Part shown: piece by piece, positions 1 through 54,915 of the stretch
How the letters are laid out: every line of letters begins with the position of its first letter
Numbering within the stretch: the stretch's first letter is position 1
NCBI RefSeq assembly: GCF_003818135.1
Contig: NZ_RPOH01000040.1
Location: 1-54,915, forward strand
Direction: 5' to 3'
From: Buttiauxella warmboldiae
GTDB taxonomy: Bacteria; Pseudomonadota; Gammaproteobacteria; Enterobacterales; Enterobacteriaceae
Length of the DNA: 54,915 nt
Made by a program: the position numbers and the translations under genes
Notes under the pieces: model-generated
The model's input: only the letters and a program-made list of their open reading frames with translations
What the model was told of the DNA's origin: nothing
The model's database searches: none

Positions 1-77
1 TTTTCGGCCGATCGCCACAAGGAAGGGAAAACCACGCTTTTTCCTTGTTTGTCAGCAAGCTTCTGCTCCTGACGTTT

Positions 78-404
78 CTATTTTTGTGGGCAATACCACC
101 GCGACAGCTGCCCGTTCCGCCCACCCGGGCTGGTAATCGTCACGGTGATGCTGACACATCCCGCCGCCGATGTCTGCTGCTGACTGACTTTCCATGCCCG
201 GGTTGGCAATGGGGCGTCAGGTTCGCTCATCTCCAGCGCTAAACGCCACAGCATTCGCGTTTGCCACTGTGACTGAAAGCCCTGCTGTAGCGCCCGGTGA
301 TACCCCAATAAAGCCAGCATAACAACTGAAAACAGCACCATCGCGCACAGCACTTCGATGATACTGAACCCATGCTGTAATGATTTCACTGGGGTAACAG
401 ACAT
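78..404 (-). CDS. ppdC: Prepilin peptidase-dependent protein C (minor pseudopilin)
   Basis: Small type IV pilin-like protein of 108 residues. The N-terminus has the class III prepilin signature: a short leader ending in Gly followed by FSIIEVLCAMVLFSVVML, a hydrophobic helix with Glu at position +5 after the cleavage site. A longer reading frame exists, but the ATG at 404 directly precedes the leader, so I chose it. It overlaps ygdB by 19 bases, the compact arrangement expected downstream of thyA. In E. coli recC follows. The first 77 bases of the window contain no recC start, so recC must begin outside. Function is by family: a minor pseudopilin of a type IV pilus or secretion-like machine. 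Confidence 0.85.
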   Translation of the reverse strand: MSVTPVKSLQHGFSIIEVLCAMVLFSVVMLALLGYHRALQQGFQSQWQTRMLWRLALEMSEPDAPLPTRAWKVSQQQTSAAGCVSITVTITSPGGRNGQLSRWYCPQK

Positions 405-820
405 TGGGACACCTCGGCTAAGGGGCAAAAATCCAGCCAGCCATGAGGTGCGGAAAGCCACTGTGAATGCTCTATCCTCCCCCAGCGCCATAAGGTCAGC
501 GGCGCGGCTGGCCCCGGAAACATCCCCCGCGCCGCCATCAGCACTTCATTTTTCGCGTCCGATACGACACAGGCCTGCCAGCCTTTTTCTGGCTCCTGCT
601 GGCACTGCCAGCCGAGCCGCGGCTGCCAGGATAGCTGGCTTCCCCAGGCCTGAGCAGAGAGTGCCTGCGCGTATTGCTTAATAAACCCCACTTCGCTGCC
701 GACCAGATGCCGCTGGTGGCTTAACTGCTGCTGCACTCCGCCGAGCATTAATATCCCTGAGGCAAACAGCAGCAAGATAAACCCAAGGGTGATATTTCCT
801 CTTTCGGCGCGATGGTTCAC
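386..820 (-). CDS. ygdB: YgdB family protein (DUF2509), pilus-associated membrane protein
   Basis: Protein of 144 residues with one N-terminal hydrophobic segment (about residues 11-29, ITLGFILLLFASGILMLGG) and a Trp- and Gln-rich remainder likely exposed to the periplasm. It has no clear prepilin cleavage motif but sits between ppdB and ppdC exactly as ygdB does in E. coli. It overlaps ppdB by 4 bases and ppdC by 19, which suggests translational coupling in one transcript with thyA and the ppd genes. The biochemical function is unknown. PilX/GspK-like minor pilin assembly is the usual suggestion for this position, which is inference. Confidence 0.8.
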   Translation of the reverse strand: MNHRAERGNITLGFILLLFASGILMLGGVQQQLSHQRHLVGSEVGFIKQYAQALSAQAWGSQLSWQPRLGWQCQQEPEKGWQACVVSDAKNEVLMAARGMFPGPAAPLTLWRWGRIEHSQWLSAPHGWLDFCPLAEVSQCLLPQ

Positions 821-1377
821 AGGTTGTATCCTACAACGATATGCCGCGTTGACACCGGGTGCTGTCCGTTTTTAAAGGTGGCAGCCAGACTAATAATTAA
901 TAATGGCGGCATTGAAAGCCGCGCCTGTCGGGTTACCGAGAATGACCGAATGACCATCATTGCCGGATCGGAGATTTTCTCCCAGCCTGCACCTTCACAA
1001 CTGGTTGCCCCGCGCATCACTTCCAGATTGCCACCGCTGAGACGAAAACCAGCCCGCTCGGTTTCAGCATGACCTGGGGGTTCCCAGCGTCCATTGCTGT
1101 TGCCGTCCCATTGCAGCAGAACACATCCCCCTTCTTTGCCCAGAACCAGCCCCTCACCCTGGCAAGTTCCATGGCAATAGCCTGCGCGCTGGAGCTGCTT
1201 TCCGAGACTGAACGCCAGCTGCCAGAGCGATTCCTGCAGGGTTTCTCGCTGGTACTGTAGCAATATGGCTCCCTGCAGGGCTGGAAATAACCGGCCGGCG
1301 CCGAGCAGAACGATACTGCTTAATGTCATGGCGATAAGCGTTTCCAGTAAGGTGAATCCCTGCTGATTTAGCTGCAT
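817..1377 (-). CDS. ppdB: Prepilin peptidase-dependent protein B
   Basis: Protein of 186 residues starting MQLNQQGFTLLETLIAMTLS, a textbook prepilin leader (G before FTLLE) and hydrophobic helix, so it should be processed by PilD/GspO-type peptidase at Gly7-Phe8. The C-terminal part is a mixed alpha/beta pseudopilin body containing several Cys residues that could form a disulphide in the periplasm. It overlaps ppdA by 10 bases upstream and ygdB by 4 bases downstream. Position and size match E. coli PpdB. The partner pilus machinery is not encoded in this window. Confidence 0.85.
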   Translation of the reverse strand: MQLNQQGFTLLETLIAMTLSSIVLLGAGRLFPALQGAILLQYQRETLQESLWQLAFSLGKQLQRAGYCHGTCQGEGLVLGKEGGCVLLQWDGNSNGRWEPPGHAETERAGFRLSGGNLEVMRGATSCEGAGWEKISDPAMMVIRSFSVTRQARLSMPPLLIISLAATFKNGQHPVSTRHIVVGYNL

Positions 1378-1844
1378 TTGTGACTCCCGTTAACCTCGCA
1401 GAGGCGTATTCTTCCCTGAGCGGATAGCACCACGTGCCACTGCCCCGCCGGGCTTTGCAATAAAATATGGCCCGGCCAGGCGGTATTCCTCAGCCCGTAA
1501 AACCCGATGCCTGGCGTTATCTCTGCGATCTCAACATCGGCAAAAGGCTGGAGCAGCTGCCAGCGCTTGCCAGAGCCACAAGCATTCACCACAACCAGTT
1601 TGCTTGTCAGACACCACTTTTTTTCCGTGCGGCTCACGGTTAATAAATGGTCGTGGTTATGCCAGTTCGCGTCGCTGCGCAGCTGTTCGAGCAGGTTACG
1701 AATCTGCTGGCTGGTCATCCACAAGCGCTGTTGCTGCTGCCATTGTTGCCAGCCATACACGCCGCCTGCGCTAAGCATGACCACGATGACCATCACCACC
1801 ATTATTTCGATCAGGCTAAAGCCATACTGTTTGGTTTTCATCAC
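1368..1844 (-). CDS. ppdA: Prepilin peptidase-dependent protein A
   Basis: Protein of 158 residues with leader MMKTKQYG and then FSLIEIMVVMVIVVMLSAGG, the type IV pilin N-terminal methylation and helix motif. The remainder resembles GspH/FimT pseudopilins, including a QIRNLLEQLRSDA helix. It is the first ppd gene after thyA on this strand, and its start lies 182 bases beyond the thyA stop. A strong terminator between them (1977-2008) suggests that the ppd block may have its own promoter or depend on readthrough. Assignment rests on order and the signature. Confidence 0.85.
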   Translation of the reverse strand: MMKTKQYGFSLIEIMVVMVIVVMLSAGGVYGWQQWQQQQRLWMTSQQIRNLLEQLRSDANWHNHDHLLTVSRTEKKWCLTSKLVVVNACGSGKRWQLLQPFADVEIAEITPGIGFYGLRNTAWPGHILLQSPAGQWHVVLSAQGRIRLCEVNGSHKCS

Positions 1845-1976
1845 CGCAGTGTGCCAGCGGGAAAATTCTGCGCGAGCGGCAAGTTTGCGTTTTTCGGGGC
1901 AGCCCGAAGCAGAGTTTTACCGTTACGATAAATTGCAGAAGAGCCGGAAAGCGGCTCGTAAAGGCGATATTCAGGC

Positions 1977-2008
1977 AAAAAAAAACCGGCGCGCAAATGG
2001 CACCGGTT
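1977..2008 (-). terminator. Rho-independent terminator after thyA
   Basis: Read on the minus strand, AACCGGTGC and GCGCCGGTT form a 9-bp stem (one G-T pair) with a 7-base loop, followed by a run of nine T. It lies 18 bases past the thyA stop, so it should end the lgt-thyA transcript. Confidence 0.85.
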
Positions 2009-2026
2009 ATGGCAGGCTCGCAGCCG

Positions 2027-2821
2027 TCAGATGGCGACTGGCGCTTTGATCGCAGGGTGCGGATCGTAGCCTTCAATGTCGAAATCTTCAAAGCGGTAGT
2101 CAAACAGCGACTCAGGTTTACGCTTGATAACCAGCTTTGGCAACGCGCGCGGCTCACGCGTTAATTGCAGACGCGTCTGTTCAAGGTGGTTGCTGTACAG
2201 ATGGGTATCCCCACCGGTCCAGACAAAATCCCCCACCTGCAGGTCGCATTGCTGCGCCATCATATGTACCAGCAGCGCATAGCTGGCAATATTAAACGGC
2301 AGGCCGAGGAAGATGTCGCACGAGCGCTGGTACAGCTGGCAGGAAAGCTTGCCGTCCGCCACATAGAACTGGAAGAACGCGTGGCAAGGGGCCAGCGCCA
2401 TTTTATCCAGTTCACCCACGTTCCAGGCCGAAACGATAATGCGGCGCGAATCAGGGTCGTTTTTAAGCTGGTTAATCACCGTGGTTAGCTGGTCGATATG
2501 GCGGCCATCAGGGGTGGCCCATGAGCGCCACTGTTTGCCATATACCGGGCCGAGGTCGCCGTTTGCATCTGCCCATTCATCCCAGATAGAGACGTTATTC
2601 TCATGCAGCCAGGCCACGTTGGTGTCCCCTTTCAGGAACCACAACAGCTCATGAATGATGGAGCGTAAATGGCAGCGTTTCGTGGTCACCAGCGGGAAAC
2701 CATCCTGCAGATTGAAGCGCATCTGATGGCCGAAAATCGACAGCGTGCCGGTGCCGGTACGGTCATCTTTTGGCGTGCCGTTTTCCAGCACATGTTTCAT
2801 CAAATCAAGATACTGTTGCAT
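2027..2821 (-). CDS. thyA: Thymidylate synthase
   Basis: 264 residues, the exact E. coli length. It catalyses methylene-tetrahydrofolate-dependent methylation of dUMP to dTMP in the cytoplasm. Visible signatures are the active-site loop [11 protein letters not shown] with the nucleophile Cys near residue 146, RRIIVSAWN (phosphate-binding Arg), [18 protein letters not shown] and the C-terminal KAPVAI. The gene lies 6 bases after lgt, so the two form an operon as in E. coli. Nothing is unusual in length or key residues. Confidence 0.98.
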
Positions 2822-2827
2822 ATTTCC

Positions 2828-3703
2828 TCACGAAAGCTGCTGCTGTGGACGGCGACGATAGGCCCAAACCATCATAATCACACCCGCGACAATCATCGGA
2901 ATCGAGAGGATTTGCCCCATGCTGATGTACTGAACCCACTCGCCGGTAAACTGGGCATCCGGCTGGCGGAAGAATTCAACAATGATGCGGAACAGGCCGT
3001 AGCCAATCAGGAACAGGCCGGATACCGCACCCAGCGGGCGTGGCTTACGAATAAACAGATTAAGGATGATAAACAGCACAATGCCTTCCAGCACCATTTC
3101 ATAAAGCTGGGAAGGATGGCGCGGCAGGACACCGTAGGTATTAAACAGCGACTGCCATTCAGGATGGGTCGCCAGCAGGCCGATATCTTCACTGCGCGAG
3201 CCCGGGAACAGCATCGCCCACTGGAAGTTGGGATCGACACGCCCCCACAGCTCGCCATTGATAAAGTTGCCCAGGCGGCCAGCGCCGAGGCCAAATGGGA
3301 TCAGTGGCGCAATGAAATCAGCAACCTGGAAGAACGAACGGCGGGTGCGGCGCGCAAACCAGATCATCACGCAGATAACCCCGACCAGGCCGCCGTGGAA
3401 GGACATGCCGCCATCCCAGACTTTAAACAGGTAGAGCGGGTCGGCAAGGAACGCGGGCAGATTGTAGAAGAAGACATACCCAAGACGCCCGCCGAGGAAT
3501 ACCCCAAGGAAGCCCGCATACAGCAGGTTTTCGACTTCGTTTTTCGTCCAGCCGCTGCCTGGCTGGTTAGCACGACGGCCGGCAAGCCACATGGCAAACA
3601 CGAAGCCGACCAGGTACATCACGCCATACCAGTGCAGAGAGACTGGCCCGATGGAGAAAATCACCGGATCAAATTCAGGGAAATGCAGATAGCCACTATT
3701 CAT
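2828..3703 (-). CDS. lgt: Phosphatidylglycerol-prolipoprotein diacylglyceryl transferase
   Basis: Inner-membrane enzyme of 291 residues that transfers diacylglyceryl from phosphatidylglycerol to the lipobox Cys of prolipoproteins, the first step of lipoprotein maturation. About seven membrane segments are visible. Family motifs are MSFHGGLVG (with the essential His) and the Lgt signature [14 protein letters not shown]. The start [13 protein letters not shown] matches E. coli. It is cotranscribed with thyA, with a 6-base gap. A substrate in this window is the lipoprotein YgdR. Confidence 0.98.
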
Positions 3704-3877
3704 CTGTCACCACAAACCATTGTTACCCCACCGAAAGCCGACGATGGGTTGCAAGTACGCATCTGTGCGGATGCGCTCCGAAAGCAGCGGATCATAGCAC
3801 AAAGGCCACCCGGGTTAAGTCGGTGAAGTTGTAAAAGATATGTAAGAGCACGGGAAGATGCGGAAACGACGAGCGTC

Positions 3878-6124
3878 TTAGCGCCCGCCGCGAATCAAAC
3901 CACCCATTCCGCGCCGTTCCATAAACGATGCCACCTGATGGCGCACTTCTGTGGCCAGCTGAGCTTCAAGGCTGCGCTGGGTGAGCTGTTGCACCTCCTC
4001 AAGGCTAATATGGCGCAGCAAGTATTTGACGCGGGCCACCGAGCGGCCGTTCATCGATAAATGGCGATAGCCCATCCCCACTAACAGCGCAACGCACATG
4101 GGATCGCCCGCCATTTCTCCGCACAGGCACAGGTCGATAGCATGGCGTTCAGCTTCTTGCGCAATATGGTTCAGCGCGCGCAGCATCGCCGGGTGCAGGC
4201 TGTCATACAGGCTGGCGACGCGGGTATTGTTGCGATCGACCGCCAGCAGATATTGCGTCAGGTCGTTGGTGCCCACCGAAATAAAGTCCACCCGGCTGGC
4301 AAGATGCCCCAGCATAAAGACCATTGAAGGGACTTCAACCATCACGCCAATACGCGGTTTTGGCAGCTCGTAGCCGAGCACCTCTTCCACTTCACGCCCG
4401 GCGCGATCGATCAGGCGACGCGCCTCGTCTATCTCGTCGATGCTGGTGATCATCGGCAGCAGAATGCTCAGGTTACCGGTTGCCGCATTGGCACGCAGCA
4501 TGGCTCGCACCTGCACCAGGAAAATCTCGGGCTGATCGAGCGTGATGCGAATGCCGCGCCAGCCCAGGCATGGGTTTTCTTCACTGATAGGCATGTAAGG
4601 CAGTTGCTTATCGGCACCGACATCCAGGGTGCGCAGCGTGACCGGTTTTTCATTAAACATCTGCAGCATGCCCTGATACTGCGCGACCTGCTCCTCTTCG
4701 GACGGGAAGCCGCTTTGCAGCATAAAGGGGATTTCGGTGCGGTATAGCCCGATCCCATCAATACGGCCGCCAAGCTGTTGTTCATGCTCCGGGCTCAGAC
4801 CCGCGTTGAGCATCACCTGCACGCGCTCACCGCTTTTCAGCGCCGCCGGGCTATCAACGTCGTCTTCCACCAGGCGGCTGAGTTCATTCTCTTCGGTGAT
4901 AAGCCGCTGGTATTCCTGCAGCAGCACCGTTTCCGGGTCAACCAGCAGTTCACCCCGATAGCCGTCAACAACCAGGGTACGGCGGTGCAGGACCGAAGGC
5001 TGAATATCGGCTCCCATCACGGTTGGGATACCCAGCGCACGCACCATGATTGCGGCGTGTGAGTTGGCTGCCCCGTCACGCACCACCACCCCAACCAGGC
5101 GGTTTTGCGGCAGCTCAGCAAGGGTGGTGGCAGATAACTCATCGGCCACCAGCACAAAGCGTTCAGGCCAGGTGTTTGGGCTCTGAATAGTGTCATCGAG
5201 ATGGAATAGCAGGCGCTGGCCGAGCGTGCGCAGATCGCCCGCGCGTTCTTTCAGGTAGCTGTCGCTTAAACTTGCGAACTGTTCCGCAAATTTTTCGATA
5301 ACTTTTTTAACCGCCCATTCGGCAACCGAGCCTTTGTCCACCTCTTCGAAGAGTTCACGTCGAAGCCGGGCATCGGTTAACAGGTGCGAATAGAGGTCAA
5401 AAATGGCGGCCGTTTCTTTTTGCGCTCCCGCGGCAAAGCGTTTGCTGTAGCGGCGAAACTCGTTAGACGCTTCTTCAAGGGCGGCGGTCAGACGTTCGCG
5501 CTCAAGCGTGGTATCCAGCGTCGAAGCCTCGGACACCTGCTCCATCAACGGGAGAGTCGAATCCATCCAGCCTTCAGCAATCGCCACGCCGGGAGACGCA
5601 GGCAGCGCACGAATACGCGTCTGGCGATACTGGCCAAATAAGGCGGTTAGCTGTGATTGAGAGAGGATCGCGGCCATCTGTGTGGCTAGCGTGACAAGGA
5701 AGGACTCCTCGCTTTCATCATATTGGCGATGCTCCCGCTGCTGGACCACCAGCACCCCCAGCAATTGACGGCGCTGGATGATAGGCACCCCAAGGAAGGC
5801 GCGAAAACGCTCTTCTTTAACGGCAGGAACATATTTAAAGCTAGGGTGCTTCTGCGCATCCGCAAGGTTTATCGGCTCCGCAAGACGCCCAACCAGGCCG
5901 ACGATGCCTTCATCAAAGGCGAGAGTCACAGTACGGCCGCGCGGCTTTTTAAGGCCGCGCGTCGCCATCAGGTAAAAGCAACGCCGGTCATGATCTGCGA
6001 GATAAACCGAGCAGACCTCGGTGTCCATCGCAAGGCAGATATCTGTAACCAGAATATCCAGCGCCTCATTGAGGCGCGGAGCGCTGGCAACCTTCTCGAC
6101 TATTTCTCGCAGACGGGTGAGCAT
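3878..6124 (-). CDS. ptsP: PTS-Ntr enzyme I (phosphoenolpyruvate-protein phosphotransferase PtsP)
   Basis: 748 residues. An N-terminal GAF domain (about 1-165) is followed by the enzyme I N-terminal domain, the phospho-His domain (GAANSHAAIMVRALG, phosphorylated His near residue 355) and a C-terminal PEP-binding TIM barrel with RTEIPFM, MVEVPSMV and GTNDLTQY motifs. It passes phosphate from PEP to NPr (PtsO) in the nitrogen PTS; in E. coli the GAF domain senses glutamine and alpha-ketoglutarate. It lies 12 bases after rppH on the same strand, so the pair is an operon, as in E. coli. All catalytic motifs look intact. Confidence 0.97.
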   Translation of the reverse strand: MLTRLREIVEKVASAPRLNEALDILVTDICLAMDTEVCSVYLADHDRRCFYLMATRGLKKPRGRTVTLAFDEGIVGLVGRLAEPINLADAQKHPSFKYVPAVKEERFRAFLGVPIIQRRQLLGVLVVQQREHRQYDESEESFLVTLATQMAAILSQSQLTALFGQYRQTRIRALPASPGVAIAEGWMDSTLPLMEQVSEASTLDTTLERERLTAALEEASNEFRRYSKRFAAGAQKETAAIFDLYSHLLTDARLRRELFEEVDKGSVAEWAVKKVIEKFAEQFASLSDSYLKERAGDLRTLGQRLLFHLDDTIQSPNTWPERFVLVADELSATTLAELPQNRLVGVVVRDGAANSHAAIMVRALGIPTVMGADIQPSVLHRRTLVVDGYRGELLVDPETVLLQEYQRLITEENELSRLVEDDVDSPAALKSGERVQVMLNAGLSPEHEQQLGGRIDGIGLYRTEIPFMLQSGFPSEEEQVAQYQGMLQMFNEKPVTLRTLDVGADKQLPYMPISEENPCLGWRGIRITLDQPEIFLVQVRAMLRANAATGNLSILLPMITSIDEIDEARRLIDRAGREVEEVLGYELPKPRIGVMVEVPSMVFMLGHLASRVDFISVGTNDLTQYLLAVDRNNTRVASLYDSLHPAMLRALNHIAQEAERHAIDLCLCGEMAGDPMCVALLVGMGYRHLSMNGRSVARVKYLLRHISLEEVQQLTQRSLEAQLATEVRHQVASFMERRGMGGLIRGGR

Positions 6125-6136
6125 TTTTGGCGTGAC

Positions 6137-6667
6137 TTAACCTCTTTTACGTCGCCATGCAGGCGCATTATTACGTGGTGGCGCAACTTCCTGCAGCGGC
6201 ATAACAACGCTTGCAAACTCTTTCATCACCCGACGATAAACATCGCGTTTAAAGGAGACAACCTGACGAACCGGATACCAGTAGCTCACCCAACGCCAGC
6301 CATCAAACTCTGGGGTACTGCTGGTTTGCATATTGATATCGTTATCGGAGCTGATCAACTGCAAAAGGAACCATTTTTGTTTCTGGCCGATACAAACCGG
6401 CTTTGTGTCCCAACGCACCAAACGTTTAGGTAACTTGTAACGTAACCAGTTTCGGGTCGAGGCGAGTATGCGCACATCTTTACGCTGCAGACCCACCTCT
6501 TCGAAAAGCTCCCGGTACATGGCCTGTTCCGGAGATTCGCCAGGGTTGATGCCACCTTGCGGAAACTGCCAGGAATGTTGACCAAAGCGCCTGGCCCACA
6601 TCACCTGACCCTGCCGATTACAGATTACGATACCAACATTCGGGCGGTAGCCATCATCATCGATCAC
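6137..6667 (-). CDS. rppH: RNA pyrophosphohydrolase
   Basis: 176 residues, the usual size for RppH/NudH. It removes pyrophosphate from 5'-triphosphate RNA and so starts RNase E-dependent decay. The Nudix box lies at residues 38-60: [20 protein letters not shown], matching GX5EX7REUXEEXGU. The protein starts [17 protein letters not shown] as in E. coli. It is the first gene of rppH-ptsP. Upstream lies a 677-base non-coding region shared with the divergent mutH. Confidence 0.98.
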
Positions 6668-7344
6668 CGGACTACCTCAAAACAAACTTAGATTAGGGCG
6701 ATTGTTTCATACAAGCGACAGGCGGTAAACCACTGTGTCACCGCCGGTAAAAGGAATAACGGTTGAATAACTCACAAAATATGACCGAGTTATAAACATT
6801 GGCGATCGACAGCCCGGCAGTTTATTCACTTTTTCTGTGGATATAACTGTGAAGAACTACCTTATACACGCGGGACAACTTAGGATAAGTCTGCTTACCC
6901 CACAAAAATAAGAAATAAAATATATAATGTATTCAATAAAATAAACAAAAAACCATTCACCCTTTGCTAAGTAATGTGATGATCGTCACATGCAAAGATC
7001 TTTCACTGACGAAAGATCGACCAATGCGGTTTTTATCCACAGATTGTGCCAACAAGTTAGTCACAATCTGGTGAAAAAATGGATTTACCCCCCAGTCAAG
7101 GCTGTAAATCGAACCAGTAGTGAGCTTTTTTACCAGTTATCCCATTTTTCTGTGGATAACCCGGTGTAAGATCCTGTTCATTGCCGGTGACCAGAATGGG
7201 AAAAGGTTTTTGCAGCAACGATAAATGGCAAATTGTGGCGATAAAAATGATGAAAAATCAGTTAATTGTCATTCTTATCCCCGACGCGCTAAACTATTTC
7301 CACACTGTGGGTAAAACACGTCTATTTTTTGACCAGCAGGCAGC
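6668..7344. promoter_or_regulatory. rppH-mutH divergent intergenic region with DnaA-box-like and GATC sites
   Basis: Non-coding for 677 bases and AT-rich around 6905-6950. It holds two perfect DnaA consensus boxes: TTATCCACA at 7033-7041 and its complement at 7151-7159. Two one-mismatch boxes lie at 6836-6844 and 6862-6870. Five GATC (Dam) sites occur at 6804, 6981, 6997, 7015 and 7170. The GATCs at 6997 and 7015 bound an inverted repeat, GATCTTTC-N6-GAAAGATC. A CRP-like site is listed separately. An 83-codon open frame starting at 7181 overlaps mutH in another frame and I regard it as chance. Confidence 0.7.
6975..6990. promoter_or_regulatory. Predicted CRP site
   Basis: TGTGA-TGATCG-TCACA: both half-sites match the CRP consensus perfectly with the canonical 6-base spacer. 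The spacer contains a GATC, so Dam methylation could modulate binding. It lies about 310 bases upstream of rppH and 355 upstream of mutH, so which promoter it serves is not clear. Confidence 0.65.
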
Positions 7345-8031
7345 ATGCAAACTCTTAGTCCTTTACTTCACCCTCCAGAAAACGAACAGATTTTGCTGGC
7401 CCAGGCGCAGAAGCTGGCAGGCTATACCTTAGGTGAGCTGGCAGCCCTGGCGGGTTTGCCGATCCCAAAGGATCTTAAACGCGATAAAGGCTGGATCGGC
7501 GTGTTGCTCGAACTCTGGCTAGGGGCCAGCGCCGGGAGTAAACCCGAACAAGATTTCGCCGCCCTGGGGATTGAGCTAAAAACCATTCCGGTTGACCGTC
7601 TTGGTCGTCCACTCGAAACCACCTTTGTGTGTGTCGCGCCGCTCACGGGTAATACCGGTGTGGTATGGGAAACCAGCCATGTGCGCCATAAATTAAAACG
7701 CGTCCTGTGGGTACCGGTTGAAGGGGAGCGGCAAATCCCCCTTGCCGAACGCCATATTGGCTCGCCGCTGCTGTGGGCGCCTTCCCCAGCCGAAGAGCGC
7801 CAGCTACGCCAGGACTGGGAAGAGCTGATGGATTTGATTGTGCTGGGCCAAGTCGAGCGCATCACCGCTCGCCACGGAGAAGTGCTGCAGCTGCGCCCCA
7901 AAGCGGCCAACAGTAGAGCGTTGACCCATGCCGTGGGCGCCGATGGCTCCCCCATCCTGACGCTACCGCGCGGTTTTTATCTGAAAAAGAACTTTACTGC
8001 GGCGCTGCTGGCCCGTCATTTCTCGTTGTGA
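7345..8031 (+). CDS. mutH: DNA mismatch repair endonuclease MutH
   Basis: 228 residues, the E. coli length. It nicks the unmethylated strand at hemimethylated GATC when activated by MutS-MutL. The catalytic D-(X)n-E-X-K triad is visible as Asp70, Glu77 and Lys79 in [13 protein letters not shown], followed by [16 protein letters not shown]-like C-terminal sequence (here [19 protein letters not shown]). The start [14 protein letters not shown] aligns with the E. coli start. It is followed after 76 bases by ygdQ on the same strand. Confidence 0.97.
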
Positions 8032-8107
8032 CTTCATTTAACTTGCGCCCCGTTCCAGGCTGGCGTTTATAATTGACGTTTTCCCCATTTCTGGCAGGAT
8101 TTTTTTA

Positions 8108-8821
8108 ATGTTATTTTCATGGATTACCGATCCTAACGCGTGGATGGCGCTAGGCACCCTGACGATTCTGGAGATCGTATTGGGTATCGACAATATCATC
8201 TTCCTTTCGCTGGTGGTGGCGAAGCTGCCGAAAGCCCAGCAGGCGCAGGCCCGCCGTCTGGGCCTGGGTGCGGCGATGATTATGCGACTGGTATTGCTGG
8301 CCTCAATCGCCTGGATGACGCACCTGATCCATCCGCTGTTTAGCGTTATGGGCCATGAGTTCTCGGCGCGCGATCTGATTTTACTGCTCGGCGGGCTGTT
8401 CTTAATCTGGAAAGCAAGCAAAGAGATCCACGAGTCTATCGAAGGGGAAGAGGAAGGGATAAAAACCAACGTTCACTCTTTCTTCGGCGCTATCGTGCAA
8501 ATCATGCTGCTGGATATTATTTTCAGCCTGGATTCGGTGATCACCGCCGTTGGCCTCTCCGATCATCTTTTCATTATGATGGCCGCCGTGGTCATTGCCG
8601 TGATGGTGATGATGTTTGCCGCGAAACCGATTGGCGATTTTGTCGAACGCCACCCGTCGGTAAAAATGCTGGCGCTGTCATTCCTGCTGCTGGTGGGCTT
8701 TACCCTGATTCTTGAAAGCTTCGATATTCATGTGCCGAAAGGCTACATCTATTTTGCGATGTTCTTCTCAATTGCTGTCGAAACGCTGAATCTGGTCCGC
8801 AACAAAAAGAACCCGCTGTAA
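8108..8821 (+). CDS. ygdQ: TerC family integral membrane protein YgdQ
   Basis: 237 residues with seven or so hydrophobic segments. TerC/UPF0053 signatures are present: EIVLGIDNIIFLSLV near the N-terminus and DIIFSLDSVITAVGL midway, whose paired acidic residues in membrane helices are thought to bind a metal ion. Family members have been linked to Mn2+ or other metal handling. The function of YgdQ itself is not established. It sits between mutH and ygdR as in E. coli. Confidence 0.92.
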   Translation: MLFSWITDPNAWMALGTLTILEIVLGIDNIIFLSLVVAKLPKAQQAQARRLGLGAAMIMRLVLLASIAWMTHLIHPLFSVMGHEFSARDLILLLGGLFLIWKASKEIHESIEGEEEGIKTNVHSFFGAIVQIMLLDIIFSLDSVITAVGLSDHLFIMMAAVVIAVMVMMFAAKPIGDFVERHPSVKMLALSFLLLVGFTLILESFDIHVPKGYIYFAMFFSIAVETLNLVRNKKNPL

Positions 8822-8827
8822 CCCTCC

Positions 8828-8861
8828 CGGGGGAATTTTTCCGCTTCCCCCGCGTTCCTTT
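8828..8861 (+). terminator. Probable terminator after ygdQ
   Basis: CGGGGGAA and TTCCCCCG form an 8-bp stem 6 bases past the ygdQ stop, followed by CGTTCCTTTT. The T-rich tail is imperfect. Confidence 0.55.
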
Positions 8862-8946
8862 TAAGAATTTACTGCTTACGTTCTCCACTTTGCTGGGTTA
8901 TTACTAGACTATAGATGTCATTCCATACCCCACGAGGCGAATAACG

Positions 8947-9165
8947 ATGAAAAAATGGGCCGTTCTGATTTCCGCTGTCGGTCTGGCATTTGCGGTTTCA
9001 GGTTGTAGCAGCGATTACGTGATGGCGACCAAAGATGGTCGAATGATCCTGACCGATGGAAAACCCCAGGTTGATGATGATACCGGCCTGGTGAGCTATC
9101 GCGATCCGCAAGGCAATGAAATGCAAATCAACCGTGACGATGTTTCACAAATCATTGAGCGTTAA
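8947..9165 (+). CDS. ygdR: YgdI/YgdR family lipoprotein
   Basis: 72-residue outer-membrane-type lipoprotein. The signal peptide [19 protein letters not shown] is followed by a lipobox with Cys20 (VSGC). Ser at +2 points to outer-membrane sorting by Lol. The mature part is a small SH3-like YgdI/YgdR (DUF903) fold with [20 protein letters not shown] good ribosome site (GAGGCGAATAACG) precedes the ATG. It is a single gene with its own upstream region. Function is unknown; it is a substrate of Lgt, encoded in this window. Confidence 0.93.
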
Positions 9166-9309
9166 CGAATAAAGGTCAGCGCCATGCTGGCCTGCCACAC
9201 TTTTCTTCGCCGCCCCTCTTCCTCTTTTGCTTTCCCTCTGCCATGTTGATAGTCCATTTTTATCGGGCAGCCTGCTGGCCGATAAGACCGAAGAATAAGG
9301 AAAGCGGCT

Positions 9310-10350
9310 ATGCAATATCATCGTATCCCCCACAGCGCTCTTGAAATAAGTACGCTAGGGCTGGGAACCATGACCTTTGGTGAGCAAAACAGCGAAACCG
9401 ACGCTCATGCACAGCTTGATTACGCCATTCACCAGGGCGTTAACCTGATTGATGTGGCTGAGATGTACCCAGTACCGCCCCGCCCGGAAACCCAGGGGCT
9501 AACCGAAACCTACGTCGGTAACTGGTTAAAACAGCGTGCGAATCGTGAAAAGCTGATTATCGCCTCGAAAGTGAGCGGCCCGAGTCGCAACAACGACGCA
9601 GGTATTCGCCCTAATCAGATACTGGATCGCAGAAATATTCGCGATGCGCTGGATGCCAGCCTGAAGCGTCTGCAAACCGACTATCTCGATCTCTATCAGG
9701 TTCACTGGCCGCAGCGCGCCACCAACTGCTTTGGCAAACTGGGCTACGAATGGAGCGATAATGCGCTGCCGGTGACGCTGCTTGAAACGCTTGAAGCGCT
9801 AACTGAATTCCAGCGCGCCGGGAAAATCCGCTACATCGGAGTTTCCAACGAAACGCCGTGGGGCGTGATGCGCTATCTGCAGCTGGCGGAAAAACATGAT
9901 TTGCCGCGTATTGTCACCATTCAGAATCCCTACAGCCTGGTGAACCGCAGTTTTGAAGTGGGGCTGGCCGAAATCACCCAGCGCGAAGGGGTTGAGCTAC
10001 TGGCTTACTCCTGCCTGGCGTTCGGTACGCTGACCGGGAAATATCTCAACGGAGCCAAACCAGCTGGCGCGCGCAACACGCTGTTTAGCCGTTTCACGCG
10101 CTACAGCGGTGAACAAACTCAGCGCGCGGTTGCCGCCTATGTTGAGGTGGCTAAACGACATAATCTCGACCCGGCACAAATGGCGCTGGCGTTTGTCCGC
10201 CGCCAGCCGTTTGTCGCCAGCACGCTGTTAGGCGCCACCACGCTTGAGCAGTTGAAAACCAATCTTGAAAGCCTGTATTTGGACTTAAATGAAGACGTGC
10301 TTGAAGAGCTGGAAGCGGTAAACCGGGTTTATACCTACCCGGCACCCTAA
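9310..10350 (+). CDS. tas: NADP(H)-dependent aldo-keto reductase Tas
   Basis: 346 residues, as in E. coli. AKR family TIM barrel: the N-terminal LGLGTMTFGEQ, the catalytic Asp/Tyr stretch NLIDVAEMYPVPPRPETQG and the cofactor-binding ENPYSLVNR-like and GATTLEQLKTNL regions are visible. Tas can complement tyrosine auxotrophy of E. coli, hence the name, but its physiological substrate is uncertain. The ribosome site AATAAGGAAAGCGGCT precedes the ATG. It is convergent with lplT. Confidence 0.95.
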   Translation: MQYHRIPHSALEISTLGLGTMTFGEQNSETDAHAQLDYAIHQGVNLIDVAEMYPVPPRPETQGLTETYVGNWLKQRANREKLIIASKVSGPSRNNDAGIRPNQILDRRNIRDALDASLKRLQTDYLDLYQVHWPQRATNCFGKLGYEWSDNALPVTLLETLEALTEFQRAGKIRYIGVSNETPWGVMRYLQLAEKHDLPRIVTIQNPYSLVNRSFEVGLAEITQREGVELLAYSCLAFGTLTGKYLNGAKPAGARNTLFSRFTRYSGEQTQRAVAAYVEVAKRHNLDPAQMALAFVRRQPFVASTLLGATTLEQLKTNLESLYLDLNEDVLEELEAVNRVYTYPAP

Positions 10351-10359
10351 TGTGCAAGT

Positions 10360-10380
10360 CTCCTCTCCGCCGGAGAGGAG
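10360..10380. repeat. Perfect 9-bp inverted repeat between tas and lplT
   Basis: CTCCTCTCC-GCC-GGAGAGGAG lies in the 35-base gap between two convergent genes. Neither strand has a clear T run after the stem: an A run follows on the plus strand. It is therefore not a classical intrinsic terminator, but it could pause or protect 3' ends. Confidence 0.6.
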
Positions 10381-10385
10381 AAAAA

Positions 10386-11582
10386 CTATCTCTGACGCCT
10401 CTGCCAAACCCATAATCCGCTAATCGCCAGCGCAAATACGGCGCCAAAGCCGATACCGATACCAACAATCGATGCCCCGGTTTTAACCGCCAGCGAGAAC
10501 AATCCCAGCATCAGCAACATTGCGGTATTTTCACCGAGGTTCTGCACCGCAATCGCATTGCCCGCGCCAACCGAATGTTTGCCACGCTCCTGCAGCAGCG
10601 CATTAAGCGGAACCACAAAGAAGCCGCCCATGATACCAATCAGCAACAGCAGCAGATAAGCGGGCAGCAGCGCATTCTGGAGCGCGAAGAACAACACGCC
10701 AACGCCGATAAAAATACCGGCTGGCATACAGCGCGCCACGGTTTTTAGCGTCACCAGTTTTGCCGCCGCACCCGCGCCCACCACAATCCCCACGGCAACC
10801 ATGGCGTTCAGGTAAGTGGGCGTCGCGTTATCGGTAATCCCTAATGCTACCGGCACCCACAGCACCAATAAGAAACGCAGCGTGACGCCTGCGCCCCAGA
10901 ACAGGCTGGTGCCGACTAACGAGAAACGAGTATCGCCGCTTTGCCAGAGCACGCGGGTGGCGCTGAAGAAACTGCGCGTCATTGGAGCAAAGCGCCATGA
11001 TTGCCCTGGGCGTGCCGGGGCCAGTTTCGGGATGTAGAGGTTAGCCAGCACCGCACCAGCATAGACCAGCACGCACACGCCAAGCGCCGCCACAATATTC
11101 CAGTCAGCCAGGATGCCACCGGCCATCGAGCCAAGCAGAATGGCGGCAATGGTCGAAGACTCCATCAGGCCATTGGCTTTTACCAGCCGCTCGCCCGTCG
11201 TTAACTCACCGAGAATGCCGTATTTGGCCGGCGAGTAGGCCGCCGCGCCAATCCCGACCAGCAGATACCCCACGAAGGGGTTGAGACCCACACAGATCGC
11301 CGCCGCGCCAAGCAGCTTGAGGCCGTTGGCAAACATCATGACTCGCCCTTTAGCAAAACTATCCGCAACCTGGCCGACAAATGGGGCAAACAAAATATAT
11401 GCGCCGACAAAAACCATCTGTAACACAGGCTGGCTCCAGTCAGGGTAAAACTGCTGTTTCAGCACCGCAAGGGTGGCGAACAGCAGCGCATTATCCCCAA
11501 ATGCGGATAAAAACTGCGCGCCGGTAACGGCCATCATCCCTCTGGACCAAATAGAGGTATTGTTCACAACACGATCATGCAT
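10386..11582 (-). CDS. lplT: Lysophospholipid transporter LplT
   Basis: 398 residues, a major facilitator family protein with about 12 membrane segments. It flips lysophosphatidylethanolamine and related lysolipids across the inner membrane to Aas for reacylation. Typical stretches are [34 protein letters not shown] and [16 protein letters not shown]. Its start overlaps the end of aas by 8 bases, so the two are cotranscribed and translationally coupled, as in E. coli. Confidence 0.96.
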
Positions 11583-13734
11583 TCTCTCTCTCCGGCTGGG
11601 TGACCAGCGCTGTCAGGCTGACGAAATCAGGCTTACCGCTCCCCAACACGGGCAGCAGTTTCAGGAAGCGTATATCGCGCGGTACGGCCAGTTCAGGCAC
11701 GCCGTTTACGCGGGCATAGTGCAGCAGTTTTTCACGGTTTAGCTCGCTGTCGGTGGTGAACAGCACCAGAGCTTCGCCTTTGGCGGCATCGGTTTTGATA
11801 ACGGTGGCATGCATTTTTTCCGGCGAAACGCCCAGCGCCAGCTGTTCAACCATTTCCAGCGAAACCATTTCACCGGCAATTTTGGCAAAGCGTTTAGCTC
11901 GCCCCTGGATAATACAAAAGCCGTGTTCATCAAATGTGACAATATCGCCCGTATCGTACCAGCCTTGTTCCATTTCGCCGTTCGCATTCTCAGCAACCGG
12001 CGCTTCCAGCACGCCCGGATTTTCCACGCGCAGATAACCTTTCATGACATTCGGCCCTTTCAGCTGCAGCCGCCCCCCCTCTTCGATGCCCGGAACGGCC
12101 ACCAGACGGGCATCCATCGCTGGCAAAATACGCCCTACGGTGCCTACTTTCGCCGCCATCGGAACGTTGATGGAAACCACTGGCGCACACTCCGTCACGC
12201 CATAGCCTTCCAGCACGCGCAGGCCAAATTTATCCTGCCACAGCTGTTTGGTGCTTTGCTGGAGTTTTTCCGCCCCCGCCACCACATAGCGCAAACGGAA
12301 GAAGTCATAAGGGTTGGCAAAACGCGCGTAGTTGCCAAGGAATGTCGAGGTGCCAAACAGCACGGTGCAGTTACGGTCATAAACCAGCTCCGGCACCATG
12401 CGGTAATGCAGCGGGCTTGGGTAGAGGAAAACTTCCGCACCGGTTAACAGCGGGGTAAATAACCCCACCGTCAGGCCAAAAGAGTGAAATAACGGCAGCG
12501 CCGACATAAAGCGGTCGTTGGCAGTGAAATCAGCGATGGTGCGAATTTGTTCGACGTTCGCCAGCAGGCTTTTGTGGCTGTGCACCACGCCTTTGGGGTT
12601 GCCTTCAGAACCGGAAGTAAACAGCACCATCGCCGCATCTTCCGGCTGCTGTTTTACCTGCGCCAGGCGCGGCAACAGTAAATGAGCAAAGATCCACAAC
12701 TTATCAGCTAAAGTCACATCGGCTTTTAAGTCTTCAAGGAATACCCAGCGCACCTGGGTGAGCTGTTCTGGCAGATGCCATAACTTGCCTTTATCAAGGA
12801 ACTGGCGCGAGGTGAAGATTGTTTTGAGCCGCGCGGCGGTCATCGCGCTGGTTAGCCCTTTCACCCCGGCGGTGTAGTTCATCATCGCCGGAATGCGACC
12901 ACGAGATGAGGCACCAAAAATCACCGCCGCACTGATTGCCGCATTCGGCAGCATCAGGCCAATGGTCTCCCCCGGCGCGCTGTATTTATCAAGAATTCGG
13001 CCGACAAACAGCGACTTAGTCAGCAAGCTGCGGTAGGTATCAGGCTTAAAATTAATATCTTCAATGCAGTTTTTCCGCTCGCCATAGCGATAGCGGGCAG
13101 CAAGCAATGCCTCATATAACGTTTCGCGAGGGCGCACCGCCATACGCGCTTCCATCATTATCTGATGCAGCATTTCGCCCGCCATTTTACGGCGATCGCG
13201 CGCTCGGGGCGCATCCGGCATTGGCACTGATGTTGGCGGCAGAATATGCAGGCTGATACGCGGAAACAGACGACGTTTGACCAGTCCTTTCAGGCGGCTG
13301 AAAAAGGTCAGCTCGGCACCGTCGATACGCACAGGGATAACCGTCGCATTGGATTTTGCGGCAATAAACCCGGCGCCTTCGTAAATTTTCATCAACGAAC
13401 CGGTTACTGAGATGCGCCCTTCCGGGAAGATAACCACCGGGCGCCCCTGCTCCACCAGCCGCACCAGATGTTTTATCGACATCGGTTTTGTCGGGTCGAG
13501 CGGCACAAATTCAATCAGCGGTTTTAGCCAACGCATATACCACTGCCGACTAATAGAAGAGTAGACCGCGAAAACCGGGCGGCCGGGTAAAAAAAGCGCC
13601 AGCAAGATGCCGTCAATAAAAGAGACATGGTTTGGGACAATCAGCACCCGCGACTGGGAAAGAGGTTGCGGATCGCCATAGAGCCGCACCCGGAACAGAA
13701 GACGAAACAGCGTACGGAAAAAACCAAATAGCAT
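11575..13734 (-). CDS. aas: Bifunctional acyl-ACP synthetase / 2-acylglycerophosphoethanolamine acyltransferase
   Basis: 719 residues, the E. coli length. The N-terminal acyltransferase domain carries NHVSFID (catalytic His36 and Asp41) and FPEGRIS. The C-terminal AMP-forming domain carries the P-loop-like [19 protein letters not shown] and [12 protein letters not shown]. It activates fatty acids with ATP onto ACP and reacylates lysophosphatidylethanolamine delivered by LplT. I use the ATG at 13734 because it has AGGGAG at good spacing and aligns with MLFSFFRNL of E. coli; an in-frame start 18 bases upstream is unlikely. Confidence 0.96.
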
Positions 13735-13801
13735 AGCAACTCCCTTTGTCATGAATAAGCTGCGGGCACTTAAATGTAGTGGCAGATTACATGACTAATT
13801 G

Positions 13802-13845
13802 CACAGGAGCGATAGTTTGGGTACACAGGAGCGAGAGTTTGAGTA
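13802..13845. repeat. Tandem 22-bp repeat upstream of aas
   Basis: Two adjacent 22-base units (13802-13823 and 13824-13845) share CACAGGAGCG and AGTTTG and differ at two positions only. They begin about 70 bases upstream of the aas start and end just past the omr terminator. Their spacing of two helical turns would suit tandem protein binding at the aas promoter (inference). Confidence 0.7.
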
Positions 13846-13868
13846 AAGGAGGTTGTTGAAAATCGGCT

Positions 13869-13956
13869 AAAAAAAACCTGCGCATCTGCGCAGGTCGGTG
13901 CAAAAGAATTGTACTTAACAACGTAACCAGAATTCTCACCAATCAATACCTCTGGG
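13869..13956 (-). ncRNA. omrA: Omr small regulatory RNA (OmrA/OmrB family)
   Basis: On the minus strand the RNA begins CCCAGAGGTATTGATTGGTG, the conserved 5' end of OmrA and OmrB that pairs with target mRNAs. It ends with the terminator stem CCTGCGC-AGAT-GCGCAGG and eight T. Length is about 88 bases, as expected, and it lies between aas and galR as in E. coli. Omr RNAs are Hfq-dependent, are activated by OmpR and repress outer-membrane receptors, csgD and flhDC. E. coli has two tandem copies here; I find only one. The 5' end extends the pairing like OmrA, but the choice between A and B is uncertain. Confidence 0.93.
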
Positions 13957-14208
13957 ATGACAAATGTAGCAGTGACCGCGCCCGTTTCGCCATCGCGAAA
14001 TAGCAACAGCACGCTGCAAACTGTAAGCAAAGATTTAGGCTGAAATCATTAAAAATCCGTAACATGGCTATTCTTTCCGCGCCACCTGCCCCCCCGGGCC
14101 TGCGTAGTGTAACGCTGACACCAGTACGCCCCGGGTTTTCGGTAAGTTTGCGACGATGGCGAGCGTTGCGACCTTGAAGTAACGCGCCTTTTCCGTAACA
14201 CTTAACTT

Positions 14209-14224
14209 GTGTAAACGCTTACCC
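14209..14224. promoter_or_regulatory. GalR-type operator upstream of galR
   Basis: GTGTAAACGCTTACCC matches the GalR/GalS consensus GTGKAANCGNTTNCAC at all but one defined position. It ends 15 bases before the galR ATG, so autoregulation is likely. Confidence 0.75.
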
Positions 14225-14239
14225 ACAGGAATATTTACC

Positions 14240-15247
14240 ATGGCGACAATAAAGGATGTAGCAAGACTGGCAGGCGTTTCTGTCGCCACTGTCTCTCGTG
14301 TGATTAATGCTTCACCAAAAGCCAGCGAAGCCTCACGCCTCGCCGTCACCAGCGCGATGGAAGAACTCAATTACCATCCCAACGCGAATGCCCGGGCGCT
14401 CGCCCAGCAAACCACTGAAACCATTGGTCTGATTGTGGGGGATGTTTCCGACCCGTTCTTTGGCGCGATGGTCAAAGCCGTCGAGCAAGTGGCATACCGC
14501 ACCGGCAACTTTTTATTGATCGGTAACGGTTATCACAACGAACAGAAAGAACGGCAGGCCATAGAGCAGCTTATTCGCCATCGCTGTGCCGCATTGGTGG
14601 TCCACGCGAAGATGATCCCCGATAGCGATCTGATTTCGCTGATGAAGCAGATGCCCGGCATGGTGGTGATTAATCGCATCCTGCCCGGCTTTGAGCAGCG
14701 TTGTGTCGCCCTTGATGACCGTTATGGTGCATGGCTTGCCACCCGCCATCTGATTCAGCAGGGCCATACCAAAATTGGCTATCTGTGTTCCAACCATCAG
14801 ATCTCCGATGCGGACGATCGACTTCAGGGTTACTACGATGCGCTGACGGAGCACGGTTTGTCGATTAACGATCGCTTAGTCACTTATGCCGAGCCGGACG
14901 AAAGCGGCGGCGAGCAGGCAATGACGGAGCTGTTAGGCCGGGGGAAAAATTTCACTGCGGTCGCCTGCTATAACGACTCTATGGCCGCCGGTGCGATGGG
15001 CGTTCTCAATGATAACGGGATTGAGGTGCCAAAAGAGATTTCGCTGATTGGCTTCGATGATATTCTCATCTCACGCTACGTGCGCCCGCGCCTGACCACC
15101 GTGCGCTACCCAATCATCACCATGGCAGCACAGGCCGCAGAGCTGGCGCTGGCGCTGGCCGAAAAACGCGAGCTGCCGGAAATCACCCATATGTTTAGCC
15201 CGACGCTGGTACGCCGCCACTCGGTCATCGCCTGGTCTGGCGAATAA
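14240..15247 (+). CDS. galR: Galactose operon repressor GalR
   Basis: 335 residues, LacI family. The helix-turn-helix MATIKDVARLAGVSVATVSR is followed by the hinge helix NANARALAQQ and a periplasmic-binding-protein-like sugar domain (for example GLIVGDVSDPFFGAMVKAVEQ and IGFDDILISRYVRPRLTTV). It represses gal genes and is released by D-galactose. The ATG at 14240 has ACAGGAA upstream and matches E. coli; an in-frame start 33 bases upstream would run through the operator. The C-terminus is slightly shorter than the E. coli protein. Confidence 0.95.
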   Translation: MATIKDVARLAGVSVATVSRVINASPKASEASRLAVTSAMEELNYHPNANARALAQQTTETIGLIVGDVSDPFFGAMVKAVEQVAYRTGNFLLIGNGYHNEQKERQAIEQLIRHRCAALVVHAKMIPDSDLISLMKQMPGMVVINRILPGFEQRCVALDDRYGAWLATRHLIQQGHTKIGYLCSNHQISDADDRLQGYYDALTEHGLSINDRLVTYAEPDESGGEQAMTELLGRGKNFTAVACYNDSMAAGAMGVLNDNGIEVPKEISLIGFDDILISRYVRPRLTTVRYPIITMAAQAAELALALAEKRELPEITHMFSPTLVRRHSVIAWSGE

Positions 15248-15272
15248 TTGGCAGCGTGAGCCGGCAGGCTTT

Positions 15273-16079
15273 TTACATCAGCTTTCCCTGGAAGAGAGGA
15301 ACCGATTCGAATAAATAACCATCGAAATCAGGCGCATCGGAATCTGACTGTTCGAGCAGGCTATTTTTAACGTTTTCCAGATGCTGCCACATCGCCTGCC
15401 ACGACCCCATCACATCACGGCGACGCAGCGCTGCCAGAATGGTTTGCAGGTCCCCCAGCCATTTCAGGCGATAGCTGCGCGTATCAATGTGCGCCCGCAG
15501 CTGCTGCCACATCGGGCTGCTGTCCTGATGGCGCCAGATATTTTCTACCGTTGCCAGCAGCATCTGGTTTTGTGAAGCGCCAGCCAGAACCAGATGAAAC
15601 ATTTTGCAGTTGTCCTGGCTCAGATCGTTTATCGCAATCGCCCGCTGCTCTTGTTCAAGAATGCGCTTGAGGTTGTCAATATCAGCTTTGGTTGCCATTT
15701 TGGCGGCGAATGCCGCAATATTGCTTTCCAGCAGCTGGCGCGCCTGCAGCATTTCAAACGGGCCGATATCGCTGCTGAAAAAGGCTTCTTCTTCCACTTC
15801 GTGTTCGCCCGGAACGCGAGTGACGTACACGCCAGATCCCTGACGGATATCTACCGTGCCCTGCAGTTCAAGCATCAGCAACGCTTCACGAACAATGGTG
15901 CGGCTAACGCCATAAGTCTCCGCAATGTTACGTTCGGGCGGCAAACGTGAGCCGATCGGATATAACCCCTGCATAATTTGCGCGCGCAGATCCTCACCTA
16001 TTTCCTGATACTGTTTTTTTTCTGGCGAAAGCACAACCTTGTCCACGATATCACCCGCCTGGTTGATTCTCAGCGCCAT
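15273..16079 (-). CDS. GntR-family regulator, FadR subfamily, UxuR/ExuR-like
   Basis: 268 residues. A winged-helix GntR domain (about 22-90; LPPERNIAETYGVSRTIVREAL, then QGSGVYV) is joined to an all-alpha FCD effector domain with GPFEMLQARQLLESNIAAFAA and MWQHLENVKNSLLEQ, phrases almost identical to E. coli UxuR. UxuR and ExuR control hexuronate genes. Here the gene lies 109 bases downstream of the GH1 gene on the same strand, so it may be the last gene of the PTS operon. Palindromes at 19019 and 19113 resemble UxuR/ExuR operators. The effector is unknown; a uronate or phospho-sugar is plausible. Confidence 0.88.
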   Translation of the reverse strand: MALRINQAGDIVDKVVLSPEKKQYQEIGEDLRAQIMQGLYPIGSRLPPERNIAETYGVSRTIVREALLMLELQGTVDIRQGSGVYVTRVPGEHEVEEEAFFSSDIGPFEMLQARQLLESNIAAFAAKMATKADIDNLKRILEQEQRAIAINDLSQDNCKMFHLVLAGASQNQMLLATVENIWRHQDSSPMWQQLRAHIDTRSYRLKWLGDLQTILAALRRRDVMGSWQAMWQHLENVKNSLLEQSDSDAPDFDGYLFESVPLFQGKLM

Positions 16080-16105
16080 GAGGTTCAGGCGCTGTTGTAT
16101 ACCCG

Positions 16106-16186
16106 TTAGCTTATCAACTTATTCATCTGAATCAGACTGAGAATAAACTCCATGCTTTTTCCTTCTTTATCAGCCATCTCCTGCAT
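16106..16186 (-). CDS. Possible 26-codon ORF between GH1 gene and gntR
   Basis: ATG at 16186 to TAA at 16106 encodes MQEMADKEGKSMEFILSLIQ plus six residues. It starts just past the GH1 stop codon, and the end of that gene supplies a weak GGAAA ribosome site. I do not recognise it. It could be a leader peptide, a remnant (its C-terminus faintly recalls EIIA-Lac family ends) or chance. Confidence 0.25.
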   Translation of the reverse strand: MQEMADKEGKSMEFILSLIQMNKLIS

Positions 16187-16188
16187 GA

Positions 16189-17616
16189 TTATTTCCATTC
16201 ATCGTCAACCCTGAGCTGCAACGTGCGGGTTTCGCCCAGCGCCCGGTACCAATGGGCAGATTTTTTAGCGCGGCGCTCACGGTTGTTTTGCAGATTAATT
16301 TCAATCAGCCCGTAGCGATTTTTAAAAGCGTTCATTGGCGAGACATTATCGGTGAAAGCCCACAGCATATAGCCCTGGCAGTTTGCGCCTTCTTCGCGAG
16401 CACGCAGCGCCTGGTATAAATGTTCGCTAATAAACGCGATGCGGTAATCGTCCTCAATCACCCCATCGGCATTGCGGAACTGCGCTTCGTTTTCGGTTCC
16501 CATCCCGCTTTCAGCGACAAACCACGGAATATTGCGATATTCCGTTTTGATCCGCATCGCTATGTCGTAAATAATGCGCGGGTAAATCTCCCAGCCGCGC
16601 GACTTGTTCATGCGCCGCCCTGGTAATTCAAACGGCTCGTAATAATAAGCAGGATGGAATGGGGTTTCCGGGTTCCAGGCGCGTGACGGTGCTTTTACCC
16701 GGTGCGGGTAATATAAATTAATCCCCAGTTCATCCACGGTATTTTCACGGATTATCGCCAGCTCCTGCTCGGTGTAATCCCACTGTATGCCGTGTTTTTC
16801 CAGCAGTTCGATCAGCTGTGGCGGGTACTCGCCGTGCACCAGCGGATCTAAAAATACGCGGTTGTAGAACAGGTCGTAAATCTGCGCCGCTTGTCGATCG
16901 TGTGCGGCAGTTGAACGCGGATAGGTGACTTCCGGGTTAAGAATGCAGCCCACGCTGCCGCTGTACCCTTTTTCACGAAACAGCTTCACCACTTTTGCCG
17001 TGGCGAGGTTCTTGTGGTGGTTCCACTGCATCCACTTATGAGTGTTTTGCTCATAGGGCCAGCGTAGCGCGTCCAGGTAAACCCGTGTTTGCACGACAAT
17101 CGGCTCGTTAAAGGTGAACCAGCGATTCACCTTGTGGGCGTATCGGGCAAAGACTTTTTCAGCGTACAGCACATACAGCTCGACCACTTTTTTCGCCGCC
17201 CAGCCGCCGTAGGTTTCAAACAGCGTGGCAGGCAATTCATAGTGCTCAAGGCAAATCATCGGCTCGATGCCGGTACGGCGCATTTCATCAATGAGATTGT
17301 CGTAGTAGCGCGCGTATTCTTCATCCACCACGCCCTTTTCATAATCAGTGAAAAAGCGCGACCAGTTGATCGAGGTACGGTAGTGCGTCAGCCCCGCCTG
17401 TTTCATTAACGCCACATCTTCACGGTAGCGGTTAATAAAATCGGTAGCGACCGCCGGGCCATACCCCTGGTGCCAGACATGCCTGTCATTTTTATACCAG
17501 GCATCAAGCCAGGAGTCCTGCCCCTCTTTTTTGCCGCTCCAGCCTTCCGTTTGCCAGGCCGATGCCGCAGCGCCGAGGATAAAGCCTTCCGGGATAGTGA
17601 TTTTTACGTTGCTCAT
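16189..17616 (-). CDS. GH1 6-phospho-beta-glucosidase-type glycosidase
   Basis: 475 residues, the common size for GH1 phospho-beta-glucosidases. The acid/base Glu171 sits in FTFNEP and the nucleophile Glu369 in FVAESGMG, where most GH1 enzymes have TENG. The N-terminal FILGAAASAWQTEG and C-terminal WAFTDNVSPMNAFKNRYGLI are also typical. It would hydrolyse the phosphorylated beta-glucoside delivered by the adjacent EIIC in the cytoplasm. I chose the ATG at 17616 because it has AGGAAGG directly upstream and lies 8 bases past the EIIC stop; the longer frame lies within the EIIC gene. Exact substrate is unknown. Confidence 0.9.
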   Translation of the reverse strand: MSNVKITIPEGFILGAAASAWQTEGWSGKKEGQDSWLDAWYKNDRHVWHQGYGPAVATDFINRYREDVALMKQAGLTHYRTSINWSRFFTDYEKGVVDEEYARYYDNLIDEMRRTGIEPMICLEHYELPATLFETYGGWAAKKVVELYVLYAEKVFARYAHKVNRWFTFNEPIVVQTRVYLDALRWPYEQNTHKWMQWNHHKNLATAKVVKLFREKGYSGSVGCILNPEVTYPRSTAAHDRQAAQIYDLFYNRVFLDPLVHGEYPPQLIELLEKHGIQWDYTEQELAIIRENTVDELGINLYYPHRVKAPSRAWNPETPFHPAYYYEPFELPGRRMNKSRGWEIYPRIIYDIAMRIKTEYRNIPWFVAESGMGTENEAQFRNADGVIEDDYRIAFISEHLYQALRAREEGANCQGYMLWAFTDNVSPMNAFKNRYGLIEINLQNNRERRAKKSAHWYRALGETRTLQLRVDDEWK

Positions 17617-17623
17617 GCCTTCC

Positions 17624-18961
17624 TCACGCGTTGTTGGCCATTTGTTGCTGCTCGGCCTGCAGCTGCGCAAGCTCCGCGCGGCGCGAGGCAATTTTCACAA
17701 ACGGCAGATAAATCAGCACCGAAACCAGAATACAGCCCAGTTGCGTCACGACCGCGCCCATGGAGCCCGCGGTAGAAAGCCAGGCGTTGATCAATGGCGG
17801 CGTAGTCCACGGCACCATCACCACCGCTTTACCGGCAAAGCCCATCACCGTTGCAAAGTAGCCAATCGTGCCGGTAACCAGTGGCGTAATAATGAAGGGA
17901 ATAGCCAAAATAGGGTTAAGCATAATCGGCATACCAAAGATCACCGGCTCGTTAATATTGAAGATCCCTGGACCGAATGAGAGCTTAGCTATCTCTTTCA
18001 TTTCTTTTCGTTTAGTGGCAATCATCACCGCAATCAGCAGGCCGATAGTCAGACCCGACCCGCCAATACTCATATACACATCCCAGAACGGCATGGTGAT
18101 GATATTGGGGATCTCTTTGCCCTGCTCAAATGCGCTCATATTGACGGTAATCGCCCCGAGCAGCAGCGGCTCGCGGATAGGTTTAATCATCTGGTTGCCG
18201 TGGATCCCGATAACCCAGAAAAGCTGGGCTACGAACATCAACAGCAGGATCCCCGGCAGGCTTTGCACCACTTTTTCCAGCGGTTGCTGCACCACCTGAT
18301 ACACCGCGTCATACAAATACATGCCGGTAGTCTGGTGGAAAATAAATCCAAAAGTGGCAATCGCGGTAACGGTAATGATCGAGGGGATCAAGGCGGAGAA
18401 AGAGGCGGAAACGTTAGGCGGTACGGTATCGGGCATTTTTATCTTCAGCCCCTCGCGTTGTTCCAGCCAGCAGTAAATCTCCACCGACAAAATGGCGATA
18501 AACATGCCGAGGAACAGGCTACGGGTATCAGAAAACTGGCGCGCCAGAATATCTTTCACCTGGTGCATTTCACCATCAACCATCATTTCGATGGTCGTCG
18601 GCGTTACGCAGATAAAGCAGATCACCGCCAGCAGGCCGGGAAACAGACTTTTGATGCCGTTAATGCGCCCCAGCTCAATACCAATCAGAAACACCGCGCC
18701 GATGTTCAAAAAGTTAAGCGTGGCATAGTTAATTGCCGAGGTAATCGGCTTTAGCTGAGCGAGAAAAGAGAGTGCAGAAAAACTGGCCAGCCCGTTTTTC
18801 GGGTCCAGCACCATATTAGAGATCAGTACGGAGAACGCCCCGACGATGATGACCGGCATCAGGGTAATAAAGGAAGCTTTGATCGCCATAATATAGCGGT
18901 AGCTATTGAATTTAGTGGCGAAACTTCCCAGCGAGTCGATTAACTTTTCCTGCATAGCCAT
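17624..18961 (-). CDS. PTS beta-glucoside/cellobiose-type EIIC permease
   Basis: 445 residues, about ten membrane segments, Lac/cellobiose-family EIIC (CelB/ChbC-like). Visible family stretches are GPGIFNINEPVIFGMPIMLNP-type sequence (here FGPGIFNINEPVIFGMPIML) and WTTPPLINAWLSTAGS. It would transport and phosphorylate a beta-glucoside together with EIIA and EIIB subunits. Neither is encoded here, so the system must borrow them from elsewhere. It is first in the EIIC-GH1-gntR unit, and the promoter region upstream carries two palindromic operators. Confidence 0.9.
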   Translation of the reverse strand: MAMQEKLIDSLGSFATKFNSYRYIMAIKASFITLMPVIIVGAFSVLISNMVLDPKNGLASFSALSFLAQLKPITSAINYATLNFLNIGAVFLIGIELGRINGIKSLFPGLLAVICFICVTPTTIEMMVDGEMHQVKDILARQFSDTRSLFLGMFIAILSVEIYCWLEQREGLKIKMPDTVPPNVSASFSALIPSIITVTAIATFGFIFHQTTGMYLYDAVYQVVQQPLEKVVQSLPGILLLMFVAQLFWVIGIHGNQMIKPIREPLLLGAITVNMSAFEQGKEIPNIITMPFWDVYMSIGGSGLTIGLLIAVMIATKRKEMKEIAKLSFGPGIFNINEPVIFGMPIMLNPILAIPFIITPLVTGTIGYFATVMGFAGKAVVMVPWTTPPLINAWLSTAGSMGAVVTQLGCILVSVLIYLPFVKIASRRAELAQLQAEQQQMANNA

Positions 18962-19018
18962 AGGGTATACCTCAGTGTTATCGTTTTTTTATTATTCAGG
19001 ACGAGGGGTGAGAAGCCG

Positions 19019-19032
19019 TTTGGTATACCAAA
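19019..19032. promoter_or_regulatory. Operator palindrome 1, UxuR/ExuR-like
   Basis: TTTGGTATACCAAA is a perfect 14-base palindrome 58 bases upstream of the EIIC start. The core TTGGTATACCAA equals that of the UxuR/ExuR consensus, fitting the GntR gene at the end of this operon. Confidence 0.65.
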
Positions 19033-19112
19033 AGTAGAAGCAGGTGCGTAACATTTCCGTGACAAATATCCCACATCGTGCAATTGGGATTCCAATGCCG
19101 CCGATGGTGGCT

Positions 19113-19130
19113 AATTTGGTATGCCAAATT
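19113..19130. promoter_or_regulatory. Operator palindrome 2, UxuR/ExuR-like
   Basis: AATTTGGTATGCCAAATT is an 18-base palindrome with one central mismatch, centred 96 bases from the first operator. The pair flanks the divergent promoter region of EIIC and the LacI-type gene, suggesting looping or dual control. Confidence 0.65.
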
Positions 19131-19278
19131 AACCCAACGAGCCTGCATCGGATAAAAGCGTGATCCGGCGCGACAAATAGCATCGCGAAGCCGCAAGCCC
19201 GGGGTTTCATCAGCGACGCGTGATAAGCTAGCCAGATTATGCGGCCATGCGGCAAGCGTCTTAATCAGGAATGAATTG

Positions 19279-20307
19279 ATGGTAACAATGCTGGATGTCG
19301 CGCTACGCGCTGGCGTTTCCAAAGCAACGGTATCACGCGTGCTTAATGGGATCGGACAAGTCAAACAGAGCACCCGCGAACAGGTCTTTAGCGCCATGGA
19401 AGAGTTGGACTACCGGCCTAACTTTCTGGCGCGCTCCCTTGCCAACCGCAGCAGCAATAGCGTGGGGCTGGTGGTTTCTACTTTTGATGGATTCTACTTT
19501 GGCCGCCTGCTGCAACAGGCCTCGCGCCAGACTGAGGCCTGGGGCAAACAGCTGATCGTTACGGACGGGCACGACACGCCGCAAAAAGAGCTGGAAGCCG
19601 TTCAGATGCTGGTAGACCGCCACTGCGACGCCATCGTGCTGTACACCCGCTTTATGAATGAACGTACATTACTGTCGCTCATGAACAGCATCAAAGTGCC
19701 TTTAGTGGTGATTAACCGCGACGTCAGCCAGGCGCGCGATCGCTGCGTATTCTTTGAGCAACAGGATGCTGCGTTTCAGGCCACCGACTACTTAATTCGG
19801 CAAGGGCATCGCGACATTGCCTGTATCACGGTGCCAATCTCCACGCCGACCGGGCAGGCGCGCCTGATGGGTTATCGCAAAGCGTTGCAAAAGCATGGGA
19901 TTACCTTTAGCGAGGAACGCGTGAAATATGGCGATTCGAGCATGACGCTCGGCCATAAATTGTGCCATGAACTGCTGGAAAGCCGCGTGCCGTTTAGCGC
20001 GCTGTTTGCCTGTAACGATGATATGGCCCTTGGCGCTTCGAAAGCGTTGCACCAGGCAGGCCGGCGTATCCCACAGGATATTTCGCTATTTGGCTTTGAT
20101 GACGCGCCGAGCGCCCAGTGGTTAGAACCTGCGTTATCCAGCGTCTATTTGCCTATCGACAGCATGATCACAACCGCCATCGATCGGGCGATAAAACTGG
20201 CAAACGGTGAGGTGCTTAACGCGATCCCACCGTTTGTTGGCAAGCTGGTGCTACGAGAATCTGTGGGACCGGGGCCGTTTTACACTTCTAAAGCCAGCAA
20301 TTCCTGA
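19279..20307 (+). CDS. LacI-family transcriptional regulator, AscG-like
   Basis: 342 residues. The DNA-binding domain MVTMLDVALRAGVSKATVSR resembles AscG, repressor of the E. coli beta-glucoside asc operon. The effector domain has SFGFDD-like ISLFGFDDAPSAQWLEPALSSV. It is divergent from the EIIC-GH1-gntR genes and presumably controls them with a beta-glucoside as effector (inference). ATG at 19279 has AGGA upstream; a TTG three bases earlier is less likely. The 3' end overlaps the convergent lysA by 28 bases, suggesting the locus was inserted tightly against lysA. Confidence 0.88.
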   Translation: MVTMLDVALRAGVSKATVSRVLNGIGQVKQSTREQVFSAMEELDYRPNFLARSLANRSSNSVGLVVSTFDGFYFGRLLQQASRQTEAWGKQLIVTDGHDTPQKELEAVQMLVDRHCDAIVLYTRFMNERTLLSLMNSIKVPLVVINRDVSQARDRCVFFEQQDAAFQATDYLIRQGHRDIACITVPISTPTGQARLMGYRKALQKHGITFSEERVKYGDSSMTLGHKLCHELLESRVPFSALFACNDDMALGASKALHQAGRRIPQDISLFGFDDAPSAQWLEPALSSVYLPIDSMITTAIDRAIKLANGEVLNAIPPFVGKLVLRESVGPGPFYTSKASNS

Positions 20308-21539
20308 ATGGTCTGGCGGCGGCGAATCAGCCGCGCCTGCCCGTTATCCAGCAACACTTCCGGTAGCAGCGGGCGGCTATTGTAGTTAGAAGACATAGAG
20401 GCGCCGTACGCGCCGGTGTCATGCAGCACCAGATAATCCCCCACCTGTACCGGCGGCAGCGCGCGCGTTTCCACTTTGCCGCCTTCCTGCTGCGTAAACA
20501 CATCCCCTGATTCACATAAAGGCCCGGCGACAACCGTTGCAACCAGAGGAAGCCCGGCAAGATCGCGTCCGTCTCCTGCCAGAGCAGAGATATGGTGGTA
20601 GCTGCCGTACATTGAAGGACGCATCAAATCGTTAAACCCGGCGTCAATCAGCACAAAGTGGCGCGAGCCCATATTCTTAACCGAGCGCACCTGAGCCACC
20701 AGCACCCCGGATTCCGCCACCAGGAAGCGCCCAGGTTCAATTTCCAGCTTCACCGGGTGCCCCAGATGGCGGGCGATTTTCTCACGCGCGGCATTCCACA
20801 GGCCGTAATAGTGACGGGTGTCAATGGTCTCTTCCCCTTCACGATAGGGAATCGATAGCCCGCCGCCTGCGGAAATCGCTTCCAGATCCTGCCCGAAATC
20901 AATCACCTGCTGCGCCATCGCACCGCAAACACGCTCAAGGTGGCCGTAATCAACCCCCGAACCAATATGCATGTGGATCCCCACCAGATGCAGCCTGTAG
21001 CGTTGAATAACCTCCAGCGCCTGCGGCAAATCAGCATGCCAGATACCATGTTTACTGTTTTCGCCGCCGGTATTGGTTTTCTGGCTGTGGCCATGACCGA
21101 AACCAGGGTTCACACGTAACCAGACGCGATGGCCCGGCGAAACTTCGCCAAGCTGCTGCAGCATATCGACAGAACCGGCGTTGACCGGAATTTGTTGCTC
21201 AGCCACCAGCGCAAGGGTTGGCTGGTCAATCATATCGGCGGTAAAAACGATATCGTCCTGGTTTTCCAGCGGCCTATAGCCTGCGGCCAGCGCGCGTTCA
21301 ATTTCGCCCTGGGATACGGAATCGACCTTCACACCCTGCTCGCGCATCAGGCGCAGAATATGAATATTGGAGCAGGCTTTCTGCGCAAAACGGATCGCAT
21401 CAAACTGGCGCAGTTGGGCAATCTGCTGGCGAATAATATCGGCGTCATAAACCCAGACCGGGCAGCCAAATTCAGCAGGCAAAGCCCGCAGGTTTTGCGC
21501 ATTCAACGCGGTATCGGTGTGATTAAGCGGGCGTGGCAT
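20280..21539 (-). CDS. lysA: Diaminopimelate decarboxylase
   Basis: 419 residues. It converts meso-diaminopimelate to L-lysine with PLP, the last step of lysine synthesis. PLP-binding Lys54 lies in FAQKACSNIHIL. HIGSG, EPGRFLV and GPLCESGDV (the catalytic Cys) are also visible. The ATG at 21539 aligns with the E. coli start; an in-frame extension of 41 codons would run into the lysR promoter region. It is divergent from its activator lysR across 113 bases. Confidence 0.97.
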   Translation of the reverse strand: MPRPLNHTDTALNAQNLRALPAEFGCPVWVYDADIIRQQIAQLRQFDAIRFAQKACSNIHILRLMREQGVKVDSVSQGEIERALAAGYRPLENQDDIVFTADMIDQPTLALVAEQQIPVNAGSVDMLQQLGEVSPGHRVWLRVNPGFGHGHSQKTNTGGENSKHGIWHADLPQALEVIQRYRLHLVGIHMHIGSGVDYGHLERVCGAMAQQVIDFGQDLEAISAGGGLSIPYREGEETIDTRHYYGLWNAAREKIARHLGHPVKLEIEPGRFLVAESGVLVAQVRSVKNMGSRHFVLIDAGFNDLMRPSMYGSYHHISALAGDGRDLAGLPLVATVVAGPLCESGDVFTQQEGGKVETRALPPVQVGDYLVLHDTGAYGASMSSNYNSRPLLPEVLLDNGQARLIRRRQTIQELLALEV

Positions 21540-21652
21540 GGCTGGCTCCGGCAAGGTTTTATTTTCGGCTATTACGCCACAGCTGGATGTGAAGAAAAAA
21601 TATCGATTTCTCTCGAATCTATGCAAAACTGATATGGATAAAGGAGAACCTG

Positions 21653-22576
21653 ATGCCCTCAATTACCCTGCGCCATGTCGAAATTTTCCACGCGGTGATG
21701 ACCGCCGGTAATCTTACCGAAGCCGCAGGACTGCTGCATACCTCACAGCCTACCGTCAGCCGCGAACTGGCCCGATTCGAAAAGCTGATTGGCCTGCAGC
21801 TGTTCGAGCGCAGCCGCGGGCGATTGCACCCCACCGTACAGGGGCTGCGTTTATTTGAAGAAGTACAGCGCTCCTGGTACGGGCTGGACAGAATATTGAA
21901 TGCCGCTGAGAGCCTGCGCGAATTTCGCCAGGGCGAGCTTTCCATCGCCTGTCTGCCGGTCTTTTCGCAATCTTTCCTGCCGGGATTAGTGCAGCCGTTT
22001 CTGGCGCGCTACCCGGAACTGAGCCTGAATATCGTGCCGCAGGAATCGCCGCTTTTAGAAGAGTGGCTCTCCGCCCAGCGCCACGATTTAGGGCTGACCG
22101 AGAATACCGTGACGCCTGCCGGTACGGAGCGCCAGACGCTGCTGACGCTAAATGAAGTATGCGTGCTACCAGCCGGGCACCGCCTTGCCGATAAAAAAGT
22201 GCTGACGCCACAGGATTTTGCCGGGGAAAATTATATTAGCCTGTCGCGCACCGACAGCTATCGCCAGCTGCTGGATTCGCTCTTTCAGGAGCACGAGGTT
22301 AAGCGGCGAATGGTCATGGAGACGCACAGCGCGGCCTCGGTGTGTGCGATGGTGCGGGCGGGCGCAGGCATATCGGTGGTCAATCCGTTGACCGCGCTGG
22401 ATTACGCTTCCAGCGGCGTCGTCGCAAGACGCTTTAGCGTGGCGGTCCCCTTTACCGTGAGCCTGATTCGCCCGCTGCACCGCCCTGCTTCGGCACTGGT
22501 TAGCGCTTTTAGTGAACATCTGCAAAATAGTATGCAGCTCTACATTAAGCCGCTAAACACCCTGCTCGACGCCTGA
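21653..22576 (+). CDS. lysR: LysR, transcriptional activator of lysA
   Basis: 307 residues, founding member of the LysR family. The N-terminal winged helix MPSITLRHVEIFHAVMTAGN and TSQPTVSRELARFE is followed by a substrate-binding regulatory domain. It activates lysA when diaminopimelate is present and represses itself. A perfect AAGGAG ribosome site lies 7 bases before the ATG. In E. coli the next genes are ygeA and araE; here they are missing and the pectin locus begins. Confidence 0.95.
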   Translation: MPSITLRHVEIFHAVMTAGNLTEAAGLLHTSQPTVSRELARFEKLIGLQLFERSRGRLHPTVQGLRLFEEVQRSWYGLDRILNAAESLREFRQGELSIACLPVFSQSFLPGLVQPFLARYPELSLNIVPQESPLLEEWLSAQRHDLGLTENTVTPAGTERQTLLTLNEVCVLPAGHRLADKKVLTPQDFAGENYISLSRTDSYRQLLDSLFQEHEVKRRMVMETHSAASVCAMVRAGAGISVVNPLTALDYASSGVVARRFSVAVPFTVSLIRPLHRPASALVSAFSEHLQNSMQLYIKPLNTLLDA

Positions 22577-22714
22577 ATGAAGCCCAGGACAATCACTGAA
22601 CCGCCCAACCCGCTAGCGGTGAATACGCCACGGCCTCAGGCAGGAAAGCGTGATCCACCTTACAATTCTCTGGTGCCTACTATCGCAAAGCGATTTTTCA
22701 GGATACGATTCATT

Positions 22715-22735
22715 AAATGAAACAACGTTTCACAT
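22715..22735. promoter_or_regulatory. KdgR-type operator upstream of kdgF
   Basis: The core TGAAACAACGTTTCA is a near-perfect inverted repeat matching the KdgR consensus (TGAAA-N5-TTTCA). It ends 14 bases before the kdgF ATG. An ATG inside the operator gives a longer frame but is not a credible start. Confidence 0.85.
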
Positions 22736-22749
22736 ACAAGGATCGAGAA

Positions 22750-23073
22750 ATGTTCACTTTTATTAAAGATACCAAACTGGAAGATTTAGGTGCAGGCGTC
22801 AGCCGCCGCATTCTGGCGCACGACGGCAAAATGATGGGTGTACAGGTTAACTTTGAAACCGGCGCCGTCGGCCCGCTGCATAATCATCCGCATGAGCAGT
22901 TAACCTATGTGCTCTCCGGCGTATTTGAGTTCACCATCGGTGAAGAGACGCACCGCGTGACTGCGGGTGATACGCTGTATAAAGAGCCGCATGTTATGCA
23001 CGGCTGCGTTTGCCTGGAAGCCGGTACCCTGCTTGATACCTTCACCCCAATGCGTGAAGATTTCCTCAAGTAA
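22750..23073 (+). CDS. kdgF: KdgF, cupin enzyme for unsaturated uronate ring opening
   Basis: 107-residue single cupin domain. Metal ligands are in PLHNHPHEQ and the later EPHVMHGCV; the end TLLDTFTPMREDFL is typical of KdgF. KdgF converts 4,5-unsaturated galacturonate from pectin oligomers to 5-keto-4-deoxyuronate, the substrate chain of KduI and KduD. The ATG at 22750 has AAGGA 8 bases upstream. It has its own KdgR operator, so it belongs to the pectin regulon although separated from togMNAB by the wzz-like gene. Confidence 0.9.
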   Translation: MFTFIKDTKLEDLGAGVSRRILAHDGKMMGVQVNFETGAVGPLHNHPHEQLTYVLSGVFEFTIGEETHRVTAGDTLYKEPHVMHGCVCLEAGTLLDTFTPMREDFLK

Positions 23074-23078
23074 GCCAT

Positions 23079-23117
23079 AAAAAAACGGCACCTTCCTGCA
23101 TGCAGAAAAGTGCCGTT
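23079..23117 (-). terminator. Terminator after the wzz/fepE-like gene
   Basis: On the minus strand AACGGCAC pairs with GTGCCGTT around an internal CTGCATGCAG, followed by seven T. It lies 20 bases past the wzz-like stop and 6 bases past the convergent kdgF stop, so it may serve both. Confidence 0.8.
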
Positions 23118-23136
23118 GCTAATGCCATTGATGAGC

Positions 23137-24252
23137 TTACATTGCTTCGATATTCATCCGCGATGACAGCGCGCTGCGAACCAGTACCACGCCTGCCGCA
23201 ACCATCAGCCCCACCAGTGCCGCTAATACGATAATCAGCGCTTTACCCGGCCCCTCTTTTTTCAGCGGCAGTGAAGGCTGCATCTGGAATTGGTACGGCT
23301 GGAAATTGATATCGCCAGGATTAATCGCGGCTAACACACGCAGAGTGTGTTCACGGTTTTGGATAGCGGGGTTTAACTGCGCCACATCTTTAATTGATTG
23401 CTCAATCTTCAGCTTTTCCGCAAGGCCATTAGCGCCGAGAGAAACGGAATAATCAGGATCGTCTTTTACCGCCTGTCCGCTGCTGTATACCGGCGCTGCC
23501 AGGCCGGCAGCATTCGCTACCTGCAATGAGTAACCCAGACGTTCCAGTTTCACCTTGTGCTGATTTTCGAGATTTACACGATCGAGCGCCAGTTTCTCTT
23601 TTTCAAAAGCGACCTTTAGCTCAACAGCATTTTTGATATTAGTGATGACATCCTTTTTCACTTCACCAGCAATAAACTCAACGTAGCTTTGCAGTACCTG
23701 CTGGGCATCTTCCGCATCAGGAGCGGTAAAGCTCAGCGTCCATGAAGTGTACCCAGTATCGTCACTTTTTTTAGGATCGCTGTTATCCACGGCTTTGAAT
23801 TTTTGCGAGACGCCGACGATGGCACGATATAATTCGCTGTTATCAACATGACGGCTGGTCAGCAAAGTCTGGACATACGGAGAAGTTGCGAGAAATTTCT
23901 CACGCAGCTCCTGCGAGCCAAATTTCTTTAAAAACAGGTTATAGAGGCTTATCGCATCAAGATTTGTCTCCACGCCAAGCACCGTCATGTTCACGATTGC
24001 GCGACGCAGCTCAATAATATTGGCATTTTCCGGCGGCGTAACAACCGCCTCACTGGTCCATTTTTGCGGCAGCAGAAAACTGGCCGCCAGGCCGCATAGC
24101 GCAAACAACAGCGTAATCGCGACGATCTGCTTTTTAGCCGCGTAAAGAGTGGACAACAGACCCAGTAAGTCTATCTCTTCATGCTGCGTTGCCATAAGCG
24201 GATAAGGAGACGTGTTCTCTAATTGGTTGGGTTTCATTTCTATCGAAGACAT
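23137..24252 (-). CDS. Wzz/FepE-type polysaccharide chain length determinant
   Basis: 371 residues with the polysaccharide co-polymerase layout: cytoplasmic N-terminus, TM1 (about 40-57, ITLLFALCGLAASFLL), a long periplasmic domain with coiled-coil helices, and TM2 near the C-terminus (about 338-360, ALIIVLAALVGLMVAAGVVLV) preceded by a Pro-rich LPLKKEGPGK motif. It resembles FepE, which sets very long O-antigen chains. Its natural neighbours (O-antigen genes or fep) are absent; it stands alone inside the pectin locus on the opposite strand. A ribosome site is not obvious, so the start may be a few codons off. Confidence 0.85.
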   Translation of the reverse strand: MSSIEMKPNQLENTSPYPLMATQHEEIDLLGLLSTLYAAKKQIVAITLLFALCGLAASFLLPQKWTSEAVVTPPENANIIELRRAIVNMTVLGVETNLDAISLYNLFLKKFGSQELREKFLATSPYVQTLLTSRHVDNSELYRAIVGVSQKFKAVDNSDPKKSDDTGYTSWTLSFTAPDAEDAQQVLQSYVEFIAGEVKKDVITNIKNAVELKVAFEKEKLALDRVNLENQHKVKLERLGYSLQVANAAGLAAPVYSSGQAVKDDPDYSVSLGANGLAEKLKIEQSIKDVAQLNPAIQNREHTLRVLAAINPGDINFQPYQFQMQPSLPLKKEGPGKALIIVLAALVGLMVAAGVVLVRSALSSRMNIEAM

Positions 24253-24594
24253 AACGAGCCAGTAGTTAAATTGATTAAAAACACCTGTTTAACTTTCAGA
24301 AGGGAAAATTAAGCAGCGCTTAGGCCAGCAAAATAAGAAACAGGTTGGATTTTTAAGCCATAAGAAAATGGCATATCTGTAGTGATAATAAAAATAACCA
24401 AAACCAAAAAACACCACCAAGCAACACATTGACAACAAAGAATCAACCTTGCCACGCAGCTTAACATTCTTATATCTGTCGCCATTATTCCCAGGAATGT
24501 TCTGAAAAACAACTACGAACTTTTGCCCTGTTAAAAGCCGAAATCCCGCGCCTTTAAATTCTTCTCACGCTTAAAACCTCGTTCATTTCACATA

Positions 24595-24614
24595 AACGAA
24601 ACAGCGTTTCGACT
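24595..24614. promoter_or_regulatory. KdgR-like operator upstream of togM
   Basis: CGAAACAGCGTTTCG is a near-perfect inverted repeat matching the KdgR GAAA-N5-TTTC core. Immediately downstream GATCACATTT resembles a CRP half-site, and KdgR/CRP pairs are common in pectin genes. It lies about 200 bases before the first mini-ORF. Confidence 0.7.
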
Positions 24615-24670
24615 TTGATCACATTTCCATCATGAATCGAATGACTCAGTTACAAATCGTAATAAGATTA

Positions 24671-24689
24671 TTTAAAACGCTGTTTTACT
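24671..24689. promoter_or_regulatory. Second, weaker KdgR-like site upstream of togM
   Basis: TAAAACGCTGTTTTA is an inverted repeat resembling the KdgR core, about 75 bases downstream of the stronger site. The region 24253-24594 holds no convincing gene; a 67-codon frame there has no signal I trust. Confidence 0.5.
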
Positions 24690-24795
24690 AATCAGGAACC
24701 GTGGTTTGGATGTTTATGAAATCCATCAGTCAATCTTGACTGACAAGCCGCGATAACAGTGATTTAAATTTTAATTATCAACCAATTATCAGGGA

Positions 24796-24861
24796 ATGAA
24801 TATGTCGAACACGCCCACCGCTTTCCGACCCATCCGTTTTGCCACGCGGGTGAGGCAATGA
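24796..24861 (+). CDS. Possible 21-residue leader ORF upstream of togM
   Basis: ATG with AGGGA immediately upstream encodes MNMSNTPTAFRPIRFATRVR plus Gln and ends in TGA. Its stop overlaps the start of the next mini-ORF (ATGA). It lies in the leader of the togMNAB transcript. Expression and role are unknown; a regulatory leader peptide or a relic of a longer gene are both possible. Confidence 0.35.
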   Translation: MNMSNTPTAFRPIRFATRVRQ

Positions 24862-24911
24862 GTTTTATCCACGATTCTGGAAAATTTTTTAAACCCTCGA
24901 TCGCCAGGTAG
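24858..24911 (+). CDS. Possible 17-residue ORF in frame with togM
   Basis: Begins by ATGA overlap with the preceding mini-ORF and encodes MSFIHDSGKFFKPSIAR before TAG. It is in the same frame as togM; only the TAG and two codons separate it from the togM ATG at 24918. Translational coupling, or an N-terminal extension cut off by an amber codon, are possible. It may also be chance. Confidence 0.35.
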   Translation: MSFIHDSGKFFKPSIAR

Positions 24912-24917
24912 GTATGT

Positions 24918-25808
24918 ATGAATGAAAACAGAATGCTGGGATTGGCATGGATATCGCCCTACATAATAGGGTTGCTAGTCTTTACTGCCTTCCCGTTTGT
25001 TTCATCTTTCTTCCTCAGTTTTACTGAGTACGATTTGATGAACCCGCCGGTATTCACCGGTATTGAGAACTATCGCTACATGTTGACCGAAGATTCACTC
25101 TTCTGGAAATCCATGGGCGTGACGTTCGCTTACGTGTTTTTAACCATTCCGTTAAAACTCGCTTTTGCACTCGGCATCGCCTTTGTGCTGAACTTTAAAC
25201 TGCGCGGCATCGGCTTCTTCCGTACTGCGTATTACATCCCGTCCATTCTGGGTAGCTCCGTTGCCATCGCCGTATTATGGCGTGCGCTGTTTGCTATCGA
25301 CGGTCTGCTCAACAGCTTTATCGGCGTGTTTGGACTGGACCCGGTGAACTGGCTGGGTGAGCCTTCTCTGGCGCTGATGTCGGTGACGCTTTTGCGCGTC
25401 TGGCAGTTCGGTTCCGCGATGGTTATCTTCCTTGCGGCACTGCAGAACGTTCCGCAGTCGCAGTATGAAGCGGCAATGATTGACGGCGCGTCCAAATGGC
25501 AGATGTTCATGAAAGTGACCGTGCCGTTGATTACGCCGGTTATCTTCTTCAACTTCATTATGCAGACCACGCAGGCGTTCCAGGAGTTTACCGCACCGTA
25601 CATCATTACCGGCGGCGGCCCAACTCACTACACCTACCTGTTCTCGCTCTATATCTACGACACCGCGTTCAAATACTTTGATATGGGTTATGGCGCAGCG
25701 CTGGCGTGGGTTCTGTTCCTGGTCGTGGCGGTCTTTGCCTCCATCGCCTTTAAGTCATCGAAATACTGGGTGTTCTACTCCGCAGATAAGGGAGGCAAAA
25801 ATGGCTGA
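24918..25808 (+). CDS. togM: Oligogalacturonide ABC transporter permease TogM
   Basis: 296 residues, MalF-like permease with six membrane segments; it starts MNENRMLGLAWISPYIIGLL. The EAA loop that docks on the ATPase is visible as AAMIDGASKWQMFMKVTVPL. With TogN, TogA and TogB it imports pectin-derived oligogalacturonides into the cytoplasm. Assignment to Tog rather than another sugar importer rests on the neighbouring ogl, kdgM, kduD and kdgF genes and KdgR-like operators. The 3' end overlaps togN by 8 bases. Confidence 0.88.
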   Translation: MNENRMLGLAWISPYIIGLLVFTAFPFVSSFFLSFTEYDLMNPPVFTGIENYRYMLTEDSLFWKSMGVTFAYVFLTIPLKLAFALGIAFVLNFKLRGIGFFRTAYYIPSILGSSVAIAVLWRALFAIDGLLNSFIGVFGLDPVNWLGEPSLALMSVTLLRVWQFGSAMVIFLAALQNVPQSQYEAAMIDGASKWQMFMKVTVPLITPVIFFNFIMQTTQAFQEFTAPYIITGGGPTHYTYLFSLYIYDTAFKYFDMGYGAALAWVLFLVVAVFASIAFKSSKYWVFYSADKGGKNG

Positions 25809-26715
25809 TATCCCCACCAACCAGCTCGGTTCGCCAAGCCAGACGGAACTGGCAGAGCAAGAGATTGCACAGACGTTACGCCGTGAAAAAATTAGCCGTA
25901 ACATTCGCTATGTGATACTGACGTTTGTCGGCCTGTTAATGCTCTACCCGCTGGTGTGGATGTTCTCTGCGGCGTTTAAGCCGAACCATGAGATCTTCAC
26001 CACGCTGAGCCTGTGGCCGGCGAACCCAACCAGCGACGGCTTCGTCAACGGCTGGAAAACTGGTACCGAGTACACCTTTGGTCACTACATGCTCAACACC
26101 ATGCAGTATGTGATTCCCAAAGTGCTGCTGACCATTATCTCTTCAACCATTGTCGCTTACGGCTTTGCCCGTTTCGACATCCCGTTCAAGAAGTTTTGGT
26201 TCGCAACCTTGATTACCACCATGCTGCTGCCAAGCACCGTGCTGTTAATTCCGCAATACCTGATGTTCCGTGAAATGGGCATGTTGAACAGTTACCTGCC
26301 GCTGTGGCTGCCAATGGCATTCGCCACCCAGGGCTTCTTTGTCTTCATGTTGATCCAGTTCCTGCGTGGGGTTCCGCGCGATATGGAAGAAGCCGCGCAA
26401 ATTGATGGCTGCAACTCCTTCCAGGTGCTGTGGTATGTGGTAGTGCCGATTCTGAAACCGGCCATTATCTCTGTCGCCCTGTTCCAGTTCATGTGGTCGA
26501 TGAACGACTTTATCGGGCCGCTGATTTATGTGTACAGCGTAGACAAATACCCCATTGCACTGGCGCTCAAAATGTCTATCGACGTGACGGAAGGCGCTCC
26601 ATGGAACGAAATTCTGGCAATGGCGAGCATCTCCATTCTGCCATCGATCATCATCTTCTTCCTGGCTCAACGCTACTTCGTACAAGGCGTGACCAGCAGC
26701 GGAATTAAAGGTTAA
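25801..26715 (+). CDS. togN: Oligogalacturonide ABC transporter permease TogN
   Basis: 304 residues, MalG-like permease. A hydrophilic N-terminal 35 residues precede six membrane segments. The EAA loop is AAQIDGCNSFQVLWYVVVPI. I chose the ATG at 25801, preceded by AAGGGAGG, over an in-frame upstream start inside togM. It lies 13 bases before togA in the togMNAB operon. Confidence 0.88.
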   Translation: MADIPTNQLGSPSQTELAEQEIAQTLRREKISRNIRYVILTFVGLLMLYPLVWMFSAAFKPNHEIFTTLSLWPANPTSDGFVNGWKTGTEYTFGHYMLNTMQYVIPKVLLTIISSTIVAYGFARFDIPFKKFWFATLITTMLLPSTVLLIPQYLMFREMGMLNSYLPLWLPMAFATQGFFVFMLIQFLRGVPRDMEEAAQIDGCNSFQVLWYVVVPILKPAIISVALFQFMWSMNDFIGPLIYVYSVDKYPIALALKMSIDVTEGAPWNEILAMASISILPSIIIFFLAQRYFVQGVTSSGIKG

Positions 26716-26728
26716 GTGAGGGAATATC

Positions 26729-27856
26729 ATGGCTGAAGTTATTTTCAACAAATTGCAAAAAGTTTACTCCAACGGCTTCCAGGCGGTTCATGGTATCGAT
26801 CTGAAGATTGAAGACGGTGAGTTTATGGTTATCGTCGGCCCTTCTGGCTGCGCGAAATCAACCACCCTGCGTATGCTCGCCGGTCTTGAAACCATCAGCG
26901 GCGGCGAAGTGAGAATCGGTGAGCGCGTGGTGAATAACCTGGCACCTAAATCTCGCGGTATCGCGATGGTGTTCCAGAACTACGCCCTGTATCCACACAT
27001 GACGGTGCGTGAAAACCTGGCCTTCGGTCTGAAACTGAGCAAGCTGCCAAAAGAGCAGATTGAAACCCAGGTTAATGAAGCAGCAAAAATCCTCGAACTG
27101 GATGAGCTGATGGACCGCCTGCCGCGCCAGCTGTCCGGCGGCCAGGCACAGCGTGTGGCCGTAGGGCGCGCGATTGTGAAAAAACCTGATGTGTTCTTGT
27201 TTGATGAACCGTTATCCAACCTTGATGCCAAGCTGCGTGCTTCGATGCGTATTCGTATCTCCGACCTGCACAAACAGCTCAAGAAGAGTGGGAAACCTGC
27301 AACCACCGTTTACGTGACGCACGATCAAACGGAAGCTATGACCATGGGCGACCGTATCTGCGTGATGAAACTGGGTCATATCATGCAGGTGGATACGCCG
27401 GATAACCTCTATCACTACCCGAAAAACATGTTCGTGGCGGGCTTTATCGGCGCGCCAGAAATGAACATTCGCCCGAGTAAGCTGATTGAGAAAGAAGGCC
27501 GCCTGCAAATTAGCGTCGGTAACGACACCCTGGCGCTGAACGAACGCCAGCAGCAGCGCTGCGCCGAGTACAAAAATCAGGACATCTTCTTCGGTATCCG
27601 TCCCGAGTTTATTTCCCTCTCCGATGAACCCTTCGCTGAGAGCCATTCCAGCGGTGAAATGGTGCGCGTAGAGAATATGGGCCATGAATTCTTTATCTAC
27701 CTGAAGGTAGCTGATTTTGAAATGACCTGCCGCATCCCTTCCGATGAAGCTAAGCCGATGATTGAGAAAGGCCTTCACCGCAAGGTGTATTTCAAGTTTG
27801 ACATGGAAAAATGTCATATTTTCGACGCTAAAACAGAACAAAACATCTCTCTCTGA
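26729..27856 (+). CDS. togA: Oligogalacturonide ABC transporter ATP-binding protein TogA
   Basis: 375 residues, MalK/UgpC-type ATPase. Walker A is GPSGCAKST (about residues 36-44), the ABC signature LSGGQAQRVAVGRA, Walker B VFLFDEPLSNLD and the H-loop VYVTHDQTEAM. A C-terminal OB-fold regulatory domain follows (about 240-375). It powers TogMN. It begins 13 bases after togN and ends 15 bases before togB, with a good Shine-Dalgarno at both junctions. Confidence 0.92.
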   Translation: MAEVIFNKLQKVYSNGFQAVHGIDLKIEDGEFMVIVGPSGCAKSTTLRMLAGLETISGGEVRIGERVVNNLAPKSRGIAMVFQNYALYPHMTVRENLAFGLKLSKLPKEQIETQVNEAAKILELDELMDRLPRQLSGGQAQRVAVGRAIVKKPDVFLFDEPLSNLDAKLRASMRIRISDLHKQLKKSGKPATTVYVTHDQTEAMTMGDRICVMKLGHIMQVDTPDNLYHYPKNMFVAGFIGAPEMNIRPSKLIEKEGRLQISVGNDTLALNERQQQRCAEYKNQDIFFGIRPEFISLSDEPFAESHSSGEMVRVENMGHEFFIYLKVADFEMTCRIPSDEAKPMIEKGLHRKVYFKFDMEKCHIFDAKTEQNISL

Positions 27857-27871
27857 CAGGAGTCTATGATA

Positions 27872-29161
27872 ATGAAAAAAGTGCTGTTAAGTACCCTGAT
27901 TACCTCTACCTTAGCTATGGCTGCCGGCTCTGCATTCGCGGCAGATCAAGTGGATTTACGCATGTCCTGGTGGGGGGGTAACGGCCGCCATCAGGTCACA
28001 CTGAAAGCGGTTGAAGAGTTCCAGAAGCAACATCCGAACATTAAAGTGAAATCTGAATACACCGGCTGGGATGGTCACCTGTCCCGTCTGACCACGCAGA
28101 TTGCCGGCGGTACCGAGCCGGATGTGATGCAAACCAACTGGAACTGGCTGCCGATTTTCTCTAAAAACGGGACTGGCTTCTACGACCTGAATACCGTGAA
28201 GGGCGATTTGGATCTGGCGCAGTTTGATCCGAAAGAGCTGCAATCCACCACGGTTGACGGCAAGCTGAACGGTATTCCGATTTCCGTGACCGCTCGTGTG
28301 TTCTATTTCAACGACGAAACCTGGAAAAAAGCGGGCATCTCTTATCCGAAAACCTGGGATGAGCTGATGACTGCGGGTAAAACGTTCGAAAGCAAACTGG
28401 GCAAACAGTATTTCCCGGTGGTATTAGAGCACCAGGATACGCTCTCTCTGCTGCGCTCTTACATGGTGCAGAAATACAATATTCCTGAAATCGACACGGC
28501 GAACAAGCAGTTCGGCTACACCAAAGAGCAGTGGGTTGAGTTCTTTGGCATGTATAAAAAGCTCATCGACAGCCACGTGATGCCTGACACCAAATACTAT
28601 GCCTCATTTGGTAAGAGCAACATGTATGAGATGAAGCCGTGGATTGAAGGTGAGTGGGCGGGAACTTACATGTGGAACTCCACCATTAAGAAGTATTCCG
28701 ACAACCTGAAGCCACCGGCGAAGCTTGAGCTGGGTTCTTACCCGATGCTGCCGGGCGCTACTGATGCCGGTATGTTCTTCAAACCGGCACAGATGTTCTC
28801 TATCAGCAAAACCACTAAGCATCCAAAAGAAGCGGCAATGCTTATCAACTTCCTGCTCAATGAAAAGCAAGGTGTGGAAGCACTGGGTCTGGAGCGTGGC
28901 GTACCGTTAAGCAAAGCGGCGGTAACCCAGCTGACCGCTGATGGTGTGATTAAAGATAACGATCCGGCGGTTGCAGGCCTGAAACTGGCGCAATCTCTGC
29001 CAAATAAACTGCCAACCTCGCCGTATTTTGACGATCCGCAGATTGTTTCCCTGTTCGGGACCTCTTTGCAGTACATCGACTATGGTCAGAAAACCGTAGA
29101 AGAGACCGCAGCCGAGTTCGAACGCCAGGGTAACCGTATTCTGAAACGCGCAATGCGTTAA
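27872..29161 (+). CDS. togB: Oligogalacturonide-binding periplasmic protein TogB
   Basis: 429 residues, family 1 solute-binding protein. The signal peptide MKKVLLSTLITSTLAMAAGS ends AFA-AD. The mature protein starts DQVDLRMSWWGGNGRH and has the typical WNWLPIF and TEPDVMQ stretches. It captures oligogalacturonides in the periplasm for TogMNA. ATG at 27872 is preferred over 27866 since AGGAG is 9 bases upstream. A terminator-like hairpin follows before ogl, which would let togB be more abundant than the lyase. Confidence 0.9.
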   Translation: MKKVLLSTLITSTLAMAAGSAFAADQVDLRMSWWGGNGRHQVTLKAVEEFQKQHPNIKVKSEYTGWDGHLSRLTTQIAGGTEPDVMQTNWNWLPIFSKNGTGFYDLNTVKGDLDLAQFDPKELQSTTVDGKLNGIPISVTARVFYFNDETWKKAGISYPKTWDELMTAGKTFESKLGKQYFPVVLEHQDTLSLLRSYMVQKYNIPEIDTANKQFGYTKEQWVEFFGMYKKLIDSHVMPDTKYYASFGKSNMYEMKPWIEGEWAGTYMWNSTIKKYSDNLKPPAKLELGSYPMLPGATDAGMFFKPAQMFSISKTTKHPKEAAMLINFLLNEKQGVEALGLERGVPLSKAAVTQLTADGVIKDNDPAVAGLKLAQSLPNKLPTSPYFDDPQIVSLFGTSLQYIDYGQKTVEETAAEFERQGNRILKRAMR

Positions 29162-29182
29162 TCAACCGAGCGTTTAATTCTC

Positions 29183-29217
29183 TGCCCTGCCCCGCTTGCG
29201 GTGCAGGGCATTTTTTT
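29183..29217 (+). terminator. Terminator or attenuator between togB and ogl
   Basis: TGCCCTGC and GCAGGGCA form an 8-bp stem followed by seven T, 22 bases after togB. Only 22 bases separate it from the ogl start and I see no promoter after it, so it probably attenuates rather than fully stops transcription. Confidence 0.8.
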
Positions 29218-29238
29218 AACTCAACAGGAAACTTCGTT

Positions 29239-30369
29239 ATGGCTAAAGGTAAGAAAATTCAGCTTTCTTTTCGCGCCCGCCGCGACAAGGATACAGGTAC
29301 AGAAGTACTGCGTTTAACCCCGCCCCACGTGATTTGCCACCGCAATTATTTCTATCAAAAATGTTTCAGCAATGACGGACAGCGGCTGATTTTCGGTGGC
29401 GCGTTTGAAGGGCACTGGAATTACTACTCTGTGGATTTGGAAAAGCAAATCGCTACGCAACTGACTGAAGGCGCTGGCGATAACACCTTCGGCGGATTTT
29501 TGTCGGCAGACGATAAGTCGCTGTGGTATGTGAAAAATACCCGCGAGCTGCGCCGCGTCGATCTGGAATCGCTCGAAGAATATGTGGTGTATGAAGTCGA
29601 TGATGAGTGGGTGGCTTACGGCACCTGGGTGGCGAATTCTGATTGCAGCCAGCTGGTGGGGATTGAAATTAAAAAGAGCGACTGGTCGCCGCTAACCAGC
29701 TGGCAGAAATTCCGCGATTTCTACTTTACCAATCCGCAATGCCGCCTGATTCGCATTGATTTAAACAGCGGCGAGCAGCAGGTCATCCTGCAGGAAAAAC
29801 GCTGGCTGGGCCACCCGATTTATCGCCCGTTCGACGATGAAACCGTGGCGTTTTGCCATGAAGGCCCGCGCGATGCCATTGATGCCCGCATGTGGTTGAT
29901 TAACCAGGACGGCAGCAACCTGCGCAAAGTTCGTCAGCATCAGGAAGGCGAAAGCTTTACCCACGAATTCTGGGTGCCGGACGGCTCCGCGCTCTATTAC
30001 GTGGCGCACAAAGAAGGCGATGCCCACCGTTATTTATGTTCTGCCGACCCGCAATCCCTTGAGAATCGCCAGCTTCGTACCATTCCCCCATGCTCGCACC
30101 TGATGAGCAACTACGATGGTTCGTTAGTGGTAGGCGATGGCGCGCCGCACAAGACCGGAAATATCGATCTTAACGATCCGTTTATTTGGGTGTTCGATCT
30201 GAAAAAAGGCACGCAACAGGCAGTTTGCCGCCACAATACCTCCTGGAAAGTGGTTGATGGCGACCGCCAGGTGACGCATCCCCATCCTTCGTTCAGCCCG
30301 GATAATCAATGGGTGCTGTATACGTCTGATGAAGAAGGTATGCCGGCCCTCTATCTGGCCAAAGTATAA
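29239..30369 (+). CDS. ogl: Oligogalacturonate lyase, copy 1 (PL22)
   Basis: 376 residues, a beta-propeller polysaccharide lyase of family 22. It cleaves short oligogalacturonides in the cytoplasm to unsaturated monomer, which becomes 5-keto-4-deoxyuronate. Catalytic His242 is in THEFW. The Mn-binding residues are His287 (CSHLM) and Gln344, His347 and His349 in QVTHPHPSF, equivalent to those of Yersinia Ogl with a six-residue shift. It therefore looks active. It is shorter than copy 2 by a small loss around residues 300-315 and a shorter C-terminus. It is the last gene of the tog operon. Confidence 0.92.
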   Translation: MAKGKKIQLSFRARRDKDTGTEVLRLTPPHVICHRNYFYQKCFSNDGQRLIFGGAFEGHWNYYSVDLEKQIATQLTEGAGDNTFGGFLSADDKSLWYVKNTRELRRVDLESLEEYVVYEVDDEWVAYGTWVANSDCSQLVGIEIKKSDWSPLTSWQKFRDFYFTNPQCRLIRIDLNSGEQQVILQEKRWLGHPIYRPFDDETVAFCHEGPRDAIDARMWLINQDGSNLRKVRQHQEGESFTHEFWVPDGSALYYVAHKEGDAHRYLCSADPQSLENRQLRTIPPCSHLMSNYDGSLVVGDGAPHKTGNIDLNDPFIWVFDLKKGTQQAVCRHNTSWKVVDGDRQVTHPHPSFSPDNQWVLYTSDEEGMPALYLAKV

Positions 30370-30373
30370 AAAC

Positions 30374-30402
30374 AAAAAAACGCCTTCTGAGAGGCGTTTT
30401 TT
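30374..30402. terminator. Bidirectional terminator between ogl copy 1 and kduD
   Basis: ACGCCT and AGGCGT form a stem with A-rich sequence on the left and six T on the right, so it can end both convergent transcripts. Confidence 0.8.
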
Positions 30403-30424
30403 AAGGTTGTTATTGCTGGTTAAA

Positions 30425-31186
30425 TTAACGAGCTAACCAACCGCCATCCACGGCCACGGTGTAGCCGTTGATGTAATCAGAAGCGTTGGAGGCCAGGAAC
30501 ACGATTGGACCTTTCAGATCTTCTGGCAGGCCCCAACGGCCAGCAGGGATACGCTCAAGAATTGCCGCACTGCGCTCTTCATCAGCACGCAGCTGCTGAG
30601 TGTTGTTAGTCGCCATGTAACCCGGGGCGATGGCGTTCACGTTAATACCGTGCTGCGCCCACTCGTTCGCCAGCAGACGGGTCACGCCCATGACAGCGCT
30701 CTTCGATGCGGTGTAAGAAGGCACGCGGATGCCGCCCTGGTAAGAAAGCATTGAAGCGATGTTAATGATTTTGCCGCCTTTGCCCTGAGCGATAAACTGA
30801 CGCGCAACCGCCTGAGACATGAAGAACACGCTCTTAATGTTCAGGTTCATCACGTCGTCCCAGTCTTTTTCGCTGAAGTTGATCGCGTCTTCACGACGAA
30901 TCAGGCCGGCGTTGTTAACCAGGATATCGATTTGACCGAACTCAGCAACCGCACGCTCCAGCAAAGCAGGAATACCGTCGATCTGACGCAGGTCAGCGGT
31001 CAGGCTCAGGAAACGACGGCCCATTGCCGTAACGCGTTCGATGGTTTCAGCGGGTTCAACAATGTTGATACCAACAATGTCACAGCCCGCTTCTGCCAGA
31101 CCGATAGCCATGCCCTGGCCCAGGCCAGTATCACAACCAGTAACAACAGCAACTTTACCTTTCAGGGAGAACGAATCCAAAATCAT
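30425..31186 (-). CDS. kduD: 2-dehydro-3-deoxy-D-gluconate 5-dehydrogenase KduD
   Basis: 253 residues, the E. coli length, short-chain dehydrogenase. The NAD-binding motif is TGCDTGLGQGMA; NNAG, catalytic Ser in NIASMLS and YTASK complete the SDR set. It reduces 2,5-diketo-3-deoxygluconate to KDG in pectin catabolism. The ATG at 31186 has AAAAGGAAA upstream; an in-frame upstream start has no ribosome site. KduI, its partner in E. coli, is absent from the window. It is divergent from ogl copy 2 across a region with three KdgR-like sites. Confidence 0.95.
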   Translation of the reverse strand: MILDSFSLKGKVAVVTGCDTGLGQGMAIGLAEAGCDIVGINIVEPAETIERVTAMGRRFLSLTADLRQIDGIPALLERAVAEFGQIDILVNNAGLIRREDAINFSEKDWDDVMNLNIKSVFFMSQAVARQFIAQGKGGKIINIASMLSYQGGIRVPSYTASKSAVMGVTRLLANEWAQHGINVNAIAPGYMATNNTQQLRADEERSAAILERIPAGRWGLPEDLKGPIVFLASNASDYINGYTVAVDGGWLAR

Positions 31187-31325
31187 GTAGGTTTCCTTTT
31201 TTTTATACGGGCCTGCTGTTAGTGCAAGCATCCTGGAAAAATTGTCGGCGTTCGCCGCACTATTGATAAATCACTTACGGTGAAAACACTGTTCCGTAAT
31301 CTTTGATGGGTGAATAGTAATCCTG

Positions 31326-31511
31326 TTGAAACGTCTTTTCAATTAGAAATGAAACGTTGTTTCAACTTTTGGGTAATACTTTTCAAATTTGATATTTTGA
31401 TCACGTTCCCCTGCCCCCTGCGGCAAAAAATCCCGTTGCCTGCTGCAACTATTGTGCGTAGCTTTGCCGTTTAGTGAATACAATCACATATATTGAAACA
31501 ATGTTTTGATA
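31326..31511. promoter_or_regulatory. Cluster of three KdgR-like operators, kduD-ogl intergenic
   Basis: Three inverted repeats: TTGAAACGTCTTTTCAA at 31326-31342, TGAAACGTTGTTTCA within 31347-31367, and TTGAAACAATGTTTTGA within 31492-31511. The middle one is closest to consensus. TTTTGATCACG near 31390 is a possible CRP half-site. The region controls divergent kduD and ogl copy 2. Confidence 0.8.
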
Positions 31512-31577
31512 AATTAACACCAGAAGTTCGATCATAAATTTTAGACAGTTACGAATTGTCATTCAAAGGAGAGCATC

Positions 31578-32753
31578 ATGGCTAAAGGTATGCGGGTTAA
31601 GCTGGATTATGAAGTGAGCAAAGACCCAGACACGGGCGTCGAAGTCACCCGCTTAACGCCACCGGAAGTAACCTGTCATCGTAATTACTTCTATCAAAAA
31701 TGCTTTACCCATGATGGCAGCAAGCTGCTGTTTGCCGGGGAGTTTGATGGCAACTGGAACTACTATCTGCTGGATATCAATGCCGCCGAAGCGGTGCAGT
31801 TAACCGAAGGCAGCGGCGACAATACCTTTGGCGGCTTCCTCTCGCCGGATGATAAATCCCTCTATTATGTGAAAAACGAACGCACGCTGCTGGAAGTCAA
31901 TCTTGAGACGCTGGTTGAGCGCGAAGTGTATCGCGTACCGGAAGACTGGGTGGGTTATGGCACCTGGGTGGCCAACAGCGATTGCACCAAGCTTGTGGGC
32001 ATTGAGATTTCAAAAGACGACTGGGTGCCGTTGAACGACTGGAAAATCTTCCATGACTTCTTCCATAAAGGGCCAAACTGCCGCCTGCTGCGCGTTGATT
32101 TGCAAACCGGCGAAAGCGCCGTTATTCATCAGGAAAAAAACTGGCTCGGCCACCCAATTTATCGTCCGTTTGATGACAGCACCGTCGCATTCTGCCACGA
32201 AGGCCCGCACGATCTGGTTGATGCGCGTATGTGGATGGTTAACGAAGATGGCAGCAACGTGCGTAAAGTTAAAGAGCACGCGGAAGGTGAAAGCTGCACG
32301 CATGAATTCTGGGTGCCAAACGGTTCTTCGCTGATGTACGTTTCTTATCTGAAAGGCCAACAAGGCCGAACCATTTACAGCTACAATCCGGACACCGGTA
32401 TTAACGAAGAAGTGATGCAGATGCCTGCGTGTTCACACCTGATGAGCAACTTCGACGGCACGCTGTTAGTGGGCGATGGTTCAGGCACCCCGGTCGATGT
32501 TAAAGACACCAGCGGTTATACCATCGAAAACGATCCATATTTGTGGGCATTCGATGTGGCGAAAAAAGCTTATTTCCGCGTGGCACGCCATGATACTTCC
32601 TGGGCGACATTCGCTAATAGCCGCCAGGTTACCCACCCGCATCCTTCATTTACTCCGGATGACCGCGCGATTCTTTTCAGCTCCGATAAAGACGGCAAGC
32701 CTGCGCTCTATATTGCCAAAATGCCGGCTAATCCAGAGTTAATTCCTGCCTGA
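31578..32753 (+). CDS. ogl: Oligogalacturonate lyase, copy 2 (PL22)
   Basis: 391 residues, the common length for Ogl. Residue numbering matches Yersinia Ogl exactly: His242 (THEFW), His287 (CSHLM), Gln350, His353 and His355 (QVTHPHP), so the catalytic and Mn-binding set is complete. AAAGGAG precedes the ATG. It stands alone with its own KdgR-controlled promoter, unlike copy 1 at the end of the tog operon. The two proteins are clearly paralogues, with long identical stretches such as TEG-GDNTFGGFLS and WLGHPIYRPFDD. Confidence 0.94.
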   Translation: MAKGMRVKLDYEVSKDPDTGVEVTRLTPPEVTCHRNYFYQKCFTHDGSKLLFAGEFDGNWNYYLLDINAAEAVQLTEGSGDNTFGGFLSPDDKSLYYVKNERTLLEVNLETLVEREVYRVPEDWVGYGTWVANSDCTKLVGIEISKDDWVPLNDWKIFHDFFHKGPNCRLLRVDLQTGESAVIHQEKNWLGHPIYRPFDDSTVAFCHEGPHDLVDARMWMVNEDGSNVRKVKEHAEGESCTHEFWVPNGSSLMYVSYLKGQQGRTIYSYNPDTGINEEVMQMPACSHLMSNFDGTLLVGDGSGTPVDVKDTSGYTIENDPYLWAFDVAKKAYFRVARHDTSWATFANSRQVTHPHPSFTPDDRAILFSSDKDGKPALYIAKMPANPELIPA

Positions 32754-32785
32754 TAGATAATAGAGTATGCCCTGTGTAGGCCCTT

Positions 32786-32816
32786 GCCCTCTCATAATAT
32801 GAGAGGGCTTTTTTTA
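32786..32816 (+). terminator. Terminator after ogl copy 2
   Basis: GCCCTCTCAT-AAT-ATGAGAGGGC is a perfect 10-bp stem followed by eight T, 33 bases past the stop codon. Confidence 0.92.
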
Positions 32817-32916
32817 TCGGCCTCTCTTCAGAACACCAATCCCGTATTCATATGCTTTACGAAAGAGATAGGTTTGGTTATCAGACTGAGTAAATCATTT
32901 TATTTTACCGCGATAT

Positions 32917-32942
32917 AAAAAAGCCTCCGCTATTGCGGAGGC
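32917..32942 (-). terminator. Terminator after kdgM
   Basis: On the minus strand GCCTCCGC-AATA-GCGGAGGC is followed by six T, 28 bases beyond the kdgM stop. Confidence 0.9.
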
Positions 32943-32969
32943 CTGAGAGGGTATTAACCAATTAAACTA

Positions 32970-33653
32970 TCAGAAGGAATAGGCGACACCGACACGATAA
33001 CGCGTCTGGCGTTCGTCAGTCGTTTTGCTATCGGCAATATTACCAACTTCAGCATAAGGCGCCCAGTTTTTGTCTAACTTGTAAGCAACCTTCATGTTAT
33101 ATTCATCATCCCATTTTTTATTGTTTGCACGAATATTATGCTCACTGCGTTTGTACAGGTAGTTTAGCTCGAAGCGCCACTCATCCAAGACATAACCAGC
33201 CCATAAATCGCCACGGTTTACTTTATCATCCTCTTTATTCGCATTGGATGGATAACGCGTATAGTCATGGCGATAACGTGTAGCGACATAAAAACCGCTG
33301 TCGAAGCTATATTGCGCACGTAAGCTTGGTTTGTATATGGAACGATCATCTTTACTTTCAATAGCGAAACCAGGCTGTAGCGAGAAGTTTTTATTTGCTT
33401 TCCACTGCCAGCTAATATTTTCTTCATGACCGTTGCCAACAAAGTCAGTGAATGGCTTATCCGTATTATCGCCACCCGATCTCCATTTTGCTTCGACACC
33501 AAAACCAAATCCATTTGCAAAACGATGAGATACAGATACCCGGTCTGCGTTCTTTTCGTTGTCAATGTATTCATGGCGCAAGTCGACAGTAACAGCTTGC
33601 GCTGCGAAAGATGCGCCAATCAACACCGCCAAGCCCAGAGTTTTCTTCAACAT
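32970..33653 (-). CDS. kdgM: KdgM-family oligogalacturonate-specific porin
   Basis: 227 residues. The signal peptide MLKKTLGLAVLIGASFAAQA is followed by a 12-strand barrel: alternating aromatic and polar strands, VDLRHEYIDNEKN at the start and a terminal RYRVGVAYSF with C-terminal Phe for Bam recognition. KdgM porins are narrow and Arg-rich and pass acidic oligogalacturonides across the outer membrane. AAAGGA precedes the ATG, and a KdgR-like site lies immediately upstream in the leader. It provides the outer-membrane step for TogMNAB. Confidence 0.92.
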   Translation of the reverse strand: MLKKTLGLAVLIGASFAAQAVTVDLRHEYIDNEKNADRVSVSHRFANGFGFGVEAKWRSGGDNTDKPFTDFVGNGHEENISWQWKANKNFSLQPGFAIESKDDRSIYKPSLRAQYSFDSGFYVATRYRHDYTRYPSNANKEDDKVNRGDLWAGYVLDEWRFELNYLYKRSEHNIRANNKKWDDEYNMKVAYKLDKNWAPYAEVGNIADSKTTDERQTRYRVGVAYSF

Positions 33654-33667
33654 AATCTCAATCCTTT

Positions 33668-33688
33668 CATTGAAATATCATTTCATTT
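33668..33688. promoter_or_regulatory. KdgR-like operator upstream of kdgM
   Basis: TGAAATATCATTTCA is a near-perfect inverted repeat ending 15 bases before the kdgM start, where a bound repressor would block elongation. A weaker relative (CTGAAACATTACTTCAA, 33855-33874) lies upstream. The remaining bases to 34084 are AT-rich and show no gene. Confidence 0.75.
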
Positions 33689-34084
33689 TTATGAAACTGA
33701 ATTTTATTTTTAAATGAACATTATTTTAGTGATCGAGATCGTAAATATTTATGTCAAAATATACGTATGCCAGCGTTCGTGATGGGCATCAACAAAACAA
33801 ACAAGCAATCACGATATTTAGCGATAAACATCACGCAAAAACGCCAAAAATCACAACTGAAACATTACTTCAATTACATTTAAATAGATTTACTTAATTT
33901 CATTCATACTTTAAATAAAATTAAGTAACGCCCCCCCTGTCGATAGGGCACTGCATAGTAAGCGATGCCATAAACAGGCTATATTTACCGGCAGGATCGC
34001 AGGAAACAATGTAGGATGAACCTTAATAGCTACAGAGAAATGAAGCAGAAAAGGCAATAAAACCAATAAAAATGGGATGCCGCT

Positions 34085-34110
34085 AAAAGCACCTTCGTTC
34101 AGAAAGTGCC
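34085..34110 (-). terminator. Probable terminator after the thiolase remnant
   Basis: On the minus strand GCACTTTC-TGAAC-GAAGGTGC forms an 8-bp stem (one G-T pair) followed by TTTT. Originally it probably ended the thiolase gene; it may now end the chemosensory operon. Confidence 0.65.
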
Positions 34111-34135
34111 TTGCCTGTTGATAAGCAGAGCTAAT

Positions 34136-34333
34136 GCTGAGTATCAATCTCGCTAAAGCCCCCTGCCCACCTCCGATACACAACGTCGCCAGCGCGCCGT
34201 TAACATTGACCTTACGTTTGTCCCATTCCAGCATTTTGCCCGCCGAAAGGGCCTGTGCGGCAAAAGCCTCGTTTGCTTCAATCAGATCCAGCTCATCAAG
34301 CGGCCAGCCCGCACGCTCAAGACAACGCTTCGA
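34136..34333 (-). pseudogene. yqeF: Acetyl-CoA acetyltransferase (YqeF/AtoB-type) remnant
   Basis: A minus-strand frame reads [20 protein letters not shown], then [17 protein letters not shown] and VNVNG, a typical thiolase C-terminal region. It then jumps to [11 protein letters not shown], the C-terminal active-site motif. The roughly 40 residues normally between VNVNG and [11 protein letters not shown], including the GHPIGASGARI motif, are deleted in frame. Everything N-terminal to LERAGW is also missing. The remnant is in the same frame as the small protein upstream, separated only by its TAG. In E. coli yqeF lies just beyond kduD-kduI, so this is its remains. Confidence 0.85.
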
Positions 34334-34693
34334 CTATTCCCAGCTTAACAATGGGCTACAGCCTCCATCACCGACCAAGGCGCGCAACGCGGGTAACTTA
34401 CAGCACTGCTTTAATAATTCAGGCAGGGGATAAATATCGCTCGGTGGCAATAGCACGTTTTCCAGCTCCCCCCATAAATACCAGCCCTGAGCAACATTGC
34501 TTGCCGGAATAAATAAATGCAGGTGTAACCCCTGTTCAGGCTCATCGGGCAACCCTAGCCATTGACTGAATCGCGCAATCCCTTCGGCTTCATATTCCAC
34601 CAGCGAACAACGTTGGATCTGAGTGGCCGGAATATAAAAACGCTGGGGCCCAAGGGTGAGGCGTACCGCCGCAAGGCTAAGCGCGTGTGTCAT
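34334..34693 (-). CDS. Small protein of unknown function at the end of the chemosensory operon
   Basis: 119 residues from the ATG at 34693, which overlaps the cheW stop by 17 bases. I do not recognise a family with certainty. The stretch RLTLGPQRFYIPATQIQRCS recalls the first strands of a CheW domain, and LLPPSDIYPLPELLKQC recalls its later part, so it may be a shortened or divergent CheW-like adaptor. No membrane segment or signal is seen. The tight overlap implies co-translation with CheW. The C-terminus ends at the junction with the thiolase remnant, so it might itself have been reshaped by that rearrangement. Confidence 0.6.
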   Translation of the reverse strand: MTHALSLAAVRLTLGPQRFYIPATQIQRCSLVEYEAEGIARFSQWLGLPDEPEQGLHLHLFIPASNVAQGWYLWGELENVLLPPSDIYPLPELLKQCCKLPALRALVGDGGCSPLLSWE

Positions 34694-35204
34694 CGTAGCC
34701 ACTGCTTTCCAGGTAGCGCTCAAAGACCAGGTCCAGATCCAGCAGGGCAAAATATTCACGACCAACGGGGACAATGCCGGCCACTACTTTTTGCAGGGCG
34801 GCAGATAAATTATCCGCGGCGGGATGAATCTGGCTTTCGGCCACGTCCAGCACATCAATTAATTTATCGATCAAAATGCCGCTTTGCATTTTTTTACCAC
34901 GGCCAATAAGGAGGGTGCGTTTGCCTGGCACAGGCTGTTCCGGGGCTTCAATTATCCGATTAATGGTAATAACCGACTCGACGCGCCCGCGGTGATTGAT
35001 CGCTCCTTCAAGAGATGGCGGACAGCCGGGCACCCAGGAAACAGGGCGTTCCGCCAGGATTTCTTTTATCTGCGAGCCGTAAAAGGCATAGTTTTTATCC
35101 GCAAGCTTAAACAGCACAAGGCTGCGAACCGGTTCGTCGACGTTGGCAATTTCACGGCTTTCGTCTTGATAGTGGCTGAGTATGTGTTCCAGTTGAGAAC
35201 TCAT
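34677..35204 (-). CDS. CheW-like chemosensory coupling protein
   Basis: 175 residues with one CheW domain (about 25-165): LVLFKLADKNYAFYGSQIKE, VSWVPGCPPSLEGAINHRG, LLDLDLVFE. CheW couples chemoreceptors to CheA. A 25-residue N-terminal extension precedes the domain. The start overlaps the cyclase stop as ATGA, indicating coupling. As the only clear CheW in the operon it should link the chemoreceptor and CheA hybrid encoded upstream. Confidence 0.9.
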   Translation of the reverse strand: MSSQLEHILSHYQDESREIANVDEPVRSLVLFKLADKNYAFYGSQIKEILAERPVSWVPGCPPSLEGAINHRGRVESVITINRIIEAPEQPVPGKRTLLIGRGKKMQSGILIDKLIDVLDVAESQIHPAADNLSAALQKVVAGIVPVGREYFALLDLDLVFERYLESSGYDDTRA

Positions 35205-36889
35205 GCGACATCCTTATCTGCGGCCAGGCAATAACGGTTACGCCCCTGCTGCTTTGCTGCATAGAGCGCCTGGTCCGCACGTTCACGTATAGTTTCTATT
35301 TTGTCGCCCGCACGCCAGGAGGCGATCCCCGCACTGAAAGTATTGCTGAAATGGGTCTGGTTAACGGAGAAGGAAATTTTTTCAAACCCCTGACGCAATC
35401 TCTCAACTACCGCCGCCGCCTGATCTTTAGTGGTGTTCGGCATAATGATGGCGAACTCTTCACCGCCATAGCGCCCGACAATATCAGTGCTGCGCAGACG
35501 GTGGGAAAAAAGCTGCGAGATCCCCAAAATGACCTGATCGCCCGCGACATGGCCGTAGGTATCGTTGATATTTTTAAATCGGTCCAAATCGACCATCACC
35601 AGACTAAAGGGAATGCCGCTGTAATTAGATTCCGTGATTGCGCTTTCCAGGTAGTGCGTTGTCGTCGAGTGGTTATACAGGCCCGTCAGGCTATCCTGTG
35701 ACATCCGCGCACGCAGCGTACGCATTCTTTCCGCACGAATCGAAACCGCATTAATCAACTCTTGCGGATCGGCCTGTTTAATAATGAAATCTTCCGCGCC
35801 GGTACTCATCGCCCCAAACTGCGTTTTCTTATTGGTCTCACTTGAGAGATAGGCGATAGGCAAACCGATATGCTGTGGGATCTGGCGGATCAGTTTCGTC
35901 AGCTCTTCACCGCTGTATTCCGGCATGTGGTAGTCCATCAGCACAATATCGATCGGATGGGTATTAAGAACGTTCAGCAAGTGTGGGATCTGTTTTAGAA
36001 CATGTACTTCCATGCCCGCCATGCGCAGCATTTCTGCATTGTATTGCGCAACTTCTGGCTCGTCGTCAATCAGCAGAACCTGGTACGGTTTTTTCAGCGA
36101 CGGCTGGGTTAAGCGGTGCAGCTCCTGAACTAAATCCGTCGTTGAGGCCGGTTTGACATAGTAACCGTCGCACCCGGCTTTAATCGCATTGATGCGGGCG
36201 TGGAAATGGCTGTGGCAGGAAAGATAAAGCACCGGGAATGGCGTGCCGACTTTCTTTTTCAGATCGGACATCGCCAGCGGGCCGCCGTAGGCGTTATCCG
36301 GGAAGCTGACATCCATAATCACTACCGACGGCGGCTGTGACAACACGGCTTTCGTAAAATCAGCCGTGTTGGTAAATACATAACAAATAAAGCCAAAACA
36401 GCGCAGCTGGGTTGCCAGCAGCTCCGCCTGCTCGCGCTCATCATCGCACAGATAAACAGGCTTAATGGTGCGGTTAATGGCTATCTCTTCCTGGCTGGAA
36501 GCGGCTATCGGGAACTTCACTAATGAGTCGCCACCGCGACGCCCGCTTTCCGCCTGCTCTTCAGTCAACGCGTATAGCCGCTTTAGTATTTCGCCAAGCT
36601 GCTGGTAACAGATGTTGGCCACCGAGGGGTCGGCGAACAGGCGTTCGCCTTCCGCAGCCTGGCTGGCAATTTTGGTAAAGCCAAATGAGGCGCTGGTGCC
36701 GTGAATGCTATGCAGCAAAAGATGAAGCTGCTTGCTTGCCACGTTATCCGGCCCGGTGAGTAATTTTTCCAGCAGCCCGTCGGCCTGAGCCAGCATAACG
36801 GGGATCCGTTGCAAAAAACGCTGGCGCAGGCGCGCGATTTTATCCTGCGCAGTGTTCATCGTATTTTGCATAAGTTCTTGTTTCATCAT
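35201..36889 (-). CDS. Response regulator diguanylate cyclase, HPt-REC-REC-GGDEF
   Basis: About 562 residues. Domain order is an HPt-like domain with the phospho-acceptor His in LLLHSIHGTSASFGF; REC1 with CDDE, IMDVSFP and VKP; REC2 with IDDE, LMDYHMP and IIK; then a GGDEF domain with active GGEEF. The inhibitory RxxD site (RSTD) sits five residues before GGEEF. All receiver phosphorylation residues look intact. It should make c-di-GMP when phosphorylated by the CheA hybrid, as WspR does in Pseudomonas, but with an extra HPt and REC. The start is uncertain among 36889, 36886, 36871 and 36859. Its first codons overlap or closely follow the single-REC gene. Confidence 0.9.
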   Translation of the reverse strand: MMKQELMQNTMNTAQDKIARLRQRFLQRIPVMLAQADGLLEKLLTGPDNVASKQLHLLLHSIHGTSASFGFTKIASQAAEGERLFADPSVANICYQQLGEILKRLYALTEEQAESGRRGGDSLVKFPIAASSQEEIAINRTIKPVYLCDDEREQAELLATQLRCFGFICYVFTNTADFTKAVLSQPPSVVIMDVSFPDNAYGGPLAMSDLKKKVGTPFPVLYLSCHSHFHARINAIKAGCDGYYVKPASTTDLVQELHRLTQPSLKKPYQVLLIDDEPEVAQYNAEMLRMAGMEVHVLKQIPHLLNVLNTHPIDIVLMDYHMPEYSGEELTKLIRQIPQHIGLPIAYLSSETNKKTQFGAMSTGAEDFIIKQADPQELINAVSIRAERMRTLRARMSQDSLTGLYNHSTTTHYLESAITESNYSGIPFSLVMVDLDRFKNINDTYGHVAGDQVILGISQLFSHRLRSTDIVGRYGGEEFAIIMPNTTKDQAAAVVERLRQGFEKISFSVNQTHFSNTFSAGIASWRAGDKIETIRERADQALYAAKQQGRNRYCLAADKDVA

Positions 36890-36893
36890 GATG

Positions 36894-37262
36894 TTATAAT
36901 TGCTCAACCGCTGCGCCCGGCTGCAGTATTTCATTCACTACCGCCACCACTCTTTCTGCCATATTTTCATCTTTTTTCACCCAACAATCCGGGATGATAG
37001 TGATATCAGTCATCTCGCTGGCGCTGAGTAAAATAAATGGTTTGTTCCAGCCGTTGGCGCGTAACATCGCTAACAGATCCAGCCCGGTAATTTCGGGCAT
37101 ATGAAAATCGCTGATGACTAAGTCGATATCGCTGTCAGAACCAAGGCTGGCTAATGCGCTTATGGCACTTTCGGCAAGAATCACTTCATAACCGCTCATT
37201 TCCAGAAATACCGAAGCCAGCTCGGCGGCAAACAAATCGTCATCTACTAATAAAACACGCAT
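36894..37262 (-). CDS. Single-domain response regulator (CheY-like)
   Basis: 122 residues, one receiver domain: acidic pair in VLLVDDD, phospho-acceptor Asp in VISDFHMPEITG, Ser in ILLSAS and Lys in WVKKD, where most receivers have KP. It has no output domain. In this operon it may shuttle phosphate, act as a phosphate sink for the CheA hybrid or regulate by protein contact. ATG at 37262 is preferred; a GTG 12 bases upstream is possible. It lies 24 bases after the CheA gene. Confidence 0.88.
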   Translation of the reverse strand: MRVLLVDDDLFAAELASVFLEMSGYEVILAESAISALASLGSDSDIDLVISDFHMPEITGLDLLAMLRANGWNKPFILLSASEMTDITIIPDCWVKKDENMAERVVAVVNEILQPGAAVEQL

Positions 37263-37286
37263 ATTTTTTCTCACTTATTAAGCCCT

Positions 37287-39431
37287 TCAGCATAAAAGCA
37301 TTTTTAATGTTTCTATCAGGCTATCCTGTTCGAAATCACCCTTGGCTATATAAGCATCCGCGCCCACCTGAATTCCCCGGCGGCGATCTTCTTCTTTAGC
37401 CCGTGAAGTCACGATAATAATTGGAGTATGTTGATAATTTTCTTCGGCACGCAGCGCTTTGGTGAGCGAGAATCCATCCATCACCGGCATCTCTACATCC
37501 GTCAGTACCGCATCAAACTGCGTCAGACGCGCTTTTTGTAGCCCCGACAGCCCGTCTTCGGCGAGCGTGACCTGATAGCCGTGTGCTTCCAGCACATTTT
37601 TTTCAATTTCACGCGTATTCAATGAGTCATCAACGACCAGCACATGCCAGGCGTTGCGTCGTGTTTCCGGCTCAGGCGCCGCAGTCCGCGTCTGCTTCTG
37701 TTTTTGAGCCATTTCCATCAGAACCGGAACCTGCAAAACGCTCACCAGCTGGTTATCCTGGCTCAGTACCATGCCGGAGACTAACGAGTGCTGCTGCATA
37801 TGTTTGGGCAGGGGTTTAATCATCATGTTGCGCTCATCCAGCAGGCTATCCGCCAGCATCGCCATCTTGCCAAACTGGTTCTGAATGATGATAAGTAACA
37901 AAGAGTTGCCCGCCGGAGCCGAGAGCGGCTGGCTCCCCGGCCGCTCCTGAATGCGCAGCAATTCAGCCGCTGAAATAACCGGAATAAATTCGTTGTGCAG
38001 AATAATGGCCGGGCGGCCCGCAATGTCGCGAATCTCATTGCGAGAATAGTTAACCACTTCAACAACGTATTGCGCCGCAAGGCCAAACAGATGGCCCTGC
38101 AGTTCAAACTGCAAAATGCGCATCATCGCCAGAGAGATGGGTAAACGAATAATAAAGCTGGTCCCCATGCCTGGCCGGCTGTGCACCTGCAATGTGCCCT
38201 GCAGATCGGTGACAATGGTCTTGCGAACGATATCCAGCCCCACGCCGCGACCGGAGAGCTCGGTAACAATCTTGCTGGTTGAAAAACCAGGATGGAAAAT
38301 CAGCTCGTTGCACTCCTGCTCTGAAAGCTGCTCAACCACCTCAGCATCAACTAAGCCGCGTGCCACCGCTTTGGCGCGGATCGCCGAATAATTTAAGCCA
38401 CGCCCATCATCTTCCACACGCAACAAGATACCGCGCCCGTCCTGCTGCGTCGTCAGGGTGATAGCACCACGCGCCGATTTTCCTAGCGCCAGGCGTTCCG
38501 CCGCTTCGCCGATGCCGTGGTCGATAGCATTGCGCAACAGGTGGGTTAACGGCTCAGAAAGCCTGTCGATTAACTGCCTGTCGATCTCCACTTCCCCCCC
38601 CAGAATGCGGCAATCTACCTGCTTGTTCAGGGATGCCGCAAGCTCACGCACCTGCGTCGAAACGGGTTCAAACAGCATTGACATCGGGAGCATACGAATG
38701 GTGGTGGCAACGTCATACAGTTCATACATCTGCAGATGCTGAACCTGAAAATCTTCTTTTAGCCTGTGGCTGAACTGCAGCACCTGCTGGCGCAGCTGTT
38801 CCGCATCCATTTGCGCCAGATGCGGCCCCAGCTTAACCAGGCTATGCACCTGCTGTTCAAGGCGATCGTGGCTGGCCACCACTTCCCCGAGAATATTAAT
38901 CAGATCGTCCAGCTTTTCGAGTTTTACCCGTACTGAACCCGCTTGTTTTAACCCACCGTCCAGCGCATCCAGCGTTGGGAGGGTAAGAGTTTTTTCTACC
39001 GCTGGCGTGGGGGCCACTACCCTATCGCTGGCCATTTCTCCGCGACTGGCGCGCGCCAGCTGTTCACACAGCGCCCCATCTGCCGGAGGCAGCTGATTAT
39101 TACCATCGCTCGCGGCCAGCCGATCGAGCAGGTTAGCGATATAATCGCAAGCCTGAAGGATCAGGGCGCCAAGGTTCTGGTCAGGCTCAAGCTTCCTGTC
39201 ACGCAGCTCGCTTAAAATTTCTTCCAGCTGGTGGGTGACATCAGCGATGCTCGGTAATTTCAGCATGCGAGCCCCCCCTTTCAGGGTATGCGCCGCGCGG
39301 AACATCTCGCCGATTTGCGCCTCGCTGTTTTGCCCCGCGATGAGCAAAAATGCCCCTTCTTTCACGGTCTGCAAATGACCATTTGCTTCATCGATAAAGC
39401 GCAGCACGAATTTTTTAAGATCGATAGCCAT
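37287..39431 (-). CDS. Hybrid chemosensory histidine kinase (CheA-REC, WspE-like)
   Basis: 714 residues. P1 HPt domain with phospho-His48 in AAHTLKGGARML; dimerisation and kinase domain with HLLRNAIDHGIG (about 297-308), DDGRG and GRGVGLDIVR; a CheW-like P5 domain (about 430-570); then a C-terminal receiver (about 596-714) with Asp645 in LTDVEMPVMDG. The P2 CheY-docking domain is replaced by a short linker. The REC fusion is the WspE layout, in which the attached REC can act as a phosphate sink or intermediate. It is expected to phosphorylate the single REC and the cyclase encoded downstream. Confidence 0.93.
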   Translation of the reverse strand: MAIDLKKFVLRFIDEANGHLQTVKEGAFLLIAGQNSEAQIGEMFRAAHTLKGGARMLKLPSIADVTHQLEEILSELRDRKLEPDQNLGALILQACDYIANLLDRLAASDGNNQLPPADGALCEQLARASRGEMASDRVVAPTPAVEKTLTLPTLDALDGGLKQAGSVRVKLEKLDDLINILGEVVASHDRLEQQVHSLVKLGPHLAQMDAEQLRQQVLQFSHRLKEDFQVQHLQMYELYDVATTIRMLPMSMLFEPVSTQVRELAASLNKQVDCRILGGEVEIDRQLIDRLSEPLTHLLRNAIDHGIGEAAERLALGKSARGAITLTTQQDGRGILLRVEDDGRGLNYSAIRAKAVARGLVDAEVVEQLSEQECNELIFHPGFSTSKIVTELSGRGVGLDIVRKTIVTDLQGTLQVHSRPGMGTSFIIRLPISLAMMRILQFELQGHLFGLAAQYVVEVVNYSRNEIRDIAGRPAIILHNEFIPVISAAELLRIQERPGSQPLSAPAGNSLLLIIIQNQFGKMAMLADSLLDERNMMIKPLPKHMQQHSLVSGMVLSQDNQLVSVLQVPVLMEMAQKQKQTRTAAPEPETRRNAWHVLVVDDSLNTREIEKNVLEAHGYQVTLAEDGLSGLQKARLTQFDAVLTDVEMPVMDGFSLTKALRAEENYQHTPIIIVTSRAKEEDRRRGIQVGADAYIAKGDFEQDSLIETLKMLLC

Positions 39432-39439
39432 AGGATTAT

Positions 39440-40864
39440 CTATTGTCCATCCTGAGTAGGAAGCTGCGCCAGCTGATGTTCACAAAGAAAACGAAACGAA
39501 TGGCTGAGAAATGAGAGCGGCAGCCGCAGCGTGCAGGCGTTATCGGCCCGACTCATTTCAGCGTTGAGTAATTGCAGCGTGATACGATAAGTCCGCTGTG
39601 CCGGGCGGTATAACTCACTTTGTCGATACATTTCAGCCAGATAGTAATGAGCTGGCCAGTAGCCCGGCTGCTGATAAACAACCTGCTTAAACCAGGCGAT
39701 CGCCTGCTGGGTATGCTGCTGCCACATCATCGCCAGCCCGAGCAGCATTTTCGCCTCGGCAGACCATTCATCCAGCGCCAGCACCTGTTTGGCGCTGACG
39801 GCCGTTTGCTCGAACTCGCATTTTTCCAGCGCAATAGCGCCTTTGATAACCAGCGCTTGCTGATGATGAATATCGGTATTTAACACCATCTCGATCAGCG
39901 TTTCCGCCTCGGCGAAGCGTTTGTCCGCCACACAGGCGAGCGCCTTTTTAATCCAGCTATCGCACTGCTGCGCGGAAGGAACCTTAGCGGCAATAAACGG
40001 GGCTTCAACTGGGATCACCGGGGTGATTAGGCGTGGTTTGACTTCTGTGGCCGGAATCTGAGCGCGCGATGTTTTCGGCTGGCAGAAGTAAAAATTGCCG
40101 AACTCCTGTTTAAGCCGCAGGATGCCAAAGTTATTAGCCAGGGTTTCGGCGTTACCAAAGAACAGTGCGCCTTCGGGTTGCAGCATGGTCAGCAGATTAA
40201 AATGCAGCGTGCGGCGCGTTTCAACATCGAAGTAAATGGAGACGTTACGCAGCAAAATAATATCGAATTTGGGCAGCAGCTGCTCTTTGACAATATTGGC
40301 ACGCTGGAACGCCACCTTAGTGCGAATCACATCGTGTAGCTGATACTGGTTGCCATTGCGCGTGAAATAGGTTTGCTGCAACAGAGGATCGACGCCGCGG
40401 AAGGAGTAGCTGGAATAATTTGCGCTCCTGGCTTTTTCCAGGATCTTACTATCGATGTCACAGCCGTGAATCTCAACGTTGTCGGCAAATTTATGCTGGA
40501 ATTTCTGATGGAGCTTTATCGCCAGCGAATAGGCTTCTTCGCCCGATGAACAGCCCGCGCTTAAAATACGCACCGGCCCGCTGCGTTGTTCAAGCATGCG
40601 CGGCACCAGCTTGTCACAGACGATATCCAGCACGTCCGGCTCGCGAAAAAAGTAGGTTTCGTTGATCGTCAGCAGGCTAAGAAGCTTGTCAAACTCGGTC
40701 GTCGAGACGCTAAGTTTTTCATAGTATTCCGCAAAGCTCTCTTTTCCCCGTTCGGAGATACGCTGGTGCAGCGCGGCATTAAGCAAGCCTTCCATACCCT
40801 TAAAAAAATGCAGGCCCACACGATCCTTGATCAGAGTTTTAAATGCCGCAATATTTGGGATCAT
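39440..40864 (-). CDS. CheR-type chemoreceptor methyltransferase with C-terminal TPR region
   Basis: 474 residues. CheR N-terminal and SAM-binding domains occupy about 1-275: NETYFFREP, the SAM loop SAGCSSGEEAYSLA, HGCDID and LLRNVSIYFD. The C-terminal 190 residues are helical with TPR-like repeats (for example LLGLAMMWQQHTQQAIAWFK), as in Pseudomonas WspC. It should methylate glutamates of the neighbouring chemoreceptor. It overlaps cheB by 4 bases and lies 8 bases before the CheA gene. Confidence 0.92.
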   Translation of the reverse strand: MIPNIAAFKTLIKDRVGLHFFKGMEGLLNAALHQRISERGKESFAEYYEKLSVSTTEFDKLLSLLTINETYFFREPDVLDIVCDKLVPRMLEQRSGPVRILSAGCSSGEEAYSLAIKLHQKFQHKFADNVEIHGCDIDSKILEKARSANYSSYSFRGVDPLLQQTYFTRNGNQYQLHDVIRTKVAFQRANIVKEQLLPKFDIILLRNVSIYFDVETRRTLHFNLLTMLQPEGALFFGNAETLANNFGILRLKQEFGNFYFCQPKTSRAQIPATEVKPRLITPVIPVEAPFIAAKVPSAQQCDSWIKKALACVADKRFAEAETLIEMVLNTDIHHQQALVIKGAIALEKCEFEQTAVSAKQVLALDEWSAEAKMLLGLAMMWQQHTQQAIAWFKQVVYQQPGYWPAHYYLAEMYRQSELYRPAQRTYRITLQLLNAEMSRADNACTLRLPLSFLSHSFRFLCEHQLAQLPTQDGQ

Positions 40865-41931
40865 GGCAGTTGGCCCTCAGGATGCCCAAAATCAGCCATC
40901 GTGACTAAAGCACCAGCCAGCTTTTCCAGCGGCAGAATTTTATGGATAACCTTTTTATCAATGGCGAGTTTATTCATGCCGAATACGACGGAGGTCTGCT
41001 CATCCTGGGCCAGCGTTTTACCGCCATGATGATAGATCGCCTCAATGCCCCGGCACCCGTCGCTGCCCATACCGGTCATGATCAGCCCTACCGCTCTTGC
41101 GCCATAAACTTCAGCCACCGACTCCAGCAGCATATTGCAGCTTGGGTGGTAGACATCGCTCACCTGACGGGGGATCGCGGCTAAGCGATGGTACTGTTTG
41201 ACCACCAGATGGTGTTCAGGAGGCAGGATATAAACGTGCCCGGCGCACAGCACATCATTCTGCTGAGCGAGCTGCACCTGAAGCCCCGTGACGCTATCCA
41301 GCCACTGCACCATACTTTTGGCAAAACCGTCGGCAATATGCTGCGCGATAAGTATCGGGCAGGGAAAGTTTACCGGCAGGGCCTGCAATAACTTACTGAG
41401 CGCCTGTGGCCCACCGGTTGAACAGGCAATCGCCAATACATAGGGCCACTCACAGGGATACGCGGAAGCAAGCTCAGAAGGCGGGGGAAGATTTTTTGAC
41501 GCCGCCTCCGAATGGTGGCGCAACCCCTGGATATGGCGAATCACTTTCACCCCGGCCAGCATTTCGACCTGCCGATGCAGGGCTTTAGTCGCCAGTGCTG
41601 ACTCCCCCTGGTTGTTGACGACCGCCAGAGCACCGCAGGTAATGAACTCCGCGTCCCACTGTGCATCTGGGTAGTAGCGCATCACCATAATAGGGATCGC
41701 GCAGGTCGCCATAATCGTTGCAACGGTTTCGACGTTTTCCGACCCCGGTGACTCCAGCGTCAGTACCAGCAGCTGTGGCACCATCTTTTGCACCAGGCTT
41801 GCCGCCTGTTCACGATGCACCGCCTGGCCTACAACCTCAATATGGTTATTAATCTCAAGCTGCCTGATCAGATCGTTGCGCGAGATGCTGCAATGATCGA
41901 CGATCAGCACCCGGATTTTAGGCCTGGTCAT
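40861..41931 (-). CDS. CheB-type methylesterase with a degenerate receiver domain
   Basis: 356 residues. The C-terminal esterase domain has its triad intact: Ser171 (ACSTGG), His198 (AQHIADGF) and Asp291 (MTGMGSDG). The N-terminal receiver has lost its phosphorylation chemistry. The acidic pair is Asp12-His13, the phospho-acceptor Asp is replaced by Thr58 in LVLTLESPG, the Thr/Ser switch residue by Arg85 and the conserved Lys by Asn. It should therefore demethylate or deamidate the chemoreceptor without activation by CheA phosphate. It overlaps the chemoreceptor gene by 14 bases. Confidence 0.93.
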   Translation of the reverse strand: MTRPKIRVLIVDHCSISRNDLIRQLEINNHIEVVGQAVHREQAASLVQKMVPQLLVLTLESPGSENVETVATIMATCAIPIMVMRYYPDAQWDAEFITCGALAVVNNQGESALATKALHRQVEMLAGVKVIRHIQGLRHHSEAASKNLPPPSELASAYPCEWPYVLAIACSTGGPQALSKLLQALPVNFPCPILIAQHIADGFAKSMVQWLDSVTGLQVQLAQQNDVLCAGHVYILPPEHHLVVKQYHRLAAIPRQVSDVYHPSCNMLLESVAEVYGARAVGLIMTGMGSDGCRGIEAIYHHGGKTLAQDEQTSVVFGMNKLAIDKKVIHKILPLEKLAGALVTMADFGHPEGQLP

Positions 41932-44020
41932 CAGCTTTATCCGACAATTTGAACGACTGCGTGGCCTGGTTTAACTCTTCAGACAGCTGAGTCATATCCT
42001 GGCTGATGGACAAAATGTCTTTAATGGATTGCGAGGTGTAATTGCTGGCGACCACAATTTCGCGCAGCGCCATAACAACCTGATTACTTGCTGTTTTTTG
42101 CTGCTGCGTCGACAAGGAGATCTGCATGGCCGCGGTAGAAGTTTGTTCAGCGGTTGCCACAATATCGTGTAAGCGATCGGCGCTGACTTTACAGGCTTGC
42201 GTCCCTGCTTTAATGCTGTTGCTGCCTTTTTCGGCATTCAGCACCAGGCGATTTATCGAGTTCTGGATCTCGCTGATTTTGTTCTCAATCTCAAAGGTAG
42301 ATTCAGTCACGGAGTCGGCCAGGCGGCGAATTTCTGCTGCCACCACCGAGAAACGTTTGCCGGACTCTCCGGCGCTTGAGGCCTCCAGCGCCGCATTGAA
42401 GGCGATGAGTTTAGTCTGATCCGCAACGTTATTAATGATTACCATCACGCGACTAATCTCTTTCGACTTGTTACCCAGCATCATGATTTCACGCATGCTT
42501 TGCTGGTTGTCGCTGTCAATATCGGCCATGCGCGTGAGCAGCTCGCCCATTGAGTCAGAGCCTTTGTTACAGTCATCAAGCGTCACATTGGCAATATCGA
42601 CTACCGCGCGTGAATGTTCGGCAATCTGCGTGGAAGAGGCCGACAGCTCTTCCATCGTTGAGGTAATTTCCGCAACCGATGAAGAGGTTTCCACGCTGGT
42701 AGAAGCCTGTCCGTCTACCGCTTCAGTAATGTTTAACGCTGCTTTATGAACGTGCTGGGCGTGGGCTACCACGCCGCCGACCAGAGCGTGCAGGGCGGCA
42801 CGCATTTTCTCATTGGCGCTCAGTAACTCGCCGATTTCATCATGGTGATCGACGTGAATATCAACCGTGAGATCGCCCTGGGCAATCGACTGAGAAATTT
42901 TCAGGACGTTTTTCAGACGGCGTGAAATCAGGATACGGCTGGTTGCGGCAATCAGCAGTAAGATAACCGGCATCAGCAGCAGGCTGAAAAGCAGCAGGCT
43001 ATTGCGTACCAGGGTGCTGCTGCGCTCAACATCATCAACATAGCTGGTGGTAGCGATTATCCAGTCTATCCCATCAATATATTCAAATACCGCAACGCGT
43101 TTACGTGCGGCAGCGCCATATCCACTGACGGTTTCGTAATACACCGTGCCATTTTTACGCGCCAGAATATCGGAGAAACGCTTGTAGCCATGGGCATCAA
43201 TCACATTGCCAACAAGCTGATTAACCAGCGTTGGGTGAGCCACCATCATGCCCGGATTAAATCCGGCATCCAGCACGTAAGCGTAGCCACCATCACCAAT
43301 ATGCACCGCTAATAGCTCTTTGATGACCGGCTGCAGCGCAAGTTTGACATCAAAACCAATCGCTACCGCCCCCACAACCTGGCCATTTTTATCGGCGATG
43401 GGCTCGTAGTGGCCAATGAATTGCCTGCCGTATAACACCACCACGCCGGAAAAAGGCTTATTTTTAACCAGCAAATCCAGCGCGGGGTTGTCATGGCTTA
43501 GCACGGTCGAGGTGGCAATACTTCCTTCTTTGCCCGGCACGGAAGTGGAAACACGCACAAACTGATCGCCTTCACGCACAAAGGTAGAAGCGACTACGTT
43601 GGTTATTTCGGTGAAATGAGCATTGATGCTCGTATCCGTTAATAACGCTTTCAGCGCGCTGGCATCCAGCGAATGCAGCGGTTGTGAGGACTTATTCTGA
43701 TAATTATTGATATAAACGTTGCTGTAACGTTCAGCGTCCCTCATCACCCGCTTGTACTCGGTGGTGATATTGTTATGGAAAATGCGGGTATTAGAACGCA
43801 GAACTTCCAACGCATTGCTTTGCAGCTGCGTCGCTAAGTAGGAGGAGAGCAGGAAAGAAGCACTTACCAGCAGTACGCCAATACATGAAATCAGCATCAG
43901 GCCCAGTTTCATGGCGACGCCGATATGCAAATTATGCAGCCAGCCCGTCAGAAAATTTTCCGTACTTTTTAATGACTCAACGCCTTCTGTCGGTCGCTGC
44001 ATTTTTAAGAAATTATGCAT
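41918..44020 (-). CDS. Methyl-accepting chemotaxis protein with periplasmic Cache sensor (WspA-like)
   Basis: 700 residues. A cytoplasmic N-terminus of about 36 residues, TM1 (about 38-60), a large periplasmic Cache-type sensor (about 65-340) with VVLYGRQFIGHYEPIADKNG and AIGFDVK, TM2 (about 345-365), HAMP and a coiled-coil signalling domain. The hairpin tip reads IADQTKLIAFNAALEASSAG rather than the flagellar-type LLALNAAVEAARAG. No NWETF-like CheR/CheB tether is at the C-terminus. It is probably the input of the operon. The ligand is unknown. An alternative ATG lies at 44002. Confidence 0.93.
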   Translation of the reverse strand: MHNFLKMQRPTEGVESLKSTENFLTGWLHNLHIGVAMKLGLMLISCIGVLLVSASFLLSSYLATQLQSNALEVLRSNTRIFHNNITTEYKRVMRDAERYSNVYINNYQNKSSQPLHSLDASALKALLTDTSINAHFTEITNVVASTFVREGDQFVRVSTSVPGKEGSIATSTVLSHDNPALDLLVKNKPFSGVVVLYGRQFIGHYEPIADKNGQVVGAVAIGFDVKLALQPVIKELLAVHIGDGGYAYVLDAGFNPGMMVAHPTLVNQLVGNVIDAHGYKRFSDILARKNGTVYYETVSGYGAAARKRVAVFEYIDGIDWIIATTSYVDDVERSSTLVRNSLLLFSLLLMPVILLLIAATSRILISRRLKNVLKISQSIAQGDLTVDIHVDHHDEIGELLSANEKMRAALHALVGGVVAHAQHVHKAALNITEAVDGQASTSVETSSSVAEITSTMEELSASSTQIAEHSRAVVDIANVTLDDCNKGSDSMGELLTRMADIDSDNQQSMREIMMLGNKSKEISRVMVIINNVADQTKLIAFNAALEASSAGESGKRFSVVAAEIRRLADSVTESTFEIENKISEIQNSINRLVLNAEKGSNSIKAGTQACKVSADRLHDIVATAEQTSTAAMQISLSTQQQKTASNQVVMALREIVVASNYTSQSIKDILSISQDMTQLSEELNQATQSFKLSDKADDQA

Positions 44021-44079
44021 AGGATTCCAGTTATCTAACTAAGGTGAACTTAATACTGAATTACCGTTTCACAGCAAAT

Positions 44080-46272
44080 TCAAACTAAAGTAAGTAACGG
44101 CACAGGCTTACCAATGTGATAACCCTGCAGCCACTCCACGTTCATGCTTTCCAGGCAGCGCTGAATTTTTTCATTTTCAACATACTCAGCCACCACCTGC
44201 ATATTCTTCATTTTCGCCACATGGCAAAACGACTCAACGATGTAGTGGCTGAGTTCGTTTTCAGTAATTTCACGGATAAAGGAGCCGTCTATTTTCAGGA
44301 TATCTGCGCTGACGTCTCTTAGCCGGGCATGGCTGGAAAATCCGGTGCCAAAATCATCAATTGCCACCCGGCATCCAAGGCTTTTGAGCGAGATCACCGT
44401 ACGTTGCGACTGCTCGGTATCGGACAGCGCATCCGCCTCAGTGATTTCAAAGATGATGCGTTGCGGATCGACGCCAAACTGCGTCAGCAGCAGCTGAACG
44501 TCATGCACAAAGCTGGTACGACAAACGGTGACCGGCGCCAGGTTAATAGAAAAACAGCGCTCGGGATGCAGCTGCATATTTTTCAAGGTGTTCTTGATAA
44601 CCCAAAGATCAATATCCGGCGCCAGTCCCGCTTCGGTCGCCACCGGCAGGAAGCGGTCAGGTGAAATAAAGCGCCCTTCTTCATCAAGCATACGCAGCAG
44701 TATCTCGTGATAGCGCTCCTCGCCACGGGTACTGACAATCGGCTGCGCCATTAAGACGAAGGCATCGTTATCCAGCGTTTTCTGCAACACCGTGCGGATG
44801 TCGGTACGCCCAACAATGTGGCTTTCAATCGCCCGGCTGGACTGCGCTTCCAGATTCTCAGGTTTACCATTCACCAGCGACAGCCCGGAGACGATACCGA
44901 GCTTGCCGATCAGACGGTAAACGTCGTTACAGAACGGCGTTGCCCGGCAATAGCCGAGGCCGCTACGAAAGCCAAGCTGCTGATTATTGTGTAAATAGCG
45001 AAAGGTATTGGCCGATTTGTAGAGGATACTCAGTCTGCCCCAGTTTGGCTGCTCAAGCCTTAGCAACAGACCGAAGCCTGCGTGGTAGTAGACCTTTTCA
45101 TCGGCGTTGAGTTTTTCACGCAGATACGCTGCCAGTTTTTTCTGGTATCTGGCACGAAAGTGCAGGCCATAACGCCGGGAGAACAGCTCCATTTCAGGAA
45201 CCTGGATCAGGCAGACGATCGAATCCGGAGAGGTTTTGATATCGGCCTGTAATGCCCGCAGGTTGGGCATATTGGTCATGGGATCGGTCAGCCCCATATG
45301 GAGCAGCTGCTCGAAACGTAACGCATTAAAGCGGGCCAGAACCCCCATAATGACAATCGTCAGGGTAAAGATAAAAATAGCGGTTGAAACCACCACCTGA
45401 TGCAGCATGAAGTCATCATTTTGCGCGATGAAGTTAGCGTTGTTCTTCGCCAGCATGATCATCATCACAGTCCAGACCGGAGTGGTGAATACATAGCCAA
45501 TGCGAACCGAACTCCACAGCATGAGCGGGAAGATCAGTATCAGGCTATAGAATGTGAATATCACCCCGCCCTGGAAAGGGATGTTCAGACAGCTCATCAA
45601 AGCAATCAGCGTCGCTGCCCATAAGGTAAATTGTAACAGGCTGACATTCTGTGAAAACTGGACTTTCATCGCCCTCAGGCAAGTCAGCCAATACTTCGGG
45701 CGGCAAATAATTCTTAATAAGGTATAAAACAGAGGAATACCAGTGACGCAGCCATTCATCATCCCCTGGATCCTGACCAGGGTTTCTGCGGTGAACAATT
45801 GTTTAAAGGCCACGATGAAACCGGCGTTACTGGTGGTAAGCAGATACACCGCTTCATTCATCAGCGTATTGAGCACAGCATTACAAATGCATAGCCAGAT
45901 AATTCTTTGGAGGGTTAGTTTTATCCGCCCAAAGCTTGCAGCGCTCCGCCAGCCGGTACTTTTGGTGTACAAAAAATAGCTAATACATGCCGCGGCCATG
46001 TAGCAAAGCAGATCATAAAAGTCCCCTTCAGGGCGCAACAAAAGCGTCAGAGCCGCAAGGAGAAACAGGCCAGAAACGGCCCGGTAGCCAAACAAAACCA
46101 GCACGGCTGTAATAGCGGCCAGTTCCAGGTCATAGATCACCAACGGCTGGCCATTAACCATAAGATGGCTGCTGAGCAACGTCGCCAGAGCGTAAAGCAG
46201 GCAGGGTAACAGCAGCGGAAAAACCCACTGTTTATTGGTAAACGTTGTGCTATCGCTCGCTATAGAGTTCAA
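44080..46272 (-). CDS. Membrane-bound EAL phosphodiesterase, YfgF (PdeF)-like
   Basis: 730 residues. The N-terminal half (about 15-315) is a multi-helix MASE1-like membrane sensor. A degenerate GGDEF domain follows (the signature is AGFGLLLR), then an EAL domain with EILLRM, Asn in SINLAP, FEITEA, IDDFGTGFSS, LKIDGSF, AEYVENE and QGYHIGKP. All catalytic residues are present, so it should degrade c-di-GMP. The stretch YHEILLRM and general layout match E. coli YfgF. The only usable start appears to be TTG at 46272, as an in-frame stop lies close upstream. It is 59 bases before the chemoreceptor gene, so probably the first gene of that operon. Confidence 0.88.
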   Translation of the reverse strand: MNSIASDSTTFTNKQWVFPLLLPCLLYALATLLSSHLMVNGQPLVIYDLELAAITAVLVLFGYRAVSGLFLLAALTLLLRPEGDFYDLLCYMAAACISYFLYTKSTGWRSAASFGRIKLTLQRIIWLCICNAVLNTLMNEAVYLLTTSNAGFIVAFKQLFTAETLVRIQGMMNGCVTGIPLFYTLLRIICRPKYWLTCLRAMKVQFSQNVSLLQFTLWAATLIALMSCLNIPFQGGVIFTFYSLILIFPLMLWSSVRIGYVFTTPVWTVMMIMLAKNNANFIAQNDDFMLHQVVVSTAIFIFTLTIVIMGVLARFNALRFEQLLHMGLTDPMTNMPNLRALQADIKTSPDSIVCLIQVPEMELFSRRYGLHFRARYQKKLAAYLREKLNADEKVYYHAGFGLLLRLEQPNWGRLSILYKSANTFRYLHNNQQLGFRSGLGYCRATPFCNDVYRLIGKLGIVSGLSLVNGKPENLEAQSSRAIESHIVGRTDIRTVLQKTLDNDAFVLMAQPIVSTRGEERYHEILLRMLDEEGRFISPDRFLPVATEAGLAPDIDLWVIKNTLKNMQLHPERCFSINLAPVTVCRTSFVHDVQLLLTQFGVDPQRIIFEITEADALSDTEQSQRTVISLKSLGCRVAIDDFGTGFSSHARLRDVSADILKIDGSFIREITENELSHYIVESFCHVAKMKNMQVVAEYVENEKIQRCLESMNVEWLQGYHIGKPVPLLTLV

Positions 46273-46800
46273 GAATTTAACCCGTGTTTATGCTTTCGTG
46301 TGTTATTCATGTGATTGGCGAATGTATGGTTTAATGGGAGTAAATCTTGTAGAAGATATAATGAAATAAAACAAGCATCGCAATTATTTAACATTTACCT
46401 GGATATAAAAATTAACGTACCTGTTTTAATCTCAAGCAATAACACAAACAAGAAATTAACAAACACGATTCATTATTTTTATAAAGTTGACGGGTTACGA
46501 ATGAAAGAAATCATAGGAACGCTGAAAACATTGGTAATTGTATTCATGTTTTGTGAAAAAAAGAACTACCACTTATAGGTATAAATGGACACCGAACAAT
46601 ATCATAACATATGAGAAAAACCACAAAATCAAGATAAAAATCATAAAAAACAATAAATTAAAGACCATTCCAATTATGAAAAATAGATTTTTATGTGGTT
46701 TAAAAGACATTGCCAGACGGCTTGCTCGGTCTTTATTTAAGTGGAGTTTTACCACACGTCAATCAATACATTAATTAGTGCTGAAGATGCATTTTTATCA
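46273..46800. other. AT-rich divergent control region
   Basis: About 530 bases between the two c-di-GMP operons, very AT-rich (notably 46360-46700) compared with the GC-richer genes beside it. Open frames of 87 and 78 codons occur on the plus strand but lack family resemblance, good ribosome sites or normal codon use; I treat them as chance. This composition often binds H-NS. Confidence 0.6.
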
Positions 46801-46829
46801 TTGACTTGACCAGCCGTGTTATCTATAGT
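46801..46829 (+). promoter_or_regulatory. Predicted sigma-70 promoter of the lapG-lapD operon
   Basis: -35 TTGACT (46801-46806) and -10 TATAGT (46824-46829) with an ideal 17-base spacer. The transcript would have a leader of roughly 190 bases before the GTG at 47025. I saw no c-di-GMP riboswitch core in that leader. Confidence 0.7.
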
Positions 46830-47024
46830 CCCGGCGCATCATTTTTGCCTTTATTTATCTTCTCAGCAACGATGTTACATAATGGTTTATGTTTGTTGAG
46901 ACAAAGCCCGACACTCTTCATAAAAACTCACATAACAGCAACAGTCAGACCAGATATAACAACACGCCGATCAAAAAATTTTTAATTCATGAATTATTCG
47001 CACTTATCAGGAAACTAACCATCT

Positions 47025-49220
47025 GTGGCTAAAAGTTTTTTTTCGCTTAAACGCGTAAAAGGTTGGCATCATTCTATCGCGGGGAAAATAACCCAGTTTT
47101 TGCTGGCGGGTATTCTTGTTGCGTTTGGTGCAGGCGCTTGTACCGGTTGGAGCCTGATTGACAGCTTCTCCTACCAGCAATGGGTACATCAGGCACAGGC
47201 GAACGCTCAGATTATGACTTATATCGTGCGCAACGTTTATACCAATGTCGCGGTAGGAACGAGCGCCACGGGGCAGATTACCCGCATTGTCTCAGAGCAT
47301 AAACTCGGTGACCCGGACTCCATTATTCAAACCGGCTATAACCCGGTGGATGTGCTGGCGCTGGCATCGGTACAGACCCGTAATCCCACCTGGCTTTTCC
47401 TTTATACGCCGGAAAAAGGTTTCCAGGGCATCAGCAATAGCTCTGAAGTACCGGAAGCCAAAATTATCTTTAAAGGGCAAAAAGCCACCGCCGTTTTGGT
47501 GAACTATTACATCGGTTTTGCCACTATCAATGGCAGAGAGTGCTTTATTAGCGCCGTCCCTATTCTCTCCTCATCAGGGGAAATCCTTGGCAGTCTGATC
47601 AGTAGCATCGGTTATAAAAGCCAGCTGTACGCGGCTTATGATGCGATGCTGAAGAAAACCCTTATCATTCTGGCCCTGATTTTACTGGTAACGCTTGCGC
47701 TGGTGACTATCTTTATGCGTCGCCTGTTCCGCCCGGTGCCCGTGCTGATTAGCTCTTTGACGCGTATTGCGCACGAACAAACCGATCGCATTACCCCTTT
47801 CCTGGACCAGGATGACGAAATCGGTAAACTTGCTGCCGCCATAGAAAAACTAAGAGTCGCCATGGTGGAGCGCGATTACCTGCAACGCATGCAGGATATG
47901 TCGCAAAAAATGGAGTACATGGCCCACCATGACTCACTGACGGGCTTCCCGAATCGCGCCTCCTTTAGCCAGGCTCTGGATAAATGCATCCGCGAAGCGA
48001 ATCAGAACGGGCAGTTTTTCAACCTGCTGCTGATCGATCTTGATAACTTCAAACCGGTCAACGATACTTTCGGCCACTCAGCCGGAGATGAAGTCCTTAT
48101 CGGCGTGGCGCAGCGTCTCGCTTTGCTGTTAGGGCCAACGGATTTTGCCGCGCGTTTAGGCGGGGATGAATTCGCGATTCTGCAAAGCGTCAAGGCAGAC
48201 AACTACCAGGAAGCGAGCGCGCTGTCGCAGAAAGTTGTGCGGGCGTTAAGCATTCCCTTTACCTACGGCAGCAACTCTTTTGCCATCAGCTGTAGCGTCG
48301 GTATTGTCACCGCTCCTTCACAGGGTAATAGCGCAACCACCTTAATGATTAACGCCGACCTGGCATTGTATGCTTCAAAACACAGCGGACGTAGCTGCTA
48401 TCACTTCTTTGAAGATGGCATGATGATGAAGCACACCAACAGCGTGTTTGTGAATCAGGAAATTATTAACAGTATTGATAACAATGAGTTTGTGCTGCAC
48501 TACCAGCCGATTATCGATCTGGAAAACGAGACGGTTTGTGGCTACGAGTCGTTGATTCGCTGGAATCACCCAACGAAGGGGCTGATTTATCCGGACTACT
48601 TTATTAATATTGCCGAAGAGTCAGGTCTGATTATCCGCCTGGGTGAATGGATTATTCGTCAGTCCTGTATGGCTGCCGCTAAGTGGCCGGAATCAATAAA
48701 AGTTGCGGTTAATGTTTCAGCTTATCAGCTGCATAGCCCGGGGCTGATCGATATCATTGTTGATGCGCTGAAACAAAGTGGCCTTGCAGCCAATCGTCTG
48801 GAAATAGAAGTTACCGAATCTGAAAAATTAGATCAGTCCATCGCCTTACCGGTGTTCAATAGCCTTCGTGCAATGGGCATTTCCATTGCGATGGATGACC
48901 TCGGAACGGGATATGCGGCGCTGGATTATTTGCTTATTTATCCGTTCACGCGCATTAAAATTGCCCGCACGCTGATTATGAAACTGGAACAAGAGAACGC
49001 CAGCCAGTATCTGGTTGTGATGCTGATTCAGTTTGCCCAGAAATATGGTATGAGCGTCACCGCTGAAGGGGTCGAAACCGAACAACAGCGCACTATTTTA
49101 CGCCATATTTCCTGCCAGAACGTACAGGGCTACTATTACAGCCGGCCGCTGCCAGAAAAAGACCTGCAGCCGACCTTTGGAAATAAGATGATCGATGGGG
49201 AAGTGTGCCATGTCGGATAA
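47025..49220 (+). CDS. Membrane GGDEF-EAL c-di-GMP turnover protein
   Basis: 731 residues from a GTG start. TM1 (about 23-45), a periplasmic sensor of some 160 residues, TM2 (about 208-232), HAMP, GGDEF and EAL. GGDEF is intact (RLGGDEFAIL), but the Arg of the inhibitory RxxD site is missing (GPTD). EAL motifs are ESLIRW, NVSA, EVTES, MDDLGTGYAAL, IKIARTL, AEGVET and QGYYYS: the metal and catalytic positions remain although KID reads KIA. Either activity is possible. It is followed by two periplasmic binding-protein genes, a context like Vibrio MbaA with NspS. Confidence 0.88.
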   Translation: MAKSFFSLKRVKGWHHSIAGKITQFLLAGILVAFGAGACTGWSLIDSFSYQQWVHQAQANAQIMTYIVRNVYTNVAVGTSATGQITRIVSEHKLGDPDSIIQTGYNPVDVLALASVQTRNPTWLFLYTPEKGFQGISNSSEVPEAKIIFKGQKATAVLVNYYIGFATINGRECFISAVPILSSSGEILGSLISSIGYKSQLYAAYDAMLKKTLIILALILLVTLALVTIFMRRLFRPVPVLISSLTRIAHEQTDRITPFLDQDDEIGKLAAAIEKLRVAMVERDYLQRMQDMSQKMEYMAHHDSLTGFPNRASFSQALDKCIREANQNGQFFNLLLIDLDNFKPVNDTFGHSAGDEVLIGVAQRLALLLGPTDFAARLGGDEFAILQSVKADNYQEASALSQKVVRALSIPFTYGSNSFAISCSVGIVTAPSQGNSATTLMINADLALYASKHSGRSCYHFFEDGMMMKHTNSVFVNQEIINSIDNNEFVLHYQPIIDLENETVCGYESLIRWNHPTKGLIYPDYFINIAEESGLIIRLGEWIIRQSCMAAAKWPESIKVAVNVSAYQLHSPGLIDIIVDALKQSGLAANRLEIEVTESEKLDQSIALPVFNSLRAMGISIAMDDLGTGYAALDYLLIYPFTRIKIARTLIMKLEQENASQYLVVMLIQFAQKYGMSVTAEGVETEQQRTILRHISCQNVQGYYYSRPLPEKDLQPTFGNKMIDGEVCHVG

Positions 49221-50124
49221 GTCGTGGTTTCATGGTGCCCTGCATGGCACCATTGCATTATTGCTGCTGATAAGCTCACGGAGTCAGGCGCACAACAGCT
49301 ATAACCAGCCAGTTCTTGAGAGGATAGCCGAAACTAAAACTATAAACCTCGGCTATCAGGATGATGCGTTCCCCTTCTCCTATATTGAGTCCCAGCGTCC
49401 TGTGGGTTATTCCATCGATATTTGTAATAAAATAGTTGATGCCCTGAAAGTTAAGCTGAACATAAAAGATCTCAAAATACGCTGGATCAAAAGCAGCACC
49501 GCCTCGCAGTTTGTTTTAATCAAAAATCATGTAACGGATATGATGTGTATCCCGGCATTTTATTCAGAATTACGCCACCAGCAGGCAGAATTCACCCTCC
49601 CTTTTTTCTATTCCAGCACCCGCTTTATCACACGTAAAAATAACCATACCGATACTATCGAAGATTTAGCCGGACATAGCGTGTTGGTCAAAAGCGGCAC
49701 CATTTATGTCGACCAGCTGCACCAGCTCAATAAAATGAACGAGCTCAACCTCAATATCGAGCTCGATAACAGCAACAACCAGGCCTTTCAGAGTGTGGAA
49801 TCAGGGGAGCTACCCGCTTTGATTTCCAGTTACGTGTTGCTTAAAGGGATGATGATGCTGTCGCCACATTCTGAGATGCTCGAAATATCGGACGAAGTAT
49901 TTAGCCCACCGACGCCTGCGGGGCTACTGCTGCCATTAAATGACCAGCAATTTAAAAATTTTGTCGACCAGGCAATGAAATCCATTCTTACCAGTAAAGA
50001 CTTTACGAAGCTTTATCAACGCTGGTTTATGTCGCCGATTGCGCCAAAAGCGATAAATCTCAATATCCCTATGTCGACGGCGCTAAAATCCTTAATTTCA
50101 TCAACATCAAACAACGCCAACTGA
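49210..50124 (+). CDS. Periplasmic solute-binding protein (family 3), copy 1
   Basis: 304 residues. Signal peptide of about 30 residues (GTIALLLLISSRSQAHN), then a bilobed SBP_bac_3 domain starting INLGYQDDAFPFSYIESQRP and VGYSIDICNKIVDAL, as in amino-acid binding proteins. No ABC permease or ATPase is nearby, so transport is unlikely. The ATG at 49210 overlaps the GGDEF-EAL stop by 11 bases and has GGGGAAG upstream, implying tight co-expression. I infer that it senses a ligand for the GGDEF-EAL protein, LapD or the chemoreceptor. Confidence 0.85.
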   Translation: MSDKSWFHGALHGTIALLLLISSRSQAHNSYNQPVLERIAETKTINLGYQDDAFPFSYIESQRPVGYSIDICNKIVDALKVKLNIKDLKIRWIKSSTASQFVLIKNHVTDMMCIPAFYSELRHQQAEFTLPFFYSSTRFITRKNNHTDTIEDLAGHSVLVKSGTIYVDQLHQLNKMNELNLNIELDNSNNQAFQSVESGELPALISSYVLLKGMMMLSPHSEMLEISDEVFSPPTPAGLLLPLNDQQFKNFVDQAMKSILTSKDFTKLYQRWFMSPIAPKAINLNIPMSTALKSLISSTSNNAN

Positions 50125-50125
50125 A

Positions 50126-50986
50126 ATGAAAAAGTCATTTAATCAAAAGATTAAACATCTGCTCAGCGTATTGATATTGTTACCTTTACCCATCGTATCC
50201 CAACCTCTTGCTGCCAAACCAACCTCTCATACGCTTGACCATATTAAAGCCAGCAGCACGCTAAACATTGGTTATCGTCAGCTAAAACCATTCTCATTTC
50301 GTGAGGCTGATGGCACGGTCACCGGTTATACCATCTCATTGTGTAATATCATTGCCGATGACCTTCGTCTTTCGCTCGGCATGAAGAAGCTCGCTATTCA
50401 CTATATTCCCGTTACCTTTACCGATCGTGTTTCCGCATTAAACTCCAGCAAAATAGATCTGGACTGTAGCGTTAATACCATTGCACCGGAAAGAAAGAAG
50501 AGCGTCGCTTTTTCCAGCGATTACTATGTTGCCAATATGCGGATAATTTCCCTGCGCTACAACAACATTCATTTTCTTAATGACTTACAAGGGCGCACGA
50601 TCAGTACGCCACGCGGCTCTAAAGATTTGCTGGAGCTGAACAGAATTAATCGTGAAAAAAAGCTTAGTATTTCGTTTGTGACTTCTGACACCACGGAAGA
50701 GGCTTTCGAGATGATGGCGAAAAAGCGTACCGCCGCTCTGCTGCTGGATGATATCCTGGCCTATCAGTTCATCAACCAAAGCGAGCATCCGGAAGATTTC
50801 ACCGTTTCTCATGAAGTTGTTGGTGAAAAAATGAAATATGGCCTTATGATGAGAAAGGATGATCCGCTGTTTGTGGCATTTGTTGATAAAACGCTGGAGC
50901 AAATCCTCAGGTCACCACGGCACGCGCAGATAGCTAATAAATGGCTGGTGCAGAAAGTGATGATGAAAAGTCCCCAGAATAATTAA
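50126..50986 (+). CDS. Periplasmic solute-binding protein (family 3), copy 2
   Basis: 286 residues. Signal peptide MKKSFNQKIKHLLSVLILLP and on to LAAKP, then an SBP_bac_3 domain (STLNIGYRQLKPFSFREADG, VTGYTISLCNIIADDL, DLDCSVNTIAPERK, SFSSDY-like AFSSDYYV). It is one base after copy 1. The two proteins are similar in plan but divergent, so they may bind different ligands or form a pair. There is no cognate transporter. The C-terminal helix IANKWLVQKV is typical of the family. Confidence 0.86.
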   Translation: MKKSFNQKIKHLLSVLILLPLPIVSQPLAAKPTSHTLDHIKASSTLNIGYRQLKPFSFREADGTVTGYTISLCNIIADDLRLSLGMKKLAIHYIPVTFTDRVSALNSSKIDLDCSVNTIAPERKKSVAFSSDYYVANMRIISLRYNNIHFLNDLQGRTISTPRGSKDLLELNRINREKKLSISFVTSDTTEEAFEMMAKKRTAALLLDDILAYQFINQSEHPEDFTVSHEVVGEKMKYGLMMRKDDPLFVAFVDKTLEQILRSPRHAQIANKWLVQKVMMKSPQNN

Positions 50987-51003
50987 ATATTAAGTATCTC
51001 TAT

Positions 51004-51714
51004 GTGGACGTGTTATTGAACTCGGTCAGGCAATTCTTGCGCATCAGATTATCCCGGCAGCTGCTGTTTTCTGGCGCACTGTTGTTTTTATTGGCAGCAA
51101 GCTCGTTACGTGCAGCCTGGGATTTCACCACTATTACGCAACGCACCGACGCCCTCTATGGCCCCGCCACGGCGGATGCCGGGCAGCGCATTGATGCATG
51201 GCAACAGCTGCTGCTACAGTTGCGCAATCAGAGTGAGTCCGAACAATTAAGCGCCGTGAATCGCTTTTTTAACCAGAAGCTGCGCTACCGTGAAGATACG
51301 GATATCTGGCATGCGGTGGATTACTGGGCGACTCCAATAGAGTCGCTGCGCAAAGGGGAAGCGGACTGCGAGGATTATGCTATCGCTAAGTATTTCACGT
51401 TGCGCCATTTAGGTGTTTCAGGAGAAAAGCTGCGTATTACCTATGTTAAAGCTTTGCGTCTGGACAGGGCGCATATGGTGTTAACCTGGTATCAGACGCC
51501 CGATGCAATACCAATAGTCCTTGATAGTTTGATGGATAATATTTTACCTGCAACCAAGCGTACCGATTTATTACCTGTGTATTCCTTTAATGATAGCGGC
51601 CTGTGGTTACCGGGAAGTCAGAATAATAAACGAGTCGGGGATAGCAAGCGCCTTTCTCGCTGGCAGGATGTGTTGAAAAAAATGCGGGAAGAAGGTTTCC
51701 CGACTGATGAATAG
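51004..51714 (+). CDS. lapG: LapG-like periplasmic cysteine protease
   Basis: 236 residues, bacterial transglutaminase-like cysteine proteinase family. A hydrophobic N-terminal segment (about 19-37) should export it. The triad is Cys122 in GEADCEDYAIAKY, His157 in RAHMVLTW and Asp174 in VLDSLMDN. LapG cuts the N-terminal region of LapA-type adhesins at a di-Ala site unless held by LapD. The start is GTG at 51004 (GTG at 51010 is an alternative). It lies 9 bases before lapD. Confidence 0.92.
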   Translation: MDVLLNSVRQFLRIRLSRQLLFSGALLFLLAASSLRAAWDFTTITQRTDALYGPATADAGQRIDAWQQLLLQLRNQSESEQLSAVNRFFNQKLRYREDTDIWHAVDYWATPIESLRKGEADCEDYAIAKYFTLRHLGVSGEKLRITYVKALRLDRAHMVLTWYQTPDAIPIVLDSLMDNILPATKRTDLLPVYSFNDSGLWLPGSQNNKRVGDSKRLSRWQDVLKKMREEGFPTDE

Positions 51715-51723
51715 GATAAGCCT

Positions 51724-53664
51724 GTGTCACTTTTCAAACAGCTTCTTATAGCTATCTTTGTTTTTATGCTGATTATTTTCAGCGGCAGCTTTATTGTGAA
51801 TCTCGAAAGCTCTCGGGAGCAGTACAATAATCAGTTGCTTTCGCACGCGCAGGATGCGGCCACCGCGCTGGGTTTATCACTCACCCCGCACGTTGACGAT
51901 CCCGCGATGATTGAACTGATGGTCAGTTCGATTTTTGATAGCGGCTACTACGATGCTATCCGGGTTATCGATCAGGCTAGCGGTAAAACTATCCTTGAGC
52001 GTACCGCCTCTTTATCTGTTCCTGAGGTGCCAGCCTGGTTTGTCGCGCTGGTTGATGTCTCAGCACAGCCCGCAGAAGCCACCATTATGCGCGGCTGGCA
52101 ACAGGCGGCCCGCGTTGAAGTGGTGAGTAATCCGGTATTTGCGATAAAGCGTTTGTGGCAAAGCACGCTGGCGAACCTGCTGTGGATGCTGGCCTGTAGC
52201 GCGGTGTGTATTCTGGCCGGCGCCGCACTATTACGCCGTCAGTTACGCCCGCTCGACTATATGGTTAAACAATCACAGGCGATTACTCGCCGTGAATACC
52301 TGACCCAAATTGACTTACCGAAAACCCCTGAGCTGCGCCGCGTGGTTGAAGCGATGAACCTGATGGTCACCAAGCTTAAAACCTTGTTTGAAGATCAGGC
52401 TGAGCACAGCGAACGTCTGCACAACGAAGCCTATCTCGACAGCCAGACCGGGGTTGCCAACCGCCGCGCTTTCGACCTGCAGATGCAAACGCGTTTAAGC
52501 GACGAAGAGTCTTCTTCCGGCTATCTGCTGTTGCTACGGATTCAGGATCTCGGTGGCTTAAACCAACGTTTTGGCGGCCCGCATACCGATAACCTGCTCA
52601 GGCATATTGCCGATATGATGAACGTGGTGAAAAACCAGCACGCCAACGCCGACAGCATTGTTGCCCGTATTCGCGGAGGGGAGTTTGCCCTGCTCTGTCC
52701 GGGCATCACGCATAATGAAATGCTGAACCTGCAACATTCACTTCATCAGCAGCTGGCCTCTTTCTATGCCACCGGAATGTCTGATATGAATCCGGTGGCG
52801 TATACCGGAATGGTGCCGTTTAGCCACGGTGACTCCCCGCAGTCGCTGTTCGTACAGGCTGACCGCGCGCTGATGGAAGCCGAGACTCATACCACACATC
52901 AAACTAATGTTCTGCCGGTAGTGGACACCCTCACCGCTACCGAAGATCAGCACCTGTGGTTTACCCGTCTCGAGAATGCGCTGAGTAAAGAGCAGTTCCA
53001 GCTCTTCTTCCAGCCGGTCGTCAGGTGCCAGAACACCCAGGAGATCATTCACTATAAGGTGCTGTCACGCATCATTGATGAAGAAGGGAACAGCATTACC
53101 GCGGGGCGTTTCCTGCCGTGGATCCACCGTTTCGGCTGGAGCCAGCGTCTTGATCAGGTGATGTTAAGCCTGACGCTGAAACAGTTGAAAAGCTATCCTG
53201 GATCGCTGGCGCTCAGCCTGTCCGGCAACTCACTGGCAAATGAGGCAACCATCAGGCAATTGCTTACCCCGCTCAAGCTTAACCCACAGCTTGCCGGCCG
53301 ATTAATTCTGGAGCTGGATGAAAATCAGCTACCAGAGCCTGAGCAGATGGAGCTGTTTATCAAGTCGCTCAATCAGTACGGCTGCGGCCTGGGCCTGCAA
53401 CACTTCGGCAGCCGCTTCGATATGATTGGCCATTTATCACAGTGGGGGCTGGCGTACCTGAAAATCGACTCCACCTATATTCGCCATATTGATATCGAAA
53501 ACGATAAGCGCTTGTTTATTTATGTGTTGCACAGCGCGACCAACAATATTGATTTGCCATTGATTGCCGAACGCGTGGAAACTGCAGGCGAGCTACGGGT
53601 TCTGCAAGAGGTGGGAATTTATGGCGCCATGGGGCAGCTGCTGGGCGAGCCCGCGCCGTTCTGA
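51724..53664 (+). CDS. lapD: LapD-like c-di-GMP receptor controlling LapG
   Basis: 646 residues from GTG with AGGA 7 bases upstream. TM1 (about 5-25), a periplasmic LapD/MoxY output domain containing the conserved Trp in MRGWQQAARVEV, TM2 (about 145-168), HAMP, a degenerate GGDEF (RGGEF) and a degenerate EAL domain. In the latter the EALLR Glu is Lys (KVLSRI), the catalytic Asn is Ser (SLSGNS) and DDFGTG reads QHFGSR. Such domains bind but do not cut c-di-GMP. At high c-di-GMP LapD should sequester LapG and preserve the adhesin. Confidence 0.93.
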   Translation: MSLFKQLLIAIFVFMLIIFSGSFIVNLESSREQYNNQLLSHAQDAATALGLSLTPHVDDPAMIELMVSSIFDSGYYDAIRVIDQASGKTILERTASLSVPEVPAWFVALVDVSAQPAEATIMRGWQQAARVEVVSNPVFAIKRLWQSTLANLLWMLACSAVCILAGAALLRRQLRPLDYMVKQSQAITRREYLTQIDLPKTPELRRVVEAMNLMVTKLKTLFEDQAEHSERLHNEAYLDSQTGVANRRAFDLQMQTRLSDEESSSGYLLLLRIQDLGGLNQRFGGPHTDNLLRHIADMMNVVKNQHANADSIVARIRGGEFALLCPGITHNEMLNLQHSLHQQLASFYATGMSDMNPVAYTGMVPFSHGDSPQSLFVQADRALMEAETHTTHQTNVLPVVDTLTATEDQHLWFTRLENALSKEQFQLFFQPVVRCQNTQEIIHYKVLSRIIDEEGNSITAGRFLPWIHRFGWSQRLDQVMLSLTLKQLKSYPGSLALSLSGNSLANEATIRQLLTPLKLNPQLAGRLILELDENQLPEPEQMELFIKSLNQYGCGLGLQHFGSRFDMIGHLSQWGLAYLKIDSTYIRHIDIENDKRLFIYVLHSATNNIDLPLIAERVETAGELRVLQEVGIYGAMGQLLGEPAPF

Positions 53665-53668
53665 TGCC

Positions 53669-53706
53669 TAAAGGGTGGATAAGACGAAGCGCTTAGCCAC
53701 CCTTTA
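53669..53706. terminator. Long hairpin between convergent lapD and small-protein genes
   Basis: TAAAGGGTGG and CCACCCTTTA form a perfect 10-bp stem with further pairing inside (TAAG/CTTA). It lies 5 bases past lapD and 30 before the end of the convergent gene. T runs are weak. It resembles a REP-like element and may end or protect both transcripts. Confidence 0.6.
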
Positions 53707-53735
53707 TCATTGCAGTCCGAAAGGATAACGAATAT

Positions 53736-54086
53736 TTAGAAAATGCCCTGATCGTCACTATTCAGTAAATCCTCCAGACCGCCCAATCCCTGACGTGCCT
53801 GCGCACGATTCATCAGCTTGACCTGCGCCATTGGCGGCAGATCGGTAATGCTTATCACCCCTTTTTGAATCAGCAGGAATATCAGGTCGTCCAGCACGCG
53901 AACCATTTCCAGATCGCTTCGTTGCAACAACTCACGATGCAGCGACGTCTCATCAACCATGCTGCGGGCATTATTCCACGCGGCAATCTCCGCGGTCTGT
54001 GAAAAAACCTCACCGGTCATGCCGCTAAATGGCTCGTTTTCAACCCGCGTAAGCTGGCCTTGTTCATTACGTTGTACGTAATACAT
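53736..54086 (-). CDS. Small conserved protein next to the adhesin gene
   Basis: 116 residues, soluble, no signal peptide: MYYVQRNEQGQLTRVENEPF, then a helical part with SDLEMVRVLDDLIFLLIQKG and VISITDLPPMAQVKLMNRAQ. Similar small proteins in Pseudomonas are labelled tryptophan synthase beta-like, a label without functional support. It lies 58 bases after the adhesin end on the same strand, so it may be cotranscribed with it. I cannot assign a function; a role in adhesin production or regulation is inference from position. Confidence 0.7.
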   Translation of the reverse strand: MYYVQRNEQGQLTRVENEPFSGMTGEVFSQTAEIAAWNNARSMVDETSLHRELLQRSDLEMVRVLDDLIFLLIQKGVISITDLPPMAQVKLMNRAQARQGLGGLEDLLNSDDQGIF

Positions 54087-54144
54087 TTTCGCTACCTTTT
54101 AATTGCAGGTGATATCCCGCCCGGTTAAGGGCGGGAGGGATCAA

Positions 54145-54915
54145 TTATGAATGGTAATGTTCAGGCTTGGCGATCAGATGATCCAGCGAATGGGTTGCGG
54201 CCCCGGCTGAGTCATAGCTCACATGGCGCGCATCGCCGCCATCTGCTGGACTTGCAGATGGCGCATCGGCAGCGCCTCCCTTGCTATGGTGTGCATCACC
54301 GCCCTTAATCATCTGCGTAATATCCGTGCCTTCATGTAGCTCATGCGCCAGATCGCTGAGATCGACTTTCTCATGAGCCTGGTTTTCTTTACCGGTAAAG
54401 ACCTTAGCCTCTTCGTCACCGTGATGGCCTTTCGAATCATGGGCAAGGTTGAAGGAGAGCGGCTCATGGCTGTCACCAAACAGATTGCTTAACCCATCTT
54501 CATCATCTTCCGGAGCGGCATGCTGCGAGCTGTCCGCGACGTTCGCGTCATGCTTGCCACGATGGGATGGATCATCCACCGTAATACTAGCCTGTTGATG
54601 AATAACGTTGGTATTGCCATGATTATCGTGAGCAATAACTGCAACATCCACGTGATTCTTACCGGCATGAAGTTCGGCGGTATTAACCGGAATATCGTAG
54701 GTCAAGTGCCCATTCTCTTCGTGCAATGTCACATCATAATGTTTGCCATTGATAGTGGCGTTCATATGATCGTTGGCATTGACATCATCACTATCAATCT
54801 GACCGGTAATATGCGTCGTATGGTGACGCGCTTCTTGCGAGTCTATGTGGTTGTCACCAGTTACTTTATCAATAACGATCGTGGCATCAGCGTGGGTATC
54901 CATCGTCACATGATG
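54145..54915 (-). CDS. C-terminal end of a large secreted repeat adhesin (partial)
   Basis: About 256 residues without a start: the frame stays open to the window edge, so this is the 3' end of a larger gene. It contains most of one Ig-like repeat (about 55 to 60 residues of GQIDSDDVNANDHMNATING and on to QASITVDD), then a low-complexity acidic and His-rich tail with KVDLSDLAHELHEGTDITQM, similar to the DLSDLL-type ends of type I secreted adhesins such as LapA, BapA and SiiE. About 30 of 254 residues are His. It is the likely target of LapG, but the N-terminal cleavage site lies outside. Confidence 0.75.
   Translation of the reverse strand, partial: HHVTMDTHADATIVIDKVTGDNHIDSQEARHHTTHITGQIDSDDVNANDHMNATINGKHYDVTLHEENGHLTYDIPVNTAELHAGKNHVDVAVIAHDNHGNTNVIHQQASITVDDPSHRGKHDANVADSSQHAAPEDDEDGLSNLFGDSHEPLSFNLAHDSKGHHGDEEAKVFTGKENQAHEKVDLSDLAHELHEGTDITQMIKGGDAHHSKGGAADAPSASPADGGDARHVSYDSAGAATHSLDHLIAKPEHYHS

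Follow-up and report, generated by a model that had tools for sequence, protein, structure and literature searches.

A cluster 2-type chemosensory operon linked to LapD/LapG genes in Buttiauxella and Citrobacter, with a possible role in surface adhesion

We describe a nine-gene chemosensory operon of Buttiauxella warmboldiae that ends in a receiver-controlled diguanylate cyclase, and we favor, with modest confidence, the reading that this cluster 2-type (alternative cellular function) array controls surface adhesion via its cyclase and LapD/LapG. To our knowledge, chemosensory arrays in enterobacteria are known almost only for swimming. If the reading is correct, enterobacteria also possess an array that serves adhesion alone, and the genes for its input, messenger enzymes, and effector adjoin one another. 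It would be a compact system for asking which cyclase talks to which c-di-GMP receptor, and it would show, as a test set up by nature, how chemosensory adaptation works when CheB is not phosphorylated.

Operon anatomy and conservation

The DNA analyzed (the window) comprises positions 1 to 54,915 of contig NZ_RPOH01000040.1 from assembly GCF_003818135.1. Nine open reading frames (ORFs) occupy the minus strand from 46272 to 34334 (Table 1), encoding, by Pfam, MASE1-EAL, MCP, CheB, CheR-TPR, CheA-REC, REC, Hpt-REC-REC-GGDEF, CheW, and a small CheW-fold protein, in that order. Spacing is tight, neighboring genes either overlapping or being separated by no more than 12 bp, with the exception of a 59-bp gap downstream of the EAL gene; the order, the domains, and the mostly overlapping arrangement had been proposed in an earlier sequence-only reading and are borne out by ORF coordinates and Pfam.

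TABLE 1 Coordinates of the operon and its neighbors in the window
Feature	Position	Strand	Basis
Small protein, shortened CheW fold (modeled), counterpart of Halomonas "CheW3"	34334..34693	-	Predicted fold
CheW	34677..35204	-	Pfam CheW 2e-20
Hpt-REC-REC-GGDEF diguanylate cyclase	35201..36934	-	Pfam; start likely ~36889
Single-domain receiver, D56	36894..37274	-	Pfam REC 1e-14; residue conservation
CheA-REC hybrid kinase, H48, receiver D645	37287..39431	-	Pfam Hpt, H-kinase_dim, HATPase, CheW, REC; tree; residues
CheR methyltransferase with C-terminal TPR	39440..40864	-	Pfam CheR 3e-47, TPR
CheB: methylesterase domain and non-phosphorylatable receiver, T58 at phosphosite	40861..41931	-	Pfam REC, CheB_methylest; residues
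Chemoreceptor: Cache_3-Cache_2 sensor, HAMP, MCPsignal; long 40H-type hairpin, without C-terminal pentapeptide	41918..44020	-	Pfam
MASE1, degenerate GGDEF-like stretch, EAL phosphodiesterase; first operon gene	44080..46272	-	Pfam MASE1 9e-11, EAL 7e-63
Divergent intergenic region between operon and Lap-side genes	46273..47024	.	Sequence
Membrane GGDEF-EAL protein, divergent neighbor conserved with operon	47025..49220	+	Pfam; relatives
Two periplasmic solute-binding proteins (SBP_bac_3)	49195..50986	+	Pfam
LapG periplasmic cysteine protease	51004..51714	+	NCBIfam NF045674, 366 bits, cut-off 320
LapD c-di-GMP receptor	51724..53664	+	NCBIfam NF045673, 1057 bits, cut-off 1020
orf53, small conserved ORF past lapD	53736..54086	-	Also past lapD in relatives
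C-terminal end of LapA-type giant adhesin, cut by contig end	54145..54909	-	NF012196 Ig_like_ice 4e-23

All nine genes are present in 11/11 other species genomes of Buttiauxella, and the search of enterobacterial genomes for CheA that the same reading had suggested recovered the operon cheA in 10 of 17 Citrobacter genomes (3 of these were read across all nine genes, and the remaining 7 from the EAL gene as far as the beginning of the cyclase gene). Since the nine genes recur across both genera, the operon is not a chance arrangement. Mean dN/dS per gene lies between 0.05 and 0.15 for all nine genes across 12 Buttiauxella genomes (with dS at about 1 or above), indicating that purifying selection acts on each of them. 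The operon has 51.9% G+C and the window 51.6%, so nothing in the base composition points to recent import. No match was found in 5,426 Escherichia coli genomes with the operon (megablast) or with the 2.5-kb stretch from REC to cheA (blastn), and a tblastn search of plasmids with the cyclase gave no close relative among the matches listed, the best (41%) lying in a 1.8-Mb Halomonas record. Shuffled versions of 33600-47100 yielded promoter-like sites and terminators at least as often as the real sequence.

Placement of CheA relative to flagellar and Wsp systems

In the CheA tree, 25 rows (Buttiauxella, Citrobacter, Halomonas-type, and other clusters) cluster together with 99/100 support, and WspE and flagellar-type CheA fall outside this cluster. 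The topology has long branches (L141, L176, and flagellar L233), and the tree program flags L141 and the Wsp rows as prone to attraction. Clustering with flagellar CheA, named beforehand as the outcome that would count against the proposal, is thus not what we observe. The presence of MCP, CheA, CheW, CheR, CheB, and a CheY-like receiver would also suit an accessory cluster for flagellar chemotaxis, but we regard this as scarcely credible. Beyond the position of CheA, a Pfam scan of 46 window ORFs gave no match to a flagellar, CheZ, or motor family, as the sequence-only reading had held (the lone CheY-like protein is the operon's single receiver), and the host genome already has flagellar-type che genes elsewhere. 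A sigma-28-like site was absent from the divergent intergenic region, the sole match (at 27444, outside the operon) being at chance level. Furthermore, the receptor hairpin is longer by 14 residues per arm than in two flagellar-type receptors that this genome also encodes, which leads us to expect an array separate from the flagellar one. A flagellar origin was rejected on the tree and on the missing flagellar neighbors among the ORFs scanned.

The operon had also been said to match the surface-sensing Wsp system of Pseudomonas, which holds for the logic and fails for membership. Both systems place a receiver-linked diguanylate cyclase under chemosensory control, with a receptor, CheA-REC, CheR-TPR, and two CheW-like proteins. 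CheA, however, shares 43-48% identity with ten cluster 2 CheA and 28-29% with WspE of Pseudomonas (four sequences), a level not above that seen with flagellar-type CheA. The Pseudomonas order MCP-W-R-W-A-B-cyclase is complete in L228 and fits L229-L232, with one or two CheW uncalled (we label these loci Wsp by this gene order); compared with them, the operon, which does not follow wspABCDEFR, differs in gene order, in an added REC, and in a built-in phosphodiesterase, just as had been noted from the sequence. The Wsp cyclases read are shorter (333-340 amino acids) and lack the Hpt and second REC of the operon cyclase, a 4HB sensor takes the place of Cache_3-Cache_2 in the single Wsp receptor that was scanned, and WspF keeps its phosphosite Asp in 4/4 cases, unlike the operon CheB. 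PMC5907407, in the part drawn on here, assigns 40H receptors to both cluster 2 and Wsp. A true WspABCDEFR orthologue, rearranged in an enterobacterium, is nevertheless highly improbable, and Wsp orthology was rejected on the CheA group and identity, the gene order, and the cyclase.

Receptor, adaptation, and coupling proteins

The distal sensor module of the receptor matches PDB 8py0, and the spacing of its R156/T159/T172 equals that of the Arg/Thr/Thr residues R142/T145/T158 of PacF, which, like McpF, is a formate chemoreceptor of the same Cache_3-Cache_2 family. As a control, the Arg/Thr motif occurs in 9/10 sampled Cache_3 modules and therefore does not single out formate; the predicted sensor-domain structure was too poor for use (mean pLDDT of 33). 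Formate or another short carboxylate is a first guess for the ligand. McpF was investigated as a motility receptor, unlike the adhesion role proposed here, and PacF, too, was reportedly examined as one.

In CheB, the methylesterase triad S171 H198 D291 is conserved and intact, and the receiver has lost its phosphorylation site in 22/22 Buttiauxella and Citrobacter copies, with the protein still under purifying selection; no title reporting such a pseudo-receiver CheB was among the literature matches listed. CheR retains R74, E109, D136, and Y211. The small protein matched no Pfam family, and a search of solved structures by sequence with its profile gave no match. It models as a shortened CheW, placed by fold comparison only, and the single CheW of the sequence-only reading gives way to two CheW-like proteins; position 34693 is the probable start of the small-protein gene.

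Phosphodiesterase and cyclase

The EAL residues E523, N577, E609, D639, D640, K660, E696, and Q716 are kept in 15/15 enterobacterial copies, an intact catalytic set, and the GGDEF family was not matched in this protein by the Pfam scan. In each of the 22 enterobacterial copies read, this gene comes first in the operon, and no leading EAL gene was seen in 10 distant, non-enterobacterial clusters; MASE1-EAL is an addition of the enterobacterial branch. In the cyclase, H75, D208, D334, the GGEEF motif, and the RxxD I-site are conserved in the same 15/15 enterobacterial copies, as are the phosphosites of CheA and the single REC. The cyclase probably starts near 36889 instead of 36934, as 13 of 14 enterobacterial relatives begin at residue 16 or 17 of the window ORF.

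E. coli-type receptors commonly inhibit CheA upon attractant binding. If the operon receptor did likewise, the pathway could lower c-di-GMP and act as a dispersal sensor, with ligand shutting off CheA, the EAL enzyme draining the pool, and LapG freeing the cells, and both the conserved residues and the first position of the EAL gene would suit such a role. By domain content, however, the cyclase is the phosphorylation target, and since the EAL protein has a MASE1 domain of its own and lacks a receiver (Pfam), nothing ties its activity to CheA. We find dispersal rather unlikely as the output and continue to favor adhesion promoted through the cyclase.

The Lap neighborhood

LapD and LapG next door, and adhesion as the likely output, had both been suggested from the sequence; the two proteins score above their NCBIfam equivalog cut-offs, adhesion stays the likely output, and synteny makes the connection to Lap stronger than that reading could tell. 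A divergent lapD lies close to the operon in 22/22 genomes (12/12 Buttiauxella and 10/10 operon-bearing Citrobacter), and lapG is near in 21/21 read (12/12 and 9/9, respectively). LapD has degenerate motifs (RGGEF for GGDEF and KVL for EAL). A LapA-type adhesin and a type I exporter are usually linked to the operon as well. In this assembly, the window holds the adhesin C terminus only, which matches the C terminus of 2818-4661-aa ORFs in relatives; the retention-module adhesin and LssB-type exporter are described from relatives and from contig C80 of the same genome, which encodes exporter proteins above the cut-offs of TIGR03375, TIGR01843, and TIGR01844. The adhesin N terminus carries TAAG at residue 103 in 4/4 read. 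LapD, LapG, the adhesin with its TAAG site, and the exporter resemble the Lap system of Pseudomonas fluorescens but differ in their linkage to an entire chemosensory cyclase operon.

Two other neighbors vary or resist naming: orf53 went unseen in some relatives (e.g., L291), and the best NCBIfam resemblance of the SBP_bac_3 pair, far below cut-off, is to a glutamate/aspartate-binding protein.

Alternatively, the operon could supply the cell's overall c-di-GMP pool (for cellulose, curli, or a motility brake), its position next to the Lap genes being an accident of history within an island common to both. LapD/LapG had no match among the ORF hits of ten non-enterobacterial cluster stretches, which places Lap outside the cluster core, and the adhesin gene is absent between lapD and the exporter in three enterobacterial genomes (G005, G802, and G807); in G009, an insertion separates it from lapD. 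Against this stands a linkage held in all 22 genomes of two genera, though synonymous sites are near saturation within Buttiauxella, and we consider the accident unlikely.

Proposed mechanism

In the favored reading, the periplasmic sensor of the 40H-type receptor would bind a small metabolite, and the receptor, CheW, and shortened CheW would set the activity of CheA-REC. Phosphate from H48 may pass to the single REC and the CheA REC, as sink or brake, and to both cyclase receivers, with the cyclase Hpt as a possible relay. Phosphorylation would switch on the GGEEF cyclase in PleD fashion, the I-site limiting output and the EAL protein breaking down c-di-GMP. Receptor methylation would be set by CheR-TPR and a CheB that CheA phosphate cannot activate. 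Nearby LapD would read c-di-GMP and hold LapG, keeping the adhesin anchored; a drop in c-di-GMP would let LapG cut at TAAG and release the cell. With 22 EAL matches in the host genome, short fragments included, c-di-GMP may act elsewhere. Still more tentative, and to our mind doubtful, is the change, in Enterobacteriaceae, of a cluster 2 array into a self-contained "sense-to-stick" island in which a metabolite-gated receptor (perhaps for formate) rules one giant adhesin through LapD/LapG, the feedback from kinase to CheB being cut and replaced by the operon phosphodiesterase and cyclase I-site feedback.

Comparison with known systems

The sequence-only reading took this for an undescribed system, a view that Gasperotti et al. 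2018 (PMC5907407) overturns. In the part drawn on, their chemosensory cluster 2 of Halomonas titanicae KHS3 has the order MCP-CheB-CheR(TPR)-CheA(REC)-REC-Hpt/REC/REC/GGDEF-CheW-CheW3, with a 40H-type receptor, a CheA2 group with C-terminal REC, a small aberrant CheW3, and a cyclase with all phosphosites, and the type is already noted in Enterobacteriales. The words "Citrobacter," "LapD," "adhesin," "phosphodiesterase," and "EAL" do not occur in its main text as consulted. Other literature, likewise drawn on in part, was PMC3447774, PMC8552884, PMC12415202, PMC9543091, and PMC12501870. Among the matches listed in the literature search, no title joined a chemosensory cyclase operon to Lap genes in Citrobacter or Buttiauxella, and none followed up Halomonas cluster 2. 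Later work on the Halomonas cluster 2 receptor and purines is said to exist.

PleD of Caulobacter shares the tandem receivers ahead of GGDEF and the I-site, whereas the operon cyclase adds an Hpt, has phosphosites in both receivers, and is paired with a chemotaxis-type CheA as kinase (a comparison taken from the part of PMC5907407 drawn on). Judged by gene order, domains, and the CheA tree, the core operon is of the known Halomonas cluster 2 type, Wsp-like in working and not Wsp. Compared with that cluster, the enterobacterial copies have Hpt K78 changed to H, and what their branch adds is the MASE1-EAL gene in front, the pseudo-receiver CheB, a Cache_3-Cache_2 sensor where Halomonas-type receptors match dCache_1, and the adjoining LapD/LapG, usually with adhesin and exporter.

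Placement and distribution of the operon

Buttiauxella, Citrobacter, Halomonas-type and other CheA of the Halomonas titanicae cluster-2 type form one group (99/100), apart from WspE of the Pseudomonas Wsp surface-sensing system and from flagellar CheA, in a midpoint-rooted tree with three long branches (L141, L176 and flagellar L233) and a program warning of long branches meeting. Its 32 rows comprise 12 Buttiauxella, 3 Citrobacter, 4 Halomonas-type (one Halomonas record and three genomes from a single genus), 6 other cluster-2, 4 WspE and 3 flagellar sequences, the flagellar label being our own assignment. The window CheA is 84 to 88% identical within the genus, 73 to 74% to the three Citrobacter sequences, 43 to 48% to ten distant clusters and 28 to 29% to the two flagellar-type CheA encoded in the same genome. 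The sequence-only reading had likened the operon to Wsp; the Wsp-like working mode stands, and membership is rejected, with WspE outside the CheA group and only 28 to 29% identical. Clustering with flagellar CheA, which that reading named as counting against it, is not seen, as the tree separates the two. Contig C21 of the same genome (stretch L235) carries a second CheA-CheW pair in addition to the che genes on contig C13, which suggests two flagellar-type systems.

We observe this CheA in every one of the 12 genomes of the genus, that of the window among them (at least 1,285 bits, 84 to 100%), with a best score of 235 bits among the other 48 relatives, and in 10/17 Citrobacter genomes. The cyclase and CheA types are widely scattered in the class and phylum samples (44/369 and 29/398 genomes, own genus included), and neither megablast of the operon nor blastn of the 2.5-kb REC-to-cheA stretch gave a match in a 5,426-genome E. 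coli collection. MCP, CheR, CheA, REC and cyclase follow in this order in all ten distant clusters (L107, L140, L141, L176, L177, L178, L180, L181, L182 and L185; the partial stretch L179 was left out); L141 gave no match to CheB, nor L182 to CheW.

Enterobacterial additions

The MASE1-EAL gene comes first in 12/12 Buttiauxella and 10/10 Citrobacter copies, and keeps its catalytic residues in the 15 copies compared; the ten distant clusters showed no such gene. In 15/15 enterobacterial copies, the CheB receiver has Thr or Ala at the phosphosite Asp, His or Leu at the second acidic residue, Arg for Ser/Thr, and Asn or His for Lys. Inspection by eye of seven further Citrobacter sequences shows Thr at this phosphosite, which brings loss of the Asp to 22/22. 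The Asp is kept in 9/9 distant clusters with CheB and in 4/4 WspF, which in the same alignment lack the Lys and carry Asn in place of the first acidic residue. The methylesterase domain has kept its triad, and mean dN/dS across Buttiauxella is 0.10 for the receiver and 0.06 for the methylesterase, rough values because dS exceeds 1. By these values the receiver is a pseudo-receiver that has been maintained rather than left to decay. The cyclase Hpt domain keeps its His and has His for K78 (15/15), a position that is Lys in 9/9 distant clusters where the domain was read.

Divergent from the operon lie genes for a GGDEF-EAL protein, two SBP_bac_3 proteins, LapG and LapD (the last two equivalog matches). 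lapD accompanies the operon in 12/12 Buttiauxella and 10/10 operon-bearing Citrobacter, and lapG in 12/12 and 9/9 read; in G427 only the lapD position was read, 12 kb from cheA on the same contig. A convergent giant adhesin gene, whose last 254 residues the window carries, lies beyond lapD in 11/12 Buttiauxella (in G009 after several intervening genes) and 6/10 Citrobacter; it is absent in G005 (Buttiauxella) and in G802 and G807 (Citrobacter), with Citrobacter G803 and G427 outside the six present and two absent. The three genomes with no adhesin between lapD and exporter (stretches L280, L286, L291) keep LapD, LapG and exporter. Wherever the stretch reached, a TolC-LssB-HlyD exporter comes next after the adhesin region (6 Buttiauxella, one partly read; 4 Citrobacter, two partly read). 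Contig C80 of the window's genome, which we infer from relatives to adjoin the window contig, carries the exporter as well as the adhesin N-terminus, which has the LapA retention module and, at residue 103, TAAG; contig C44 holds a second retention module.

Past the exporter on C80 (L236, 8796-12441), and likewise in L241, L245 and L249, are MHYT-GGDEF and a second MASE1-EAL, which on C80 is 36% identical to that of the window. Another G427 contig (L173, 4449-9253) has a second LapG-LapD-orf53 set (orf53 is a small ORF beyond lapD), 52 to 59% identical to the window's and adjoining an ORF with a match to the N-terminal end of the adhesin.

Proposed signaling and sensing

Phosphosites are conserved in CheA, its receiver, the single receiver, Hpt and both cyclase receivers, as are the cyclase GGEEF site and I-site. 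A ligand would act through receptor, CheA and cyclase on c-di-GMP, and thence through LapD and LapG on the adhesin. The LapD/LapG step is modelled on Pseudomonas fluorescens, where their action is established. The single receiver as a sink, the direction of the response and the part played by the EAL protein are all guesses.

The Cache_3-Cache_2 sensor of the window receptor is a further addition of the enterobacterial branch. Among the distant receptors scanned (all but that of L185), dCache_1 is matched, at scores under the curated cut-off, by the four Halomonas-type ones and dCache_3 by four others; L141 matches no known sensor family, and the one Wsp receptor scanned has a 4HB sensor. Each hairpin arm of the window receptor is 14 residues longer than in two flagellar-type receptors from the same genome, and the C-terminal pentapeptide is lacking, so the receptor should form its own array (36H/40H rule, from PMC5907407). 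The distal module of the sensor has a match in PDB entry 8py0 (1.5e-9). The Cache_3-Cache_2 receptor PacF is described, in a 2025 paper (PMC12501870), as binding formate at the distal module under the influence of R142, T145 and T158. Their spacing recurs as R156, T159 and T172, with R156 and T172 invariant in 12/12 and Thr or Ser at 159. The motif is present in 9/10 Cache_3 modules sampled as a control, which weakens the argument; formate stands as the first candidate rather than as a result.

Neighboring features

The pectin-related genes beside the operon are probably a locus for pectin-oligomer use, and KdgM also adjoins the operon in the 11 other Buttiauxella stretches.

Further features of the window
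Feature	Position	Strand	Evidence
OmrA-B family small RNA	13869-13956	-	84 bits (gathering 40)
Two oligogalacturonate lyase genes, KdgM porin, ABC transporter genes	24918-33653

Comparison with Halomonas titanicae cluster 2

The operon had been put forward as a candidate for an undescribed system, a claim that falls to a 2018 publication. As set out by Gasperotti et al. (2018, PMC5907407), cluster 2 encodes a chemoreceptor, CheB2, CheR2 with TPR, CheA2 with REC, CheY2, an Hpt-REC-REC-GGDEF cyclase, CheW2 and a small, aberrant CheW3, equal to the window operon in gene order and domains, and clusters of this type in Enterobacteriales are already on record there. Membership in the cluster-2 type is secure, and the enterobacterial form is set apart by what it adds, chiefly a CheB with a pseudo-receiver and a fixed linkage to the genes of a Lap adhesin module.
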